A stretch of 64,000 nucleotides of DNA, from the NCBI RefSeq assembly GCF_000758625.1, contig NZ_CP009283.1, positions 2,801,501 through 2,865,500 on the forward strand, in the 5' to 3' direction. Position numbers and translations under genes: made by a program. Source of the DNA: Paenibacillus sp. FSL R7-0273 (lineage in GTDB: Bacteria > Bacillota > Bacilli > Paenibacillales > Paenibacillaceae). Of this stretch, positions 1 through 64,000 are shown piece after piece; within the stretch, counting starts at the first letter, position 1; each line of letters starts with the position of its first letter. The notes under the pieces are model-generated. The model saw only the letters and a list, made by a program, of their open reading frames with translations. It searched no databases and had not been told where the DNA came from.

Positions 1-2
1 CG

Positions 3-842
3 CTGCTTGCTCTTTGTCTTTTCTTCGTGCCTTTTCAGATCTTTGTGCTGACCCTGCGCAGCCTGGGTGACTTTACAAGCACCGATCTCTATATTGAAAC
101 ACCGCCTTCAGCGATCTATATCCTTATTTTGGCAGCCATGATGTACTGCCTGTTTAAGGGAATAAAAGCGGTGGCCAAATCGGCCGAGCTGACCTTTCCC
201 ATTGCCGGCTTTCTGCTGGCGGTGCTGCTGCTGTCCCTGCTTCATGGTGCGGAATGGGACAACTTCCTGCCTGTAATGGAGGACGGAATCCGTCCTGTCC
301 TGCATGGGTCAGTAATGTTTCTGGCTTATCCGAACAGTGAAATTGCGTTAAGCCTTTTTCTGGCACCTTATATAAAAAATAAGAAGACCTACAGTAAAGC
401 CCTTTGGCACAGCACCTGGCTGACTGGTCTGGGTCTGCTGCTGTTGACTGTTATGGTTATAGCCGTACTCGGTGAGAATCTGCCGCCGAATATCCCTTAT
501 GCCAGCCAGTTTGCAGCCAAGACCGTTACCGTAGGCGGTTTCTATGAACGGATTGAAACTGCAGTAACGGTGATCTGGTTCATCGTGATGTTCTACCGTA
601 TGATTTTTACCTACTACATATGCACACAGGGTGTTGCTGAATTATTTGAGCTCAAAAATCACCAGCGGCTGCTGCCCCCGTTGGCGCTTCTGAGCATCCC
701 GCTGGCTATGCTGGTCTGGGACAATCCATCTGTCACTGCTGAGATTACTGCGGTATGGCCGACAGGTGTGATCTTCTTCAACATCCTGCTGCCTTTAGTC
801 TGGTTTATTACCTTTAAGGCCAAAGGGAGGATAAAGCAATGA
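3..842 (+). CDS. Spore germination permease, GerAB/GerKB family (5' end missing)
   Basis: Integral membrane subunit of a germinant receptor, a member of the amino-acid permease-like endospore germination permeases. The reading frame is open from base 3, so the gene begins outside the window. About 280 residues remain of a usual 360 or so. Hydrophobic helices alternate with short polar loops throughout, and the C-terminus ends in a basic tail (FKAKGRIKQ). Family-type features include the aromatic/proline-rich helices and the stretch WFIVMFYRMIFTYY. The inner-membrane location in the spore is family knowledge. The gene converges on the coenzyme A disulfide reductase gene, with 36 bases between stops and no clear terminator. 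A second, complete permease of the same family lies at 17476-18576. Confidence 0.8.
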   Translation: MLALCLFFVPFQIFVLTLRSLGDFTSTDLYIETPPSAIYILILAAMMYCLFKGIKAVAKSAELTFPIAGFLLAVLLLSLLHGAEWDNFLPVMEDGIRPVLHGSVMFLAYPNSEIALSLFLAPYIKNKKTYSKALWHSTWLTGLGLLLLTVMVIAVLGENLPPNIPYASQFAAKTVTVGGFYERIETAVTVIWFIVMFYRMIFTYYICTQGVAELFELKNHQRLLPPLALLSIPLAMLVWDNPSVTAEITAVWPTGVIFFNILLPLVWFITFKAKGRIKQ

Positions 843-878
843 TCTCCCCCTTAGGCACTCCAAAGATATAGCCGCCTT

Positions 879-3347
879 TTAGATAAACAGATTATGGTTA
901 GCCGAAGCCGCCTCACCCAAATAGTAACCGACTCCGCCGATTTTGATCCCGTCCATCAGCTCCTCCTGCTTAATGCCCATAACATCCATCGACATCTGGC
1001 AGGCCACCATTTCTACTCCCTGTGCAGCTGCGCTCTCAATGAGCTCCTCCAGTGAGGCAACATTGTTACCCGACATAATGCTGCGGATCAGCTTCGGACC
1101 TGCACCGAGCATGTTCATTTTGGATAAGCCGAGCTTGCGGCTGCTCCCCGGCAGCATCATGTCAAACATCCGTCCGAGCATGGTTTTCGAAACAGACGGG
1201 GGCTGAGGCTTGCGTAATATGCTTAGTCCCCAGAAGGTGAAGAACATCGTTACTTTGCGGCCGCTGGCAGCTGCTCCGTTGGCAATGATAAAAGAGGCGA
1301 TGGCTTTATCCAGGTCACCGCTGAAGATAACCATGGTACTTGCAGGCGCTGCGGCAGAAGCAACTTCTGCTTGAGGTATAGTGGACGGCGTCTGCTTCGC
1401 AATTACAGCCTCAATAATGCCGCCCTTTCCCCGGTTTAGCTGAAGAAGCCGGGAGCCGGACATAGCCGACCACGCCTTCACATCCTCATAGAAGCCCGGA
1501 TCAGATGCCTGTACACGGAGAGTCTGGCCTGCAGCAAGCTGATCCATGGCCTGCTTGACCTGAATTAACGGGCCGGGGCAGCTTAATCCGCATACATTTA
1601 AATCGCTGTCTATCTTAAGGGCAGGCTCGCTTTCGGCTGAAGAACGCCCGTTAACCTTAGGAGCTGTCCCGCTGCTGCCGTCCGTTTCAGAGAATGGAGC
1701 TGGTTTATACTGCGACTCCCGGTACGTTTTATATCCGCCGCTGAGATTTTTCACCTGATAGCCATGCTGCCGCAGAATTTGCGCAGCTGTATATCCGCGC
1801 AGGCCAACCTGACAGTAGACCCAGATCTCTTTGGAGGCATCCAGCTCATGCATGCGCTCACGGAGCTCATCTACCGGAATGGACAATGAGTCCGGGATAT
1901 GTCCGTTCTGATGCTCCAGAGCACTTCGTACGTCAAGAAGAAGTGTTTGATCCCGCTCACGCAAATCAAGCTGGTCATACGTGAAAAGCTGCACACGTCC
2001 GGCTGCATTATTGTCTGCTGCATAACCGGCCATGTTAACCGGGTCTTTTGCAGACGAGTAAGGAGGGGCATAACACAGCTCAAGCTCTGCCAGATCAGTG
2101 ATATGACCGCCGAAATGAATAGCTGTGGCTATTACATCAATCCGCTTATCCACCCCGTCATAGCCGACTGCCTGCGCGCCAAGAATTTTACCTTCCGGCG
2201 TATACAGTAGCTTAAGGGCTATCGGGCTTGCGCCGGGATAGTAGGAGGCATGGGACCCGGGATGGACGATGACGCTCTGATAGCTGACGCCAAGACGTTT
2301 CAATGTCTTCTCATTACTGCCGGTAGCTGCTCCGGTCAGTCCGAATACCTTAATAACAGAGGAGCCCTGGGTACCTTTATAGACAGAATCGAGTCCGGCA
2401 ATCCGGTCGGCAATGATCCGGCCTTGCTTGTTGGCAGGGCCGGCAAGCGGAACTGCGGTCCTGGTGCCATGAATGTAATCCATAACCTCAATGGCATCGC
2501 CGGCAGCGTAGATATGCGGAAGATTGGTTTCCAGCGCTTCATTAACAAGGATATGTCCGCGTTCGCCAAGCTCGATTCCGCTGCCCCGCAGAAAGCCGGT
2601 GTCCGGAGTTACCCCAATCGCCAGAATGACCAGATCTGCATTCAGCAGACGGCCGCCGGCTAGCTCTACGCCAATACCCCCGTTAAGGGACCGGAAGCCC
2701 TGGACACGCTGTGAGAACAGCAGGTTTATGCCATGCTGTTCCATTTCCCGGGCAATCGAAGCGGCAAGCTCGGGATCAAAGGGTGCTAGCAGCTGCTCAT
2801 TACCTTCAATCAGCGTTACAGCCAATCCGGCTTCCCTTAAATTTTCTGCCATCTCGACACCGATGAATCCGCCGCCAATAACTATGGAAGACAGGTTGTT
2901 ATGAGAAGTAATGAGTTCTTTGATGCGGTCAATATCCGGAATGTTGCGGACGGTATGAATGAGCGGGTGGTCCTTTCCGGGCAGATCGGGAATGACGGGC
3001 CGGGCACCGGGTGACAGGATCAGCTCATCATAGCTTTCTTCATATAGTCCCCGTTCCCCGCTCCGGACTTGGACCGTACGTTTGACAGGGTCAATGCCTG
3101 TGACTTCACTCTGTATCCGGACATCAATCCGGAAACGGTCTGCCATGCCTTTGGGAGTCTGAACCAGCAGGCGTTCGCGGTCAGCAATGGAACCGCCTAT
3201 ATAATAAGGTAAACCGCAATTGGCAAAGGAGATGTAAGGCCCTTTCTCAAACAGGATAATTTCGGCATGCTCATCCAGACGGCGCAGGCGGGCTGCTGCG
3301 GAGGCACCTCCGGCAACACCGCCCACAATCAATACTTTCTTGCTCAT
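879..3347 (-). CDS. CoA-disulfide reductase / rhodanese / TusA / DsrE four-domain fusion
   Basis: Flavoprotein of the pyridine nucleotide-disulfide oxidoreductase class, fused to sulfur-transfer domains. The N-terminus has the FAD dinucleotide fold (GGVAGGASAAAR, residues 9-20) and the single active cysteine C44 in SFANCGLPYY, typical of CoA-disulfide and NADH-dependent persulfide reductases. A rhodanese domain follows (about 465-560, active C512 in CQVGLRG). Next is a TusA/SirA domain (about 578-650, CGLSCPGP with C586 and C590). The C-terminus is a DsrE/F-like domain (about 668-822). Such fusions handle CoA persulfide or sulfane sulfur in the cytoplasm. At 822 residues all four modules look intact. 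It is cotranscribed with the upstream ArsR regulator, with a 4-base ATGA overlap, so persulfide- or sulfide-responsive control is plausible. Confidence 0.9.
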   Translation of the reverse strand: MSKKVLIVGGVAGGASAAARLRRLDEHAEIILFEKGPYISFANCGLPYYIGGSIADRERLLVQTPKGMADRFRIDVRIQSEVTGIDPVKRTVQVRSGERGLYEESYDELILSPGARPVIPDLPGKDHPLIHTVRNIPDIDRIKELITSHNNLSSIVIGGGFIGVEMAENLREAGLAVTLIEGNEQLLAPFDPELAASIAREMEQHGINLLFSQRVQGFRSLNGGIGVELAGGRLLNADLVILAIGVTPDTGFLRGSGIELGERGHILVNEALETNLPHIYAAGDAIEVMDYIHGTRTAVPLAGPANKQGRIIADRIAGLDSVYKGTQGSSVIKVFGLTGAATGSNEKTLKRLGVSYQSVIVHPGSHASYYPGASPIALKLLYTPEGKILGAQAVGYDGVDKRIDVIATAIHFGGHITDLAELELCYAPPYSSAKDPVNMAGYAADNNAAGRVQLFTYDQLDLRERDQTLLLDVRSALEHQNGHIPDSLSIPVDELRERMHELDASKEIWVYCQVGLRGYTAAQILRQHGYQVKNLSGGYKTYRESQYKPAPFSETDGSSGTAPKVNGRSSAESEPALKIDSDLNVCGLSCPGPLIQVKQAMDQLAAGQTLRVQASDPGFYEDVKAWSAMSGSRLLQLNRGKGGIIEAVIAKQTPSTIPQAEVASAAAPASTMVIFSGDLDKAIASFIIANGAAASGRKVTMFFTFWGLSILRKPQPPSVSKTMLGRMFDMMLPGSSRKLGLSKMNMLGAGPKLIRSIMSGNNVASLEELIESAAAQGVEMVACQMSMDVMGIKQEELMDGIKIGGVGYYLGEAASANHNLFI

Positions 3348-3658
3348 GATTCACAATCTTCCTCTCCGAATAAAATAGGTATAAGCTGTTCAATCCGCTT
3401 GTCAGCAAGCACGTAGTTCACTTCCAGGCCGTTGCGCTCGGTTTCTACAATGCCTGCACTGCGCAGCTTCTGCAGATGCTGGGACACTGTTGACTGCGGA
3501 AGGTCCAGGCATTCCTGCATATAGGATACATTGCATTTCTTCTTGCGCATCAGACCTCGTACAATGCACAGGCGGACAGGGTGAGACAAAGCCTTTAATA
3601 ATTCAGCCAATTCGTTAAATTGCTTGGAATCACTGTTGAAAAAAGCGGACTGATTCAT
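3344..3658 (-). CDS. ArsR-family transcriptional regulator (probable sulfur/persulfide sensor)
   Basis: Small winged-helix repressor of 104 residues. The start is the ATG at 3658, because GGGAGGAAT lies about 7 bases upstream. An upstream in-frame start would lie inside the promoter. The DNA-binding helix-turn-helix spans about residues 44-66 (QSTVSQHLQKLRSAGI), preceded by the typical LLKALSHPVRL segment. Cysteines are C31, C42, C50 and C102. Persulfide-sensing ArsR proteins such as SqrR and BigR use a cysteine pair, so these are candidate sensing residues; that is inference. The gene overlaps the sulfur-transfer fusion gene by 4 bases and almost certainly regulates it and itself. Confidence 0.85.
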   Translation of the reverse strand: MNQSAFFNSDSKQFNELAELLKALSHPVRLCIVRGLMRKKKCNVSYMQECLDLPQSTVSQHLQKLRSAGIVETERNGLEVNYVLADKRIEQLIPILFGEEDCES

Positions 3659-3683
3659 GGTATTCCTCCCGGGTGGATATATC

Positions 3684-3723
3684 ACTATATTCAAATAATA
3701 CGATATAGTTTTGGCAAAGTCAA
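3684..3723 (-). promoter_or_regulatory. Promoter and operator of the arsR-CoA-disulfide reductase operon
   Basis: On the minus strand there is TTGACT (3723-3718), a 17-base spacer and TATTAT (3700-3695), a near-consensus sigma-A promoter. A perfect 7-bp inverted repeat, ACTATAT/ATATAGT (3703-3709 and 3684-3690 on the minus strand), brackets the -10 box. That position and AT-rich symmetry suit an autoregulatory ArsR operator. Confidence 0.7.
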
Positions 3724-3770
3724 ACCTTTACCGGAAAGGAGACTTTGCTTCAACCGTAATATAGACTTTT

Positions 3771-4979
3771 TTAAATTTCCAAAAGCTGAAGAAGCTGGAG
3801 TGCCGCTCCGGTCATTACGCTTTCTTCTCTAAGGATACCGTGAGTAAATAAGGGCTTGTAGCTTGAAGAGTCATGTATATTTTTCCGGGCCACGTTAACC
3901 GCCGTCTCGTAGACTATGGGATCCGCATTAATAAGCGCCCCGCCGACAATCACATATTCCGGATGAACCGTGTTAATCATGTTAGCAAGTCCAACTCCGA
4001 GGTAGGAGGCTGTTTCAAGGAACATTTCCCGTACAAAAGTGTCCTTACGCTGCAAGGCTTCCAGTAAGGTAGAAAAGGTGATGTGTTCAGGCGGAACTGC
4101 CGGCAGGGAGCTTTCACGGCCCATCCGAAGCTGGGAACGGACGCGCTCCTCCAGTGAAGGGAGGGATACATACGCCTCCAGGGCACCGTAATTCCCCTTA
4201 TCGCCAAGCCGCCGTCCCCCCGTCTGAATGATCATCTGGCCGATAGCTCCCTCAGTATTAGCAGAACCCCGGATGATCTGTCCTCCGGACATAATGGATG
4301 ACCGTATGTTGACTCCAGCGTGTACATAGAGCATATTCCTGCAGGCTTCACCCCGCAGTGCCCAATGCTCAGCCAACAGCGCTGTGTTAGCCCCGTTATC
4401 AAGCTTGACCGGAAGCTTAAGCTCTTCTTCAAAGAGTCTGCAAATGGGAACGTGGCTCCAGGCATCTGACAAAAAGTACTCCGGCTTCAGGATAACCCCC
4501 GTCTGTACATCAAGCGGGCCGACTGCCCCGATTCCCAAACCGAGTAACTGGTCATATTGTATATGGTGATTTTGCAGCATAGCATCCGTTTCTTGTATGA
4601 CAAGTTCAATGAGACGTTCAGGCGAAAGCTCAGGACCCATCTCCCAGCGTACAGAGGATAAGCAGTTAAGCTGAAGATCGAACAAGCCGAGGGAGGAACT
4701 GATCCGCGAGATATCAAGTCCCAGAAGATAGCGGTAAGAAGGGTTAGCCTGAAAAAGAATAGGCTTGCGCCCGCCGGTTGATGTACCCAGTCCGGAAACC
4801 AGGATCAGCTCCTGCGCAAGCAGCTCTTCGAGAATCCGGGTCATGCTGCTGCCTGTAATAGAGAAATGCTCGAGTAAATCGGCTTTGGAGATGGTGCCCA
4901 GGTACGCAATGCGGTTATATATTTGCTTTTTGAGTGAAAAAGAGGAAGGATTAGGCATCTCTATCTGCTCCATTTCCAA
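3771..4979 (-). CDS. ROK-family transcriptional regulator (NagC/XylR-like), zinc and catalytic residues lost
   Basis: A sugar-responsive repressor: N-terminal winged helix (about residues 15-70, ISKADLLEHFSITGSSMTRI) followed by a ROK kinase-like fold. The nucleotide/sugar fold is visible (GLDISRISSSLGLFDL, GLGIGAVGPLD, GGALINADP). The usual CxCGxxGC zinc motif is replaced by GDKGNYGALEA, and the catalytic Asp of the ND motif is Gly in LDNGANTALLAEHW. It should therefore not be an active sugar kinase. The start is uncertain: codons at 4979, 4973 and 4958 are all possible, and GGAG precedes the last by about 9 bases. It is divergent from the chromate transporter genes, and no sugar gene lies next to it to suggest the inducer. 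Confidence 0.85.
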   Translation of the reverse strand: MEMEQIEMPNPSSFSLKKQIYNRIAYLGTISKADLLEHFSITGSSMTRILEELLAQELILVSGLGTSTGGRKPILFQANPSYRYLLGLDISRISSSLGLFDLQLNCLSSVRWEMGPELSPERLIELVIQETDAMLQNHHIQYDQLLGLGIGAVGPLDVQTGVILKPEYFLSDAWSHVPICRLFEEELKLPVKLDNGANTALLAEHWALRGEACRNMLYVHAGVNIRSSIMSGGQIIRGSANTEGAIGQMIIQTGGRRLGDKGNYGALEAYVSLPSLEERVRSQLRMGRESSLPAVPPEHITFSTLLEALQRKDTFVREMFLETASYLGVGLANMINTVHPEYVIVGGALINADPIVYETAVNVARKNIHDSSSYKPLFTHGILREESVMTGAALQLLQLLEI

Positions 4980-5131
4980 GTGAATAGGTCGGGATATGCC
5001 CAGTATAGCGGATAGCAGGCGTTTTATCCAGTTATTGATATAGGAATAATGAAGTTAATTTCATTTTGAATGAAAGTCGGCCCAATAATCACAATGTTAA
5101 CAAGAAAAACATAAGAATTTGCGTATACTTT

Positions 5132-5160
5132 TTTCCAAAATGGAATTAACGTGTTATAAT
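5132..5160 (+). promoter_or_regulatory. Putative promoter of the chromate transporter-lgt group
   Basis: A perfect TATAAT (5155-5160) lies 17 bases after a weak -35 (TTTCCA, 5132-5137), about 50 bases upstream of the first transporter start. The -35 match is poor, so this rests mainly on the -10 box. Confidence 0.4.
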
Positions 5161-5210
5161 TTTAAAGGCAAAAAAGGTTAGGGGCGCAGTATGGTTACGG
5201 GGGTAAGGCG

Positions 5211-5846
5211 ATGAACGCAAGGAAAAAGGATCATATTAAAGTTTTACTGCAGTTATTTGCTGTCTTTTTTAAGCTGGGGCCTTCGACATTCGGGGGCGGA
5301 TATGCGATGATTGCAGCTATTGAGCGGGAAATTGTGGACAAAAAGGCCTGGCTGAAGCCGGGGGAGACCGGGGATATGGTTTCAGTTGCCGGTTCTGCTC
5401 CGGGAGGGGTTGCGGTAAATTCAGCTGCTTTTGTAGGGTATAAGCTGGGCGGCGTTTTAGGAGCTATTGTGGCTGTGTTCGCGATTACGCTGCCAACCTT
5501 CCTGATCGTGCTGCTCCTGAGCATTTTGGGTATGCTGTTTCAGGATGTGCCCAAAGTGGAGGCTGCGCTCAAAGGTGTGCATGCTGCGGTTGTGGCGCTG
5601 ATTATAGTGGCTGCTTTTAAAATAGGCAAGGCGTCGATTATGGATATCCCCACGCTGCTGATTGCCTGTATCAGTGTTCTGCTGTTATTGTTCACACCTC
5701 TGCACTCCCTGTATCTGATTCTGGGGGGACCCGTTGCAGGAGTTGCAATTATTGCGGTTAAAAGGGCCTTCGGCCTGTCGGCTCAAACGGAAAAGCAGGT
5801 AAAAAATCAGCAGCCTGATTTGAATTACCTTGAATATTACATCTGA
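5211..5846 (+). CDS. chrA: Chromate transporter (CHR family), first half-subunit
   Basis: Membrane protein of the CHR/ChrA family. It is a short, single-domain form (211 residues) that works with a second half-gene, unlike the roughly 400-residue fused form. The hallmark FKLGPSTFGGGYAMI occurs near residue 20, and GSAPGGVAVNSAAFVGY near residue 65 matches the family's second conserved block. Family role: chromate efflux, linked to sulfate or oxyanion transport. The start ATG follows GGGTAAGGCG. The paralogous second half begins 14 bases after the stop, so the two are likely cotranslated and form a heterodimer. The C-terminal tail is polar (TEKQVKNQQPD). Confidence 0.85.
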   Translation: MNARKKDHIKVLLQLFAVFFKLGPSTFGGGYAMIAAIEREIVDKKAWLKPGETGDMVSVAGSAPGGVAVNSAAFVGYKLGGVLGAIVAVFAITLPTFLIVLLLSILGMLFQDVPKVEAALKGVHAAVVALIIVAAFKIGKASIMDIPTLLIACISVLLLLFTPLHSLYLILGGPVAGVAIIAVKRAFGLSAQTEKQVKNQQPDLNYLEYYI

Positions 5847-5859
5847 AGGTGCTGGTGGC

Positions 5860-6393
5860 ATGTTGCTTGAATTATTTTTATTGTTTCTGAAGGTGGGACT
5901 GATCTCATTTGGCGGCGGGTATGCCGTGATTGCACTTATTCAACGTGAAATAACAGAAAAAGGCTGGGTTACCCCAGGGCAGTTTCAGGAGCTGGTTGCA
6001 TTGGCCGGAATGGCTCCGGGCTCGATAGCGACCAATACAGCCACACTGATTGGTTATTCGCAAATGGGTATACTGGGCGGGATCGTTTCGACCATTGGCA
6101 TTATTCTGCCGTCGCTGCTTATTGTCATTTTGTTTACGGCCTTTTTCCTCCGGATGAAAAGCAACAGCTGGGTGCGCTCCTCGTTTTACGGATTACGGCC
6201 CATTATTACCGGGCTCATCGTTTATGCTGCCATTCATTTCGGCATAGGAAGCGCGAGGGGGTCACTGGTAAGCTGGTCCACGTTCGGGATGCTGCTGATT
6301 TGTGCGGGGAGTCTGGTAGCAGTGCTCCGGTATAAAATCCATCCCTTTGCGGTGATCCTGTTGTCGGCGGTAGGCGGGATTGTTTTATTTTAA
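5860..6393 (+). CDS. Chromate transporter (CHR family), second half-subunit
   Basis: Paralogue of the preceding gene (177 residues). The family block FLKVGLISFGGGYAVIALI lies near the N-terminus, followed by GMAPGSIATNTATLIGY. The start was chosen at the ATG at 5860 because GAAGGTG lies 8 bases upstream. A TTG at 5830 in the same frame would overlap the preceding gene and has no ribosome site. It is predicted to span the membrane several times and pair with the first half-subunit. It is followed after 39 bases by lgt on the same strand, with AAGGAGGTG between them. Confidence 0.85.
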   Translation: MLLELFLLFLKVGLISFGGGYAVIALIQREITEKGWVTPGQFQELVALAGMAPGSIATNTATLIGYSQMGILGGIVSTIGIILPSLLIVILFTAFFLRMKSNSWVRSSFYGLRPIITGLIVYAAIHFGIGSARGSLVSWSTFGMLLICAGSLVAVLRYKIHPFAVILLSAVGGIVLF

Positions 6394-6432
6394 CGCATTC
6401 TTACTCATAAATAATAAGGAGGTGACAGCGGG

Positions 6433-7326
6433 ATGCTGAACCCGGTCGCTTTTTCCGTCGGGCCGATTCCAGTGCACTGGTACGGTATCATTATCGGGAT
6501 AGGTGCTCTTTTGGGCTTAATGCTTGTTATCCGTGAGGGAAGACGGTTTGGGATCGGAAAGGAGTTTTTCTACGACCTGGTGCTGATCGGCTTTCCGTCC
6601 GCTATAGTTGGTGCGAGAATCTATTATGTGGCTTTTGAGTGGGATAGCTATAAGAATAACTTAGCTGAAATATTCATGATCTGGCACGGCGGTATCGCGA
6701 TTTACGGTGCATTGATAGGTGCAGTTATTGCAGCGGTCATTTACACAAAAAGAAAAGGATACAATTTCTGGAGAATTGCCGACATTTGCGCACCCGGATT
6801 AATTACGGGACAAATGATCGGCCGCTGGGGGAATTTTGTCAATCAGGAGGCCCATGGCGGCCCTGTTTCGCAGGAGTTTCTGGACAGTAAGCTGCAGCTT
6901 CCTTCTTTCCTTGTGAAGCAGATGTACATAGACGGCCAGTATTACCATCCAACCTTCCTGTATGAATCTTTATGGAGCCTGGCGGGGCTAATTCTGCTGC
7001 TCTTCCTGCGGCGGAGGCATTTCCTGAAGGCCGGTGAACTCTTTATGGGCTACTTTATATGGTACTCCATCGGACGCTTCTATGTAGAAGGAGTCCGTAC
7101 AGACAGCTTGTCCTTTGCCGGACCGGAATGGCTTGCAGCTCTGTTAAAAGCATTATGGAGCCCGGTAAGCTTCTTGGGCTGGGGGACGATGAAAGCAGGA
7201 GAAAATATCCGGACCTCGCAGCTGCTGGCGATTCTCATTGTCCTGGTTGCAGCCGCCTTTATTACCGTTAGACGTATCCGTAAAACGGCGGTACCGTATA
7301 GCTCGGATATTAAGCGTGAAGCTTAA
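6433..7326 (+). CDS. lgt: Prolipoprotein diacylglyceryl transferase
   Basis: Membrane enzyme that transfers diacylglycerol from phosphatidylglycerol to the lipobox cysteine of prolipoproteins, the first step of lipoprotein maturation. The family signature is clear: [12 protein letters not shown] near residue 85, and [14 protein letters not shown] near residue 137, which contains the catalytic and phosphatidylglycerol-binding Arg and Asn region. The length of 297 residues suits Firmicute Lgt with a somewhat long C-terminal tail. The start ATG follows AAGGAGGTGACAGC. It would act on the lipoproteins encoded in this window (GerC, both ABC solute-binding proteins). It ends with a hairpin terminator. 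Confidence 0.95.
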
Positions 7327-7667
7327 CCGCGGAATTGCCAAGTCCATTTGAGCCGCAAATCCTGCATTGTGTTAACGCATAATCAAATTCCGTTCATAGA
7401 GCAGCCGGTGATATAAAGCCGGCTGCTCTCTTTATGCGGAATCATATAGGACATTTCCTGTCCTAATCGCTGCAGCACTGCGACTTATTTCATATTTTAA
7501 TTACAGGATTCGACCCTGTTTCTTCCTGCGTCTAGTTCAAAAGTATAATTTTCCAGTGGTTTACATAAATCAGGGTTTTGCTTGATCCTTCCACGCTAGC
7601 ATATAAGACGACAAGCGGTGGATAATGATGGAAAAGGCCGCCGATCTATATTCTAAGGAGGCAGGAC
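7327..7667 (+). other. Intergenic gap between lgt and the secreted protein gene
   Basis: Apart from the lgt terminator this gap holds a TATAAT at 7544-7549 without a recognisable -35 at the proper spacing, and an AAGGAGG ribosome site at 7654-7660 serving the next gene. No other coding or RNA feature was seen. Confidence 0.4.
7399..7436 (+). terminator. Terminator after lgt
   Basis: A perfect 10-bp stem GAGCAGCCGG/CCGGCTGCTC (7399-7408 and 7419-7428) with a 10-base loop, followed by a short T-rich stretch (TCTTTAT). Confidence 0.7.
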
Positions 7668-10600
7668 ATGAAGGAGAAGCATTCAGGTTGGAAAAAGAGG
7701 CTGCTAAACGGCACGCTGGCTGCAGCAGTTGCTGTGCCGCTGCAATGGTTCGCATTCGGTGCCGGAGCGGCAGTATATGCTGACGGGCCAAGCGACCCCG
7801 CACCGTATATTGAAGCCAAGGTGGTCAATGAGCGTGCCGGCCAGAAAATTCTGTTCGACAATACCCACGCCCAGACGGCCGGGGCGGCCGACTGGGTGAT
7901 CGACGGTGCTTTTTCCGACTTTGGCAATGCGCTTGCGCAGGAAGGCTATTACGTCAAGGAGCTCCGCAAGACGACTCCGATTACGTCCAGTGATCTTTCC
8001 GGCTATGACGTCTTCATCGTGGCTGAAGCCAATATTCCGTACAAAGCCAGCGAGCAGGCGGCCATGGCGGAATATGTAGAGAACGGCGGCAGTATCTTCT
8101 TCATCGGCGACCATTATAATGCTGACCGTAACAAGAACCGCTGGGACGGCAATGAGTCCTTCAACGGCTACCGCCGCGGCGCCTGGGACAACCCGGCCAA
8201 GGGCATGAGCGCCGAAGAGGCCGGCTCCGCTGCGATGCAGGGTGTAGTCAGCTCTGACTGGCTGGCGGAAGAATTCGGCGTGCGGTTCCGTTATAACGCA
8301 CTCGGCGATATTACCGCGAACAACATCGTGTCTCCCTCCCAGGCCTTCGGCATTACATCCGGCGTATCAGCAGTAGCTATGCATGCCGGCTCCACGCTGG
8401 CGATTATCGACCCGGCCCGGGCGAAGGGCATTGTCTATCTGCCGAAGACGAACGCTGCCTGGGGTAACGCAGTGGACCAGGGTGTCTACAACGGCGGCGG
8501 GGTTGAGGAAGGCCCTTATGTGGCAGTAGCCAAAAAAGGCGCCGGCAAAGCGGCGTTTATCGGCGACTCCTCACCGGTTGAGGATATCACGCCGAAATAT
8601 CTGCGCGAGGACACAGGCGCAAGAAAAACAACGTACGACGGCTTCAAGGAAGCTGACGATGCCGAGCTTCTGGTGAATACAGTCAACTGGCTTGCCGAAC
8701 AGGAAAGCTATACTCATTTTACCCAGGTCAGCGGCCTGACGCTGGATCAGCCGACACCGCTGCTTCCATTTGAAGAGCCGGCGCTGTCCACCGAGCCGCA
8801 GCCGGAGCCATGGGCTGCGCCGAATGCCGGCTACAAATGGTATGACCGTACGACCTTCAAAGCGGGTTCCTACGGCGGACCGGCGTCTGCTGCCAATGCG
8901 GAATACAATTTCACGCACCAGGCTGTGCTGCCAAATGCGCAGAATTTCCAGATCCGCGTAAGTGCGGATAATATTCCTGCGGGAACCAGCGTATCCGGCT
9001 TCCAGCTGGGTATTTACCAGGTTAGCGGCGGAGCCCAGATCGCCAAGATCCAGAACAGTGACGGCACGTGGCCGGCCAGCTATGGCTACAGCTCCACCTT
9101 CAGCCTGACTGCCGATCTGAATGGTTATGCCTACAAGGATCTGACGGTGCAGATTAAGCCGGGCACAACTGCGGCCTCCAATCTGCGGCTGCGCCAGAAT
9201 GGAACCAATCTGCTTACCAAGCCCGTGACGCTGGGCAATGTGCCGGCAGAACCGCTGCCGTCCGAGGAAGATCCCATTCCGGCGGCCGTATCCATCTCCG
9301 AAGCCCGGAGCAAAGCGGCCGGTTCCCTGGTAACGGTAGAGGGCGTCGTCACAACCGAGCCGGGAATATTCGGCGGACAGACCTTCTATCTGCAGGATGA
9401 AACAGGCGGATTGTATGTCTATCAGAATCAAAGCGGTTTTCACGCCGGCGACAAGGTCAAGCTAACGGCTTCAACGGCCTTATACAATACGGAGCTGGAG
9501 CTGACGGAGGTTGTAAAGATTGAAAAGACCGGCACAGCGGCGCTTCCTGAGCCTGCTGCCGCAGCGGCGGTGAATGACAGCAATCAGGGGCAGCTGATCA
9601 AGCTGAGTTATGTGGAAGTAACGAATATTATCACTGCCGCTCCCAGCGGCTCCTTTGAATTCGACGCTGTGGCCGGTGACGGGACAAGCAATCACATCCG
9701 GGTAGATGTCCGGACAGGCATCACGCAGGATAGCTTCCCTTATGCGGAAGGACAGAAGCTGGATATTACAGGCGTTGCCGCGGTCTTTAAAGGGGTCTTC
9801 CAGCTCAAGCCGAGAAGTCTCGCAGACTTCAGCGCAGCGCCAGAGGAAGCGGCTCCGGTAACTGCCGCGAAGCTGTCCGCAGAACCGAACGCTGCGGGCT
9901 GGCTGAACCGGCCGGTTGAAGTGAGCCTCGAGGCTGATTCTGATACAGCCAAAATTTATTACTCGCTGAACAGCGGCACTGAAGCCTTGTACAGCACACC
10001 GGTTGCCGTAAGTGAAGACGGACGGCATCAGCTGGCTTACCATGCAGTTCCGGCTACAGGCAAGCCGGAAGAGACGAAGTCATTGAGTGTTAATATTGAC
10101 ACCGCTGCGCCAACGGCAGAGCTGACGGAGTCCGGCCATGCGGTAGGTGATGTGGCAGAGGAAGGGCAGCTGAGGTTCGAACTGGCTGCGGAGGACAAGC
10201 TCTCCGGCATAGCCTCGAAGCAGCTTCTGCTGGATGGACAGCCGGTTGCTGAAGGACAGACTCTTAGCGCAGCCGATTTGGGAGCCGGGTCCCATATCAT
10301 TAAATACATTGTGACTGATGCCGCAGGCAACTCTGCAGAGAAAAGCTACACCTTCCAGATTACAGGCGGAGCCGTACTCGCAACGGACAAGCCCGGTCAG
10401 GCGGTGCTGTCCTCGGACAGCGGCCATACCAATGGCTTGAGCGACGGAAACTATTCCGTGACCATGAACCTTTGGTGGGGCAATAACGCTGCCAGCTACA
10501 GGCTGTATGAAAACGGAACACTGATTGATACCCGTCAATTGAAGGATGTTACCCCTTCAGCACAGACGGCCAGCACAGCGCTTAAAGGCAAAGCGAACGG

Positions 10601-10964
10601 TACTTATGTGTATACTGCGGAGCTGACCAACAAATACGGTACGACCACGAGCCAGCCGCTCACGGTAACGATCCGTGACGCTGCTCCGGGCAAGCCGGTT
10701 CTGAGTCAGGACAACTGGGATGGAGACGGCACCTACAATATAACGATGAACCTGTGGTGGGGCACTAATGCTGCAGAGTACCGTCTGTATGAGAACGGCA
10801 AGCTAATCGACACACAGGCGCTCAATGCTAACACGCCTGCAGCGCAGAGTGCGGTCACTGCCGTCAGCGGCCGCGCTTCCGGTGAATATGAATACCGGGC
10901 AGAGCTGGTCAATGCAGCGGGGGAGACGGTGAGTGATATTATCAGGGTAAGCGTCAGCAAATAA
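7668..10964 (+). CDS. Large secreted multidomain protein (GATase-like N-terminus, OB-fold, OmpL47/Ig, two ChiN-type repeats)
   Basis: An exported 1098-residue protein. The signal peptide (about 1-38) has a basic start, a hydrophobic core and AAVYA. Residues about 60-360 resemble a class-I glutamine-amidotransferase/ThuA-like Rossmann fold ([39 protein letters not shown]). About 390-520 is a beta-rich domain. About 541-725 is an OB-fold-like region starting [18 protein letters not shown]. About 733-810 is OmpL47-like, and 814-905 is Ig-like. Two C-terminal repeats of about 90 residues begin near 907 and 1008 and share [18 protein letters not shown] / [18 protein letters not shown], as in chitinase N-terminal FN3-like domains. 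It is probably an extracellular polysaccharide- or nucleic-acid-associated protein; the catalytic role is unknown. AAGGAGG precedes the ATG. It stands alone between terminators or gaps. Confidence 0.8.
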
Positions 10965-11048
10965 TAGATCTTTAACGAATATAGCCAAGCCGGACCCCGT
11001 ATATTTTCTAGGTAGCTTAATTTCGGGAAAATAATGGGAGGGGTTCGA

Positions 11049-11867
11049 TTGTCTGATCCTTTTGTAGTCCGTTCACTGGAGGAGATCCGGTTCTGGTCAC
11101 GTATCATGAAGGAGCATTCGCTGTTCCTGCGGCTGGGATTCAGGTGTGAGGATACACAATTAATCAGTGAGGCTAACCAGTTTCAAGCCATGTTTGAGGA
11201 AATCGAACGGAAGTCCTATACATTCACAGCCGAAACAGATCCACAGACAATCAGGGCATTCAATATTGAGGTCCATACTGCCGTCAGCCATATTTGGGTT
11301 TTCAAAAGAAAGGTGCTCGGACTCATCCTGCAGTGCAAGCTTCCCGGGCAGAACAATTTCCCGCTGCTGGTGGACCATGTGAGCAGGGAGGCCAATTATT
11401 TCCGCAACCGGCTCGAGGAGCTCAATAACGGCACGCTTGAACCGCTGCATGATGCGATTATCGATGAAAATGTATTTTTCCTGAGAATTATGGCCGACCA
11501 TGCCAAGTTCATAAGCCATCTGCTGGATCCTTCCGAGCGGAAGCTGGTGGAGCAGGCAAGGGAGTTCAGCCATGATTTTGATACCCTGCTGTTTCAGGCA
11601 ATCGATCTAAGCTCCATGCGGCCGCAATCCCAGACCGTGCCACTACTCAGCCAGTTCGTCGATGAGAATAAGGTATCCGTTGAATCGCTGCGCGACTTCA
11701 AAAAAACTGCCAGGGATTTAATCGCGGAATGCCGGATCAAGAGCATTATTCATCCGTTGCTGGCTGATCACGTATACCGGGAGGCGGAGCATTTCCTGTT
11801 CATTCTTGATATGTTTGAGAAATCGTTAACCGGAGCCAAGATCAACAAGCGTGAAATTTTATTCTGA
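11049..11867 (+). CDS. DUF2935 family protein (two helical-bundle repeats)
   Basis: A cytoplasmic all-helical protein of about 272 residues. It has two halves with similar metal-ligand-like patterns: EEIRFWSRIMKEHSLFLRLGF at the start and DENVFFLRIMADHAKFISHLL in the second half. HVSREANYFRNRLEELNNG and HVYREAEHFLFILDMFE end each half. This duplicated pattern is typical of DUF2935, whose exact function is not established; iron binding is suspected from the His/Glu pattern. The start was set at the TTG at 11049 because GGGAGGGG lies 5-7 bases upstream. The ATG at 11034 would put that ribosome site inside the gene and itself lacks one. A terminator follows. Confidence 0.8.
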   Translation: MSDPFVVRSLEEIRFWSRIMKEHSLFLRLGFRCEDTQLISEANQFQAMFEEIERKSYTFTAETDPQTIRAFNIEVHTAVSHIWVFKRKVLGLILQCKLPGQNNFPLLVDHVSREANYFRNRLEELNNGTLEPLHDAIIDENVFFLRIMADHAKFISHLLDPSERKLVEQAREFSHDFDTLLFQAIDLSSMRPQSQTVPLLSQFVDENKVSVESLRDFKKTARDLIAECRIKSIIHPLLADHVYREAEHFLFILDMFEKSLTGAKINKREILF

Positions 11868-11875
11868 ACGGCCGG

Positions 11876-11914
11876 AGACAGATCTGCCTTTAACAGGTGG
11901 TCTGTCTTTTTTTT
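11876..11914 (+). terminator. Terminator after the DUF2935 gene
   Basis: Stem AGACAGATC (11876-11884) with GGTCTGTCT (11899-11907), one G-T pair, followed by a run of Ts to 11914. Confidence 0.85.
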
Positions 11915-12022
11915 GCTGGATCGCGGATTATGAAAAAAATTTAATTTTGAATTAGCCGGCAAGTTATTTTCATAGGGTATAATGGTAGCAATGAGTAATG
12001 TCTGCATTGGAGGCTTAGGCGG

Positions 12023-12703
12023 ATGCGCATTCTGGTTATTGAAGATGAGGAAGGCTTGTCCGATTTTATTATATTGGAATTGAAGCATGAAGGCTATGAG
12101 GCAAGGCCTGTCTATGACGGCAGGGAAGGGCTGGAAGCGGCGCTTGGTGAGGAGTGGGATATTATTCTGCTCGACCTCATGCTGCCGAAGCTTAATGGAA
12201 TGGAAATCTGCCGCCGCGTCAAGGCTGTCAAGGATACGCCGATTATTATGATTACAGCAAGGGACAGCGTGATGGACAGGGTGACCGGTCTCGACAGCGG
12301 GGCTGATGATTATATTCCCAAGCCCTTTGCTATAGAAGAATTGCTGGCCAGAATCAGGGTGATTGTCAGAAGGAACGAGAAGCTGAGCACCCAGCCGTCC
12401 ATGACGCTCGGCTTTAAGGATCTGGAGCTGCATATTGACTCGAGAATGCTGAAAAAGGGAGACCGCTGGATTGAGCTGACCAAGAAGGAATATGAGCTGC
12501 TGTTTATTTTGCTCAAGAATGTCAACCGGGTGCTGACGCGGGAAATGCTGGTCGAGCAGGTCTGGGATTATGATGTGGGGATCGAAACCAACGTTGTCGA
12601 TGTGTACATCCGGCATCTCCGCAACAAGCTGGAGACCGCCGACAAGGAAGAATATATACAAACCATCAGAGGAATAGGATATATAATGCGGGATGAGAAA
12701 TAG
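12023..12703 (+). CDS. OmpR/PhoB-family response regulator
   Basis: A DNA-binding response regulator of 226 residues. The receiver domain (1-115) has the acidic pair E7/D8, phosphoacceptor D51 in ILLDLMLPKLNGME, T/S in MITARDS and Lys in YIPKPFA. The winged-helix effector domain (about 130-226) shows ELTKKEYELLFILLKN and VYIRHLRNKLE. It overlaps the histidine kinase gene by 11 bases, so the two form a cognate pair. It resembles ArlR-type regulators, but the signal and targets are unknown. The genes that follow in the same direction (flgB, then the ger operon) are candidates, though a strong terminator separates flgB from ger. Confidence 0.92.
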   Translation: MRILVIEDEEGLSDFIILELKHEGYEARPVYDGREGLEAALGEEWDIILLDLMLPKLNGMEICRRVKAVKDTPIIMITARDSVMDRVTGLDSGADDYIPKPFAIEELLARIRVIVRRNEKLSTQPSMTLGFKDLELHIDSRMLKKGDRWIELTKKEYELLFILLKNVNRVLTREMLVEQVWDYDVGIETNVVDVYIRHLRNKLETADKEEYIQTIRGIGYIMRDEK

Positions 12704-14135
12704 AAGGAAGCTCTCCTTAAGGAATATTAATATCAAATGGAAACTGACCCTGTGGGCTGCATTTCTGCTGCTGTTCCTGTTTCTCTCTTACAATCTGCTG
12801 CAATATACCGTGATCCAGAACTGGGTGAACAACCACGAAAAGGAAATTATCCGCAATAATATGGATGAGATCGTTGCCTTTGTCCAGGACTACGGGGACA
12901 GAAGCGATCTGGCGGAGGCCGGGGAATATCTGGAGGTATTGAATGAGCGCTATCAGCTGATCCGGATTGTCGGTCCTGACCACACGCCGGTTCTCAGCCT
13001 GTCAGACCATGTGCCGGAGGACTGGGTGCAGCCCAGAAATGTCGGAGCAGAGGAGCTGCTTGAGGTCTCCCCCGGGGGAGACGCCCTGCTGATCTACCGG
13101 AAGCCTGTGGAGTTTGACGGCTTCACAGGTACCGTTGAAATTGTACGGAATCTGGAGAACTTTGAGAGTCTGATTAATCTCAGTACCACATTGTTCATCA
13201 TCACCGGGCTGGCTGCGATTGTGCTGAGCCTGGTCGGGGGCAGGCTGATCTCGTTCCAGCTGCTTAATCCGATTAATTCAATGATCCGTACGATGAAGCG
13301 GATCAGAGAGAACGGGCTCAATGAACGCGTCCAGATCAGCAATCACCAGGATGAAATGACCGAGCTGTCGCTGATGTTCAACGAGCTGATGGACAGCCTG
13401 GAGAAGTCCTTTAAGCAGCAGCAGCAGTTTATTGAGGATGCCTCACATGAATTAAAGACCCCGCTGTCGATCATTCACGGCCATTTATCAATGATCAAGC
13501 GCTGGGGGAAGGATGATCCCGAGGTTCTGGGCAGATCGATCCAGCTCAGCCTCAACGAGACGAACCGGCTGGTTCAGATGGTGTCCGAGCTGCTGATTTT
13601 GACAAGGGTCGAGGATTCCGGCACCGCCGCCAGGGACCTTCAGGAGACGATAAGAGTAAAGCAGGCGATCGGGGAGATTGTGGAGAATTTTCAGACCTTG
13701 AACCGTGAATTCCTGATCAGCACCAGGCTGGAGATCAGCGATGATTATAGCCTGCGCGTGCAAAAAAGCCATTTCCAGCAGCTGATGATTATCATCCTGG
13801 ATAATGCGATTAAATACTCCGGCCGCACCAGGGAGATCCGGATCGGCGCAGCGTTGACTAACGGCAATCTGGAGCTGGCGGTAACCGATTACGGTATGGG
13901 CATACCGGAGGATGAGCTGCATCTGGTCACTAACCGGTTCTATAGAGTGGATAAAGCGCGCAGCCGCAAGCATGGAGGGAACGGGCTGGGTCTTGCCATC
14001 GCAACGAGAATTATGAACAGCTATGCAGGGAAGCTCGAGATAACAAGCGTTTACGGGAAATGGACCAGAGTGGTTTTACAGTTTCCCTTACAGAATGAAC
14101 CGTTAGCAGCCAGCGAAAGGGAGGTACAGCCATGA
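12693..14135 (+). CDS. Membrane sensor histidine kinase (ArlS-like, HAMP)
   Basis: A 480-residue sensor kinase. A first membrane helix (about 18-40) is followed by an extracytoplasmic segment of about 120 residues and a second helix near 165-185. Then come a HAMP linker (LLNPINSMIRTMKRIRENG), a HisKA domain with H252 in DASHELKTPLSIIHGHLSM, and an HATPase_c domain with N box (ILDNAIKYSG), G1 (DYGMGIPEDE), F box (NRFYRVDKARS) and G2 (GGNGLGLAIA). All catalytic boxes are intact. It overlaps the response regulator gene by 11 bases upstream and the flgB-like gene by 4 bases downstream (ATGA), so all three should be cotranslated. The ligand is not evident. Confidence 0.92.
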   Translation: MRNRRKLSLRNINIKWKLTLWAAFLLLFLFLSYNLLQYTVIQNWVNNHEKEIIRNNMDEIVAFVQDYGDRSDLAEAGEYLEVLNERYQLIRIVGPDHTPVLSLSDHVPEDWVQPRNVGAEELLEVSPGGDALLIYRKPVEFDGFTGTVEIVRNLENFESLINLSTTLFIITGLAAIVLSLVGGRLISFQLLNPINSMIRTMKRIRENGLNERVQISNHQDEMTELSLMFNELMDSLEKSFKQQQQFIEDASHELKTPLSIIHGHLSMIKRWGKDDPEVLGRSIQLSLNETNRLVQMVSELLILTRVEDSGTAARDLQETIRVKQAIGEIVENFQTLNREFLISTRLEISDDYSLRVQKSHFQQLMIIILDNAIKYSGRTREIRIGAALTNGNLELAVTDYGMGIPEDELHLVTNRFYRVDKARSRKHGGNGLGLAIATRIMNSYAGKLEITSVYGKWTRVVLQFPLQNEPLAASEREVQP

Positions 14136-14542
14136 TTGAGAGCAGGTCTTCACAAATCAACGAATCTTTACTCAAGGTGCTGAATGCGAGGCATCAGGCG
14201 ATTGCCGAGAATATTGCCAACGCGGATACACCTAATTACAAGAAGAAGACGGTAGTCTTTGAGGAGGAGCTCCGGCGTGTCATCAACGGCGGCTCGCAGG
14301 GGGAGCTGGACGTCAGAAGGACTCATGACAAGCATATTTCAATCAGAGATACCGCATCACCGGTGATCCCTTACCGGATTACCAGATCGAGCGACACATC
14401 AATGAATAACAACGGTAACAATGTGGATATCGATCAGGAAATGAGCACCCTGGCAGAAAATCAGCTGATGTATAACTACATGGCCGACAAGGTAAGCGGA
14501 CATTACACGAAGATTAGGGATCTGCTGCAGAATTTGAAATAA
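14132..14542 (+). CDS. flgB: Flagellar basal-body rod protein FlgB (isolated copy)
   Basis: 136 residues, the normal FlgB length. The conserved N-terminal rod motif is present (NARHQAIAENIANADTPNYK, residues 18-37), and the C-terminus has the expected helical DQEMSTLAENQLMYNYMADK segment that packs in the rod. FlgB is the proximal rod component of the flagellar basal body and is normally the first gene of the large fla/che operon. Here it stands alone, overlapping the histidine kinase gene by 4 bases and ending at a strong terminator. It may be a second copy. The sequence looks intact, with no frameshift. Confidence 0.85.
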   Translation: MIESRSSQINESLLKVLNARHQAIAENIANADTPNYKKKTVVFEEELRRVINGGSQGELDVRRTHDKHISIRDTASPVIPYRITRSSDTSMNNNGNNVDIDQEMSTLAENQLMYNYMADKVSGHYTKIRDLLQNLK

Positions 14543-14560
14543 AGGGAACGTTCTGGAAGA

Positions 14561-14602
14561 AAGAGTACGGCTGCGAAAGGATGCGGCTGTGCTCTTTTTT
14601 TT
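14561..14602 (+). terminator. Terminator after flgB
   Basis: Stem AAGAGTACGGCTGC (14561-14574) pairs with GCGGCTGTGCTCTT (14583-14596) using three G-T pairs. It has an 8-base loop and is followed by a T run. It separates the two-component/flgB unit from the germination operon. Confidence 0.85.
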
Positions 14603-14679
14603 GTCAGGATGGCGTAAAAGGCCTGCTCCGGTGCATAATTCCTGCATCCCCGGCAAATACCAACCATGGGGTGATGGAT

Positions 14680-16191
14680 ATGGAACAGCAGACAGCCTTC
14701 AGTAAACGTGAAGAGCCGGAGACACTGTCTACGGAGCTGGCGTTCAATATAGAGCGGATGCAGCTGGAGTTTCTCAATTGTTCAGATGTGATGTACCGGA
14801 ACTGCAGTATTGGGGGGATGAACCGGGCAACGCTGATTTATGTGAACGGGATGTGCGATGTCCAGGCGGTGGATGAATTTGTGCTGCAGCCGCTGATTGA
14901 GCATTTCCGCAGCAGCCAGCGGGTGGATGAGGTCCGGAATGTTGAGCTTAAGGAGATTTTTATCCCCACGCTGAAGATCAGCATTGCCTATGAAACACAG
15001 AAGATCATTAAGGCGATCCTGCGCGGGGAAACGGCTATTTTCACAGAGGGGAATGCATTTGTGATGCTGGCCGATCTGGTCAAAATGGAGCAGCGTTCCA
15101 TTGAAGAGGCTACTTCGGAAAAGGTCGTCCGCGGACCTCGTGATGCGTTCATGGAATCGCTTCGGACCAACACCTCTCTGCTCCGGCGGCGGATCCGCTC
15201 CTCCAAGCTGAAGCTGGAATGTATGACGCTCGGCAAGCTGACTGAAACGGAAGTTGTAATCGGCTATATGGAGGGCATCGTAAAGGAAGAGCTGGTCAAG
15301 GAAGTGAGGAAGCGTCTGCAAAAAATCGAGCTGGACGGCATTATCCATTCCAGCAATATCGAAGAATATATTGAGGACGATATGTTCTCGCCTTTTCCGC
15401 AAATTCAGAATACCGAACGTCCGGATGTGGCTGTATCCAGCCTGCTGGAGGGAAAAGTCGTGATCATCACGGATAATACGCCGTTCGTACTGGTTTTACC
15501 AATGACCTACTGGTCCGGACTGCAGGCTGTAGATGATTATACAGACAGGTATATTTACGCTACCTTTGTGCGCTGGATCCGGTATACCTTTGTCCATGTT
15601 TCCCTTTTGCTGCCCTCACTGTATGTGGCTTTGACCACATACCATCTGCAGGTTATCCCGACACCGCTTGTGGTCAGCATCGCCTCTGCCCGGGAAGGCG
15701 TGCCGCTGCCGGCTGTAATTGAGGCGCTGATCATGGAATTTATATTCGAGGGCCTGCGTGAAGCCGGCATCCGGCTGCCCCAGCAGGTTGGGCCGGCCGT
15801 CAGTATTGCGGGAGCTCTGGTTATTGGGCAGGCGGTGGTGGCTGCGGGAATTATCTCCACCCCGATGGTCATCATCGTGTCCCTCACAGGGATTGCTTCC
15901 TTTGCCTTTCCGGTCTATAACCTGGGGACAGCCTACCGGATGCTGCGTTTTCCGCTGCTGCTTGCCTCCGGGGTGCTGGGGTTCTACGGTATTGTGCTGT
16001 TTCTCATCGTACTGTCTGTTCATATGGTAACGCTGAAGCCCTTTGGTGTGCCTTATATGTCACCCTATGCGCCGATGTCAATCCGCAATCTGAGTGATGT
16101 GCTTGTCAGGGCGCCCAAATCCAAAATGCGCTGGCTGCAGCCGTGGCTGGCTCAGAACGGGGCTGCCCGGTTCCCCAAACGGAACAAATAA
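14680..16191 (+). CDS. gerKA: Spore germination protein, GerA/GerKA family
   Basis: The A subunit of a germinant receptor in the spore inner membrane. About 503 residues. A soluble N-terminal domain of roughly 250 residues contains the conserved VNGMCDVQAVDEFVLQPL segment and TAIFTEGNAFVMLADL. A C-terminal set of membrane helices includes REGVPLPAVIEALIMEFIFE and LREAGIRLPQQVGPAVSIAG, both strongly conserved in the family. The start was put at the ATG at 14680 because GGGGTG is 6 bases upstream. Longer in-frame starts run into the flgB terminator. The gene order A-C-B matches the gerK operon of Bacillus. Confidence 0.92.
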   Translation: MEQQTAFSKREEPETLSTELAFNIERMQLEFLNCSDVMYRNCSIGGMNRATLIYVNGMCDVQAVDEFVLQPLIEHFRSSQRVDEVRNVELKEIFIPTLKISIAYETQKIIKAILRGETAIFTEGNAFVMLADLVKMEQRSIEEATSEKVVRGPRDAFMESLRTNTSLLRRRIRSSKLKLECMTLGKLTETEVVIGYMEGIVKEELVKEVRKRLQKIELDGIIHSSNIEEYIEDDMFSPFPQIQNTERPDVAVSSLLEGKVVIITDNTPFVLVLPMTYWSGLQAVDDYTDRYIYATFVRWIRYTFVHVSLLLPSLYVALTTYHLQVIPTPLVVSIASAREGVPLPAVIEALIMEFIFEGLREAGIRLPQQVGPAVSIAGALVIGQAVVAAGIISTPMVIIVSLTGIASFAFPVYNLGTAYRMLRFPLLLASGVLGFYGIVLFLIVLSVHMVTLKPFGVPYMSPYAPMSIRNLSDVLVRAPKSKMRWLQPWLAQNGAARFPKRNK

Positions 16192-16215
16192 CAGGCAGGA
16201 AAGGGACACAGGTGT

Positions 16216-17475
16216 ATGTACAGGAAAATAACAGCGTTATTCCTGATTCTGCCGCTGCTGCTTACCGGCTGCTGGGACCGGCAGGAGCTAAACGACCAGG
16301 CCATAGTGCTGGGCTGGGGCATGGATCTGGTGAAGGAGGGGGTGTACCTTGCGACCGCCAATCTGGTGCTGCCGCTTGCCTCCAAATCAGGCGGACAGCA
16401 GGGCGGGGAACAGGGCGGCCGTTCCGGCTTCATGACCGAAAGCGCATATGGCAAAAACAACAGGGATGCTGAACAGAATATGCAGCGAAAGCTGTCCCGT
16501 GTACTTTTCCCGGGGCACCGGCGCAATATTTTTATCGGGGAGAAGCTGGCGGAGCATGGTGTCTTCTCTATCCTTGATGAGTACGGACGGAGCCCGATGG
16601 TCCGGCCGCGGACGAATATTTTTGTCGTCAAGGAGGGGACGGCACAGGATGCAATGAGCCTGGCTTACCAGCTTGAGACCAATCCGGCCATTGCCGTTCA
16701 GAAAATTCAGGAGAAAAGCGGTGCACCAATCAGCCGGTCATTGCTCGACTTCTACATTATGGCTAATGGCACCGGCTGCGGGATCATGCCTGCGCTCACG
16801 ATTCTGCCGCCGGAAGTGAAGACGGACAAGAAAAGTAAAAATGACAGTCCTCCGCAAACGACACTCGGTTTATACGGGGCAGCTATCTTTAACAGCCAGC
16901 TGAAGCTGGCGGGTTATCTGAATCATAATGAATACTGGGTCAGACTGTGGATTACAGATCAGCTGACAGGCTGGATTTTTACTACTATTGTCAATGCCAT
17001 TGATGCCGATAAGCCGGGCGGGGCAGCCGCAGATGCATTATCCGGAGCAACGAGCGGCCAGACTGTAACGGTCAACGTAGATACCTTCAAGAGCAGGATT
17101 ACCCCAGTTTTTGACGACGGGCAGCCGGGGTTCCGCATCCGGCTGGAGGGCAAGGGCTACATTGAGGAAAACGACTCTCCGTTGAACCTGTCCAAGCCGG
17201 GGAATATAGAGAAAGTGGAGGCCCGGATGAATGAATATCTGGAGGAACGGGTTAAAGAGGTTGTCAAAAAGGTGCAGAAGGATTTCAAAAGTGACATTTT
17301 CGGGCTGGGAGATAAGCTTCACCAGTTTCATCCCTACCGCTGGAAGAAGCTTGCCGCTGAGTGGGAAACTACCTTTCCGGACGTTGAGCTGGATATTAAG
17401 GTTAAGCTTAATCTGACGGGAACGGGAATTACGGGTGAATCCCTGCTGCCTAACAGAGAGGGCGGTGATAAATAG
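16216..17475 (+). CDS. gerKC: Spore germination lipoprotein, GerC/GerKC family
   Basis: The C subunit of the germinant receptor, a lipoprotein on the outer face of the spore inner membrane. The signal peptide ends in the lipobox LLTGC, with the lipidated cysteine at C19, followed by the family's near-invariant WDRQELN. The length of 419 residues is normal. Internal family segments include FPGHRRNIFIGEKLAEHG and VRPRTNIFVVKEGTA. The C-terminal domain ends in DVELDIKVKLNLTGTG. A run rich in Gly and Gln (about residues 57-72) looks like a low-complexity insertion. It lies 24 bases after gerKA and touches gerKB directly. Lgt, encoded at 6433, would be needed for its lipidation. Confidence 0.92.
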   Translation: MYRKITALFLILPLLLTGCWDRQELNDQAIVLGWGMDLVKEGVYLATANLVLPLASKSGGQQGGEQGGRSGFMTESAYGKNNRDAEQNMQRKLSRVLFPGHRRNIFIGEKLAEHGVFSILDEYGRSPMVRPRTNIFVVKEGTAQDAMSLAYQLETNPAIAVQKIQEKSGAPISRSLLDFYIMANGTGCGIMPALTILPPEVKTDKKSKNDSPPQTTLGLYGAAIFNSQLKLAGYLNHNEYWVRLWITDQLTGWIFTTIVNAIDADKPGGAAADALSGATSGQTVTVNVDTFKSRITPVFDDGQPGFRIRLEGKGYIEENDSPLNLSKPGNIEKVEARMNEYLEERVKEVVKKVQKDFKSDIFGLGDKLHQFHPYRWKKLAAEWETTFPDVELDIKVKLNLTGTGITGESLLPNREGGDK

Positions 17476-18576
17476 ATGAAGATCAGCAACCGCCAGCTGT
17501 TCTGGATGATTTTGATGATGGAGATCGGCATTAACCTGCTTATCTCGATGACAGCTACGATCCGCAATGCCAGACAGGATGCCTGGATTTCCTACATTGC
17601 GGCCGGAGCGGCGGGGCTGATCATCACCTATGCCGCCGCCCGGCTCAGCTCCCGTTATCCGCAGCAGACCCTGATACAGTACAGTACTGCCATTCTGGGC
17701 AAATGGGGCGGGAAGCTGATCGTCATTCCTTTTATCCTCCAGTGGTTCTGGGTGATGAGCCTGATTCTCAGGGATGAATATCTGTTCATCCGCCTCAGTG
17801 TTCTCTATAAAACACCGGACTGGGTTGTGATCGGCACGATGATCGGAGTGGTGCTGTACACCGTGTATCATGGAGGGATTGAGGCGATCGGCAGAGTCAG
17901 CGAGCTGTGGGGACCGATTCTTATGGTTATTCTGGCGCTGACCTTTGGCTTAACCTTTAATAATCTTAACTGGACCATGCTGCTGCCTGTATATGCAGAT
18001 ACCGGACTTGGGGTTATTGCGGAAGGGGCGCTTGCCCCGGTCTCGCTGCTGGGTGAAGCCGTGCTGCTTATGATGCTGTTTCCCTTTGTGGAGCATCCCG
18101 GAAAGGAGACCCGAAAGGCCGTGCTGCTGGGAGTAGGGCTCTCGTCGTTCCTGCTTCTATTTGGCGTCCTTTGGGTCATAATGACCTTTGGCCCGGCGGT
18201 TGGGGGCCGGATGCAGTTCCCGTTTTTTGAGATGGTCAAGCTGGTCTACCTGATGGAGTTCATTCAGAATATGGATATTTTTGTGATGGCTGTATGGCTG
18301 GTCTGCATCTTCGTCAAGCTGTCGATTTACATGTTCATAACCTGTTACGGAGTGGCCCAGTGGATCGGGAAAACGCGCAGCTGGAAAAAGCTCACTTGGG
18401 CGGTAGCTCCCGTAACCTTTATACTCACGATGCTGGTCATCAAGCTGAATCCGCCTTCCGGGCTGCTGCTTAAGGCAGTCTGGGTCCGTTATGTGCTGCC
18501 GGTGAATATGATCGGAATTCCGCTGCTGCTGCTGGTTGTTTCTTCTGTCCGGCGTAAGCATCGCCAGAAAATATAG
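17476..18576 (+). CDS. gerKB: Spore germination permease, GerB/GerKB family
   Basis: The B subunit of the germinant receptor, a 366-residue member of the permease family. It starts with ISNRQLFWMILMMEIGINLL, typical of the first helix, and has about ten hydrophobic helices. The conserved family segment RDEYLFIRLSVLYKTPDW lies near residue 100, and a basic C-terminal tail (VRRKHRQKI) follows. The ATG follows the gerKC stop immediately, so translation is probably coupled. The operon ends at a terminator 10 bases downstream. It is a paralogue of the truncated gene at the left edge of the window. Confidence 0.92.
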   Translation: MKISNRQLFWMILMMEIGINLLISMTATIRNARQDAWISYIAAGAAGLIITYAAARLSSRYPQQTLIQYSTAILGKWGGKLIVIPFILQWFWVMSLILRDEYLFIRLSVLYKTPDWVVIGTMIGVVLYTVYHGGIEAIGRVSELWGPILMVILALTFGLTFNNLNWTMLLPVYADTGLGVIAEGALAPVSLLGEAVLLMMLFPFVEHPGKETRKAVLLGVGLSSFLLLFGVLWVIMTFGPAVGGRMQFPFFEMVKLVYLMEFIQNMDIFVMAVWLVCIFVKLSIYMFITCYGVAQWIGKTRSWKKLTWAVAPVTFILTMLVIKLNPPSGLLLKAVWVRYVLPVNMIGIPLLLLVVSSVRRKHRQKI

Positions 18577-18585
18577 TTTTACAAT

Positions 18586-18619
18586 CACGGCGGCATGGCA
18601 GACATGCTGTCGTGTTTTT
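18586..18619 (+). terminator. Terminator after the ger operon
   Basis: CACGGCGGCATG (18586-18597) pairs with CATGCTGTCGTG (18603-18614), with two G-T pairs and a 5-base loop, followed by TTTTT. Confidence 0.85.
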
Positions 18620-18635
18620 GTGCTGAAAAGCAGAT

Positions 18636-18652
18636 TTGCGTAAACGTTTTTA
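18636..18652 (+). promoter_or_regulatory. LacI-type operator, copy 1
   Basis: TTGCGTAAACGTTTTTA contains the central AACGTT symmetry of LacI/RbsR operators. It is the most distal of three copies upstream of the LacI-type gene, about 425 bases before its start. The roughly 485-base gap 18577-19062 is otherwise AT-rich and shows no gene. Confidence 0.65.
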
Positions 18653-18962
18653 CAATTTTTTAGCGGGTAATCGGTTCATTTCAAAGGGGCTTAAGAAAAT
18701 GGGAAAAATGATAAAGATAGCAATAAAAAACTGAAAATCCAATAAACGGATTGTAAGGGTTGGCGGATTTCAAGTCCGTGATTAAGGTCATGTGTTATAT
18801 AATATTACATTAACGTGTGTAAAATTTCTTTGTTATGGTATATAAAACCAACATAAGTAACATAATTATGTGAGGTATTTGTCTTGAAACCGTTTTTATT
18901 TTAAAAATTCAGTAAAAAGGGATTGTAATCCTGAAAATCCTATACTAAAATAAACCTAGAAA

Positions 18963-18982
18963 TTGCGTAAACGTTTTTGCAA
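18963..18982 (+). promoter_or_regulatory. LacI-type operator, copy 2 (most symmetric)
   Basis: TTGCGTAAACGTTTTTGCAA is nearly palindromic: TTGC...GCAA arms around AAACGTTT. It lies 327 bases downstream of copy 1 and 69 bases upstream of copy 3. This arrangement would allow looping by a dimer-of-dimers or simple promoter blocking. Confidence 0.75.
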
Positions 18983-19031
18983 AGCTGACTAAACTTCAAC
19001 GGTCATAACGCTGGTACATTAAGGAAATATG

Positions 19032-19045
19032 TTGCGTAAACGTTA
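19032..19045 (+). promoter_or_regulatory. LacI-type operator, copy 3
   Basis: TTGCGTAAACGTTA lies just upstream of the LacI-type gene's ribosome site, so the regulator probably represses its own operon. It also argues against translation starting at the ATG at 19045, which overlaps it. Confidence 0.7.
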
Positions 19046-19062
19046 TGACAGAGAGGAAAAAT

Positions 19063-20076
19063 ATGGCGGAGAAAGAAATGACAATTAAAGACGTGGCCAG
19101 ACTCGCCGGAGTTTCTGTGGCTACCGTCTCGCGGGTGATGAACGGCAGGAATCGCGTAAGTGATGCCACCCGCAAAAAAATCCAGAAAATTATTGAAGAG
19201 CTGAATTTCGTGCCCAATACGATGGCTGCCTCAATGGTCAGCAAAAAGACGCATATGCTCGCGGTCGTTGTTCCGGAAATTCAGAACCCGTTCTACACGG
19301 CGGTCATCGGCGGTACGGTTGAGGCAGCGAAGAAGGAGGGCTTTTCCACGCTGGTTGTGTCTACGTATAACGATGAGGCCGAGGAGGAGGAATTCTTTGA
19401 AGGCTTTCTGGGACGCAATGTGGACGGCATCATTCTGATCGGTACACATAAGGATGCCGGCTTTTACCGGAATATCCGTAAGCCGACTATCCTGGTAGAC
19501 CGTTATATCAATGATTGCGGGCATGACGGGGTGCTGATCGATAATTTCCGCGGGGCGTACGAGGCGGCCAGGCATTTTGCAGACTTTGGCCATAAGCGGA
19601 TCGCGATTATCGACGGGGCGCATGACTTTAATGACGGGAAGGATCGGTACTGGGGATATCATCAGGCATTGCATGAGCATGGTATCGTGCCTGAAGCCAA
19701 GTATCATAAGCAGGGCAGCTGGCTTGAGGAGGACGGATACAGGTTCACGATGGAGCTGCTGCAGTCCGCCGAGCCGCCGACCGCTATTTTTGCTACCAAT
19801 AACGTTATCTGTACCGGTGCCATCAAGGCCATCCGCGACCTGAATCTCCAAATCGGCGAGGATATTTCCCTGATCGGCTTTGACGAAAATGAGCTCGCAC
19901 AGTTTGTTCAGCCCAGAGTTACAGTAGTAGGCAGACCGATGAGAGAGATGGGGCTACAGGCAACGGAGATGCTGATCCAGAAGATCAAGGCACCGCCGGG
20001 CGAGCAGGCGAAGCTGAAAAGGATAGTGCTGGATGTGGAGCTGATCAAGCGGGGATCTGTTAAAAAGCTAAACTAG
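19063..20076 (+). CDS. LacI-family transcriptional regulator (RbsR-like)
   Basis: A 337-residue repressor. The N-terminal LacI helix-turn-helix is TIKDVARLAGVSVATVSRVM, and it is followed by the hinge helix region and a periplasmic-binding-protein-like effector domain (MLAVVVPEIQNPFYTAVIGG, GHKRIAIIDGAHDFNDG, AIFATNNVICTGAIKAI). The start at 19063 is supported by GAGAGG 6 bases upstream. It is followed after 18 bases by ribokinase and then the ABC importer, so it most likely senses the imported sugar or its phosphate. Three GCGTAAACGTT sites upstream are the likely operators. Confidence 0.9.
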   Translation: MAEKEMTIKDVARLAGVSVATVSRVMNGRNRVSDATRKKIQKIIEELNFVPNTMAASMVSKKTHMLAVVVPEIQNPFYTAVIGGTVEAAKKEGFSTLVVSTYNDEAEEEEFFEGFLGRNVDGIILIGTHKDAGFYRNIRKPTILVDRYINDCGHDGVLIDNFRGAYEAARHFADFGHKRIAIIDGAHDFNDGKDRYWGYHQALHEHGIVPEAKYHKQGSWLEEDGYRFTMELLQSAEPPTAIFATNNVICTGAIKAIRDLNLQIGEDISLIGFDENELAQFVQPRVTVVGRPMREMGLQATEMLIQKIKAPPGEQAKLKRIVLDVELIKRGSVKKLN

Positions 20077-20094
20077 CAGCCCGGAGGAGGACAT

Positions 20095-21009
20095 ATGGCC
20101 AATATACTTGTCGTAGGCAGCATGAATATGGATATTGTGACACGTGTTGCGGATCTCCCCGTTCCAGGTGAGACGATACAGGGACTTGGAACCGGCTTTC
20201 ATGCCGGAGGGAAGGGCGCCAACCAGGCCTGTGCCGCCTCCCGTTCCGGCGGGGCGGTTACGATGGCTGGCGGACTCGGTGCTGATGCCTTTGGCCGGCA
20301 GCTGTACAGTCAGCTTGAGGCGGAGGGAATCGATACGGGAGCCATTGTCTATACGCCGGAAACAACCGGCATAGCAATAATCACTACTGACAGCTCTGGG
20401 GAGAACAGCATCATCCTCTCTCCCGGTGCGAACTTCAGCTATCGTGCGGAGGAGCTGAAGGTGCCGGATTTCTCCTGCTATGATGTGATTCTGCTGCAGA
20501 ATGAAATAGCAGGAACGGTGAATGAAGCGGTGCTTGAAAAGGCTGAGGCGGCAGGAGTTCCTGTGGTAATGAACCCAGCTCCCGTAAAAGGGTTTGACCC
20601 CGGCCAGCTTAGCCGGATTAAGCTGCTGATTGTGAACGAGACTGAAGCGGAGGCGCTGAGCGGACTCCCGGTTGAAGGCTTCGGTCAGGCTCGTACAGCC
20701 GGATACCGGCTGCTTGAGGAAGGCGTCCTGCAGCTGGTCATTACACTCGGCAGCAAAGGCTCACTCTATATGGATGCAGACGGAACGGTAATAGAGACTC
20801 CGTCTTATCCGGTTAATGTTGTGGACACTACAGCTGCCGGTGACACCTTTATCGGGGCATTTGCCGCCGCCTATTACGGGGGCATGGAGCTGAAGGACAG
20901 TCTGCAGTATGCGTCTGCGGCAGCGGCGCTTGCCGTATCGGCTGCCGGAGCCCAGAGCTCTATACCGGTGAAGGAGCAGGTGGATGCTTTTCTGGCTCAC
21001 TGTTTATAG
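20095..21009 (+). CDS. rbsK: Ribokinase (PfkB family)
   Basis: A 304-residue PfkB-family sugar kinase that phosphorylates ribose or a closely related sugar at O5 with ATP. The N-terminal signature is GSMNMDIVTRVADLPVPGET with FHAGGKGANQA. The C-terminal PfkB signature is VVDTTAAGDTFIGAFAAAY, with the catalytic base D250 in AAGDTF. Substrate-contact positions resemble true ribokinases (NMD and GGKGAN). No rbsD or nucleoside hydrolase is present nearby, so the exact sugar is not fixed by context. It lies between the regulator and the importer in one direction, with GGAGGAGG just before the ATG. Confidence 0.9.
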   Translation: MANILVVGSMNMDIVTRVADLPVPGETIQGLGTGFHAGGKGANQACAASRSGGAVTMAGGLGADAFGRQLYSQLEAEGIDTGAIVYTPETTGIAIITTDSSGENSIILSPGANFSYRAEELKVPDFSCYDVILLQNEIAGTVNEAVLEKAEAAGVPVVMNPAPVKGFDPGQLSRIKLLIVNETEAEALSGLPVEGFGQARTAGYRLLEEGVLQLVITLGSKGSLYMDADGTVIETPSYPVNVVDTTAAGDTFIGAFAAAYYGGMELKDSLQYASAAAALAVSAAGAQSSIPVKEQVDAFLAHCL

Positions 21010-21134
21010 CCGTTTTTTCCGGCGGCGGATGCAATTCTGTATCCATGTGCTTTTATCAATTAACGCTTAGACTTTTTAAAGTATAAATGCATTATCCCGG
21101 TTCAGCACTGTCAATGAAGAAGGGGGTCAAGACC

Positions 21135-22646
21135 ATGAGTCAGCCAGTACTGTCCATGCAAGGAATCAGCAAGGAGTTCCCGGGTGTCAAAGCTTTGGCG
21201 GATGTTGATTTTGAGCTCTATCCCGGTGAGGTTCACGCACTGATGGGAGAGAATGGAGCCGGTAAATCGACGCTGATGAAAATTTTGTCCGGTGTCTACC
21301 CGCCAACCGCAGGAGTGATCAGGCTTAAGGGCAAGGAAGCGGCTTTCGGCAATCCGCTGGATGCCCAGCTCCAGGGTGTATCCATTATCCACCAGGAGTT
21401 TAATCTGTTCACCAACCTGTCCGCAGCTGAGAACATTTTTATCGACCGTCCGGAAATGGCTGGCAGGTTCGGCCGGATCAAGTGGTCGAAAATGGTGCAG
21501 GAGGCGCAGGCGCTGGTTGACTCCATCGGAGGCGGCGAAATTGATGTGCGCCAGGAGGTCCGGCATTTGGGTGTACATAGCCAGCAGGTGGTCGAGATCG
21601 CCAAGGCCTTATCCTTTAAGGCGGATGTGCTGATTATGGATGAGCCGTCGGCCGCGCTGCCGGAGAATGAAGTGAAAAAGATGTTCGAAGTTGTCCGGAA
21701 GCTGCGCTCGCAGGGAGTAGCCATTGTGTACGTCTCCCACCGGATGAAGGAAATCTTCGAAATTGCCGATAAGGTCACCGTTCTGCGGGACGGACGCAAA
21801 ATTGACACCAGGCCGATTGGCGAGGTCACGGAGCAGAGCCTGATCCAGATGATGGTCGGCAAAGAGGTCCAGCAGCTGTACCCTGAGCGGGAGCAGCCGC
21901 ACGGACAGGAGGTTGTGCTTAAGGTTAACGGGCTGTCGCTGGATGCCGGCCACAAGATTTCGTTCGAGCTGCACAAAGGGGAAATCCTGGGATTGTTCGG
22001 CATACCGGGTTCGGGCTCACATACCGTTGCCGAGCGGCTCTTCGGGCTCAAGCGGGGCAGCGGCGGGCTTGAAATCAACGGGAAGCCGGTCAAGATTGCC
22101 AGCCCCGGTGATGCCAAGGCACAAAGATTGGCTTACGTCCCGCCTGACCGGCACCGCCAGGGCATCATTAAGCCGATGTCGATCAGGCAGAATATCTCTT
22201 TTCCGACACTGCCCGGTTTGTCTAAGGGACTGGTGCTGGACCGTGAGGCTATCCGTGAGGTGAGTGCAGAATACATGGAGAAGCTGAGGATCAAGGCACC
22301 GGGAGACGGACAAAGCGTTGATTTTCTCAGCGGAGGCAACCAGCAGAAGGTGGTCATAGCCAAATGGCTTGCGGCCAAGCCCGATATTCTGATACTGGAG
22401 GAGCCGACCCGGGGCGTGGATGTCGGCGCCAAAGCGGAGATTTACAGCATCATCCACGGGCTTGCCCGGGATGGGCTCAGCATTCTGCTGATTTCCTCCG
22501 AAATGCCGGAGGTGCTGGGCCTGAGCGACCGGGTGCTCGTGCTGTACAAAGGGGACATTGTCCATGAATTTACCCGCGGTGAAGCCGATCAGGAGCAGCT
22601 GCTGCAGCGGGCATCCCATCCCCGGACGGAAGGAGCCGCTATATGA
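21135..22646 (+). CDS. Sugar ABC transporter ATPase, RbsA-type (two NBDs)
   Basis: The cytoplasmic ATPase subunit of a ribose-class importer, 503 residues with two nucleotide-binding domains. NBD1: Walker A GENGAGKST, signature region VRHLGVHSQQVVEIAKAL, Walker B LIMDEPSAAL. NBD2: GIPGSGSHT (a degenerate Walker A, as usual in RbsA), signature LSGGNQQKVVIAKWLA, Walker B LILEEPTRGVD. The start at 21135 was chosen because GAAGGGGG lies 8 bases upstream; the longer frame from 21087 has no ribosome site. The stop overlaps the first permease start (ATGA). It lies 125 bases after ribokinase. Confidence 0.93.
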   Translation: MSQPVLSMQGISKEFPGVKALADVDFELYPGEVHALMGENGAGKSTLMKILSGVYPPTAGVIRLKGKEAAFGNPLDAQLQGVSIIHQEFNLFTNLSAAENIFIDRPEMAGRFGRIKWSKMVQEAQALVDSIGGGEIDVRQEVRHLGVHSQQVVEIAKALSFKADVLIMDEPSAALPENEVKKMFEVVRKLRSQGVAIVYVSHRMKEIFEIADKVTVLRDGRKIDTRPIGEVTEQSLIQMMVGKEVQQLYPEREQPHGQEVVLKVNGLSLDAGHKISFELHKGEILGLFGIPGSGSHTVAERLFGLKRGSGGLEINGKPVKIASPGDAKAQRLAYVPPDRHRQGIIKPMSIRQNISFPTLPGLSKGLVLDREAIREVSAEYMEKLRIKAPGDGQSVDFLSGGNQQKVVIAKWLAAKPDILILEEPTRGVDVGAKAEIYSIIHGLARDGLSILLISSEMPEVLGLSDRVLVLYKGDIVHEFTRGEADQEQLLQRASHPRTEGAAI

Positions 22647-23605
22647 AGCGTATTTTAAATGTGCATGAGGCACCGATCCTGATTTTCACGATACTCGTCA
22701 TCATACTGTTCTCACTCCTTTCACCTGATTTTTTCGCAATCAATAACTTTAAGCTGATTCTGGACCAGAACATCACCATGTTCATTGTGGCAATCGGAAT
22801 GACAATGGTTATTCTGCTCGGAGGAATGGATCTGTCGGTCGGCTCGGTCCTGGCAGTAACGGCAACCTCGGTCGGCCTGTTTCTCAGCAAGGGGATGTCT
22901 CCGGTTATTGCGGCTTTGCTCGGGGTTGTAATCGGTGTTCTCTGCGGGATGGTCAACGGTTATTTCATCGCCGTCCGCCGGATTCCTGACATCATTGTCA
23001 CCCTGGCTACGATGTATATATTCCGGGGCGTGGCGGTCGGCATCAGCGGCGGCACCTGGATGAATAATTTTCCCGAGGCCTTCCGCTTTTTCGGACAAGG
23101 GACGGCGGCAGGCGTTTCATTTCCGCTCCTGGTAGCGGTCCTGCTGATTGCCGTATTCATCTATCTGCTGAAATTCACCCGGGCGGGCCGGAGAATCTAT
23201 TCGGTCGGGGGCAACAGCTCCGCAGCCAAGCTTGCGGGGATCAGCGTCCCCAAGACCAAGTTTATGGTCTACGTATTAACCGGACTGCTGGTCGGAATCG
23301 CCTCCGTTATTTTTGCAGCCAAGGTAGGAAGTGTGCAAGCATCGACTGCCGGTAACAGCCTGTCCTTTGAGGTCATGGCAGCAGTGCTGATCGGCGGCGG
23401 CAGCATCTTCGGCGGGGTGGGGACGATTGCCGGCACGATGCTCGGCGTACTGTTCATGGGCATTGTCAAAAACGGGCTGATTATCGCCAAGGTATCCCCG
23501 TTCTGGGTGGATGCAACCACAGGGTTTTTGATTATCCTCGCTATCGTGATCAACACGCTGCAGCGGGCCCGCCAAAATAAAGGGAAAGAAGGTGATCTCG
23601 TATGA
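22643..23605 (+). CDS. Sugar ABC transporter permease, RbsC family (first of two)
   Basis: A 320-residue membrane permease of the branched-chain/ribose class. Family blocks are GMTMVILLGGMDLSVGSVLA, VIGVLCGMVNGYFIAVRRIP and the EAA-like loop FTRAGRRIYSVGGNSSAAKLAG. The segment FEVMAAVLIGGGSIFGGVGT is also typical. It overlaps the ATPase gene and the second permease gene by 4 bases each. Two different permeases indicate a heterodimeric channel, as in Lsr, Rha or YtfT/YjfF systems, rather than classical RbsC. Confidence 0.92.
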   Translation: MKRILNVHEAPILIFTILVIILFSLLSPDFFAINNFKLILDQNITMFIVAIGMTMVILLGGMDLSVGSVLAVTATSVGLFLSKGMSPVIAALLGVVIGVLCGMVNGYFIAVRRIPDIIVTLATMYIFRGVAVGISGGTWMNNFPEAFRFFGQGTAAGVSFPLLVAVLLIAVFIYLLKFTRAGRRIYSVGGNSSAAKLAGISVPKTKFMVYVLTGLLVGIASVIFAAKVGSVQASTAGNSLSFEVMAAVLIGGGSIFGGVGTIAGTMLGVLFMGIVKNGLIIAKVSPFWVDATTGFLIILAIVINTLQRARQNKGKEGDLV

Positions 23606-24546
23606 CAACCTGGACAAGCCGTCTGCCGTTCAAATCGGGTACGCTGATCGTTCAGCTGGTTCTGCTGCTGTTCATCCTGATTCTCTTCAGCTTCCTGTCA
23701 CCCTATTTCCTGTCAGTAACCAACTTCATGAATGTGCTGAACCAGATGGTTGAGGTCGGGCTGATCGCCATTCCGATGACCATGATCATTATATCCGGTG
23801 CGATGGACCTGTCGGTCGGCTCGATCCTCGCTTTTTCCGCGGTATCGATGGGGGTTGCCTTTGAACGCGGCTATAACATCTGGGTTTGTGTAATCTTCGG
23901 GCTGCTGGCCGGCCTGCTGTGCGGTGCAGTCAACGGTTATCTGATTGCCCGGCACCGGATGCAGGCGATTGTAGTCACGATCGGGATGCTGGTGATGCTC
24001 CGCGGGCTGGTCTATGTCGTCAATGAAGGCAGACCGATCAGCGGCTTCCCTGATTCCTTTTATTTTCTGGGACAGGCGTACGTTGCCGGTATTCCGTTTA
24101 ACGCCATCGTCCTCGTTATGATGTTCCTCATAGCCAGCTTCTTCATGAAAAAGACGAGGTTCGGCACCTACATTTACGGGATCGGCAATAACGAGGAGGT
24201 TGTCCGGTTCTCCGGAATTTCCGTAGTCCGCGTCCGGTTTATTCTCTTCATGCTCAGCGGATTGTTCTCTGCACTGGCGGGTGTATTCCTGGTGTCACGG
24301 CTGGCAAGCGCCGAAGCGACCTCGGGTACCAATATAGAGCTTGATGTCATCACAGCTACCTTAATCGGGGGCACTCATATTTTCGGAGGGAGGGGAAGCC
24401 TTACCGGCACGTTTGTCGGTCTGCTGATTATCGTCTTTTTGCGCAATGGTCTGAATTTGCTGGGTGTTTCGGTGCTCTATCAGGCGGTTATTCTGGGGGC
24501 GCTGCTGCTGCTTGCGGTAGCCAATAAAAAAATTAGCGGAGAGTGA
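23602..24546 (+). CDS. Sugar ABC transporter permease, RbsC family (second of two)
   Basis: A 314-residue paralogue of the preceding permease, with the same blocks (PMTMIIISGAMDLSVGSILA, LLCGAVNGYLIARHRM, TRFGTYIYGIGNNEEVVRFSG, ITATLIGGTHIFGGRGS). It is diverged enough that the two are distinct subunits, not a recent duplication. It is translationally coupled to its neighbours through short overlaps. Confidence 0.92.
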   Translation: MTTWTSRLPFKSGTLIVQLVLLLFILILFSFLSPYFLSVTNFMNVLNQMVEVGLIAIPMTMIIISGAMDLSVGSILAFSAVSMGVAFERGYNIWVCVIFGLLAGLLCGAVNGYLIARHRMQAIVVTIGMLVMLRGLVYVVNEGRPISGFPDSFYFLGQAYVAGIPFNAIVLVMMFLIASFFMKKTRFGTYIYGIGNNEEVVRFSGISVVRVRFILFMLSGLFSALAGVFLVSRLASAEATSGTNIELDVITATLIGGTHIFGGRGSLTGTFVGLLIIVFLRNGLNLLGVSVLYQAVILGALLLLAVANKKISGE

Positions 24547-24551
24547 TACCT

Positions 24552-25595
24552 ATGAAAAAAATGACATTGGCTGTATTGACTGGCGTGCTTGCTTTGACCT
24601 TGACTGCTTGCGGCGGGAATTCGGGTAATCCTCCGGCTAATAATGCCGGGTCCTCAAGCAATGACGGGGCGGCTGCTTCCGGCACCAGAACCTACTTCAT
24701 CAATCCGAAATCGATCGGCCCGGCTTATTGGGCGGCTGCAGAAAAAGGCGCTATTCAGGCAGGCGAAGATATGGGTGTTGAGGTAATCTTCAATGCACCG
24801 ACTGAGGCGGATTCCTCCAAGCAGATCAACATGATTCAGGATATGCTGACCCGTAAAGTGAGCGGAATCGGTGTATCACCTAATGATGCTAAAGCAGTAG
24901 GGCCGGTATTCAAAAAAGCAGCCGAGCAGGATGTGCAGATCGTGACCTGGGACAGCGATGCTCCCGAGACGGACCGCCAATATTATGTAGCTCCTGCTAC
25001 TGATGAGGAAGTGGGCGAGCTGCTGGCCAAGACGATCGGCGAGGAAATCGGCGGCGAGGGACAGGTCGCGTTCATGGTAGCGGGACTCGGTTCCCAGAAC
25101 CAGATTGCCAAATCGGATGCGGCAAAAGCTTACTTCGAAGCGAACTACCCCGGCATTGAGCTGGTAACAACGGTAGCCAGTGACGATGATCAGCAAAAGG
25201 CTTACGCCAATGCCCAGAACCTGATCCAGACTTATCCTGATCTTAGAGGGATCATCGGCTTTGCGGGCGGCGAACCGCCGGCGGCAGCTGAGGTGGTTGA
25301 GCAGGCAGTGAAGGCCGGCACGATTGAACAGGGACAGATCGCCATTACCGGTATTGCTGTACCGAGCGTCGTGAAGAGCTACATCGAGAGCGGCACGATC
25401 AAGACGGATATCATCTGGGATCCGGGCAAGCTGGCTTACACCACTGTATACATTCTGGATCAGCTGGCTCAGGGCAACGAAATTTCGGACGGTATGGAAA
25501 TCCCGAACGTGGGAGCTGTTAAGGTAGACGGCCAGAACATATTCATCGGAACGCTTGAAGTGACCAGCGAAAATGTGGGCAGCTTTGACTTCTAG
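24552..25595 (+). CDS. Sugar ABC transporter solute-binding lipoprotein (RbsB/RhaS-like)
   Basis: The extracytoplasmic binding protein of the importer, 347 residues. The signal peptide ends with the lipobox LTAC, with GGNSG following, then a Ser/Asn/Gly-rich linker. The type-I periplasmic-binding fold is recognisable (YFINPKSIGPAYWAAAEKGA, QINMIQDMLTRKVSGIGVSP, VTWDSDAPETDRQYYVAP). The start at 24552 is supported by GGAGAGTG 6-8 bases upstream, whereas the GTG at 24543 lies inside that site. The fold and WDSD motif resemble the RhaS/AI-2-binding subgroup more than RbsB. The ligand is not assigned. Confidence 0.9.
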   Translation: MKKMTLAVLTGVLALTLTACGGNSGNPPANNAGSSSNDGAAASGTRTYFINPKSIGPAYWAAAEKGAIQAGEDMGVEVIFNAPTEADSSKQINMIQDMLTRKVSGIGVSPNDAKAVGPVFKKAAEQDVQIVTWDSDAPETDRQYYVAPATDEEVGELLAKTIGEEIGGEGQVAFMVAGLGSQNQIAKSDAAKAYFEANYPGIELVTTVASDDDQQKAYANAQNLIQTYPDLRGIIGFAGGEPPAAAEVVEQAVKAGTIEQGQIAITGIAVPSVVKSYIESGTIKTDIIWDPGKLAYTTVYILDQLAQGNEISDGMEIPNVGAVKVDGQNIFIGTLEVTSENVGSFDF

Positions 25596-25622
25596 TCAGA
25601 GCTGTTATAGGAGGCAGCTTGC

Positions 25623-26132
25623 ATGGAGCACACAATAATCATTGAAGATTTAACGGCAGACAGCTTTGCCCCTTACGGAAAAGTGGTGGATATTCCTGCG
25701 GGGGAGCCGTCCAAGAGCGGCGACGGCTGGGACTGCTGGAGCTACATCCAGATGCTGGATGTGTCGGAGCCGATCGGCTTCGGCCTGGTGGTCACGAAGC
25801 AGCGTGAATTCACGGTGACAGCGATGGAGCGGCATGTCAGCCGCGAGGAGCTGCTGCTCACCTTTGACAAGGAGATTATCCAGCCGGTTGCCCGGTGTCT
25901 GGATATTGACGATCCGGAGGAGCAGCCTGATCCTTCTACGGTGAAGGCTTTTCGCATAAAGCCGGGACAAGCGATTGTTATCGGCCGCGGCGTCTGGCAC
26001 AGTCCGGCCTATCCGGCGGCAGAGGCTGCAAGGTATCTGTTTGCGATTGAAAAGAAGAAGGATACATTCGGTGATGAGATGATTAATCCGTGGGTGGACT
26101 TTACCGGCGGTGACAGTGTTACTTTTGGATAA
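25623..26132 (+). CDS. Ureidoglycolate-lyase-like cupin (AllA family)
   Basis: A 169-residue single-domain cupin. The AllA family releases urea from ureidoglycolate to give glyoxylate. The opening TADSFAPYGKVVDIP, the central MERHVSREELLL (in place of MERHP) and the late PGQAIVIGRGVWHSPAYP match that family's blocks, including the His of GVWH. It lies 27 bases after the binding-protein gene, with GGAGGC before the ATG. In this context, with a ribokinase and an amidohydrolase, it may act on a related ureido or hydroxy-amide intermediate. Whether it is a true ureidoglycolate lyase is inference. Confidence 0.7.
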   Translation: MEHTIIIEDLTADSFAPYGKVVDIPAGEPSKSGDGWDCWSYIQMLDVSEPIGFGLVVTKQREFTVTAMERHVSREELLLTFDKEIIQPVARCLDIDDPEEQPDPSTVKAFRIKPGQAIVIGRGVWHSPAYPAAEAARYLFAIEKKKDTFGDEMINPWVDFTGGDSVTFG

Positions 26133-26152
26133 AAGATAAAGGAGCATACGCG

Positions 26153-27493
26153 ATGGCACAGGAACAGCAGGTAATGAAATGGATCGATGAACATCAGGAC
26201 GAAATCCTCGGCTTTTTGCAGCAGCTCATTCAGATCCCGAGCGTTAATCCCTGGTTCTTCGACGAGCCGGGCCCGTCCAAGGAGAAGGAGGTGCAGGAAT
26301 TTCTCTCCCGTAAGCTTAAAGGGCTCGGTGCGGAAATCGAAATGTGGGAGCCGGTTGCGGATGACCTGAAGCAGTATGAGGGAATGGCCGGATATTATCC
26401 GGGGCGCGATTTTACCGGCAGACCGAATCTGGCAGCAACGTTCGGTAAAGGAACGGACGGCAAGTCGCTTCTGCTGTTCGGCCACATCGATGTTGTAATG
26501 GCAGGCTCGAAATGGACCGTAGACCCGTTCGAGGGCCAGATCATTGACGGCAAAATGTACGGCCGCGGCACCGTCGATATGAAGGGCGGCGTGGCCGCAA
26601 TGATTATGGCGGTAGAGGCTGTTCTGCGCAGCGGCCTGAAGCTGAAAGGCCCGGTTGTCGTGGGGACCGTTGTCGATGAGGAGGCCGGAGGCATGGGTGC
26701 GCTGGATTTCATCCACCACGGCTACCGGGCGGATGCCTGCATCCTGACTGAACCGACCTCCCTGACCATTGCGCCGCTATGCCGCGGCATTCTGTGGGGC
26801 AAGATCAAAATCCAGGGCCGCAGCGGGCATATTGAAATGCCGCAGGCTGACTGGAAGGACGGCGGAGCAGTCGATGCGATTAAGAAGGCGCGGTACATTC
26901 TGGATGCGTTCGACCGGCTGAATGAAAAGTGGGCTGTAAGCAAGACCCACCCGTATTTATCTATCCCTTGCCAGGTGCATGTAGCACAATTGAATGCCGG
27001 AGAGTACCCGACCTCCTTTGCCAATGAAGCGGAGATTGTCTTTAATGCCCAGTACCTCCCGTCGGAGCGTGACGAAAAGCTGGTCGGCGGCCATGTGAAA
27101 AAGGAGCTTATTGATTTCCTGCGCGAAACTGCCGGACAGGACCCGTGGCTTAGTGAGCATCTGCCGGAAATCGAGTGGATGGTGGATGCCGACTGTGCTG
27201 AAACCGATGTGGCTCATCCATTTGTGCAGACCTGTGTCCAGTCACTGCAGGCCATTGGCGAAGAGGGCAAGATCGAAGGACTCGGCTTCCATACCGATAT
27301 GGGCTGGCCGGTCAACGTCGGTATTCCGACGGTCAACTTCGGCCCCGGCGACCCGAGCCTGGCTCACCACAGCGACGAATTCACGCCAGCTGCTGAAGTG
27401 ATCCAGGCGGTCAAAATGATGGCCAAGACGATTATCGACTGGTGCGGTGCTGAAGAGGCTAATGAGAGAAGGCTTAATGATAAGACAACCTAA
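26153..27493 (+). CDS. M20-family metallopeptidase/amidohydrolase (ArgE/DapE/CPG2-like)
   Basis: A 446-residue zinc-dependent hydrolase of amide bonds. Metal-ligand motifs are in place: GHIDVVMAG (first His/Asp), GRGTVDMKGG (bridging Asp), VDEEAGGMGA (catalytic Glu plus ligand Glu), TEPTS, and HHSDEF near the C-terminus (last His). The lid/dimerisation domain starts around GRSGHIEMPQADW. It is longer than simple DapE and closest in layout to acetylornithine deacetylase/carboxypeptidase-like proteins. It lies 20 bases after the AllA-like gene in the sugar operon, so it probably removes an acyl, carbamoyl or amino-acid group from the imported compound. Confidence 0.85.
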   Translation: MAQEQQVMKWIDEHQDEILGFLQQLIQIPSVNPWFFDEPGPSKEKEVQEFLSRKLKGLGAEIEMWEPVADDLKQYEGMAGYYPGRDFTGRPNLAATFGKGTDGKSLLLFGHIDVVMAGSKWTVDPFEGQIIDGKMYGRGTVDMKGGVAAMIMAVEAVLRSGLKLKGPVVVGTVVDEEAGGMGALDFIHHGYRADACILTEPTSLTIAPLCRGILWGKIKIQGRSGHIEMPQADWKDGGAVDAIKKARYILDAFDRLNEKWAVSKTHPYLSIPCQVHVAQLNAGEYPTSFANEAEIVFNAQYLPSERDEKLVGGHVKKELIDFLRETAGQDPWLSEHLPEIEWMVDADCAETDVAHPFVQTCVQSLQAIGEEGKIEGLGFHTDMGWPVNVGIPTVNFGPGDPSLAHHSDEFTPAAEVIQAVKMMAKTIIDWCGAEEANERRLNDKTT

Positions 27494-27549
27494 AGACTGA
27501 TATTAAACGGGCAACGGCCTTATAACATACACGGAGGTGCCATTACAGC

Positions 27550-28278
27550 ATGAAAATTCTATTTGTCGGCGAATCCTGGGTGGTCCATATGATCCATACC
27601 AAAGGATATGACAGCTTTACTTCTACCAAATACGAGGAAGGAGCGACTTATCTGCTGTCCTGCCTGCGGGCAGAGGGAATTGATGTAACCTATATGCCGG
27701 CCCATGAGGTGCAGGTGCGGTTCCCGCAGACGCTTGAGGAGCTGAAAGCCTATGATGCCATCGTAATCAGTGATGTCGGCGCGAATACGTTCCTGCTGCA
27801 GAACCCGACCTTTTACCAGATGCAGATTATCCCTAATGCGCTGGACAACATTAAGGAGTATGTGGCCGGAGGCGGCGGGCTGCTGATGGTCGGCGGGTAC
27901 CTGACCTTTATGGGCATAGAGGGCAAAGCGAACTATGTAAACACTGTTCTGGCCGAGGTGCTGCCGGTTGTGATGCAGCCGGGCGATGACCGGGTGGAAA
28001 TGCCGGCCGGCTTCTCGCCGGTGGCGGCGCAGGAGCATCCGCTGGTAGGCTACGGCGGCTGGCCTCGGCTGCTCGGCTACAACAAGCTGGCTGCGAAGCC
28101 GGATGCTGCTGAGCTGCTGAGCTATAACGGCGATGCTATACTGACCGTGGGCACCTACGGCGAGGGCAAAACCGCCGCCTTTGCCAGCGACTGCTCCCCG
28201 CACTGGGGCTCGACGGAATTTATGGACTGGCAGCACTATTCGGCGTTCTGGTCTAATTTAGTCAAATCATTAAAATAG
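27550..28278 (+). CDS. Class-I glutamine-amidotransferase-like protein (PF07090-type, ThuA-like)
   Basis: A 242-residue Rossmann-like protein beginning MKILFVGESWVVHMIHTKGYD, with YDAIVISDVGANTFLL, a glycine-rich turn YVAGGGGLLMVGGY and FASDCSPHWGS near the end. The pattern matches the uncharacterised putative glutamine amidotransferase family. The nucleophilic elbow Cys of true GATases is not obvious, so amidotransferase activity is doubtful. It is the last gene of the LacI-regulated operon, 56 bases after the M20 gene, with CGGAGGTG before its ATG and a terminator after it. Its fold recalls the N-terminus of the secreted protein at 7668, but the two are not close in sequence. Confidence 0.75.
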   Translation: MKILFVGESWVVHMIHTKGYDSFTSTKYEEGATYLLSCLRAEGIDVTYMPAHEVQVRFPQTLEELKAYDAIVISDVGANTFLLQNPTFYQMQIIPNALDNIKEYVAGGGGLLMVGGYLTFMGIEGKANYVNTVLAEVLPVVMQPGDDRVEMPAGFSPVAAQEHPLVGYGGWPRLLGYNKLAAKPDAAELLSYNGDAILTVGTYGEGKTAAFASDCSPHWGSTEFMDWQHYSAFWSNLVKSLK

Positions 28279-28303
28279 CCCAAGCTGTACTAACAGCGAT
28301 ACT

Positions 28304-28342
28304 GATGAACCGTACCTTTTAAGGGCGGTTCATCTTTTTTTT
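28304..28342 (+). terminator. Terminator of the LacI-regulated operon
   Basis: GATGAACCG(T) from 28304 pairs with (G)CGGTTCATC ending at 28334, with a loop of about 11 bases, followed by eight Ts. It insulates the peptide cluster from the sugar operon. Confidence 0.85.
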
Positions 28343-28354
28343 ATGCTGAATTAA

Positions 28355-28390
28355 CTGTATTAATGAAGAATAATAAAGACATTAATACAG
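28355..28390 (+). promoter_or_regulatory. Perfect 11-bp inverted repeat upstream of the peptide-cluster promoter
   Basis: CTGTATTAATG (28355-28365) and CATTAATACAG (28380-28390) are exact inverse complements separated by 14 bases. No T run follows, so it is not a terminator. It lies about 60 bases upstream of the -35 box of the peptide operon, a good position for an activator or repressor dimer. No regulator gene is encoded inside the cluster. Confidence 0.65.
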
Positions 28391-28450
28391 ATAAATCATT
28401 ATATTTTATAAAAAAGAAATTTACCTAAAAATAATTATAATTGGATATGA

Positions 28451-28479
28451 TTGACAATTGGAAGGGGAGAAACTAATAT
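28451..28479 (+). promoter_or_regulatory. Sigma-A promoter of the peptide biosynthetic operon
   Basis: A consensus TTGACA (28451-28456), an exact 17-base spacer and TAATAT (28474-28479), in a very AT-rich stretch 66 bases before the precursor start. This is the best promoter match in the window. Confidence 0.8.
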
Positions 28480-28544
28480 AAGAACAACTCACATACTTAC
28501 ACATCGATTTTCTTTATGGATTATAGGGAAAGGAGGTGACAGAT

Positions 28545-28811
28545 ATGGCGGCAGTTGCTGTACAACAAACAGCAGGCTTATTTTCCGGCTTGCTCGAACG
28601 TATGGAGAATATTGATTTTGTTAAACAATTTGCCGATAACCCGGATGCTGCTTTGAGAGAAGCCGGATTGGGGATCAGCCTTGCTGACTTTACTAAGCAA
28701 TTAAGCGAGAATCCGCAATTATTTGAAGCGGTTGTCGGTAAGCTTTCCAATAATGTGGAGTTTATCAACAAATCGAACATTGCAATGAGTTCATGTGATC
28801 AGCCAAGATAA
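28545..28811 (+). CDS. Candidate RiPP precursor peptide (88 aa)
   Basis: A small peptide not recognised from any named family. The start was set at the ATG at 28545, which follows a perfect AAAGGAGGTG; the GTG at 28536 overlaps that site. Residues 1-70 look like a helical leader and contain two related segments, FADNPDAALREAGL (29-42) and LSENPQLFEAVVGKL (53-67), a D/E-N-P pattern reminiscent of Nif11/nitrile-hydratase-type leaders but not clearly one. The tail NVEFINKSNIAMSSCDQPR (70-88) is the likely core. It is polar, with one Cys (C84), two Ser just before it and a single Lys (K76). There is no double-glycine cleavage site. It is the first gene of the operon with three radical SAM enzymes, and a hairpin directly after it would favour excess precursor mRNA. 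Assignment as precursor is inference from size, position and context. Confidence 0.7.
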   Translation: MAAVAVQQTAGLFSGLLERMENIDFVKQFADNPDAALREAGLGISLADFTKQLSENPQLFEAVVGKLSNNVEFINKSNIAMSSCDQPR

Positions 28812-28830
28812 AATGTCTATTAACTGTTGA

Positions 28831-28864
28831 GCTGAGTATGGGATCTTCTCCATACTCAGCTTTT
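28831..28864 (+). terminator. Hairpin after the precursor gene (probable leaky terminator or processing site)
   Basis: A perfect 11-bp stem GCTGAGTATGG/CCATACTCAGC (28831-28841 and 28850-28860) with an 8-base loop and only four Ts, followed at once by the ribosome site of the next gene. Such elements between RiPP precursors and their enzymes usually allow partial readthrough and stabilise the precursor message. Confidence 0.75.
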
Positions 28865-28883
28865 AATTAAGGGAGCTGAATGT

Positions 28884-29759
28884 ATGGATGCGGAAATCTA
28901 CAGTACAGCTGCACTTTCCGATCTTGAGGAGATGTCACGGCTACAAATCCCGTTTATGAAAGAGCTGCCCGCTGAGCTTGAAGCATGGCATAGCGGACTA
29001 ATCAGATGGGAAGTACTCAAAATGAATGGCCTCATTATGGGATGTCACCGGACAGTGCTGCTTTCAGGATGGGGATTCTTATACGGGGTCTATGTCCGTC
29101 CTGAGAATCATAATATCTGGAGCTGTTATCAATTGGTCCAGCACACCGTAGACTCCCTTTCCGAATGTGTAACCGATGGCTTTATTACATGGATTGACGA
29201 CATGCCCTCCTGGAAATCGGTGATGATGAAGCGGCTGAAATTTAGTTCATCCGTCAGACCGGTCTACCGGCTGTTTTTTAAGGATGCCGGACTGCAGCGG
29301 CTGCGGCAGGCAGAGATTAAGGACAGCCTACTTCAGTGGCGGTGCGCTGTGCAAGGAGACAGTACCGCTATTGAGAGTCTAGCAGAAGCACAAAGCTCCT
29401 TTATTGATAGTGTCAATCTGAGCGGTGATTTTACCAATCCTGAATCAGGCTGGTTTGTCGGAGAGGATGAGCTGGGAATAGCCGCAGGCATCCGCTGGTG
29501 TATTTATGGAGATACATTGTTCGCAATGTTTACACTTTCCTCCAGACCTGAACTGGACATCACGGCGGCTATTGTAGAATTGCTGGCTGTGCTGAACCGC
29601 GACGGGCTAACTACATATAGAATAAACCTGGAGCATCAGCGGAAAATCACGCTCCTTCGTCTTTCGGGATTCTCGCCGTATACCAATGAGTGCGGCCATG
29701 AAACCCACTATCTTTTCAAATCCGTTAAAGGAAATGTCCTATGCGAAACTATAAGGTAA
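28884..29759 (+). CDS. Tandem GNAT-like acyltransferase (cluster enzyme)
   Basis: A 291-residue protein not closely recognised. Both halves have the strand-helix pattern of GNAT folds: the first with GWGFLYGVYVRPENHNIW then a long helix and FITWIDDMPSWKSVMMKRLKF, the second with SGWFVGEDELGIAAGIRW and LFAMFTLSSRPELDI followed by TYRINLEHQRKITLLRLSGF. The acetyl-CoA pyrophosphate loop (Q/RxxGxG) is not preserved in either half, so acyl-CoA may not be the donor. A carrier protein is encoded three genes downstream, which suggests transfer of a carrier-bound acyl or aminoacyl group to the peptide. GGGAG precedes the ATG by 8 bases. It overlaps the next gene by 19 bases. The fold assignment is tentative. 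Confidence 0.5.
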   Translation: MDAEIYSTAALSDLEEMSRLQIPFMKELPAELEAWHSGLIRWEVLKMNGLIMGCHRTVLLSGWGFLYGVYVRPENHNIWSCYQLVQHTVDSLSECVTDGFITWIDDMPSWKSVMMKRLKFSSSVRPVYRLFFKDAGLQRLRQAEIKDSLLQWRCAVQGDSTAIESLAEAQSSFIDSVNLSGDFTNPESGWFVGEDELGIAAGIRWCIYGDTLFAMFTLSSRPELDITAAIVELLAVLNRDGLTTYRINLEHQRKITLLRLSGFSPYTNECGHETHYLFKSVKGNVLCETIR

Positions 29760-31087
29760 TTCTGGTCAATCTTAATTCACTGCCGAATCTGGGATTCAGT
29801 CCGGTTTTCCCGGTAGGTGCCAATTACGTATGCTCACTGTTATCCGAAATGGGCGCAGAAGTTGATTTTATCGATTTTGTGCAGCGGCCGGACTTGCTGG
29901 AAACGCTGGATTTTTTGGAAAAAGAGTTCGACTGCATCGCATTCTCCATCAGAAACCTGGATTCCATGGAGCTGGACGGTGAATATCTGGTAGATTATTA
30001 TCTGAAAATCACAACCTTAATTATAGAGCAGGGCAGGCAACGGAATCCCGATGTGAAAATTCTTCTGGGAGGAAGCGCCTTTACCGCCTACCCTAAAGGA
30101 TTTGCTGAAGTATTTCCCTTTGATGCCGCTATAGACAGCGATACAGAGGAACGGTTATTCCAGTTTATCACTGGCCATATCGAAGAAATGCAAAATGATC
30201 AGCTTGCTGGTATTGGCAGTACCTGTCCTGAACGGTTTGCCTTCGAAATTAAGTATCAACCGGAGCTTGTGAAGGCTTATCTGGCAATTGGGGCGAAGCA
30301 GATCGGCATTCCAACCCGGTGCGGAGGCCGATGTCCGATGCAGTGCATTTATTGCTCTTACGGTTTGCTTGACCAGAATACCCATTATACCCGGCCTCTG
30401 CACCTTTTGCGTAATGAAATTATCCAGCTCTATCAAATCGGCGTAAGAGAGCTGTTCTTTACTGATTCTCTAATCAATATTTCACCTGGGCATGCCCGGA
30501 ATCTTTGTCTATTGCTGATTGAGCTTAATCTGCCGGAGCTTGAATGGACTGCATATGCCAGGCCGACCCGCAATGAAGAGTTTTTGAGGCTGGCGGCTCT
30601 TTCAGGCTGTAAGACCTTAAGTGTTTCGTTCGATACCTTTTCTCCCGCTATGCTGACAAACTTGAAAAAAGGCTTTTCTGTTCATACCATCAGCAGATTC
30701 ATAGCATTGTGCGCCGAATACAGAGTAAATCTTGTAGGTCTGCTGTTATTCGGCGGTCCCGGAGAAACAGAGCTGACTATTAAAGAAACCTGCGAGTTTG
30801 CCAACCGGTTTCTGGAGCCGGGTCAGCTTTTCTTTTCCTTTGGGATAAGGATCTCACCGGGAAGCGGACTGGAAACGCTGCTTGGGCAAACGGGCAATGA
30901 CCTGCTTATTCCGCACTTTCTGGGCTTCGATGAACGGATTTTTGACTTTGTGCTGACTCACCTGGACGGCAGATTCATTTCAATGAACCTTCTGCTCAAA
31001 ATCAGTAAATGGAGAGCAGCCTATAAGGCGATGACTTGTAAACAAACAGCACACCCCCAGCTCTCTATGGTCTGCCCAGAAAGCTGA
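29741..31087 (+). CDS. B12-binding-domain radical SAM enzyme (cluster enzyme)
   Basis: A 448-residue radical SAM protein. Residues 1-145 form a cobalamin-binding-like Rossmann domain (VILVNLNSLPNLGFSPVFPVGANYV, FDCIAFSIRNLDSMEL, KILLGGSAFTAYP) without the DxHxxG lower-ligand motif. The 4Fe-4S motif is C198, C202, C205 in CPMQCIYC (C194 lies four before). SAM-binding and barrel elements follow (ELFFTDSLINI, TLSVSFDTFSP, GLLLFGGPGETE). Members methylate unactivated carbons or do other B12-dependent radical chemistry on peptides and small molecules. The start follows AAAGGA and overlaps the GNAT-like gene by 19 bases. The substrate here is presumably the precursor peptide or the carrier-bound unit. 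Confidence 0.85.
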   Translation: MRNYKVILVNLNSLPNLGFSPVFPVGANYVCSLLSEMGAEVDFIDFVQRPDLLETLDFLEKEFDCIAFSIRNLDSMELDGEYLVDYYLKITTLIIEQGRQRNPDVKILLGGSAFTAYPKGFAEVFPFDAAIDSDTEERLFQFITGHIEEMQNDQLAGIGSTCPERFAFEIKYQPELVKAYLAIGAKQIGIPTRCGGRCPMQCIYCSYGLLDQNTHYTRPLHLLRNEIIQLYQIGVRELFFTDSLINISPGHARNLCLLLIELNLPELEWTAYARPTRNEEFLRLAALSGCKTLSVSFDTFSPAMLTNLKKGFSVHTISRFIALCAEYRVNLVGLLLFGGPGETELTIKETCEFANRFLEPGQLFFSFGIRISPGSGLETLLGQTGNDLLIPHFLGFDERIFDFVLTHLDGRFISMNLLLKISKWRAAYKAMTCKQTAHPQLSMVCPES

Positions 31088-31112
31088 GCTCCTGAAAAGA
31101 GGTGCAATCCGG

Positions 31113-32567
31113 ATGTACACATTTAATGACTACTTGGAGCTATGGGCCGGGAGCAGCGGCGGCAATCCTGCGGTGGCCGATGCCGAGCAGGAGCTGACTT
31201 ACAGTATGCTGCTGTGTAAGGTGCGCGAGCTGCAGGGCTATTTGCACTCACAGGGCTTGCACGAGGGGGATATTGTGGGGATATCGGCTCCGCGCAGTGT
31301 TTCCCTTGTCCTCCTGTATGTGGCTGCCATGGGACTTGGACTGTCTGTCGTTCCGCTTCCGGAGCAGGCAGCGGAAATCCGGCTGCAACAGATTTTATCC
31401 CTGATCCCGGTGAACGTTCTCATTCAATACGAAGGATACAGCCAGCCGGGCAGCAGGTCCTATGTAATAAGCAGAATCAGGCCTGCTAATGACGGCTATA
31501 TAAAAGAAACGGACAATGCGTTTATTCCATATCAATTGAACAACAGCTATGCAGGCTATACGTACTCCCCGTCAGAGGCCAATGCCAGTTACTATAATCT
31601 CACCTCAGGCTCTACCGGCGGAGTTAAAGCGGTAAGAACAGGGAGCCGGGAGATTATTATAAATGCGCTGCTTGTCAGCGAGCGTCTCCCTCTTAACACA
31701 GAAGACTGTTACTGCTGTCTGTTTGCCCCGGATATGCATCCCCATGAACTATTTACCAGACCTCTGCTGTTCGGAGCCCGGTGTCTGTTGTTAGCCAATC
31801 ACGAATTACGGAGCTTCGGGCATCATATGCGTGAGCGCCGGCTGACCCATTTGCTGGCTACTCCGCACACCTTGTCAAACCTGCTGAAAATATGCCAGAG
31901 CCGGGAAGACTGGCAGAGCATTAAATTCCTGCTGGGGACCGGGGAGAACGTTCCATATGACCTTAGGTTCAAATTCTATAGCAGGACGGGAAAAAAACTG
32001 ATTTCGGTATGGGGATGTACAGAGACAACGGGGATTGTACTGGTAATGCCTGAAGCTTTATTTCTGGAGGAAGGGGCTATACTGGGGCTTCCTGTGCCCG
32101 GATATGAGCTGATGATTGAACCGGAATGCGGTGAATTGCTGATACGCGGGGATAGCGTAATGAAGGGCTATTGGAATTATGAGGAACAGCAGCCTGTTGA
32201 TAAGGACGGCTACTATCATACGGGAGATACTGTTACCTGTCATCCTGGTGGTGTACTGGGGTTTACCGGCAGGACAGATTCTTTCATTAAAGCGGCGGGG
32301 AGAAAAATTTCACTGCATGAGCTGGAACAGCAAGTCCGGAGCCTGCCGGGTATAGCGGAAACAGCTGCAGTCTATTCGGATACAAGCCACACTGTAGGCA
32401 TTTTTTACTCGGTAAATACGGAATCAGGCAACCTGTACCCTGACATTCTTCTGCTGCTGAATGATGTCCTTACGCCTACTAAATTCCGTGTTATCCAATG
32501 TGCCGGATTGCCGAAGCTTACCAGCGGTAAAGTAAACAGAAAAGAACTGCAAGCAAAGCTTGAATAG
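31113..32567 (+). CDS. Free-standing adenylation (AMP-forming ligase) enzyme
   Basis: A 484-residue member of the acyl-CoA synthetase/NRPS adenylation superfamily. Core motifs: TSGSTGG phosphate loop at residues 164-170, SVWGCTETTG (A5), YHTGDT (A7), GRTDSFIKAAGRKISLHELE (A8) and the catalytic lysine K473 in LTSGKVNRKEL (A10). All catalytic residues are present. It is slightly short, consistent with a stand-alone enzyme that loads a separate carrier protein, encoded 12 bases downstream. The substrate-pocket code cannot be read safely by eye; the pocket lacks the obvious Asp of alpha-amino-acid A domains, so a carboxylic acid or non-alpha amino acid is possible. GAGGTG precedes the ATG. Confidence 0.85.
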   Translation: MYTFNDYLELWAGSSGGNPAVADAEQELTYSMLLCKVRELQGYLHSQGLHEGDIVGISAPRSVSLVLLYVAAMGLGLSVVPLPEQAAEIRLQQILSLIPVNVLIQYEGYSQPGSRSYVISRIRPANDGYIKETDNAFIPYQLNNSYAGYTYSPSEANASYYNLTSGSTGGVKAVRTGSREIIINALLVSERLPLNTEDCYCCLFAPDMHPHELFTRPLLFGARCLLLANHELRSFGHHMRERRLTHLLATPHTLSNLLKICQSREDWQSIKFLLGTGENVPYDLRFKFYSRTGKKLISVWGCTETTGIVLVMPEALFLEEGAILGLPVPGYELMIEPECGELLIRGDSVMKGYWNYEEQQPVDKDGYYHTGDTVTCHPGGVLGFTGRTDSFIKAAGRKISLHELEQQVRSLPGIAETAAVYSDTSHTVGIFYSVNTESGNLYPDILLLLNDVLTPTKFRVIQCAGLPKLTSGKVNRKELQAKLE

Positions 32568-32579
32568 GGGGCGCCCGGT

Positions 32580-32828
32580 ATGATATCCCAGGAATTTATT
32601 TATGAGCTTTTAGAACGTAAATTTTCTGTACAAACGGCAGGGATTCATAAAGACTCGAAGCTGCGGGATTTGGGTCTCGACAGCTTTGATATTTTCTTTT
32701 TCGTTGCAGAGCTGGAGAACAGGCTCGGCTGTAGTATTCCTGATCAGGATTTACTGTCTTTTCAGCGGCTTGGTGATGTCATTGACTATATGAATCGTAA
32801 TCAGGTGAAGGCGGGGGATAACGCTTGA
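32580..32828 (+). CDS. Acyl/peptidyl carrier protein
   Basis: An 82-residue carrier protein with the phosphopantetheine attachment site S35 in LRDLGLDSFDIFFFVAELE. The four-helix layout and acidic surface (DSKLRDLGLD, ELENRLGCSIPDQDL) are normal. It lies between the adenylation enzyme and a radical SAM enzyme, so it most likely carries the activated unit during radical modification or transfer. A phosphopantetheinyl transferase is not encoded in the window and would be a host enzyme. It ends in TTGA, overlapping the TTG start of the next gene. Confidence 0.9.
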   Translation: MISQEFIYELLERKFSVQTAGIHKDSKLRDLGLDSFDIFFFVAELENRLGCSIPDQDLLSFQRLGDVIDYMNRNQVKAGDNA

Positions 32829-33850
32829 ATAAAGATGAAATCATTCAGTTCTTAACGGCAGACGGAGAAGAGCAGCAGATGCTTTATGAAACAGCGAGAG
32901 GTGTCAGAGATAAGCAGTTTCCGGAAGGAGTCTGTATTAGAGGTGTCGTTGAGGTATGTAATCTTTGCCTGTGCAATTGCGATTATTGCCCGATGCGGCG
33001 GGATAATCTTAAAAACAACTCGCTGTTTACATTGAACGAGGAGGGAATTCTGGGTGCGGTTGAGCAAATGACGGATTGCGGAATCCGTACAGTGTTCCTG
33101 CAGGGCGGGGAAAATCCGGCAAATACCCGGGTAGCGGGAGGCGCTATCCGCAAAATCCGCTCCATGTACCGGGATGAAGTGAATATTATTCTGAACCTGG
33201 GTGTGAAGACGGCGGCAGAGTATGCGTACTTATACGAGCAGGGTGCGAACGGTTATATTCTCAAATTCGAAACAAGTGACCCCATCAATCATGAGCGGCT
33301 CCGGCATGAGGCTTTGGATAAAAGGATTGAGGCGATTCAGCTGCTGCTTGAGACCGGTTATGAGGTGGGCACCGGAATGATTATCGGTTTGCCCGGCCAG
33401 ACCATCGACAGCATCGCTGACGATATTCTGTTGGCTAAATCACTGAAGGTGCATATGTGCAGTGTGTCGCCTTTTTTGCCTGCAGCGCACACTCCGCTTG
33501 AGCGTTACAGCAGCGGTTCGATTGATCTGTCACTGAATGCTATATCTATTATGCGGATTTTACATCCGGAATGGCTGATTCCTTCCGTAAGCGCCCTGGA
33601 AAAAATCAGGATAGGAGGGCAAATTGCCGGACTGAATGCCGGAGCCAATGTAATCACGGTTAACTACACGCCCAAACAGGAATCCGGGAAATATCATATC
33701 TACGGTGAAAACCGGTTTGTAGTGACCCTCGGGCATGCTTTGCAGACCATAGCAGGCGCCGGTCTTCAGGCTGCCGCTGATTTACGCAAGCCGGCAGCAG
33801 GACCGAATGCTATTTCTAAGGAGACCAATCATGAGAGTATACCAAGCTAA
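32825..33850 (+). CDS. HydE/PylB/BioB-like radical SAM enzyme (cluster enzyme)
   Basis: A 341-residue radical SAM protein of the BioB/HydE/PylB branch. The cluster motif is C48, C52, C55 within CNLCLCNCDYC, with extra cysteines C45 and C50. The HydE-like blocks RTVFLQGGENPANT, LKFETSDPINHERLRH, GYEVGTGMIIGLPGQT and SVSPFLPAAHTPLE are easily matched to the HydE pattern. There is no hydrogenase or pyrrolysine gene here, so it is a paralogue recruited for another small-molecule rearrangement or desaturation, possibly on the carrier-bound unit. It starts with TTG (AAGGCGGGGG about 7 bases upstream), overlapping the carrier stop, and overlaps the next gene by 20 bases. Confidence 0.85.
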   Translation: MNKDEIIQFLTADGEEQQMLYETARGVRDKQFPEGVCIRGVVEVCNLCLCNCDYCPMRRDNLKNNSLFTLNEEGILGAVEQMTDCGIRTVFLQGGENPANTRVAGGAIRKIRSMYRDEVNIILNLGVKTAAEYAYLYEQGANGYILKFETSDPINHERLRHEALDKRIEAIQLLLETGYEVGTGMIIGLPGQTIDSIADDILLAKSLKVHMCSVSPFLPAAHTPLERYSSGSIDLSLNAISIMRILHPEWLIPSVSALEKIRIGGQIAGLNAGANVITVNYTPKQESGKYHIYGENRFVVTLGHALQTIAGAGLQAAADLRKPAAGPNAISKETNHESIPS

Positions 33851-35372
33851 GTCTTCACTGATTCTGGCCGATCAGGCGGTGCGGAATGCAGGAGCGCCTG
33901 CCGGGCTTCCGTTGAACCCGTCCTACTATGTACGTGACACTGAGAATAGAAGGACAACGGTATTGGAAGCAGAGTCCTTCAGCTTATTGAGAGAGCTGAT
34001 CCTGCCTTTGCAATACGATGAGCTGCTAAACCGCTACGGGGAGAACGAAGAGGAGCTTCAGGCAGTTTTAGACTGGCTGACTGCCCAGGATTTCTTATTA
34101 TTGAATGACGGGCCGGCTTCCGGGCAGGCGAGGCTGCTCACTGGCAGCTCCGAAGAGCGTCTAAAGGGAATACCGCTGATTCCCCGGACCATTATGTTCA
34201 ACTGTACCCCTAAATGTAATTTGCGCTGCAAGCACTGCATTGTATCTGACAAGCATTATAAGCAGCAGGATATTCTGCGGTTCGAGGATATACAAGCTTT
34301 CCTGGACGAAGCAGATGCCTGCGGTGTGGAGAATATAGTGCTGTCAGGCGGAGAGCCTTTGCTGTGGCAATCGATCTATACCGTTATTGAGGATTCTTTG
34401 AATAGAAGCTACACGGTAATTCTATATACCAACGGCATGCTCATCAATGAGAAGTGGCTGACCTTGTTCCGGAGCATACAGGAGCAAAAACCCGGCGGCT
34501 TAAAGCTGCATGTTTCCCTGGATGGAGGAACTCCGTTAACACATGACGGTGTCCGGGGCGTCACTGGAAGCTTTAACCGGATCATCGGCTCACTGGAGCA
34601 GCTTAACGGCCGGGGAATACCTGTTGCTGCCGTTGAAAGTATGGCTACAGCGGAGCTGTATCCTGAACTGGATTCGTTAATCACCATTTGCCGCGAGAAT
34701 GGCGTCGGGAGTCTGTATCTGCACCCCGTATTCAACTTTGACCGGAATCCGCAAATACAAGAGCTGGAGCTGGAGTGGGACAGCCGGCTCCGTTACTTGC
34801 ATAGAGTCAGCGAGCTTTCCGGCCTGGAGCTTGGAGTCGAGCTACATTACAGCGACCCCTATTTTCCCGCGGGACTCTTTCAAGAGAAGCCCTCCATAGC
34901 CCGGAAGAACGCCGAAGCTTTCTTAAACGGCATTCTCAGCGGAAACCGCATGGAGAGCGGCAATTATGATGTTGTTAAAAGGGATAAGAATGTCTTAACG
35001 AATTGTGATGGCGGTGTGAGCCAGATGTTTGTTGATTACAACGGGGATGTGTATCCTTGCATGATTTATGCGAATTCGGCCCGTCCTGTTGATCACTGCG
35101 GAAATGTTACCCGGAATTCGCTGCTTGAAGTCTGGAATTCCGAGGGGATGAACCGGGTAAGAAAAGTAATGAACCGCAATGAGCTGACGGTCTGCAGCCA
35201 ATGTGAACATTTTGACCAATGCGGGCCGACTGTCAAGAAGTGCAGAATCGCTTCTGAGATTGCTTTGGGTGATTTTTTCGGGCCATCCTATTTATGTGTA
35301 AGATATGCTGCGCAGCTGGGAATCGCCCCTGAATTGCTTACTTCCTACCGGCAAGAGCTTCTTAATAAGTAG
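33831..35372 (+). CDS. SPASM radical SAM peptide maturase with RRE-like N-terminus
   Basis: A 513-residue enzyme. The start at 33831 follows AAGGAGACC; a longer frame from 33807 lacks a ribosome site. Residues about 1-95 look like a PqqD-like RiPP recognition domain (YYVRDTENRRTTVLEAESFS, YDELLNRYGENEEELQAVLDWL). The radical SAM motif is C129, C133, C136 in CNLRCKHC, followed by NIVLSGGEPLLW. The C-terminal SPASM region is rich in cysteines (NCDGGVSQMFVDYNGDVYPC, CSQCEHFDQCGPTVKKC) and can bind two auxiliary Fe-S clusters. Such enzymes form thioether, ether or C-C crosslinks in peptides such as sactipeptides and ranthipeptides. The single core Cys of the precursor is a possible site. This gene is the strongest evidence that the cluster makes a peptide product. 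Confidence 0.88.
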   Translation: MRVYQAKSSLILADQAVRNAGAPAGLPLNPSYYVRDTENRRTTVLEAESFSLLRELILPLQYDELLNRYGENEEELQAVLDWLTAQDFLLLNDGPASGQARLLTGSSEERLKGIPLIPRTIMFNCTPKCNLRCKHCIVSDKHYKQQDILRFEDIQAFLDEADACGVENIVLSGGEPLLWQSIYTVIEDSLNRSYTVILYTNGMLINEKWLTLFRSIQEQKPGGLKLHVSLDGGTPLTHDGVRGVTGSFNRIIGSLEQLNGRGIPVAAVESMATAELYPELDSLITICRENGVGSLYLHPVFNFDRNPQIQELELEWDSRLRYLHRVSELSGLELGVELHYSDPYFPAGLFQEKPSIARKNAEAFLNGILSGNRMESGNYDVVKRDKNVLTNCDGGVSQMFVDYNGDVYPCMIYANSARPVDHCGNVTRNSLLEVWNSEGMNRVRKVMNRNELTVCSQCEHFDQCGPTVKKCRIASEIALGDFFGPSYLCVRYAAQLGIAPELLTSYRQELLNK

Positions 35373-35858
35373 ATGGGGCCGCCGATGAATGCTGCAAAAG
35401 GAAAGAAGAACGGGCGGCTGTGGAACGGATTCTCTTATCTGTTTATCCGAACGCCGCTAGCGGCCTTGCTGATCATTGCAGGACTATGCGGAGGCTTATA
35501 CATTTGGGCGGACAGCCTCCTTCTGCAACATTATGTAACGGTCAGCGGCTCGGCATCTGTGTCGGGGGAATATATGCTTGTACGCTTAAAGGGGAATTAT
35601 GACAGCTCCTATATTGATATCCGCGATACTGCAAGCTGGTACTTAAGTGCGGACGGAGGACGATATACGGGAACGGTCGTAGCGGTACAGGCTGAAGCGG
35701 GCGGGAGTACTGTCGAGCTTGAAATCAGCCGCAGCCAATGGACCCGGGCCAATACAGAATCCGGTAAGACACTTTCCGGAGAGCAGGTCTTTGTGGAAAT
35801 TCCCCAGGGGCAACGAAGCTTGTGGTTCAAAATGATTTATAAGGGAGAACGCCTATGA
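35373..35858 (+). CDS. Single-pass membrane protein of the export module (short membrane-fusion-like)
   Basis: A 161-residue protein with a basic N-terminus, one membrane helix (about residues 28-50, PLAALLIIAGLCGGLYIWA) and an extracytoplasmic beta-rich remainder ending GQRSLWFKMIYKGERL. This tail resembles the last beta-barrel part of HlyD-type fusion proteins, but the coiled-coil hairpin and lipoyl domain are missing. It is not confidently assigned. The ATG directly follows the maturase stop; an ATG at 35385, preceded by GGGG, is an alternative start. It overlaps the first exporter gene by 4 bases (ATGA), so a role with the exporters, or as an immunity protein, is likely. Confidence 0.5.
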   Translation: MGPPMNAAKGKKNGRLWNGFSYLFIRTPLAALLIIAGLCGGLYIWADSLLLQHYVTVSGSASVSGEYMLVRLKGNYDSSYIDIRDTASWYLSADGGRYTGTVVAVQAEAGGSTVELEISRSQWTRANTESGKTLSGEQVFVEIPQGQRSLWFKMIYKGERL

Positions 35859-37639
35859 GGAAAACAATGTATACGCAGATGAAACCGCTGTGGCCAATTA
35901 TCCGCCGGTACAGGTGGAGTTTCATCAATTTGTTCATTTGCGTTGTAGTTACTTCTGTCATCGGCATGGTTTATCCCTATATCTTCGGAATGCTTATAGA
36001 TGAAGTGTTCTATCAGAGGAACCTCCAGTTCTTGAAATATATCGTAATTTTGTATGGCGCTGTTTTCGCCGGAGAGCAATGCCTGCATATCTGCTTCAAC
36101 AGTGCCTGGGCTTATCTGGCTACCCGGTTCTCGTTTGATATCCGTAAGAGGCTTTATGATAAGCTGCTGTCACTGCGGCCGGCATTTTTCACTGCAAGCA
36201 AATCCGGTGATCTTATGACTATTATCAACAGGGATACCGAAGAAATTTTGGCCTTCATCCATCTGAACGTTTTTTTTCTTGCAGCTAATATCCTCCGTTT
36301 GCTGACAGCAGTAGCTTTTGTGCTGTATGCAAGCTTCTATTTAGGGCTTCTGATGCTGGTGGCCGTTCCGGCGGTTGTTTTTGTTACGGTAATGTTTAAC
36401 CGCAGATTACGGACCAGACTGACGGAGCAGAGAGAGCAATATGGCACACTGATGAGCTGGTGCTTTGAAATGCTGGCAGGCTTGCAGGATATCAGGCTGC
36501 TGGGAGCCGGAAAGTACAGCTCCAGAACATTTGTACATATGCTGATCCAATATATGCGTGTTAAGAACAGCTCAAGCAAGCTGGAATGGATCTCTGAAAG
36601 AACGATAGGTTTAATCAGCCTCTGCTCTGACCTCGCCTTGTATGTTACGGCATGCTATCTCATTATCCATCAGCAGCTGACGCTCGGCGTTTTTATTGCA
36701 AGTATGGAATACTTCTCCAAGGGTGGTGAGCTGCTGCAAAGAATCAGCGGCGCAAGCCGCAGCATTCAGCGCAATAAAGTGGCGATAGACCGGGTTATCT
36801 CTCTGCTGCAGGAGCCTGAAGAGAATAAGGGATCAGACTTACCCGGTCTGAGGGTAACAAAGGGAAATATCGAATTTGACAACATTTCCTTCAGCTATAA
36901 CCCCGAAACTCCGGTTTTACTGAACCTGAGCCTCGCTCTGGAGGGAGGAACGACGGTGGCTCTTGTAGGCAAAAGCGGAAGCGGGAAGACTACGCTGGCT
37001 TCTCTGCTGCTGGGTCTCTATCAACCCGAATCGGGTGAAATCAGGGTTGACGGAACCCTCATCAGCCGATGCAGCCTGCGATCCCTTCGTCAGGCAGTCA
37101 GCACCAACGCACAGGAAACCTTTCTCTTTGCAGGCACACTGCGCGAAAATTTACTTTGGGGAAGCGTTTATCAGGCGGACAAGGCACTGTGGACTGCTTG
37201 TGAACAGGCATTCATTTCAGAATACATACGGACACTGCCCGAGGGCTTGGACACCTTGATTGAAGGAGACCGCGGACTGAGAATGTCGGAGGGACAAAAG
37301 CAGCGCATATCTCTGGCGCGCTCTTTTTTGCGGCCAGCTCCGATCATTATATACGATGAGGCTACCTCGGCACTCGACGGTGAAGCAGAGAAGGCTGTGC
37401 GGGCCCAATGGAATAACCTTGGCGGGAGCAGGACGGCTATTGTTATTGCCCACCGGCTGTCCACGATATTAAGCGCTGACAAGGTAGCGGTCCTGGATAA
37501 CGGGCGGATCGTTGCTTATGATCATCACTTGCGGCTGTTGTCTGACAGTGAAATCTACCGCCGGCTTTTTTATGAGCAATATGCTGAAAACGGATTGGGG
37601 ATGAATCATGAAGAAACTGCAGCACAGTATCAGGCTTAA
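35855..37639 (+). CDS. ABC half-exporter (TMD-NBD), first of two
   Basis: A 594-residue fused permease-ATPase of the exporter type. Six-helix membrane domain from about residue 20 to 320; NBD from about 340. Walker A is GKSGSGKTT, the signature is the degenerate MSEGQKQR instead of LSGGQ, Walker B is IIIYDEATSALD, and the switch His is in IAHRLS. There is no N-terminal C39 peptidase domain, so it cannot cut the leader. The next gene is a second, different half-exporter overlapping by 32 bases, so the pair probably forms a heterodimer that exports the mature peptide and may give self-protection. Confidence 0.9.
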   Translation: MRKTMYTQMKPLWPIIRRYRWSFINLFICVVVTSVIGMVYPYIFGMLIDEVFYQRNLQFLKYIVILYGAVFAGEQCLHICFNSAWAYLATRFSFDIRKRLYDKLLSLRPAFFTASKSGDLMTIINRDTEEILAFIHLNVFFLAANILRLLTAVAFVLYASFYLGLLMLVAVPAVVFVTVMFNRRLRTRLTEQREQYGTLMSWCFEMLAGLQDIRLLGAGKYSSRTFVHMLIQYMRVKNSSSKLEWISERTIGLISLCSDLALYVTACYLIIHQQLTLGVFIASMEYFSKGGELLQRISGASRSIQRNKVAIDRVISLLQEPEENKGSDLPGLRVTKGNIEFDNISFSYNPETPVLLNLSLALEGGTTVALVGKSGSGKTTLASLLLGLYQPESGEIRVDGTLISRCSLRSLRQAVSTNAQETFLFAGTLRENLLWGSVYQADKALWTACEQAFISEYIRTLPEGLDTLIEGDRGLRMSEGQKQRISLARSFLRPAPIIIYDEATSALDGEAEKAVRAQWNNLGGSRTAIVIAHRLSTILSADKVAVLDNGRIVAYDHHLRLLSDSEIYRRLFYEQYAENGLGMNHEETAAQYQA

Positions 37640-39404
37640 GCTGCATTACATCAAGGCTTTCAAGGCTGAACTGCAGCCCCGCCGTTATGAGCTGGGTATG
37701 CTTGCCGGTTTTAAGGTGCTGCTGCTTGGTTTAGGGCTGGTTTCACCTTTACTGTTCAAGCTCCTGATTGACAGGGTTATCGTTCAGCAGGATTTAAAGG
37801 CGCTTTGGCTGATTTGTTCCGGTTATGCTGCTGTATATATTATGCAGTCTGCCGTCACGGGCGGACAAACCTTTGTAGGCAACAAATTTACGAATCGTGT
37901 GACGTTTGCTGTACGTACAGCTTTATGGGACAGATATCTTAACATGCCGCTCAGTACTTATTGCCAGCTGAACACAGGCGATTTAAAGGGCAGAATAGAC
38001 CAGGATACGGATGCAGTGGACCGTTTGTTCAAGGTGCAGCTGATGGAATACGCCTATAGCTTTGCATACCTGCTGGCGGGTGCTGCCATGATGGCGGTTT
38101 TCAGCTGGAAGCTGGCACTGGTCGCTTTGCTTATGGTGCCTGTCTCCTTCTGGATTACAAGCAAACTTGGTATCCGGGCAAGAGAGGTTTCTACAAGCTA
38201 CCGGCAGATTTACGGGGAGTATGAAGGATGGCTGCAGCAATCCATCCAAAGCTGGCGGGAAATTAAGATCAACCGGATGGAGAAGCGGAGTTCACTCAAA
38301 TTCACGGGGTATTGGCATGCGATGAGCAAAGTGTTTTTTCAAAAAGAAATGTACTGGTTTCTCAACCGTGTCCTTCAGGAGTTCAAGGACCTTTTTATTA
38401 CAAGAATGAATCTGTATTTTCTCGGCGGACTGCTGATCTTCCACGGGGAAATGACGATTGGCGGGCTGCTGGTCTTTATGAAGTATTATGAAATGCTGTT
38501 TACGCAATTAAGAGCCATCAACGATTTTGATATGCAGTTTAACGGCGATGTGCCCGGTCTTGAAAAAATCAGCTCCATGCTGGCAGAAACGCCAGATACG
38601 AAAAATACAACTAGAGTGAAGCCAGCGGCAGATCAGAATCATCTTCCTGTCCTGCAATTTAAAAACGTTTCTTTCTATTATAATGTTGAAGGTTCCGCTG
38701 TGCTGAGGGATATATCCTTTGCTGTTCAACCCGGGGCGAGGATAGCCATTGTCGGCAGGAGCGGCTCCGGTAAAAGCACAATAATCAAATTGATGCTCAG
38801 AATCTGTCAGCCTTTTCATGGCAGCATCCAACTGGGCGGGCGTGAGCTACAGCAGATTGGTGAAGCCGAATTGCGTAAATCCTTCGGTGTCGTCATGCAA
38901 AATCCGGCCATTTTTAATATGTCTATCCTGGAGAATGTCAAGCTGGCCAGGCCGGCTGCCTCAACAGCGGAAATTAAAGAAGCCTGCAGGCTGGCCGAGA
39001 TGGAAGAGTATATCGGAAAGCTGACCCATGGCTATGATACAGTGATCGGAGAAAAGGGGGTACAGCTGTCCGGTGGACAAAAGCAGCGGCTTGCCTTGGC
39101 CAGAGTGCTGCTGTCGGATGCCAAAATCATTATTTTGGACGAAGCGACCTCTATGCTTGATCATATCACTGAGGCAGCCGTTCATCAGACCTTTGCCAAG
39201 CTGCCGTCTGACCGTACCGTAATTATCATTGCCCACCGGCTTTCCTCAGTAATGTACGCGGATGAAATTCTGTTGCTGGACAACGGGCAGATCGCGGATC
39301 AGGGCAAGCATCAGAAACTATGGATGGAGAATACCCTCTACCGGCTGCTGTTTGAAAATGGAGCGGGATCAAGCGGTCCCGTTGTAGCGGCTAACCGGAC
39401 TTAG
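37608..39404 (+). CDS. ABC half-exporter (TMD-NBD), second of two
   Basis: A 598-residue fused permease-ATPase. The membrane domain spans about 30-310. The NBD has Walker A GRSGSGKST, canonical signature LSGGQKQRLALARVLL, Walker B IIILDEATSMLD and switch His in IAHRLSSV. No peptidase domain. The canonical signature here against the degenerate one in its partner fits a heterodimeric exporter with one less active ATP site. It is the last gene of the peptide operon, followed by a terminator. Confidence 0.9.
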   Translation: MKKLQHSIRLKLHYIKAFKAELQPRRYELGMLAGFKVLLLGLGLVSPLLFKLLIDRVIVQQDLKALWLICSGYAAVYIMQSAVTGGQTFVGNKFTNRVTFAVRTALWDRYLNMPLSTYCQLNTGDLKGRIDQDTDAVDRLFKVQLMEYAYSFAYLLAGAAMMAVFSWKLALVALLMVPVSFWITSKLGIRAREVSTSYRQIYGEYEGWLQQSIQSWREIKINRMEKRSSLKFTGYWHAMSKVFFQKEMYWFLNRVLQEFKDLFITRMNLYFLGGLLIFHGEMTIGGLLVFMKYYEMLFTQLRAINDFDMQFNGDVPGLEKISSMLAETPDTKNTTRVKPAADQNHLPVLQFKNVSFYYNVEGSAVLRDISFAVQPGARIAIVGRSGSGKSTIIKLMLRICQPFHGSIQLGGRELQQIGEAELRKSFGVVMQNPAIFNMSILENVKLARPAASTAEIKEACRLAEMEEYIGKLTHGYDTVIGEKGVQLSGGQKQRLALARVLLSDAKIIILDEATSMLDHITEAAVHQTFAKLPSDRTVIIIAHRLSSVMYADEILLLDNGQIADQGKHQKLWMENTLYRLLFENGAGSSGPVVAANRT

Positions 39405-39410
39405 TGACAC

Positions 39411-39438
39411 AGGCAGCTCTGACGGGCTGCTTTTTTTT
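39411..39438 (+). terminator. Terminator of the peptide biosynthetic operon
   Basis: GCAGC (39413-39417) pairs with GCTGC (39426-39430) with flanking G-T pairs, followed by eight Ts. Confidence 0.75.
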
Positions 39439-39566
39439 GTTGTGATGGTTTATTTAAAAAATGAAGGATTTAACTGCATTGCTGTCGAATATACGGTTCG
39501 GATATATGCAGCTGAATTTGTTAATAGTAAATCTGTAAATAAATAATATAGAAGCGAGGAACAGAC

Positions 39567-40031
39567 ATGCCATATACCGTTGATTTTAAAGAGGTGTCAA
39601 CAGCCGGACTGGAGTCATCCCCTGTAGCAGAGGCGCTGGCCGGATTGCGGGCGAATGAAGCACGTTATTTTATGAACAAGTACAAGCATGAATTCACAAC
39701 CGTACCGGCCGGTGAGAGCCAGGAAGACCTTGACTATGTCAACCGGATCTTGAAGACTGAACGTAATATCGAATTTGCCGCCAAGCCGCTGGAAACCTCA
39801 AGCTTTCAGGTAGAAAATATCCGGTTCACCTATGTCTTCTACGAGGATGGCCTTGCTATTAATGTAATGTACACCGTGGATGACCCGAAGAAGCGGGCTT
39901 TCGGCTTCAAGCTGTCCGAGGGGATGGACGTGCCTAAAGAGCTGGAGGAGAAGTTCAAATTTGCAAGGCAGAAATCAAAGCTGGCCGGAACGATCCGCGG
40001 GTCTTTTTTTGTGATCAAAGGAGAGTACTGA
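39567..40031 (+). CDS. Conserved-looking hypothetical protein (154 aa)
   Basis: Not recognised. A soluble, charged protein with no signal peptide or membrane segment. It has a helical first half (ALAGLRANEARYFMNKYKHEF) and a strand-rich middle (FQVENIRFTYVFYEDGLAINVMYTVDD), then basic helices (LEEKFKFARQKSKLAG). A good ribosome site (GCGAGGAACAG) and consistent coding character support a real gene. It stands alone between the peptide operon terminator and the MFS gene's own promoter. Confidence 0.65.
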   Translation: MPYTVDFKEVSTAGLESSPVAEALAGLRANEARYFMNKYKHEFTTVPAGESQEDLDYVNRILKTERNIEFAAKPLETSSFQVENIRFTYVFYEDGLAINVMYTVDDPKKRAFGFKLSEGMDVPKELEEKFKFARQKSKLAGTIRGSFFVIKGEY

Positions 40032-40061
40032 GCAGGGCAGCTTCCACGATTTAACACCGGC

Positions 40062-40090
40062 TTAACATGCTCCATATCTTCACGTGATAT
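40062..40090 (+). promoter_or_regulatory. Putative promoter of the MFS/phosphodiesterase pair
   Basis: TTAACA (40062-40067), a 17-base spacer and TGATAT (40085-40090), 35 bases before the MFS start. Moderate match. Confidence 0.45.
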
Positions 40091-40125
40091 AACAGTAACA
40101 ATACGTTATAAGAGGAGAAGATTAG

Positions 40126-41352
40126 ATGAAGCTGAGCAAAGAGGAGAAATCATGGATTCTGTATGACTGCGGCAATTCGGCGTATTCGATGGCGGTGACG
40201 ACGGCGCTGCTGCCGATTGTGTTCGGCATGTTCAACAATGTGGACAGCAGTATGGATTTGGGCTACTTCAATTCCATCGCCAGTATACTGGTGGCCGTAC
40301 TCAGCCCGATCCTGGGTACGATTGCCGACTACAAGGACCGGAAGAAGCGCTTTTTTATGTTTTTTGCAGCGTTAGGAATTCTGGCTACGGCCTCCCTGGC
40401 GTTCGTCTCCCCGGATAGCGGACAGTGGCAGCTGCTGGTTGCCTTTTACATTTTGTCTGCGATCGGGTTCGCCGGGGCCAATATTTTCTACGACTCCTTC
40501 CTGGTGGATGTTGCCGCGGATGAGCGCATGGACAAGGTGTCAACGAGAGGCTTTGCGTTCGGGTATATTTTTAGCGTAATTCCGTTCGGGATCAGTCTGC
40601 TGCTGATTTTTGTCCTGGGGATGGATAAAGCCATCGGCTACCAGATCGGGTTCATCATTACGGCGCTTTGGTGGGGATTGCTGACAGTGCCGATGATCCG
40701 GGATGTGAAGCAGAAATATTACATTGAACCGGAGCCACAGCCTGTTGCCAAAAGCTTTAAACGCTTAGCTGTCACCTTCGCCAATATCCGCCAGCACAAA
40801 ATCGTGTTCGTCTTCTTGCTAGCCTATTTCTTCTACATTGACGGAGTCGATACGATTATAAAAATGGTAGTACCGTATGCAACCTCCGTGCTTGGTGCCG
40901 ACGCCATGGACACCTTCACGCTGCTGGGGATTCTGCTCATCATTCAGATTATTGCCTTTCCTTGTGCGATTCTTTACGGTAACCTGGCCAAAAAGTACTC
41001 TGCGCGCACCATGATCATCGCCGGTATTTTTACATATATCATTTCCTGTATTGCCGCTTTCTTTATCTCCTCGGTGTGGCATATCTTTGTTCTGGGGGCG
41101 CTGATCGGCTCTGCCCAGGGAGGAATTCAGGCACTCAGCCGGTCCTATTTCGCCAAAATCATTCCGAAGGAGAACTCCAATGAGTTCTTCGGCTTCTATA
41201 ATATTTTCGGTAAATTTGCCGCGATTATCGGGCCTGCCCTGATGGCTCTGACGACTACGCTGACGGGCAATGCGGCCTACAGCATTTTGTCCATTATCCC
41301 GCTGTTTCTGATCGGCTTCTTTATCTTCATCACATTACCTAAGGGGAACTAA
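40126..41352 (+). CDS. MFS transporter, UMF1/Atg22-like family
   Basis: A 408-residue, about 12-helix transporter. The N-terminus SKEEKSWILYDCGNSAYSMA is the hallmark of the UMF1 family, which is related to the yeast vacuolar amino-acid effluxer Atg22. The MFS A-motif appears as GTIADYKDRKKRFF, and FGFYNIFGKFAAIIGPALMA is the conserved second-half block. The substrate of bacterial members is not known. The phosphodiesterase gene starts 2 bases after its stop, so the two are cotranscribed. Confidence 0.88.
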   Translation: MKLSKEEKSWILYDCGNSAYSMAVTTALLPIVFGMFNNVDSSMDLGYFNSIASILVAVLSPILGTIADYKDRKKRFFMFFAALGILATASLAFVSPDSGQWQLLVAFYILSAIGFAGANIFYDSFLVDVAADERMDKVSTRGFAFGYIFSVIPFGISLLLIFVLGMDKAIGYQIGFIITALWWGLLTVPMIRDVKQKYYIEPEPQPVAKSFKRLAVTFANIRQHKIVFVFLLAYFFYIDGVDTIIKMVVPYATSVLGADAMDTFTLLGILLIIQIIAFPCAILYGNLAKKYSARTMIIAGIFTYIISCIAAFFISSVWHIFVLGALIGSAQGGIQALSRSYFAKIIPKENSNEFFGFYNIFGKFAAIIGPALMALTTTLTGNAAYSILSIIPLFLIGFFIFITLPKGN

Positions 41353-41353
41353 T

Positions 41354-42655
41354 ATGGAACCGAACACGGCGCTTACGCCAAAAGCGAAGCATCTGATCGT
41401 CATCTCCTACGATGCCTTTTCGGAGGACAACTGGGAGCTGGCGAGCCGTCAGCCTAATCTGGCTAAATTAATGCAGAGCGGTGCTTACAGCAGCCGTCTG
41501 CACAGCGTATATCCGACGCTTACCTATGTCGTTCATACGACTACCGCTACCGGGGTTTATCCGGCCAGGCACGGGATTCATCACAACAATCCGCTGCAGC
41601 CGTTCGTCCCGGAGGAGGACCAGCACTGGTTCTGGTTCCGCGAGGCGATTAAGGCTCCGACGATCTATGATGCTGTGCGCAAGCAGGGGATGAGCACTGC
41701 AGGATTACTCTGGCCGGTGTCCGGCAAGTCCTCCATTCAATATAATATTCCGGAAATCCGGGCGCTGAAGGGTGAGAATCAGGCGCTCAAGGTGCTCCGC
41801 AGCGGCAGCCCGCTGTACTCGATCCAGATGGAGTTAAGGCACGGAAAGCTCAGGCAGGGGATTCAGCAGCCCTATCTGGATGACTTCACCACAAAGTGTG
41901 CTGCGGATACAATCAGGCGCAAAAAGCCCAACCTGCTGATGCTGCATCTGATCGATCTCGATGATGCCAAGCACCAGTACGGGACAGACAGCGAGGAAGT
42001 GAGGCAGGTTATCCTGCGGATGGACAACAGGCTGGGCGAAATTATGCAGGCTGTCGAGGAGTCCGGGATTAAGGACGATACAGTAATTATGGTGCTCGGG
42101 GATCACGGACAGTTCAATGTGCGGTACAAGGTGCATTTGAACAAGCTGCTGCAGGATAAAGGCCTGATCTATGAAGAGAGCGGCGAAAGGAAATGGCGGG
42201 CATACTTCCAGTGCGGCGGCGGTTCGGCTTACCTGCATATCCGGCCGGGAGATGCTGAGGCGGAGCAGCTGGCTCTTGAAGCTGTAAAAGAGTACATGGA
42301 GGATGCTGCGTCAGGCGTTGAAGAGGTGTATTCGAGAGATAAGCTGGACTCCCTGCATGCCAGTCCGGTCACCAGCTTCATGCTGGAAGCCAGGAAGGGC
42401 TACAGCTTTGACGAAAGTATAGACCAGCCGCTGCTGGTGGATCTGGAGGCACACGGTATCCGTTATGCCACCCATGGCTACTCTCCCGATAAAGACGGCT
42501 ACCGCTGCAACATCGTTGTCTCCGGCAGGCAGATCAGGCATGACTATGCCTTCGGGCCGCTTGAAATGGTTGACATCGCACCGACAATGGGCCGGATTCT
42601 GGGTGTTGAGTTTTCTCACGGCGACGGAAGAGTGCTGGAGGAGATATTTACTTAA
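41354..42655 (+). CDS. Alkaline-phosphatase-superfamily phosphodiesterase (nucleotide pyrophosphatase-like)
   Basis: A 433-residue metal-dependent hydrolase. It starts KHLIVISYDAFSEDNWE (first metal Asp) and has the nucleophile Thr region YPTLTYVVHTTTATGVYPARHGI as in type-I phosphodiesterase/nucleotide pyrophosphatases. Later it has HLIDLDDAKHQYG and VIMVLGDHGQFNV (metal Asp/His) and ATHGYSPDKDG (last His). No signal peptide, so probably cytoplasmic. AAGGGGA precedes the ATG. It is directly downstream of the UMF1 transporter gene. The substrate is unknown. Confidence 0.85.
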   Translation: MEPNTALTPKAKHLIVISYDAFSEDNWELASRQPNLAKLMQSGAYSSRLHSVYPTLTYVVHTTTATGVYPARHGIHHNNPLQPFVPEEDQHWFWFREAIKAPTIYDAVRKQGMSTAGLLWPVSGKSSIQYNIPEIRALKGENQALKVLRSGSPLYSIQMELRHGKLRQGIQQPYLDDFTTKCAADTIRRKKPNLLMLHLIDLDDAKHQYGTDSEEVRQVILRMDNRLGEIMQAVEESGIKDDTVIMVLGDHGQFNVRYKVHLNKLLQDKGLIYEESGERKWRAYFQCGGGSAYLHIRPGDAEAEQLALEAVKEYMEDAASGVEEVYSRDKLDSLHASPVTSFMLEARKGYSFDESIDQPLLVDLEAHGIRYATHGYSPDKDGYRCNIVVSGRQIRHDYAFGPLEMVDIAPTMGRILGVEFSHGDGRVLEEIFT

Positions 42656-42983
42656 GCCACATAAGGAACAGGATACGAAGGTTTGAATGGTTGCAGCCTG
42701 ACGGGATTTAGCCGGCGGGCTGTTTTTGTGCGGAGTGCAGCAGGCGTCTTTATATACGCTTTTACAGGAAATGTTCATTCTATACTATTTACTAAGTCTT
42801 ATAATCCTAACGGCCTGCTGATTCTCTGCGTTACAATGGCAATGTGGCTAAGTGAGCTTAGGAAGAGAATGACCAGGCAAGAATATAATCCATGCTTAGC
42901 CGAATTTGATCGATTGGCTTGTGTGCAGGCCTGCGTTACATTAGGGGTAGCTTTGACGGGACCTACAGAGAGGAAGATTACAA
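42656..42983 (+). other. Intergenic gap before the GH35 gene
   Basis: Contains the phosphodiesterase terminator, a TATAAT at 42800-42805 with no convincing -35, and the GAGAGGAAG ribosome site for the GH35 gene. A 104-codon open frame here (42683-42997) has no ribosome site or protein-like composition and runs into the next gene. Confidence 0.4.
42694..42727 (+). terminator. Terminator after the phosphodiesterase gene
   Basis: CAGCC (42694-42698) with GGCTG (42718-42722), and an inner CGG/CCG pairing with a small internal loop, followed by five Ts. Confidence 0.6.
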
Positions 42984-45047
42984 GTGTATACATTTAAAGA
43001 CTACAAGCAGCCTGAAATCCTCCGCAATCATTTAAAGCTTGGAGGCGCCAATCCGGCTGGAGAGACAATTGATGTAACGAGTTTATATATTACGCGGGAC
43101 GGCAAGCCGATCATTCCGGTAACAGGCGAATTCCATTATTCCAGATATGCCAGAGAAGACTGGTATGATGAGCTGTGCAAAATGAAAGCAGGCGGTGTAA
43201 CGCTTGTATCTACGTATGTGTTCTGGATTTACCATGAGGAGATTGAGGGCGTATTCGACTTCTCCGGCGACAATGATGTGCGTGCTTTTATACTGGAGTG
43301 CCAGAAGGCCGGCCTGGAGGTTGTCCTGCGGATCGGTCCCTGGGCGCATGGCGAATGCAGAAACGGCGGGTATCCGGATTGGCTGCTTGCGAAGCCGTTC
43401 AAGCTGCGCGAGAATAATCCGCAATACCTGGAGAAGGTAACGATCCTGTATGAGAAAATCGCCGAGCAGGTGCAGGGACTCTTTTACAAGGATGGGGGGA
43501 ATATCATTGCCGTCCAGTTAGAGAATGAGCTGACGAATGATGCCGAGCATCTGGCTAAACTGAAGGAGCTGTCCATAGCGTGCGGAATGATTGCCCCTAT
43601 TTATACAGTAACGGGCTGGAATGCGGTCTCCGGTGCCAAGATTCCTGTAGACGAAGTGGTTCCTGTATTCGGAGGCTACTGTGAAGCTCCATGGGAGGAG
43701 CATATGGACCCGCTTCCGCCGTCACCCCATTATTTCTTTACCGGGATGCGTAACGATACGGGTATAGGGGCAGATCTCCTTCCCCGGGGAAACGAAGAGA
43801 ATGGTGAATGGCAGCTGCCGTATGAACGGTATCCTTTTGCGACCTGTGAGCTCGGCGGAGGGCTGCAGGTAACCCATCACCGCAGACCGATCATCCGCGA
43901 GATGGATATCTACGCCATTTCACTTGTAAAGCTTGGTGACGGCAATAACCTGATCGGTTACTACATGTATCATGGCGGGACGAACCAGATCGGCACACTG
44001 TCCACCTTCAATGAGTCAAAGGCAACGGGCTATCCGAACGATTATCCGATACTTTCCTATGATTTTCAGACTGCTCTCTCCGAGTATGGTGAGGTGCGCG
44101 GGCAGTACAGGCTGCTGAATCTGCTGCATCTGTTTGTGCAGGACTTTGACCAGACCCTGGCACCTATGACCAGAGTAGAGGCCGAGCATACAGTAAAACG
44201 GGAAGATACAGCCTCCTTGCGGTATGTAATGCGTACAGACGGTACAAGCGGATTTGTATTTATCAACCATTACCAGCGGCTGTCGCAGCTTGAAGATATC
44301 CGCGGGGCGGTAATTAATACAGGAACCGTCACTTTCCCGCCGATTGATGTTTGCGGAGATGTCAGCTTCTTTATGCCGTTCAAGCTGGAGCTGTCAGGCA
44401 ATATTCTGGAGTATGCAACGGCCCAGCCGCTGTGCAGACAAGGTGATACCTATTTCTTCGCACAGATTCCGGGAATTGCTGCTGAATATCAGTTTGAGAA
44501 CGGGCAGGGCTTCACGCCTGAAGCAGGATTAGAGTCCGGATTCCAGTTGAACAGCATTACCGTAATCACGCTCACTTGGGAACAGGCGAAATATTTGCGG
44601 AAGCTGGATAATGAGATTTATGTAGGTGACAAGTGTGATCTGTACAAAGCCGATGGCGAAATCAGATCTGCAGCAGCAGGAGACTTCGGGTACTGGCTCT
44701 GGAACGGGGCGGGCTTTGAACTGAGTACTGTCCAGAAGCCTTACACAGAGCCTGTCTTCTTGCTTGAAGCGGTTCCACAGCCTCCTTTTGAAGCCAAGTA
44801 TGCAGAGGAGCTCCATATCGGCGGCGGGCGCAGGATCACCTGGCAGAAAATAACGGTTACAGGCTCCCAAGGCTTCGTTAATCTTGATTATTACGGTGAT
44901 GCAGCACAGATCTATGCCGATGGGGAATTAGTCGCGGACAGCTACTATTATGGAGAAGTATGGAGAGTGCCGGCCAAGCTGCTGGAGGGAAAAGAGTGTT
45001 ATCTTGCAGTCTCTGAAATGCGGGATGATTTCTATAGAGAGTTTTAG
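42984..45047 (+). CDS. Beta-galactosidase, glycoside hydrolase family 35
   Basis: A 687-residue cytoplasmic enzyme (no signal peptide) cleaving terminal beta-galactosides. GH35 features: PVTGEFHYSRYAREDW near residue 45, LRIGPWAHGECRNGGYPDWL near 115, the acid/base E182 in IIAVQLENELTND, and the nucleophile E289 in CELGGGLQV. The starting GTG (42984) follows GAGAGGAAG. A beta-sandwich C-terminal region completes the protein, and it ends at a strong hairpin terminator. The GH27 alpha-galactosidase is the next complete gene, so this region deals with galactose-containing oligosaccharides. Confidence 0.9.
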   Translation: MYTFKDYKQPEILRNHLKLGGANPAGETIDVTSLYITRDGKPIIPVTGEFHYSRYAREDWYDELCKMKAGGVTLVSTYVFWIYHEEIEGVFDFSGDNDVRAFILECQKAGLEVVLRIGPWAHGECRNGGYPDWLLAKPFKLRENNPQYLEKVTILYEKIAEQVQGLFYKDGGNIIAVQLENELTNDAEHLAKLKELSIACGMIAPIYTVTGWNAVSGAKIPVDEVVPVFGGYCEAPWEEHMDPLPPSPHYFFTGMRNDTGIGADLLPRGNEENGEWQLPYERYPFATCELGGGLQVTHHRRPIIREMDIYAISLVKLGDGNNLIGYYMYHGGTNQIGTLSTFNESKATGYPNDYPILSYDFQTALSEYGEVRGQYRLLNLLHLFVQDFDQTLAPMTRVEAEHTVKREDTASLRYVMRTDGTSGFVFINHYQRLSQLEDIRGAVINTGTVTFPPIDVCGDVSFFMPFKLELSGNILEYATAQPLCRQGDTYFFAQIPGIAAEYQFENGQGFTPEAGLESGFQLNSITVITLTWEQAKYLRKLDNEIYVGDKCDLYKADGEIRSAAAGDFGYWLWNGAGFELSTVQKPYTEPVFLLEAVPQPPFEAKYAEELHIGGGRRITWQKITVTGSQGFVNLDYYGDAAQIYADGELVADSYYYGEVWRVPAKLLEGKECYLAVSEMRDDFYREF

Positions 45048-45064
45048 GTTTAGCTTATGTGATA

Positions 45065-45104
45065 ACAAGCTGCTTCTGTCTGTTGACAGGGGCAGCTTGT
45101 TTTA
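45065..45104 (+). terminator. Terminator after the GH35 gene
   Basis: A 16-bp stem ACAAGCTGCTTCTGTC/GACAGGGGCAGCTTGT (45065-45080 and 45085-45100) with two G-T pairs and a TGTT loop, then TTTAT. Confidence 0.8.
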
Positions 45105-45115
45105 TGTGCTCAGCA

Positions 45116-45229
45116 TTACATCCGGTACATCTTATCCAGCTGCTGCTTGCGGTATTGCGACGGGTTGACGCCGAAGCAGCCGGTGAACCGCCGCGAGAAG
45201 TAATCGGGAGAATGAAAGAAGCTGGAGGA
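45116..45229 (-). pseudogene. Remnant of an AraC-family regulator C-terminus
   Basis: The minus strand reads FFHSPDYFSRRFTGCFGVNP, then SQYRKQQLDKMYRM and a stop. This is the end of the second AraC helix-turn-helix (consensus GFxSxxYFSRxFKxxxGxSPxxYR). It is preceded in frame by a stop (TAA at 45232-45230), and no upstream frame restores an AraC domain. It is therefore a 37-codon leftover of a deleted regulator between GH35 and GH27. The rest of the gap 45048-45365 shows nothing else beyond the terminator. Confidence 0.75.
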
Positions 45230-45365
45230 TTAGCAACATGCCTCCATCTAAAAGCAACGCCAAGCCATGGGCTTGGCCCGCAGCCTGTGATTAAATACAT
45301 ACAGGCGCAGCAGATTAAAGGAGCTTTATTCTGCTTAACTGCTTAAATGAAGGGATGATGAACAG

Positions 45366-46526
45366 ATGCAGGGTCAACAGCTGGGACTAACCCCGCCTAT
45401 GGGATGGAATTCGTGGAACACGTTTACTTGGGATATTAATGAACGGCTGATCCGTGAGGCGGCAGATATATTAGCCTCGGAAGGCTATAAGGAAGCCGGA
45501 TATGAGTACATTGTAATCGACGACTGCTGGAGTCTGAAGGAGAGGGCTGAAGACGGCAGCCTTGTGGCTGATCCGGATAAATTTCCAGGCGGAATGAAGG
45601 CCCTTGCCGATTATATCCATTCCAAGGGGCTGAAATTTGGAATGTATTCCTGTGTGGGAACACATACCTGTGCCGGCTATCCCGGCAGCTTCGAGCATGA
45701 GTTCCAGGATGCAGCGCTGCTGGCGGAATGGGGAGTGGATCTATTAAAATACGATTATTGCTTTAAGCCCAGACATGTGTCGGGAGAGCTCCTGTACAAA
45801 CGGATGAGTCTGGCGCTTAAAAATTGCGGCAGAGATATTCTGTTCTCGGCCTGCAACTGGGGCGAGGACAATGTGTATCACTGGATTCGTGAATCAGGCG
45901 CGCACATGTACCGCTCTACGGTTGACATACAGGACAGCTGGGATTCTATCAAAAGCCTGACGCTGTCCCAGCTGGATAAGGCCAGCAGTACAGGTGCCTT
46001 TTGCCACAATGATCTGGATATGCTGGTTGTCGGCATGTACGGTACCTCTAACAGCGGCTTTATCGGCGCAGCCATCGGCGGCTGCAATGATATTGAATAT
46101 AAAACGCATTTTTCACTATGGAGCCTTATGGGCTCTCCGCTGATGATGGGCAATGATATCCGGAAGGCCAGCCGGGCGGCGAAGGATATTCTGATGAACA
46201 AGTCTCTGATCGCTATTAATCAGGATATTGAAGGCCGGGGAGCCTACCGGATCAAGCCTGAGCCCCAGTGGTTCCATACAGATGAGGTCTTTATGCTGGT
46301 AAAAGTTTTGACTGACGGCGATCTGGCGATAGGCTTCTTTAATCTGAGTGACGGACAAAAGGAAATCTCCCTGCAGTTTTGGGATCTGGGGCTTCCCTAT
46401 GCTTCCGGCAAAGCATTGTCTTTGTATGATTGCTGGGAGCATAAGGAGCTCGGCGTATTCAAGGAAAGATATGCTCCGGTTGTGGCAGCCCATGATTGTG
46501 TAGTTGTACGGGCCAAACTGGTTTAG
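45366..46526 (+). CDS. Alpha-galactosidase, glycoside hydrolase family 27
   Basis: A 386-residue cytoplasmic retaining enzyme that removes alpha-galactosyl residues. Hallmarks: TPPMGWNSWNTF at residues 9-20, YIVIDDCWSLKERAEDG, FGMYSCVGTHTCAGYPGS, the nucleophile D130 in VDLLKYDYCF and the acid/base D187 in YRSTVDIQDSW. The C-terminal beta domain is short. No signal peptide, so it acts on imported oligosaccharides. GGGATGATG precedes the start. A small CxxC protein gene follows 11 bases later. An AraC regulator lies downstream on the other strand. Confidence 0.92.
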   Translation: MQGQQLGLTPPMGWNSWNTFTWDINERLIREAADILASEGYKEAGYEYIVIDDCWSLKERAEDGSLVADPDKFPGGMKALADYIHSKGLKFGMYSCVGTHTCAGYPGSFEHEFQDAALLAEWGVDLLKYDYCFKPRHVSGELLYKRMSLALKNCGRDILFSACNWGEDNVYHWIRESGAHMYRSTVDIQDSWDSIKSLTLSQLDKASSTGAFCHNDLDMLVVGMYGTSNSGFIGAAIGGCNDIEYKTHFSLWSLMGSPLMMGNDIRKASRAAKDILMNKSLIAINQDIEGRGAYRIKPEPQWFHTDEVFMLVKVLTDGDLAIGFFNLSDGQKEISLQFWDLGLPYASGKALSLYDCWEHKELGVFKERYAPVVAAHDCVVVRAKLV

Positions 46527-46537
46527 AGAGAGCCTTG

Positions 46538-46735
46538 ATGAAGAGAACCTGCCTGCGCTGTGATGTCCCGTTACAGTCTGACGATGTAGCCATCTATCTA
46601 AAGCTTGTCTCCAGAGCCTCTAAAGATTTTTTGTGCATCGATTGTCTGGGTGCTAAGCTGAACTGCGGCAGGGAGCCTATCGAAAAGCTGATCAACTATT
46701 TCAGGGAATCCGGGAATTGTGTTCTTTTCCGTTAA
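46538..46735 (+). CDS. Small CxxC (zinc-ribbon-like) protein, 65 aa
   Basis: A short protein with two cysteine knuckles: TCLRCDVPLQSD at the start, DFLCIDCLGAKLNCG in the middle, then an amphipathic helix EKLINYFRESGNC. Probably a small zinc-binding protein; function unknown. AGAGAGAG precedes the ATG at 46538. It starts 11 bases after the GH27 stop and its 3' end overlaps the convergent AraC gene by 35 bases. Similar small CxxC proteins encoded next to glycosidases seem to be a recurring pattern, but I cannot name the family. Confidence 0.6.
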   Translation: MKRTCLRCDVPLQSDDVAIYLKLVSRASKDFLCIDCLGAKLNCGREPIEKLINYFRESGNCVLFR

Positions 46736-47567
46736 TAACGGCAGTGTGCCTGCTTTTGTATTCGGTCGGGTTATATGAAGTTACTTTCTTAAAAACCTTT
46801 GAGAAATACAACGGGTCCTCATAGCCAACCGAATAGGCTACCGTTTTGACAGACAGCAGGGTGGTTTTTAATAAATCGCAGGCACGCTGTACCCGAAACG
46901 CAGTAAGATAGCCGGAAATGGACATACCGGTCGTATCCTTAAACAGCCGGAACAAATAGCTGCGGTTAATATTAACGAAATCCACCACATGATGAACGGA
47001 CAAATCCGGATTCCAATAATAGCTTTCAATATACTCCTGTGCTGAAATAACATAGTCTGTTTTATGAACTGCCCGTTCACCCGGAAAATATTCCATATAA
47101 TAGGTTAGCAATACATGCAGCTTAGCGTTGGAACGTTCTCTTTCAAACGGCTTGTTTCCGTTAGATCCGCTCACATTATACAGAGGCTCCAGATCCTCCG
47201 GGGACACGGGGAGTGTTGGAGCATGGGGAGCCAGCCTGGTCATGGACAGCAGATGCAAGGCGGCGGCCCCTTTAAATTCTACCCAGACATACTCCCAGGG
47301 CTCCTCCTGATCCGGGTAGTAATATACCTCCATATGCGGGAAAATAATAAAGCTTTCGCCTTTGTGTAAAGTGTAGGTTACGTCGTTTATCTCATAATAC
47401 CCTTTGCCGTTTACGATATAGTGGAGCGCGTACACATCGCGGATACCCGGCCCCCATGTATGTAAGTTAGGCGCTTTGTAGCCGGTGCCTGTGCATACCG
47501 GATTATCGACGTGTGAGAAATAAACAGACTTTTTCTGCTGTGTAATAATCTGCTGCGGATCGTTCAT
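46701..47567 (-). CDS. AraC-family regulator with cupin-type sensor
   Basis: A 288-residue regulator. The N-terminal half is a cupin-like sugar-binding domain (GIRDVYALHYIVNGKGYYEIN, FIIFPHMEVYYYPDQEEPWE). The C-terminal double helix-turn-helix is recognisable (HVVDFVNINRSYLFRLFKDT, then VAYSVGYEDPLYFSKVFKKV). The start was set at the ATG at 47567, with GAGGTG 9 bases upstream; the GTG at 47579 directly abuts that site. It converges on the GH27/small-protein unit and is the likely regulator of the neighbouring galactosidases, by proximity only. Confidence 0.88.
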   Translation of the reverse strand: MNDPQQIITQQKKSVYFSHVDNPVCTGTGYKAPNLHTWGPGIRDVYALHYIVNGKGYYEINDVTYTLHKGESFIIFPHMEVYYYPDQEEPWEYVWVEFKGAAALHLLSMTRLAPHAPTLPVSPEDLEPLYNVSGSNGNKPFERERSNAKLHVLLTYYMEYFPGERAVHKTDYVISAQEYIESYYWNPDLSVHHVVDFVNINRSYLFRLFKDTTGMSISGYLTAFRVQRACDLLKTTLLSVKTVAYSVGYEDPLYFSKVFKKVTSYNPTEYKSRHTAVINGKEHNSRIP

Positions 47568-47640
47568 TCCATAGTTCACCTCACTCTAAAATTATGGCAT
47601 GAAAAAGAGAGAAATGCAGTAAAAATCAGCAAGCTTGAAC

Positions 47641-47670
47641 AAAGTCGCGAAATTTGCGACTTTTTTATTT
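47641..47670 (+). other. Terminator-like hairpin upstream of hflK
   Basis: A perfect 8-bp stem AAAGTCGC/GCGACTTT (47641-47648 and 47656-47663) with a 7-base loop and a T-rich tail on the plus strand. No plus-strand gene ends nearby, the closest being 900 bases away. It lies 65 bases before the hflK start, so it could be an attenuator or stop antisense transcription from the AraC gene. Confidence 0.5.
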
Positions 47671-47727
47671 TATTTACGTATATGTATCTTAATATAGGCT
47701 TAAATACGCAAAAAGGAGCGATGCATC

Positions 47728-48759
47728 TTGAATTTCACAAATGGGGATGGCGGAAATCCGGTACCGGGGCCCAAGCTGCCTGAGATGAAGCCGGGAACGT
47801 ACAAGAAGATTGGACTGGGGGTAGCTGCAGCAGCCTTGCTGCTGTATCTGGGCTCTACATCATTTTATACCGTACAGGAGCAGGAACGAGCAGCTATACT
47901 GACCTTTGGCAAATACACGAATGAATCCTCGGCAGGGCTTCATTTCAAATGGCCTTACCCGATACAGGAAGTCATTACGGTGCCTGCGGAGCTGACCCAG
48001 AGAATACATATCGGGTACCGGCAGGAGGCAGATGGTGCAGTAGCCGTTGAAGATGAAGCAATGATGATTACAGGCGATGAGAATATCGTATCTGCAGACG
48101 CGGTGGTTCAGTGGAAGATCAGCAATATCCGTGATTATCTGTATAATATTGATGACCCGGAGCATTTCCTGCGTAACTCGGCCAGCTCCTCAATTCGCGC
48201 CGTAATCGGTTCCGAGAAGCTGGATTATGCGATTACTGACGGGAAGACCGTAATTCAGGATAAAGTCCGGGAGCTGCTCATTGACCTGCAGAAGAAATAC
48301 AACACCGGCATTCAGATTATTGATATCAAATTCCAGGATATTGAGCCGCCGAGCGGCCAGGTTGAGGAAGCCTTCCGCGAGGTAACCAATGCCCGGGAAG
48401 AGAAGAATACGAAGATTAACAATGCGAAGAAATATGAGAACGATATCATTCCAAAAGCACGCGGTGAAGCGCAGGCGCTGCTCGAGAGAGCCGAAGGGGA
48501 GAAGAAATCACGTATCCTTAATGCGCAGGGTGATGTAGCCCAGTTCAATGCGATTTATGCGGAATACACCAACAACCAGAGCGTAACTGAAAGCCGGCTG
48601 ATTCTGGAGACGCTGGAAACGATTTTACCTAACGCCAAAATCTTTGTAACCAATTCCAATAGTGACACTGTAAATTATTTGCCGCTGAATGAGCTGATGC
48701 GCAGTACCCCTGCCAGCCCGTCTGCTTCAGCCGCACCGCAAGGAGGAGCTGCAGAATGA
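47728..48759 (+). CDS. hflK: HflK, SPFH-domain regulator of FtsH
   Basis: A 343-residue membrane-anchored protein that with HflC forms a ring complex around the FtsH protease. Proline-rich N-terminus, one membrane helix (about residues 29-46, GLGVAAAALLLYLGSTSFYT), an SPFH domain (VQEQERAAILTFGKYTNESS, GLHFKWPYPIQEV) and a long charged coiled coil (REEKNTKINNAKKYENDIIP, GEAQALLERAEGEKKSRIL). The C-terminus is rich in Ala, Ser and Pro. It starts with TTG after AAAAGGAG. The stop overlaps hflC by 4 bases. Confidence 0.92.
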   Translation: MNFTNGDGGNPVPGPKLPEMKPGTYKKIGLGVAAAALLLYLGSTSFYTVQEQERAAILTFGKYTNESSAGLHFKWPYPIQEVITVPAELTQRIHIGYRQEADGAVAVEDEAMMITGDENIVSADAVVQWKISNIRDYLYNIDDPEHFLRNSASSSIRAVIGSEKLDYAITDGKTVIQDKVRELLIDLQKKYNTGIQIIDIKFQDIEPPSGQVEEAFREVTNAREEKNTKINNAKKYENDIIPKARGEAQALLERAEGEKKSRILNAQGDVAQFNAIYAEYTNNQSVTESRLILETLETILPNAKIFVTNSNSDTVNYLPLNELMRSTPASPSASAAPQGGAAE

Positions 48760-49622
48760 AGAAAAACCAGATTATCGGACTGATATCCACAGTAATTCTA
48801 TTGATCCTGCTTGCAGGTTCCATGTATGTAGTGAAAGAGGGGGAATACAAGGTTGTCCTCCGGTTCGGAGAAGCGATGCGTACGGTCGAGGAGCCCGGCT
48901 TGAAGCTGAAAATTCCTTTTATCGAGAATGTATCGGCTCTTCCTAAATATCAGATGACTTACGAAAGCTCGCCAACCAGTATTTTGACCAAGGACCAGAA
49001 GCCGATTGTGGTTGATAATTATACTGTTTGGAGAATTACCAACGCCTCGCAGTTCCTCAGAACGGTACAATCCGTTGGCGGCGGCATCCAGCGTATCGAC
49101 GAAGCGGTATACAACTCAGTCCGCCGCAAGCTGTCTGAGGTCAATTATGAGAATATTATCAGTGAGGATACCGGACGGGGCAATATTAACGATGAGATCA
49201 CCAAGGACGTTATTTCCGCTTTGACCCGTGATAACTACGGAATTGAAGTTATTGACGTTCGGATCAAGCGTACCGATCTGCCGGAAGAGAACAAGCAAAG
49301 CGTGTACAACCGGATGATTTCAGACCGCCAGTCCATTGCTGCGCGCTACCTGTCTGAAGGTGACGAGGAGTCCAAGAAAATCACCTCCAAAGCAGACCGT
49401 ACCTCTACTGAGCTGTTAGCCCAGGCCGAAGCTGACTCCAAGAAAATTATTGCTGAAGGCGAAGGCGAGGCCGCAAGAATTTATAACCAGGCCTACGGCA
49501 AGTCTCCGGAGTTCTACAATTTCTACCGTACCCTGCAGAGCTATGTGACCACGCTGCAGAACGAGCCGGTGATTATGATCCCGATTGATTCGCCTTATGC
49601 CAAAATCCTGCTGGGGCAATAG
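48756..49622 (+). CDS. hflC: HflC, SPFH-domain partner of HflK
   Basis: 288 residues with an N-terminal membrane helix (IIGLISTVILLILLAGSMYV), an SPFH domain (VVKEGEYKVVLRFGEAMRTV, GLKLKIPFIENV) and a coiled-coil tail (SKKITSKADRTSTELLAQAE). Near the end it has the typical YGKSPEFYNFYRTLQSY. A membrane-bound partner of HflK, it modulates FtsH proteolysis. It is translationally coupled to hflK, and the pair forms its own operon ending at a bidirectional terminator. Confidence 0.93.
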   Translation: MKKNQIIGLISTVILLILLAGSMYVVKEGEYKVVLRFGEAMRTVEEPGLKLKIPFIENVSALPKYQMTYESSPTSILTKDQKPIVVDNYTVWRITNASQFLRTVQSVGGGIQRIDEAVYNSVRRKLSEVNYENIISEDTGRGNINDEITKDVISALTRDNYGIEVIDVRIKRTDLPEENKQSVYNRMISDRQSIAARYLSEGDEESKKITSKADRTSTELLAQAEADSKKIIAEGEGEAARIYNQAYGKSPEFYNFYRTLQSYVTTLQNEPVIMIPIDSPYAKILLGQ

Positions 49623-49636
49623 CACTGAAAAAGGAA

Positions 49637-49674
49637 AAAGCAGCGGTTCTCCGTTAACGGAGGGCAGCTGCTTT
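49637..49674 (+). terminator. Bidirectional terminator between hflC and cdd
   Basis: Outer stem AAAGCAGC/GCTGCTTT (49637-49644 and 49667-49674), a four-base internal mismatch, and inner CTCCG/CGGAG with TTAA loop. It lies between convergent genes and can serve both. Confidence 0.75.
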
Positions 49675-49692
49675 GTTTGGTTTAATGGCTTA

Positions 49693-50091
49693 TTACATAT
49701 CAAGCTCCGTGAAGGCGTAAGGCAGTAAATCTATCAGCTTCAATTCAAGGATTTCCTGCTTGTTATTGGTTAAGTATACAGGCATTTCAGGTGAACAGAA
49801 TTCTGCCATTACCTGTCTGCAGATGCTGCAGGGCGGCAGATAATCCTCGGTATCCCCGGCGATGGAAATAGCCTTGAAATCCCCTTTGGTGTACCCGTTA
49901 GTAACCGCTGTGAAAAAGGCGGTCCGTTCCGCACAATTCGTTGCCCCGAAGGAGACATTCTCCACATTGACTCCGTTAATGACGGTTCCGTCCTTCAGCA
50001 GGATTGCGGCTCCTACCGAAAACTTGGAGTAGGGGCTGTAAGCAGCCTGTTTAATCTTGCGTGCGCTTTCCATCAATTGCTCTTTATTCAT
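49693..50091 (-). CDS. cdd: Cytidine deaminase
   Basis: 132 residues, a normal tetrameric cytidine deaminase converting cytidine or deoxycytidine to uridine or deoxyuridine. The zinc-binding and catalytic motif NCAERTA gives C53 and the proton-shuttle E55; the second motif PCSICRQ gives C88 and C91. The N-terminal YSPYSKFSVGAA block is typical. The start at 50091 was chosen for GGGTGG 5-6 bases upstream. It is a single gene, divergent from the acetylesterase gene. Confidence 0.95.
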   Translation of the reverse strand: MNKEQLMESARKIKQAAYSPYSKFSVGAAILLKDGTVINGVNVENVSFGATNCAERTAFFTAVTNGYTKGDFKAISIAGDTEDYLPPCSICRQVMAEFCSPEMPVYLTNNKQEILELKLIDLLPYAFTELDM

Positions 50092-50295
50092 ACAAACCAC
50101 CCTTTTAATAAGAATGAACCGCTACAGGTCCCCTTATCGCCAGCGAGCAGCTGGCAGGACTTCTAATATTATAGACTCCAGATATTATTGTCAATGCAGA
50201 TTTAATCAGGAAAAGTGCAAACGCTGCAAAAAAGTCTGATTGCCGGAAATCCCCGGATGGATTAAGCTGGACGGAAAAAGAATGGGGGAGACCTT

Positions 50296-51366
50296 ATGAA
50301 GTTTGGCTATTCGTTTTCACCTGCGGCTGACTGCCGCTATGACCCGGAACAAGGCTATGGCTTTGCTATATCAGCAGAAGGCTCTAAAAATGAGGATTTG
50401 AAGGATTCATGGCCCGGTGATTATTTCACAGAGAAGGTACCGACACTCCTGATGGATGTACCTAACGGCAATTATAAGGTTACTCTGCAGCTCGGATCGC
50501 CGGACTTTAGTGCAGTCACAACCGTAAGAGAAGGACTGGGACGGATCATGGTGCTGGAAGCGGAGACTGCAGCCGGAGAGCATATCACCCGTACCTTTGC
50601 GGTACATGTTGATAACGGCCAGCTGAAGCTTGCTTTCGGGGGAAAAGCTCCGGCAGTACAGTATGTTAGTGTCGAGCGGAACACAGCCATTCCCACCCTA
50701 TATCTTGCCGGTGATTCCACAGTAACGGACCAGCCTTCCGGCCAGTTCCCCTACACAGGCTGGGGCCAGATGATCGGACTGTATCTGCATGGGGATATTG
50801 CGGTCGCCAATCATGCCCGCTCCGGCAAAAGCGCAAAGACCTTTATCCAGGAAAGCCGGCTGCTGAGGATCGCCAAAAAACTGCGCAAGGATGATTTCCT
50901 GCTGATCCAGTTTGCACACAACGATGAGAAGGAAAAGGAAGAGGGAGAAGGGCCTTTCACCACCTATCAGCACTATCTGAAGGAGCATATTGAGCTTGCC
51001 CGTACGGCCGGGGCGAACCCTGTGCTGGTAGCCCCCATGCACCGGCGGTTTTTTGAACCGGATGGCACTATCACGAATACCCACGGGGAATACATAGAAG
51101 CGATGCGGCAGCTGGCCGTACGTGAAGCCGTGCCGTTTGTGGATCTGGCAGCGCTCAGTAAAACGTACTTCGAGGAGCTTGGCGAAGAGCGGACCAAGGA
51201 AATCTTCCTCTGGGCAGAGCCTGGCCAATATCCTAATCTTCCGGAGGGGGCGCAGGATAACACCCACTTCTCGGAGACTGGCGCAATTGAAATTGCCAGG
51301 CTGGTGGCGCAGGGGATTCTTCAGAGCGGGGTGCAAGGGCTGAACCGGTACGTTGTGTTCCCGTGA
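50296..51366 (+). CDS. Rhamnogalacturonan acetylesterase (SGNH hydrolase, CE12-like)
   Basis: A 356-residue enzyme that removes acetyl groups from pectic rhamnogalacturonan. An N-terminal beta domain (about 1-130, FGYSFSPAADCRYDPEQGYG) is followed by the SGNH fold: catalytic Ser in LYLAGDSTVTDQPSG, then GWGQMIG, Gly/Asn blocks NHARSGKSAKTFIQES and FLLIQFAHNDE, and the Asp/His pair in QDNTHFSETG. No signal peptide, so it probably works on imported fragments, like YesT/YesY. GGGGGAG precedes the ATG. It is convergent with the DeoR gene. Confidence 0.9.
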   Translation: MKFGYSFSPAADCRYDPEQGYGFAISAEGSKNEDLKDSWPGDYFTEKVPTLLMDVPNGNYKVTLQLGSPDFSAVTTVREGLGRIMVLEAETAAGEHITRTFAVHVDNGQLKLAFGGKAPAVQYVSVERNTAIPTLYLAGDSTVTDQPSGQFPYTGWGQMIGLYLHGDIAVANHARSGKSAKTFIQESRLLRIAKKLRKDDFLLIQFAHNDEKEKEEGEGPFTTYQHYLKEHIELARTAGANPVLVAPMHRRFFEPDGTITNTHGEYIEAMRQLAVREAVPFVDLAALSKTYFEELGEERTKEIFLWAEPGQYPNLPEGAQDNTHFSETGAIEIARLVAQGILQSGVQGLNRYVVFP

Positions 51367-51409
51367 GGATATAAGCTCTTGCAGCCGGGGTTCCGTTGTC
51401 TGCTATCCG

Positions 51410-52165
51410 CTATCCGCATTCAATGACAACACCAGCCTGCCGGTACTGCTCTGCGGCTGCCTGTGACAGTCCCTTGTCTGTCAGGATTACATCCACCTGC
51501 TCCAGCGAGGCGAAGGTACGCAGGGCAACCTGGCCGAATTTATGATGGTCGGCTGTGGCGAATACCTTGCGGGCGGTTTGGGTCAGCGCCTGCTTGTAGT
51601 CAAGGGAATCTCCGGTATATACGGAAAGTCCGTGTGTAATATGTATGGCTGTAGCAGACAGAAACGCTTTCTCTATATTCAGGCTCTGTACATAAGCAGC
51701 GGCTTCCGGACCGGCCAATATGTTGCGGACACGGTAGCCGCCCGGCACAACGAGGCGGATCTGATCCTTGCGCACCAGCTCGCTGATGATGTATACGTCA
51801 TTGGTGATGACCGTCAGCGGCATGTTGTCCAGCCGCCGGGCAATCTCCAGTGTTGTGCTGCCTCCGTCCAGGGCGATAATATCGTCTTGGACGATATGAG
51901 TCAGTGCCAGCAGGGCGATCTCTATTTTCTCTGCGGCATGCTTATCGAGCGGCTGTCTGGAGCCCAGAATGCCGAACTGGTCACTCTGCGCGAGCACCGC
52001 TCCCCCATGGATGCGCTGAATCAGCCCCTGCTCCTCCAGTCTGCTCAGATCCTCGCGGATGGTTTTTCCGGTTACCTGTAGTTTATCGCTAAGCTCATTA
52101 ACCGTTACATTCTTCCGGTTCAGGATCACTTTCATAATCATTTCATGACGCCGCATCGGATTCAT
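51410..52165 (-). CDS. DeoR/GlpR-family transcriptional regulator
   Basis: A 251-residue repressor with an N-terminal winged helix (RHEMIMKVILNRKNVTVNEL, GKTIREDLSRLEEQGLIQRIHGGAV) and a DeoR sensor domain of the ISOCOT fold (DDIIALDGGSTTLEIARRL, VITNDVYIISEL, DSLDYKQALTQTA). Such proteins sense sugar phosphates. It is divergent from the rhamnose mutarotase gene, with a 446-base gap that contains repeated GTTCATT elements near the mutarotase promoter. Control of rhamnose genes is plausible but not shown. Confidence 0.9.
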   Translation of the reverse strand: MNPMRRHEMIMKVILNRKNVTVNELSDKLQVTGKTIREDLSRLEEQGLIQRIHGGAVLAQSDQFGILGSRQPLDKHAAEKIEIALLALTHIVQDDIIALDGGSTTLEIARRLDNMPLTVITNDVYIISELVRKDQIRLVVPGGYRVRNILAGPEAAAYVQSLNIEKAFLSATAIHITHGLSVYTGDSLDYKQALTQTARKVFATADHHKFGQVALRTFASLEQVDVILTDKGLSQAAAEQYRQAGVVIECG

Positions 52166-52270
52166 ACGTCAGCCTCAACTTTCCGTGTGTGGTTACTATA
52201 ATCTATCGTTCTATATTCACTATTCTATATAAGCCCGCTCTATTAATAAAGAGCAGTGTGCTGCCAGGCG

Positions 52271-52346
52271 ATTAAGTGGATAATTGTCATCTATTTCCGG
52301 GGCGTGCCCCGTCAGAAGGGCTTTAGATGGAAAAAGGTCACTTAAT
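52271..52346. repeat. Nested inverted repeats in the deoR-rhaM gap
   Basis: Three nested perfect arms: ATTAAGTG/CACTTAAT (52271-52278, 52339-52346), CATCTA/TAGATG (52288-52293, 52324-52329) and GGGGC/GCCCC (52299-52303, 52306-52310). Together they could fold as one 76-base imperfect hairpin. No coding function is seen. The rest of the gap also holds AGGTGG...CCGCCTAA-type short inverted segments near 52390. Confidence 0.55.
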
Positions 52347-52525
52347 TCTACTGATTTTGCCCCTAAGCCAGAGTTTTCGTATAAATAGGTGGCATTTTTC
52401 CGCCTAATACTAAAAAAAGATGAGAAATAGCTGAATTAGGTGGCGAAAATCCAACTAAATGCCATGGAGCTGGACTGGCTATAAGCGGAGAAATCCTCTG
52501 CAACGTTTAACTTTGTTTATTAATC

Positions 52526-52564
52526 TTCAAAAAAGTTCATTTATAACATATAATGTTCATTATA
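52526..52564 (+). promoter_or_regulatory. rhaM promoter with two GTTCATT direct repeats
   Basis: TTCAAA (52526-52531), a 17-base spacer and a perfect TATAAT (52549-52554). GTTCATT occurs at 52535 and again at 52555, exactly 20 bp apart (two helical turns) and flanking the -10 box. Direct repeats in the promoter are typical of DeoR-family operators, and a DeoR gene is divergent here. Confidence 0.55.
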
Positions 52565-52611
52565 GTTTATTTAAGTTCCTTCCAACCCTATTATGTCTGG
52601 AGTGCTGAACA

Positions 52612-52926
52612 GTGATTAGAAAAGCTAGTGTTATGCGTGTTTACCCCGAGCATTATGAAGAGTACAAGCGCCGCCATGATGAGCTATGGCCGGAGATGGC
52701 TGAAGAGCTGAGAAACCACGGCTCCAACAACTATTCCATTTTCCTCGACGAAGAGACAGGCAATCTGTTTGCTTACGTGGAGATTGAGGATGAAGCGAAG
52801 TGGGACCAGATGTCAGAGACCGAGATTTGCCGGAAATGGTGGGTCTACATGGAGCCGCTGATGGAGACCAATCCGGACAACAGCCCGGTATCCAAGAGCC
52901 TTAAGGAAGTTTTTTACCTGAAATAG
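52612..52926 (+). CDS. rhaM: L-rhamnose mutarotase
   Basis: A 104-residue ferredoxin-like-fold enzyme interconverting alpha- and beta-L-rhamnose. Recognisable family blocks: [22 protein letters not shown] (with the active-site His and Tyr), [20 protein letters not shown], and the C-terminal [19 protein letters not shown]. Start GTG at 52612 with CTGGAGTG about 9 bases upstream. It is a single gene with its own promoter. No other rhamnose catabolic genes (rhaA, rhaB, rhaD) are in the window, so the pathway must be completed elsewhere. Confidence 0.93.
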
Positions 52927-52929
52927 CCC

Positions 52930-53043
52930 CCTGAACTGGAATGTTTTATGACGCGGGGACAGGCCTCGGGCATACAGATGACTAGCGCAGCGCAAAGTCA
53001 TCCACATTGCTTCGAGGCTTTCCTTGAAGGCGGAAAGTTCAGG
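52930..53043. repeat. Long nested inverted repeat downstream of rhaM
   Basis: A 114-base element with three nested arm pairs: CCTGAACT/AGTTCAGG (52930-52937, 53036-53043), GCCTCG/CGAGGC (52963-52968, 53013-53018, extendable by two pairs) and GATGACT/AGTCATC (52977-52983, 52996-53002). A GCGC-rich centre is also self-complementary. It could be a structured RNA, a mobile palindromic element or a 3'-UTR structure. Confidence 0.55.
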
Positions 53044-53090
53044 TCGCCGTACCCGCGGGTGACTGGCATGATAATAAGTTTGCTGTATTG

Positions 53091-53122
53091 ACCCGGTAGC
53101 CGTTAGGCTGCCGGGTTTTTTT
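53091..53122 (+). terminator. Terminator downstream of rhaM and the inverted-repeat element
   Basis: ACCCGGTAGCC (53091-53101) pairs with GGCTGCCGGGT (53106-53116), with one G-T pair and loop GTTA, followed by a run of Ts. It is 165 bases past rhaM, so the inverted-repeat element at 52930-53043 is probably transcribed. Confidence 0.85.
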
Positions 53123-53199
53123 CGTGTAAATTGACGCCTTGTTAAAATCAATGCGGAGTCAGCTGTGCGGCGGGGCGAAGATGAATTGTATGAAATGAA

Positions 53200-53380
53200 A
53201 GGCAAAAATGCCTTTGATTCCGGCGTATGGTGTGGAAATGGCGGAATGAGAGGCAGAAATGCCTTTGATTCCGGCACATGGTGCGGAAATGGCGGAATGA
53301 GAGGCAGAAATGCCCTTGATTCCGGCGTATGGTGCGGAAATGGCGGAATGAGAGGCAGAAATGCCCTTGATTCCGGCGTA
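53200..53380. repeat. 51-bp tandem repeat, 3.5 copies
   Basis: Copies begin at 53200, 53251, 53302 and 53353 (the last partial, about 28 bases). Each starts AGGCAGAAATGCC, itself a small GGCA/TGCC palindrome, then TTTGATTCCGGC. The period is a multiple of three, so one frame (from 53195) encodes a 17-residue repeat like MRGRNAFDSGVWCGNGG. There is no ribosome site, and the downstream part of that frame is not protein-like, so coding is doubtful. The rest of the gap up to 53690 shows only the ribosome site of the next gene. Confidence 0.75.
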
Positions 53381-53690
53381 GGTGCTCGTTACTCCCAGCC
53401 TAGTGGAAACAATCCTTTAAGCCTGCCACAATGCAACCCGCATGAACGTCATGCCGTTCTAATGAGCCCGGAAAAAGGGGAAGCTATAACAGAAAAAACG
53501 CCAATACGATTTAAAATTTAGTACAGGATAACTTTGCTGCAAATTTGAACGGTCTCGATAAATTTCAACCTTCCTCACTTTTTCTCTACTGCCGCCGGGG
53601 GACTGCTCTGATAATATGAGGTCAGAAAGAACGAACCACCACCACTAAGCCAGACAAACCAAACATAACGATCTTTGAGGGGGATTCATC

Positions 53691-55034
53691 ATGAACAAAG
53701 GTTTACTCTCAGGCAGAAATGCACTTTTGGCCGGGGCACTTGCAGCAACGGCTGTACTCAGCGCATGCGGCAGCAATAACAGCAGCAATACAGCATCCGA
53801 AGGAAATAATACGCCGGCAGCAGGCGGGGAGCAGGTAACACTGCGCGTCTTCTCTAACCTTCCGGACCGTAAATCGGGACAGGGCCTGGCAGAGCAGATG
53901 GTCATTGACAATTACACGAAAGAGAATCCGAATGTCAAAATCGAGCTGGAAACGCTGGCCGAGGAGCCGTTCAAAAACAAGCTGAAAGCCTACATGGCCT
54001 CCAACGAGCCGATTGACGTCACGATGGTACACGGCGGCGCCGAGCTGAACACGCTGGTACAAGCCGGTTATGTAAAAGAGCTCGATCCTGCAGCCTACGA
54101 AGGTGAAGCCTTCAGCTTCCTGCCGGGCGTATATACCTCCTTCACGTTCAACGATAAGCTGTATGGCCTTCCGCGCAACAGTGACTATGAAGTAATCTAC
54201 TACAACAAACGGCTGTTTGAAGAAAATAACATCAAAGTACCAACTACCTATGCTGAGCTGATCGAAGCAGGCAAGCAGTTCCGGGAAAAGGGCATTGAGC
54301 CGATGTCAATCAACGGTAAGGATCTGTGGAGCTTCGGCGCATTCTTCCAGGATCTTGTGATCCGGGTTGGCGGAGACCAGAACCTGATGCTGGATGCCGT
54401 AGCCAGGAAGAAGGATTTCACCACAGACGAAACCTTTAAAAAAGCGGCGGAGCTGCTGGGCGAGGCCCGAGACAGCGGACTGTTCCAGGCTTCGTACATG
54501 ACCTCTGACTACGGCGCATCCCAGAACCTGTTCACCCAGGAGCGGGCAGCCATGTGGTACATGGGCTCATGGGAAGCAGGGATGGCGACTAACGAAAATC
54601 TTCCGCAGACCTTCCGCGATAATGTAGCGGTGCTTAAGTTCCCGGTAGTGGACGGCGGCAAAGGCAAGAACACGGACCTGCTGGCCTGGAACGGCGGCGG
54701 CTACTCTCTGGTGAACAGCTCCAAGCATCCGGAGGAAGCCAAGAAATTCTTCGATTATCTGATGAGCGCGGGTCAATGGGCCAAAACCGTATGGGATATC
54801 GGTGCTGCTGTTCCTGCCCAGACCTATCAGCTGAACGGGAATGAAAGCAGCCTTCAGAAGGAACTGACAGAAGTGCTTACCGGTGCGACTACTACTGCTG
54901 GCTCGCTGGGTCTCGATTACGGAACACCGAAATTCAAGGACGATTCCCAGAATGCTTTCGGCAAATTCTTTGCCGGCGGCTCCACGGCGGAGCAGCTGCT
55001 TGGCGATCTGCAGTCTGCGGCGGCTTCCCAGTAA
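53691..55034 (+). CDS. Sugar ABC transporter solute-binding lipoprotein (family 1)
   Basis: A 447-residue extracytoplasmic binding protein of the oligosaccharide (MalE-like) class. The signal peptide has the lipobox LSAC, followed by a Ser/Asn-rich linker. Binding-protein blocks include LETLAEEPFKNKLKAYMASN, YGLPRNSDYEVIYYNKRLFE and AMWYMGSWEAGMATNENLP. It is followed by two MalF/MalG-type permeases and GH42 and GH43 enzymes, so the ligand is probably a galactose- or xylose/arabinose-containing oligosaccharide. AGGGGG precedes the ATG. The ATPase subunit is not in the operon, as usual for MsmX-dependent importers. Confidence 0.92.
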   Translation: MNKGLLSGRNALLAGALAATAVLSACGSNNSSNTASEGNNTPAAGGEQVTLRVFSNLPDRKSGQGLAEQMVIDNYTKENPNVKIELETLAEEPFKNKLKAYMASNEPIDVTMVHGGAELNTLVQAGYVKELDPAAYEGEAFSFLPGVYTSFTFNDKLYGLPRNSDYEVIYYNKRLFEENNIKVPTTYAELIEAGKQFREKGIEPMSINGKDLWSFGAFFQDLVIRVGGDQNLMLDAVARKKDFTTDETFKKAAELLGEARDSGLFQASYMTSDYGASQNLFTQERAAMWYMGSWEAGMATNENLPQTFRDNVAVLKFPVVDGGKGKNTDLLAWNGGGYSLVNSSKHPEEAKKFFDYLMSAGQWAKTVWDIGAAVPAQTYQLNGNESSLQKELTEVLTGATTTAGSLGLDYGTPKFKDDSQNAFGKFFAGGSTAEQLLGDLQSAAASQ

Positions 55035-55136
55035 GACGAACCCTTTAACAACTATAAAGATAACGGTACGGACAAGGGCAGGGAACTTAAGTGAACTCCC
55101 TGCCCTTTGTCCGTCCGGAGGATGGAGGAAACGCCC

Positions 55137-56027
55137 ATGCATAAAGTGCTTAACAACAAGCTGGCCATCTTTCTGTTTGTTTTTCCCGGCATTTTACTTT
55201 TCGCACTAACCTTTCTGGCCCCGATTGTACTGAGCGGTTACTACTCATTCCGCGATACGCTTGCACCCGGAACGAATTCGACGTTTATCGGACTTGGCAA
55301 TTATACCGAGCTGCTGTTTCATGACAGCCGCTTCTGGCTTTCCTTACGCAATGCGGTTCTGCTGGGCCTGGGTTTTATTATTATCCAGCATCCGATTGCC
55401 ATTTTCTTCGCCATTATGCTGGACCGGATCGGCGGTAAAGCCGAGAAGTGGTTCCGGACCATTTTCTTCATTCCCAGTGTCATCTCCGTCGTGGTTATTT
55501 CAAAAATGTGGCTATCCCTGCTTGATCCGACCTTCGGCGTGCTTAATAAACTGCTTGATTCTGTAGGACTTGGCGCTCTAAAGCATGCCTGGCTGGGCGA
55601 CAGCAGCACTGCACTCGTCTCCATGCTGGTCATTCTGATCTGGGCCGGCTTCGGCTGGGGCCTTCTGTTCTACTATGCGGGAGTCAAGGGTATCCCGGAA
55701 GACCTGTATGAAGCGGCATCTCTGGATGGTGCCTCCGGCTTCAAACTGCATCTGCGCATCACCGTCCCGCTGCTTATGCCGGTCATTACAGTTCAGATAA
55801 CACTGGCAATGATCACTGCCTTGAAGCAGATGGAGATGGTATTCCTGACCACCAACGGCGGTCCCGGCGACTCTACCCAGTTCCTCGCTGTGTATCTGTA
55901 TAACAAAGCTTTTTCGGCCAGCCAGTACGGCTATGCCAATGCCATATCCATCCTGTTCATTGCCGTGTGTCTGCTGTTCACTTACCTGAGCAACAAGCTG
56001 ACCCGCAGCGATGCTACCGAATACTAA
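55137..56027 (+). CDS. Sugar ABC transporter permease, MalF-like
   Basis: A 297-residue membrane permease. The start at 55137 is supported by GGAGGAAA 8 bases upstream; the earlier in-frame start at 55107 overlaps that site region. Hydrophobic N-terminus LAIFLFVFPGILLFALTFLA, six helices, and the EAA loop YEAASLDGASGFKLHLRITVPLLMP (residues about 198-222) that docks the ATPase. Partner of the next gene. Confidence 0.92.
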   Translation: MHKVLNNKLAIFLFVFPGILLFALTFLAPIVLSGYYSFRDTLAPGTNSTFIGLGNYTELLFHDSRFWLSLRNAVLLGLGFIIIQHPIAIFFAIMLDRIGGKAEKWFRTIFFIPSVISVVVISKMWLSLLDPTFGVLNKLLDSVGLGALKHAWLGDSSTALVSMLVILIWAGFGWGLLFYYAGVKGIPEDLYEAASLDGASGFKLHLRITVPLLMPVITVQITLAMITALKQMEMVFLTTNGGPGDSTQFLAVYLYNKAFSASQYGYANAISILFIAVCLLFTYLSNKLTRSDATEY

Positions 56028-56039
56028 GGGGGAAGCACC

Positions 56040-56864
56040 ATGAAGAAAAATACTAAAATCATGCTCTGGCTGTTCTTCCTGATCATCGCCGCGGTGCAGC
56101 TGTTCCCGTTCATCTGGCTGGTGAACTTTTCTTTTACAAGCAGCAGCGAGTTCTATTCCTCCAGCATTCTGAAATGGCCGGATGCCCCGCAGTGGCAGAA
56201 CTACATTAACGCGTGGGTGGACGGCAAGTTTGCCCGGTATTTCTTCAACAGCTTTTTTGTAACGGCGGTTACGATTGTACTGACGGTTGTTCTATCACTT
56301 ACGCTGGGCTATGCGTTTACACGGATGCAGTGGAAGCTGCGCTCCCTGTTCTTTACTGTAATCCTGCTCGGCATTATGATTCCGATTCATGCGACACTGC
56401 TGCCTAACTTTGCTATTTTTAAATCGCTGGGCTTAACGGATTCCTATCTCGGACTGATTCTTCCTTATACTGCAGTCTCTGTACCGCTCGGGACCTTTAT
56501 GCTGACAGGCTTTCTGCGCTCCATTCCTAAAGCGATGGAAGAATCGGCAGTAATCGACGGCGCGAACATTTACCGGATTGTATTCGGCATAATTGCCCCG
56601 CTGACCGCTCCGGCCCTGGTGACTATTGTCGTAACAACTTTCCTGAACTGCTGGAATGAATTTATTATGGCCTCCACATTCCTGAGCAAGGATTCGCTCA
56701 AAACGCTGCCGTTCTCGGTCATGAACTTTACCGGCCAGTATTCCTCGGATTACGGTTCACAGTTTGCGGTTATGGTGCTGACCTCGGTGCCTGCGATCAT
56801 TATTTACGCCATCTTTAACGAGCAGATTACCAAAGGGGTTACTGCAGGCGCGGTGAAGGGCTAA
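56040..56864 (+). CDS. Sugar ABC transporter permease, MalG-like
   Basis: A 274-residue permease of the MalG type. It begins IMLWLFFLIIAAVQLFPFIW, and the EAA loop is MEESAVIDGANIYRIVFGIIAP. It lies 12 bases after the MalF-like gene, with AGGGGGAAG before its ATG. Together with the binding protein and an ATPase encoded elsewhere it forms the importer feeding the two glycosidases that follow. Confidence 0.93.
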   Translation: MKKNTKIMLWLFFLIIAAVQLFPFIWLVNFSFTSSSEFYSSSILKWPDAPQWQNYINAWVDGKFARYFFNSFFVTAVTIVLTVVLSLTLGYAFTRMQWKLRSLFFTVILLGIMIPIHATLLPNFAIFKSLGLTDSYLGLILPYTAVSVPLGTFMLTGFLRSIPKAMEESAVIDGANIYRIVFGIIAPLTAPALVTIVVTTFLNCWNEFIMASTFLSKDSLKTLPFSVMNFTGQYSSDYGSQFAVMVLTSVPAIIIYAIFNEQITKGVTAGAVKG

Positions 56865-56900
56865 GGATACGTTACTTTAGGTCAAAAGGAGAATGAAGCA

Positions 56901-58904
56901 ATGGATAAGCTGCTATATGGGGTTGCCTATTACGATGAATACATGCCTTACGAGAGGCTTGCTGAAGATATCCGCATGATGAAAGAGGCAGGAATCAATA
57001 CTGTGCGGATTGCCGAATCTACCTGGAGCACGCATGAGCCGCAAAACGGGGTGTTCGACTTCACATCCGTAGACCGCGTACTTGATGCTATGCATGAGGC
57101 CGGTATCCATGTCATTGTCGGAACGCCGACCTACGCCATTCCTGCCTGGATGGTCAAGGAGCACCCGGATGTGCTGGCAGTCACTGCGGCGGGACGCGGG
57201 AAATACGGTGCCCGGCAGATTATGGACATCACGCATCCGGTCTACCTGTTCTATGCCGAGCGGATCATCCGCAAGCTGCTGGAGCGGGTGCATAAGCATC
57301 CGGCAGTCATCGGCTACCAGACCGATAATGAAACCAAGCATTACGAGACAGCGGGCGACAATGTCCAGCTGAAATTTGTGAAATATATGCGGAATACCTA
57401 CGGAACCCTGGAAACAATCAACCATCAATTCGGTCTCGATTACTGGAGCAACCGGATCGACAGCTGGGAGGACTTTCCGTCCGTAGCCGGTACGATTAAC
57501 GGTAGCCTGGGGGCTGAGTTTGCCCGTTTCCAGCGCGGGCTGGTGAATGATTTTCTGGCCTGGCAGGTGTCGATAGTTAATGAGTACAAGCAGCCGGGTC
57601 AATTCGTAACCCAGAATTTCGACTATGAGTGGAGAGGGCATTCCTTCGGCGTTCAGCCTTCGGTGGACCATTTTGCAGCGGCTGAGCCGTTCGATATTGC
57701 CGGTGTGGATATTTATCATCCTTCCCAGTCTGAGCTGACCGGGGCCGAGATCGCTTTTGGCGGAGATATTTCACGCTCCGTGAAGCGCAGCAATTATCTG
57801 GTATTGGAGACACAGGCCCAGGCCTTTCCGCAGTGGACACCTTATCCGGGGCAGCTCCGGCTGCTGGCTTTCAGTCATATCGGCTCTGGTGCGAACATGG
57901 TGGCTTACTGGCATTGGCACTCGATCCACAATTCCTTTGAAACGTATTGGAAGGGGCTGCTCAGCCATGATTTTCTGCCTAACCCGGTTTATAAGGAAGC
58001 CTGCACGGTTGGAGCAGATTTCGCACGTCTAAGCCCGCAGCTGACCGGACTCGTGAAGAAGAACAAAATCGCCTTTATGATCAGCAACGAGGCGCTGTCG
58101 GCGATGGAATGGTTCAAGCTGCCGGACGGCAAGAATTATAATGATGTGGTGCGCTGGCTGTATGATGCGTTCTACCGGATGAATGCGGAATGTGACTTTA
58201 TCCAGGCTTCCAGCCCGTATCTCCATGAATATGCTCTGATTGTCGTGCCGGCTCTGTACGCGGTATCGGATGAAGCACTGTTGGCGCTTAATGAGTATGT
58301 GAAGGGCGGCGGCCACGTCCTGTATTCCTTCAAAAGCGGCTTTACCGACGAGCAGGTCAAGGTGCGCACGGTGCAGCAGCCGGGCATCATCAGCGAAGCC
58401 TGCGGAATGGGCTATAGCATGTTTGCCACGCCGGGTGCAGAGACCGGACTTACCGGGAGATTGTTCCCGCAAGGCGGAGCCGGTACGGTCAGCAGCTGGA
58501 TGGAGCTGCTGGTTCCGGGAACCGCTGAAGTGCTCGCCTCCTATGACCATCCGGAATGGGGCAATTATGCGGCGGCCACGCGGAATACCTTCGGCGAAGG
58601 TACAGCAACCTATGTCGGCTGTATGATGGACTCTGCCGATCTGGCCGTTATCGTGCGCGATACACTACAGACAGCCGGATTGTGGGCAGAGCAGCAAGAA
58701 TATGTTTTCCCGCTGATCGTGAAATCCGCAGTTAACCGTGATGGGGCTCCGGTCAGATTCTATTACAACTACTCCGGCAAACAGGTGACGGGAGTACGTC
58801 CGGTCAAAGGTGGAATTGAATTGCTCTCAGGTAACGTAGTTGCTGCAAAAAGTGAGCTTGAGTTTGCGCCTTGGGGTGTGCAGATTATTTTGGAGCAGGT
58901 ATAG
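56901..58904 (+). CDS. Beta-galactosidase, glycoside hydrolase family 42
   Basis: A 667-residue cytoplasmic enzyme hydrolysing beta-galactosides. GH42 blocks: GVAYYDEYMPYERLAEDIRM at the N-terminus, RIAESTWSTHEPQNGVFDF, the acid/base E144 in IGYQTDNETKHYE and the nucleophile Glu in NYLVLETQAQAF. The central GATase-like trimerisation domain (CDFIQASSPYLHEYALIVVP, YVKGGGHVLYSFKSG) and a small C-terminal beta domain are present. The acid/base motif TDNETKH differs from the usual IDNEYG, which may point to a non-lactose substrate such as galactan or an arabinopyranoside. It is cotranscribed with the importer. Confidence 0.9.
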   Translation: MDKLLYGVAYYDEYMPYERLAEDIRMMKEAGINTVRIAESTWSTHEPQNGVFDFTSVDRVLDAMHEAGIHVIVGTPTYAIPAWMVKEHPDVLAVTAAGRGKYGARQIMDITHPVYLFYAERIIRKLLERVHKHPAVIGYQTDNETKHYETAGDNVQLKFVKYMRNTYGTLETINHQFGLDYWSNRIDSWEDFPSVAGTINGSLGAEFARFQRGLVNDFLAWQVSIVNEYKQPGQFVTQNFDYEWRGHSFGVQPSVDHFAAAEPFDIAGVDIYHPSQSELTGAEIAFGGDISRSVKRSNYLVLETQAQAFPQWTPYPGQLRLLAFSHIGSGANMVAYWHWHSIHNSFETYWKGLLSHDFLPNPVYKEACTVGADFARLSPQLTGLVKKNKIAFMISNEALSAMEWFKLPDGKNYNDVVRWLYDAFYRMNAECDFIQASSPYLHEYALIVVPALYAVSDEALLALNEYVKGGGHVLYSFKSGFTDEQVKVRTVQQPGIISEACGMGYSMFATPGAETGLTGRLFPQGGAGTVSSWMELLVPGTAEVLASYDHPEWGNYAAATRNTFGEGTATYVGCMMDSADLAVIVRDTLQTAGLWAEQQEYVFPLIVKSAVNRDGAPVRFYYNYSGKQVTGVRPVKGGIELLSGNVVAAKSELEFAPWGVQIILEQV

Positions 58905-58929
58905 CGGATAGAGGGGAGGAGGGAGTACA

Positions 58930-60582
58930 TTGACTAGCGTTAAAATTCAAAATCCGGTACTGAAGGGCTTTAATCCCGATCCGTCGATTCTCCGTGTCGG
59001 TGACGATTATTATATGGCGACATCCACCTTTGAATGGTTCCCCGGTGTGCAGATTCATCATTCCAGAGATTTGGTGAACTGGCAGACGCTCTGCTATGCG
59101 CTGGACCGGCCGGATCAGCTGGATATGAAGGGGATCGAGGCCTCCGGCGGTGTCTGGGCACCGTGCCTGACCTATGATGAGCAGGAGCAGATCTTTTACC
59201 TGATTTACACGATTATGAGAAGCACAAACGGCAACGCGTTTGACCTGGACAATTATGTGGTCACGGCCAAAAGCATTCTTGGCCCCTGGTCGGAGCGCAT
59301 CTATCTCAACAGTTCCGGCTTCGACCCTTCACTGTTCCATGATGATGACGGGCGTAAATGGCTGGTTAACCTGGAGTGGGAGACGCGCAAAGGGTACGAG
59401 CATCCCGGCTCAATAGTTATTCAGCAGTATGATCCGGTGCGGCAGGAGCTGATTGGCACAGCGCGCAGCATTTTCCGCGGGGCAACGGATATGGGCTGCA
59501 TGGAGGCTCCGCATATCTATAAGCGGGACGGCTATTACTATATGATGACCGCTGAGGGCGGGACCGGCTTCGGGCACGGTGTTACTATGGCGAGATCGCG
59601 CGAATTGTTCGGACCTTACGAGTCCGACCCGTGTAATCCGATTATTACATCCGCCAGGCTGGTTAATCTGGACCGGCGGAATGTGGATGATTACCTTAAG
59701 CCGTACCAATATAACCCGGATTCTCTGCTGCAAAAAAGCGGGCACGGCTCGCTGGTGGAAACGCAGAACGGGGAGTGGTACATCGCGCATCTATGTGCCC
59801 GGCCGGTGCTGCCGCAAATCCGCAGTATGCTGGGCAGAGAAACGGCCCTTCAGGCATGTGAATGGACGGAAGACGGCTGGCTGCGCATGATTGGCGGCGG
59901 ACAAACGGCCCTGACCGAGGCTCCCGCTCCTGAGCTCACGCCTCATCCGTTCGCACCGGAACCGGCCAGAGAGGACTTTGACAGCGGGAAGTGGAACCTT
60001 CACCTGAGCTCCCTGCGCGTTCCGATTGACGAGGATTGGGCCTCCCTGTCGGCCCGGCCGGGCTACCTGCGGCTGCGCGGGCGGCAATCGCTATTCTCGT
60101 TGCATGAGCAAAGCCTGGTGGCACGCCGCCTGCAGTCCGTTAATGCAACGGTAGAGACCTGTGTGGAGTTTACGCCGGAGAACTATCATCAGTCAGCCGG
60201 ACTTACGCTCTTCTATGACCAGAATATGTTCTACTATCTGCGGATTTATTATAGTGAGAGCCTTGGAGGGAAGTGTCTGGGTATCCTGTACGCCGACAAC
60301 GGCACCAAGGTTGAGCTTACGGAGTCCCGGCTGCCGGTCGCGAATTGGGAAAGAGTCTATCTCCGCGCCGAGCTAAGTGAGGGAATGCTGACCTTCTCCG
60401 CCTCGCCGGACGGGGAGCAGTGGCAGCAGGTGGGCCCGGAGCTGGACGGCACCAAGTGCTCAGATGAATACTCCACCTCCGGACATTTCACCGGCGCCTT
60501 CGCCGGGATCAACTGCCAGGATTCCTACCGCAGACAGATCACAGCCGATTTCGATTACTTTGAGTATCGGGAGCATAATTAA
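58930..60582 (+). CDS. Beta-xylosidase/arabinosidase, glycoside hydrolase family 43
   Basis: A 550-residue inverting enzyme of the five-bladed propeller type with a C-terminal concanavalin-like domain (from about residue 345, EDFDSGKWNLHLSSLRVP). Catalytic residues: base D17 in FNPDPSILRVGDDYYMATST, pKa-modulating D132 in SSGFDPSLFHDDDG and acid E192 in MGCMEAPHIYKRDGYYYM. It starts with TTG after GGAGGGAG. No signal peptide, so it acts on imported xylo- or arabino-oligosaccharides. It is the last gene of the sugar operon, 25 bases after GH42, and is followed by a terminator. Confidence 0.92.
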   Translation: MTSVKIQNPVLKGFNPDPSILRVGDDYYMATSTFEWFPGVQIHHSRDLVNWQTLCYALDRPDQLDMKGIEASGGVWAPCLTYDEQEQIFYLIYTIMRSTNGNAFDLDNYVVTAKSILGPWSERIYLNSSGFDPSLFHDDDGRKWLVNLEWETRKGYEHPGSIVIQQYDPVRQELIGTARSIFRGATDMGCMEAPHIYKRDGYYYMMTAEGGTGFGHGVTMARSRELFGPYESDPCNPIITSARLVNLDRRNVDDYLKPYQYNPDSLLQKSGHGSLVETQNGEWYIAHLCARPVLPQIRSMLGRETALQACEWTEDGWLRMIGGGQTALTEAPAPELTPHPFAPEPAREDFDSGKWNLHLSSLRVPIDEDWASLSARPGYLRLRGRQSLFSLHEQSLVARRLQSVNATVETCVEFTPENYHQSAGLTLFYDQNMFYYLRIYYSESLGGKCLGILYADNGTKVELTESRLPVANWERVYLRAELSEGMLTFSASPDGEQWQQVGPELDGTKCSDEYSTSGHFTGAFAGINCQDSYRRQITADFDYFEYREHN

Positions 60583-60593
60583 CACCACAGCAG

Positions 60594-60626
60594 AAGACCA
60601 GCCGAATCACCAGGCTGGTCTTTTTG
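60594..60626 (+). terminator. Terminator after the GH43 gene
   Basis: AAGACCAGCC (60594-60603) pairs with GGCTGGTCTT (60613-60622), with a 9-base loop, followed by Ts. Confidence 0.85.
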
Positions 60627-60728
60627 TATGGCAAGCCAGGCGGCAAACAAGCTATGTTCACCGCACCATCCACACTTACCTGCACTTTGTACAATTAAAA
60701 CGCCTGTTTTTGCTCCAAACAGCGTTAT

Positions 60729-60870
60729 AACTGCATTCCATGCAACTAAAATGCTGCAAAAGGGCCGATTTAGGCTGATTCATGCAACTTTAGTTGCACA
60801 GAATGCAGTTATCCGGCGCTGCTGCTCATTTCAGCTGCTTTTAGTTGCACAAAATACATCTATTCTTATC
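60729..60870. repeat. Intergenic repeat cluster around TTTAGTTGCA/TGCAACTAAA
   Basis: A 22-base sequence at 60729-60750 is repeated in inverse orientation at 60789-60810 with only two mismatches. A direct, diverged copy of the second arm begins at 60840, and a weaker copy of the first lies near 60681. Flanking AGCG/CGCT (60721, 60817) extends the inverted repeat. The gap 60583-61013 has no credible gene. The pattern suits a small non-autonomous mobile or dispersed repeat. Confidence 0.6.
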
Positions 60871-61013
60871 CGGCGGCCTGAATCAAATCCTAACACCCAG
60901 CCAACACTCCCCGGCTGGCTGCAGTGCAATCCACCCTCACATGCGTCTAAAGTTAGGATGCCCGGGATGAGCCGGGCAACTTACTATATCCTAAAGAGAA
61001 AGAGGAGCCAAGT

Positions 61014-61814
61014 ATGAACAAGCCTGTGAGCACCATTGTAAAAACAGTTCTGTTTTTTGCCGGCTGGGCGGCGGCAGTTTCTTTTACACCCGATGGACCC
61101 TTTAGCAATCCTGCAATCCGTCGCCTGTGGTGGGAGTTCGCGCCTTTGGCGGCAGCCGTATTATTTACTGTACTTTTTGTGAAATTCATTGAGCGGGGGA
61201 GGTTAAGGGTGCCATTAGCACAACATTTCTTCAGAAACATATTACTGGGGATAGCGGCAGGTGCTTTATGGCTGGGGAGCGTAGTGGCCGTCCTCTTGCT
61301 GACAGATACGATGGCGATACATAGCCGGAATGAGGTAAATTACATATGGATCTGGATATTGGCGTCACTGTTAAATGTGGCGATGCAGGAGCTGCTGGTG
61401 AGAGGTTATTTGTATCAGCTATGGAAACGCAGCAGCAACAGGCTGGCGGCGGCCGCGATAACCACACTATTATTTGTTTTAATGCATGGCGGAGCCTTTG
61501 AAGCGGGGATTATCCCGGTGCTGAATGTTGTAACGATGAGCTTATTCATGACATTGCTGCTGGAATACACAGGCACCTTACTAGCACCGGTTCTGGCCCA
61601 TTTTGTCTGGAACACAGCAGGGGCGGTTATTTTAGGCGGAGTCTCATTAGCAGGCGATTATCCGAAGCTCTATAACAGCAGCTATCACGGCGCATCCTTA
61701 CTGTCAGGCGGCGGCTATGCCATAGAGGGCAGCGTTGTCGTCCTTATCATCAACATAGCACTAATAAGCGGTGTGCTAGTGCTGAAGAGGACTGCTGCCC
61801 GTTTGAATACATAG
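61014..61814 (+). CDS. CPBP-family intramembrane protein (CAAX protease-like)
   Basis: A 266-residue multi-helix membrane protein of the Abi/CPBP group. Motif 1 is QELLVRGYLYQ near residue 125, so the first Glu of the usual EExxxR is Gln. Motif 2 is FVLMHGGAF, which contains its His, and motif 3 is LAHFVWNTAGAVI with His and Asn. The loss of one motif-1 Glu may reduce or abolish protease activity. Members in Firmicutes often serve in bacteriocin immunity or protein processing; no such context is visible here. GAGGAG precedes the ATG. It stands alone and converges on the yesN-like gene. Confidence 0.85.
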   Translation: MNKPVSTIVKTVLFFAGWAAAVSFTPDGPFSNPAIRRLWWEFAPLAAAVLFTVLFVKFIERGRLRVPLAQHFFRNILLGIAAGALWLGSVVAVLLLTDTMAIHSRNEVNYIWIWILASLLNVAMQELLVRGYLYQLWKRSSNRLAAAAITTLLFVLMHGGAFEAGIIPVLNVVTMSLFMTLLLEYTGTLLAPVLAHFVWNTAGAVILGGVSLAGDYPKLYNSSYHGASLLSGGGYAIEGSVVVLIINIALISGVLVLKRTAARLNT

Positions 61815-61851
61815 CTTAAGGGAATAGCGGCGGAGCCTCAGATTAAGAGGA

Positions 61852-63459
61852 TTATAAGTTTAATCCCGTCTCATCCAGATTATTGCGGTACTGGTTGGGC
61901 GTGAAGCCGGTGTACTTTTTGAACACCTGGAAAAAGTATTTCTCATCGTTGTAGCCGACCTTCATCGCGATGTCGCCGATTTTGCGGCTGCGGTCCTTGA
62001 GCAGGAGGCAGGCCTGGTCGATGCGGATTTTGTGCAGATAGTCGAGGAAATTAGTCTTGATCTGCTGCTTAAACAGCAGGCTCAAATAGCCCGGGGTAAT
62101 AAACACCTCATTCGCTACCGTCTCGCGGCTGATGTCCTTATAGTAATTTTCTTCAATGTAAGCAAGGATGGATTCGAACAGCTTGTTTTTGTTCTTTTTG
62201 GCATTCAGCAGCTCATTAACTTTGACGGCGGCGGTAAGCAGCTCACTCTTGATACCTTCCGGATCTTCCTTGGAAATACTCTGGATGTTGTCCTGCAGAG
62301 TCATGCCGAAATCGTCCATTCCGCCGGCATTTTTCTCGATATACAGCTTATACAGGGCAAAATAAAGCGCAAGCGAGCAGCTGACAATCTGTTCCTTGGA
62401 AGATGGAAGGGATGACATGAACGTGGCGAGACTCTCCCGGATGCTGTCCGCGTCGCCGTTCATTACACTCAGCAGCACTGTTTTTTCCTGTAAAATAGGA
62501 TAGGACCAGCTTCCGTGCTCAGCCGCCCGGCTATCCTGGGCATTTACAAGCTTGCCCGGACCGAGGGCATAGTGGTCATCCAGTGCGCTTATGGCTGAGC
62601 TGTAGGACAGGTTGAGGCTAGGCAGCTGGGTGCCGGTAACGCCGATGCCGACGGAAACGCCGAGCTTGAGATAATTTTTGGCATTGGACTGGAATTCCCC
62701 GGCCAGTGCCAGCAGCTCAGAGCTGCCCAGCTCAACAGGCATGTTAAGGATAGCGATGATATCATCCTGATGCTCGAAGCTCAGGCCGATATTCGGCTGG
62801 CGCACGGTTTCCTCGCTGATATTTTTGAGCCCGTATTTCAGCAGCTCCAGTTCAAACGCCGTATAGCTCTTCTGCAGGGTATGGAGATTATCCAGCTGCA
62901 TGACAAAGACGGCGAAATAGTCATAGGGAAAATAAATTCCGTTAAGCTCCAGGCTGTCCCGGATTTTGTCATAGGAGACCTCCTCGGACAGGACCAGCTG
63001 GCTGAGCGTACGTTCCTTCAGCAGCGGCAGGCTCTCGCGGAAGCCTTCGGTTAACCGCTTCAGATGCGCAGTCTGCCGCTTCTCCTCCAGAATCCCGTTA
63101 ACCACATTGACAATGGTATCGGTAATCTCCTGGCGTCTGCTCGGCTTCAGCAGGTAGTCGGATGCGCCGAGTGCGATCGCTTTTTTGACATAATGAAAAT
63201 CATTATAGCCGCTCATAATCACCGACTTCACATGCGGGAAGTCACGCTTAACCCGCTCAATCAGGGCCAGACCGTCCATCTCCGGCATCCGGATGTCGGC
63301 CAGCAGAATATCCACATGGTGCTTGTGCATCAGCTCAAGGGCTTCCACACCGTCTCCCGCCTCGGCTACAATCTCCACATCATGGCTGGCCCAGTCGATC
63401 AGTGTTCTGATCCCGGTTCTGGCCCGCTCTTCATCGTCGACGATCATTAAGTTAATCAT
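61852..63459 (-). CDS. YesN-type response regulator (receiver + AraC HTH)
   Basis: A 535-residue regulator common in Paenibacillus. Receiver domain with D8/D9 and phosphoacceptor D55 in DILLADIRMPEMDG, and Lys in DYLLKPSRRQE. A long middle region (about 150-420), and a C-terminal AraC double helix-turn-helix (VANEVFITPGYLSLLFKQQI; IAMKVGYNDEKYFFQVFKKY). The start follows GGAGGAGAACC. The gene overlaps the end of the sensor kinase gene by 8 bases. Such pairs usually control a nearby sugar ABC importer, and the one at 53691-56864 is the closest. Confidence 0.92.
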   Translation of the reverse strand: MINLMIVDDEERARTGIRTLIDWASHDVEIVAEAGDGVEALELMHKHHVDILLADIRMPEMDGLALIERVKRDFPHVKSVIMSGYNDFHYVKKAIALGASDYLLKPSRRQEITDTIVNVVNGILEEKRQTAHLKRLTEGFRESLPLLKERTLSQLVLSEEVSYDKIRDSLELNGIYFPYDYFAVFVMQLDNLHTLQKSYTAFELELLKYGLKNISEETVRQPNIGLSFEHQDDIIAILNMPVELGSSELLALAGEFQSNAKNYLKLGVSVGIGVTGTQLPSLNLSYSSAISALDDHYALGPGKLVNAQDSRAAEHGSWSYPILQEKTVLLSVMNGDADSIRESLATFMSSLPSSKEQIVSCSLALYFALYKLYIEKNAGGMDDFGMTLQDNIQSISKEDPEGIKSELLTAAVKVNELLNAKKNKNKLFESILAYIEENYYKDISRETVANEVFITPGYLSLLFKQQIKTNFLDYLHKIRIDQACLLLKDRSRKIGDIAMKVGYNDEKYFFQVFKKYTGFTPNQYRNNLDETGLNL

Positions 63460-64000
63460 GGTTCTCCTCCAAGGGTTCTGATGTGACAGGAATGATCAGC
63501 TCTACACGGGTGCCTGACCCGGGTTCACTGGAATACCGGATGTTGAACTGATCCTTATAATACAGGCGGAAACGCTGGATCACATTGGCTACCGCATATC
63601 CGCCGGTGTTCGCGCCGGTGTGAATGTCGTCTTCCTCCTGAACCTCGGTAATCTTCGCAATCGTTGCTTCATCCATGCCGATGCCGTTGTCTTCAATGAC
63701 AAAACGCAGGTACCCGCCGTCCATCGCCCCGGTTATACTGACTGCACCGCCCTCACGCTTGCGCTCAATACCATGGACCAGAGCGTTCTCAATGAACGGC
63801 TGCAGGCTCAGCTTCAGAATGACAAGGTTATCGAGGGCATCCGGAATATCGATCGAATAGCTGAGCTTGTCGCGGAAGCGCATCTGCTGCAGGGACAGGT
63901 AGAGCTGGATCAGCTCTTTTTCTTTGGCTACGCTGGTGAAGCTTTTGCCGCGGTTCAGACTGAGCCGGAACAGCCGGGACAGATTGATGACCATCTCGCT
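63452..64000 (-). CDS. YesM-type sensor histidine kinase (C-terminal part only)
   Basis: The frame stays open through the window's right edge, so the membrane, HAMP and most of the His-kinase parts lie outside. What is seen is the end of the His_kinase domain (LSRLFRLSLNRG, ELIQLYLSLQQMRF) and the ATPase domain with N box (QPFIENALVHGIERK), G1 (IEDNGIGMDE) and GGYAVANVIQRFRLYY. The latter replaces the usual GIGLxNVxxRL with GYAVANVIQRF, a slightly unusual G2 box. It is cognate to the YesN-type regulator, overlapping it by 8 bases. Confidence 0.9.
   Translation of the reverse strand, partial: SEMVINLSRLFRLSLNRGKSFTSVAKEKELIQLYLSLQQMRFRDKLSYSIDIPDALDNLVILKLSLQPFIENALVHGIERKREGGAVSITGAMDGGYLRFVIEDNGIGMDEATIAKITEVQEEDDIHTGANTGGYAVANVIQRFRLYYKDQFNIRYSSEPGSGTRVELIIPVTSEPLEENHD

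Follow-up and report, generated by a model that had tools for sequence, protein, structure and literature searches.

The question raised by this locus is whether a ribosomally made peptide and a unit activated on a carrier protein are brought together by one compact gene set that also encodes three different radical SAM enzymes. The locus lies in the window, the whole 64,000-nucleotide stretch of Paenibacillus sp. FSL R7-0273 that was analysed (NZ_CP009283.1, positions 2,801,501 to 2,865,500), and the positions below are those of the window except for the separate HydE and HydG genes and the Bradyrhizobium gene. Elsewhere in the window, three genes at 14581-18576 look by eye like a spore-germination operon, and 42984-60582 looks by eye to be a region for carbohydrate use that encodes glycoside hydrolases, a sugar ABC transporter and regulators. 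An Rfam search of the window gave no match.

A bounded island of ten colinear genes

The genes form a real and well-bounded RiPP-type island. All ten are colinear in Paenibacillus camerounensis (P. camerounensis) and P. tengchongensis, which gives three species including that of the window. The P. camerounensis copy is 89-97% identical at the protein level and has the same flanks as the window, while the P. tengchongensis copy is 55-83% identical and has different flanks. Two of the three species are close, so tests of conservation on this set are weak. The features are as follows.

28279..39551, no strand: the island; homology to two island-free relatives ends at 28278 and restarts at 39552
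28451..28479, + strand: promoter-like site TTGACA-17-TAATAT, kept in P. camerounensis
28545..28811, + strand: A, an 88-aa precursor-like peptide, residues 70-87 invariant in the three species
28829..28862, + strand: strong hairpin with a T-rich stretch 3' of it, kept in 3/3 species
28884..29759, + strand: B, a 291-aa GNAT-like protein, possibly tandem, a proposed transferase (low-confidence structure model)
29741..31087, + strand: C, a B12-binding radical SAM enzyme (Pfam domains)
31113..32567, + strand: D, a stand-alone adenylating enzyme (AMP-binding domain)
32580..32828, + strand: E, a carrier protein (PP-binding domain)
32825..33850, + strand: F, a HydE-like radical SAM enzyme with a TTG start and altered pocket residues (model scores and alignment)
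33831..35372, + strand: G, a SPASM radical SAM enzyme (Pfam) with an RRE-like N-terminus (low-confidence structure model)
35373..35858, + strand: H, a small protein with one apparent membrane segment (by eye) and no family match
35855..37639, + strand: I, an ABC half-exporter without a peptidase domain (Pfam)
37608..39404, + strand: J, an ABC half-exporter without a peptidase domain (Pfam)
39411..39432, + strand: terminator, folding at -13.2 kcal/mol (z -2.9)

The elements named in the original prediction (the 88-aa peptide, the hairpin, the packed + strand genes, the named enzymes and the terminator) are all present. The order on the + strand is peptide A, the hairpin, nine same-strand genes B-J and the terminator; the ten genes first placed behind the hairpin are thus nine, and ten is reached when peptide A is counted. 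Neighbouring genes 3' of the hairpin are separated by -32 to +25 bases. Over the Pfam cut-offs were radical SAM domains in C, F and G, a B12-binding domain in C, SPASM in G, AMP-binding in D, PP-binding in E, and ABC transmembrane and ATPase domains in I and J. Peptide A, B, H and the N-terminus of G had no family match above cut-off in Pfam or NCBIfam.

The island edges were compared with empty sites. The left neighbour was found at E 1e-60 in 4 other genomes of 60, and the regions of three of these (G022, G032 and G026) were compared. In G022 and G032, which lack the island, the left and right neighbour genes of the window lie side by side, separated by 0.9 and 0.5 kb of unrelated sequence. 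In G026, the right neighbours were not found within the 8 kb region taken. The longest word common to both island edges searched was 9 bases. The island is probably mobile or transferable. A wider operon that takes in the neighbour genes was also considered and rejected, because these genes differ, or adjoin one another without the island, in other genomes.

The ten genes are inherited together. A, B and G are each present in the same 3/200 relatives, and Ka/Ks is at most about 0.31 for every gene in both species comparisons. The original prediction of a RiPP-type unit, in which an adenylating enzyme/carrier pair accompanies three radical SAM branches, is borne out by the co-occurrence of all ten genes in three species. 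It would have been contradicted if the set never occurred together elsewhere, and the colinear copy with other flanks in P. tengchongensis did not refute it.

The precursor-like peptide and its expression signals

A starts at 28545 and has a strong ribosome-binding site, AAAGGAGGTGA, upstream. Its residues 70-87, NVEFINKSNIAMSSCDQP, are identical in 3/3 species and are followed by a variable last residue. Compared with P. tengchongensis, this core has 8 synonymous and 0 replacement changes, and residues 1-69 have 28.5 synonymous and 16.5 replacement changes (Fisher P 0.04, with the leader counts rounded to 28 and 17). The comparison of the core with the pooled genes B-J gave P 0.01 by Fisher's test, the pooled counts being approximate. 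With three species of which two are close, the stronger constraint on the core is suggestive, not strong. A has a single cysteine (Cys84) and a single lysine in the core (Lys76) in 3/3 species, and no tryptophan occurs in the precursor. The A of the window gave four weak NCBIfam matches, three of which are NHLP-clan RiPP leader models, the best reaching 20.5 bits against a cut-off of 40.

The island has what is generally expected of a RiPP cluster, namely a short precursor gene, a conserved core and co-inherited modifying enzymes. Judged from sequence, the RiPP assignment is well supported, because core residues 70-87 do not vary among the three species, the distant P. tengchongensis copy showing 8 synonymous changes and none of replacement type.

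The predicted promoter fared less clearly. The region contains 21 promoter-like sites against 15.3 +/- 4.4 in shuffles, which is not clearly above chance; the site at 28451 is kept in both other species, its P. tengchongensis version being TTGACA-17-TAAGAT. The hairpin at 28829-28862 folds at -22.1 kcal/mol (z -5.3), and 0/200 shuffles were as good. It is a probable attenuator, and a conserved hairpin behind A would suit a precursor produced in excess over the enzymes.

The adenylating enzyme, carrier, B12-radical SAM enzyme and exporters

D has an aspartate at the amino-binding position in 3/3 species by alignment to LgrA, and because of this residue an amino-acid-like substrate appears likelier than a plain fatty acid. 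The specificity code of D, read by eye, is roughly D-M-H-L-L-T-V-G-I-K at positions that presumably follow GrsA numbering, and it matched no code that we could name. The carrier E keeps LGLDSF with the attachment serine in 3/3 species, and the genome has three PPTase-family matches.

Relatives of C were found at E 1e-25 in 12 further genomes of 200, and the six regions compared hold a different cluster. This conserved cluster, in six other genomes of the genus Paenibacillus (L092-L097), has two tandem B12-radical SAM relatives of C and several further genes, some of them weakly similar to the radical SAM protein F.

A peptidase domain on an ABC exporter, which NHLM-type export would require, was not found by Pfam in I or J, and no leader peptidase was found among the island proteins.

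The GNAT-like protein B

The structure model of B is worse than that of G, with a mean pLDDT of 38.5. In a Foldseek search with this model, the best 50 of 1042 matches were mostly acetyltransferases, and 0/1042 reached E 0.001 (best 2e-3). Among the matches listed are VipF, which is a tandem GNAT, and a histidine acetyltransferase about 325 residues long. The label of tandem GNAT is consistent with these matches, but no family model in Pfam or NCBIfam was reached and the structure is of low confidence. The CoA-binding P-loop motif is absent from B in 3/3 species. Its absence may mean that the donor is a carrier, or that B has a different function.

The SPASM enzyme G resembles RiPP maturases

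The most likely start of G is 33831, with AAGGAG upstream, in place of the mechanical start at 33807. G contains the CxxxCxxC motif and a SPASM domain, and its cysteine pattern fits what we take to be the SPASM region with one spacing altered. The structure model is poor overall (mean pLDDT 47.5). Foldseek matches of this model are led by SuiB, SkfB and the sactipeptide thioether enzyme 5why, which we take to be CteB, and 36 matches were at E <=0.001. Further matches include BlsE and viperins, among others. By its predicted structure G thus resembles RiPP maturases.

In the predicted model, residues 1-90 form strands and then three helices, with pLDDT 81-84 over residues 51-90. RRE domains are winged-helix domains, according to the relevant passages of PMC8326336, and the modelled residues 1-90 would fit a winged-helix RRE. 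In a second structural comparison, which covered mainly residues 112-371, the alignments with SkfB and TigE begin in the N-terminal part of the G model and have a high rmsd. As for B, the Foldseek matches agree with the originally assigned RRE label, but no family model was reached for the N-terminus in Pfam or NCBIfam.

G was found at E 1e-25 in only 3/200 relatives, and tblastn of G against plasmids and phages gave no match. The sole PADLOC signal was viperin-like similarity of the radical SAM core of G.

F is a divergent relative of HydE

The best model for F is HydE, at 226.5 bits over residues 3-295 (cut-off 254.6), against 123 bits for PylB and 66 for BioB; 3-methyl-2-indolic acid synthase was absent from the best 25 of 32 models. 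T134, T268, T269 and M291 (TmHydE numbering, by alignment), which we take from their role in T. maritima HydE to be pocket residues, are identical in 47/47 HydE proteins examined. In F these residues are I, V, S and T in 3/3 species. Overall, F departs from HydE in 24/76 near-invariant columns. The same genome carries a separate HydE (3518362-3519243, 430 bits) and, about 9 kb from it, HydG (3527391-3528089, 377 bits), both over the NCBIfam cut-off. A function of F as a hydrogenase maturase was considered and rejected; a role in hydrogenase maturation is very unlikely, because the pocket residues are lost and a separate HydE and HydG are encoded elsewhere in the genome.

In a tree of 55 rows, F lies inside the HydE branch among clostridial HydE proteins with good support, well apart from PylB, with a stem length of 2.6 changes per column. 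A tree of 32 rows that includes a Bradyrhizobium protein gave no resolved place for F among HydE, and a single origin of HydE apart from F appeared in 24% of bootstrap trees. Support for pairing F with the Bradyrhizobium protein is 93/99, but both have long branches, and long branches may be paired falsely.

F-type proteins with at least 78% identity are present in 3/200 relatives. At E 1e-50, F had matches in 3/394 genomes of the family, a set that overlaps the 200 relatives, and in 88/398 phylum-wide genomes including its own, the best other match being 41% identical. All 19 phylum-wide loci examined have the HydE residues, and four further loci (L061, L062, L122 and L124) keep them as well. 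A scan of genome contigs with two F peptide patterns gave at least 7 loci, 2 of which are known cassettes; a scan of viral contigs gave no relative. The distribution of the island is narrow within the searched genomes, and its true distribution may be wider.

The Bradyrhizobium protein is a HydE-like protein encoded on four plasmids, 36% identical to F and scoring 165.7 bits against the HydE model. Its gene lies at NZ_CP094524.1 168478-169698 (L057:14866-16086), and matches at 94-100% occur on the ISRA435, ISRA436 and ISRA437 plasmids. In the one copy aligned, I134, S269, T291 and CPMRRDN are common with F, and T268 is kept. K159 is found in this protein, in F and in 11/47 HydE proteins. At the 24 columns where F diverges, the protein is F-like in 7, HydE-like in 6 and neither in 11. 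The gene precedes one whose annotation is a radical SAM protein of the coproporphyrinogen oxidase family, and its other neighbours are sugar, methyltransferase and transport genes. The gene table for the 31 kb region, which is incomplete, lists no adenylating enzyme or carrier. The comparison suggests, but does not prove, a HydE branch that serves a role other than hydrogenase maturation.

Proposed pathway and alternatives

The reading we prefer, with a probability of about 0.5, is that of a transferable RiPP island in which a unit loaded on a carrier and modified by C and F would be moved by B onto a core modified by G. The sequences show the gene content, its joint inheritance, the constraint on the core and the divergence of F; the reactions we infer are as follows. 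G would bind the leader through its RRE-like domain and modify the core by radical chemistry, and the simplest product would be a thioether formed by Cys84, its sole cysteine. D would adenylate an amino-acid-like acid and load it onto carrier E. C, as a B12-radical SAM enzyme (for example by C-methylation), and F would alter the free or carrier-bound unit. B would then move the unit from E to the core, with Lys76 as the simplest acceptor and Cys84 or a new N-terminus as possible ones, and H, I and J would export the product. Overall, a carrier route like that to the nosiheptide side ring would be paired with a GNAT-type transferase like those of the selidamides. The order of steps and the acceptor are guesses. 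The poor structure models behind the GNAT and RRE labels count against the proposed pathway, as do the missing P-loop of B, the leader matches below cut-off, the lack of a peptidase in the island, the small set of species and, for nosiheptide, the NosK transfer that was not seen in vitro.

A more tentative proposal is that F founds a functionally new branch of the HydE family whose radical chemistry takes place on an amino acid or on a thioester bound to a carrier instead of an organometallic iron complex. F would supply a non-canonical unit, a carrier-dependent GNAT would join this unit to the SPASM-modified ribosomal peptide, and the join would define a RiPP class; the Bradyrhizobium plasmid protein would be a second user in another pathway. 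This is possible, though doubtful.

Several modifying enzymes often work on one RiPP precursor, so C, F and G might all act on the peptide, with D, E and B contributing no more than a common amino acid or an acyl group taken from metabolism. To our knowledge, the substrates of characterised relatives of the HydE, PylB and BioB kind are small molecules, which speaks against this reading. Selidamide GNATs do draw fatty acids from primary metabolism, according to the relevant part of PMC9505594. Pfam found no peptide-binding domain in C or F, a weak objection since the RRE-like part of G escaped Pfam as well, and on balance we consider an action of all three enzymes on the peptide unlikely.

The peptide might instead be a scaffold on which the unit is appended and matured before it is cut off as a small molecule, as for pearlins. 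The absence of a peptidase domain from the island and a conserved tail that is short and ends in a variable residue would agree with this, but no PEARL-type ligase is found in the ten proteins, and 18 invariant residues are more than the end of a scaffold should require; we hold it to be quite improbable. It is more improbable still that the island is not a RiPP system, with the 88-aa protein serving as regulator or partner and the enzymes building a small molecule on the carrier. The leader matches are below threshold, and an adenylating enzyme with a carrier is by itself NRPS-like; against this, G looks like RiPP maturases, the constraint peaks towards the C-terminus, as it does for the cores of precursors, and the hairpin separates the peptide from the enzymes.

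Comparison with known systems

The original prediction held that the locus matches no RiPP class and that its union of carrier and ribosomal logic is unprecedented. This was too strong: nosiheptide joins both, according to the relevant passages of PMC5585349. In that pathway, NosI loads an indolic acid made by a radical SAM enzyme onto the carrier NosJ, where NosN methylates it; NosK releases the acid and is thought to pass it to Cys8 of the peptide, a transfer not seen in vitro (PMC5585349). The proposed pathway is like the NosL/NosI/NosJ/NosK/NosN system in belonging to a RiPP, in having an acid made by a radical SAM enzyme, an adenylating enzyme and a discrete carrier, and in using another radical SAM enzyme on the acid while the carrier binds it and one more enzyme to release or transfer it (PMC5585349). 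An adenylating enzyme and a discrete carrier within a RiPP operon are likewise found in the island. In contrast to nosiheptide, the ten proteins include no thiopeptide azole and dehydration machinery and no NosL-type tryptophan lyase; F is HydE-like and C binds B12, the transferase candidate resembles GNATs instead of hydrolases, and the island has a SPASM maturase.

The GNAT side also has precedent, since tandem GNATs that acylate NHLP- or Nif11-leader peptides are known (PMC13060382, PMC9505594, in the parts on these enzymes). In the selidamides, the acylated residue is lysine or ornithine (PMC9505594, PMC13060382), and NpuN is a predicted tandem GNAT in which the CoA P-loop is present (PMC13060382). 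The island resembles the selidamides and nostolysamides in having GNAT-like B beside a weakly NHLP-like precursor with Lys76 in the core. Unlike them, it has no lanthionine synthetase, B lacks the P-loop, and the island has its own adenylating enzyme, carrier and radical SAM enzymes.

With the RRE/SPASM or twitch maturases SuiB, SkfB and CteB, G shares a radical SAM core, a SPASM domain and, by its low-confidence model, a putative RRE-like N-terminus, whereas the island precursor differs from theirs in having one cysteine and no tryptophan. F is like HydE in matching its model and in sitting in the HydE branch and not that of PylB (55-row tree), but it differs in scoring below the model cut-off, in the replacement of four pocket residues and in the separate HydE and HydG of the genome. 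The HydE passages of PMC5682303 and PMC8326336 contain no HydE paralogue in a RiPP cluster. In a literature search that left most subscription journals outside its scope, no report was found of the ten-gene combination or of a HydE-like radical SAM enzyme in a biosynthetic gene cluster.

If the preferred reading is true, natural-product chemistry has drawn on the HydE fold, which has been studied in hydrogenase maturation, and the island is a compact ten-gene system in which ribosomal and carrier-protein biosynthesis meet; with its invariant core, the product can be searched for by mass. Each join has precedent in a known system. What is new is the combination together with the HydE relative, which is the most surprising part of the island.
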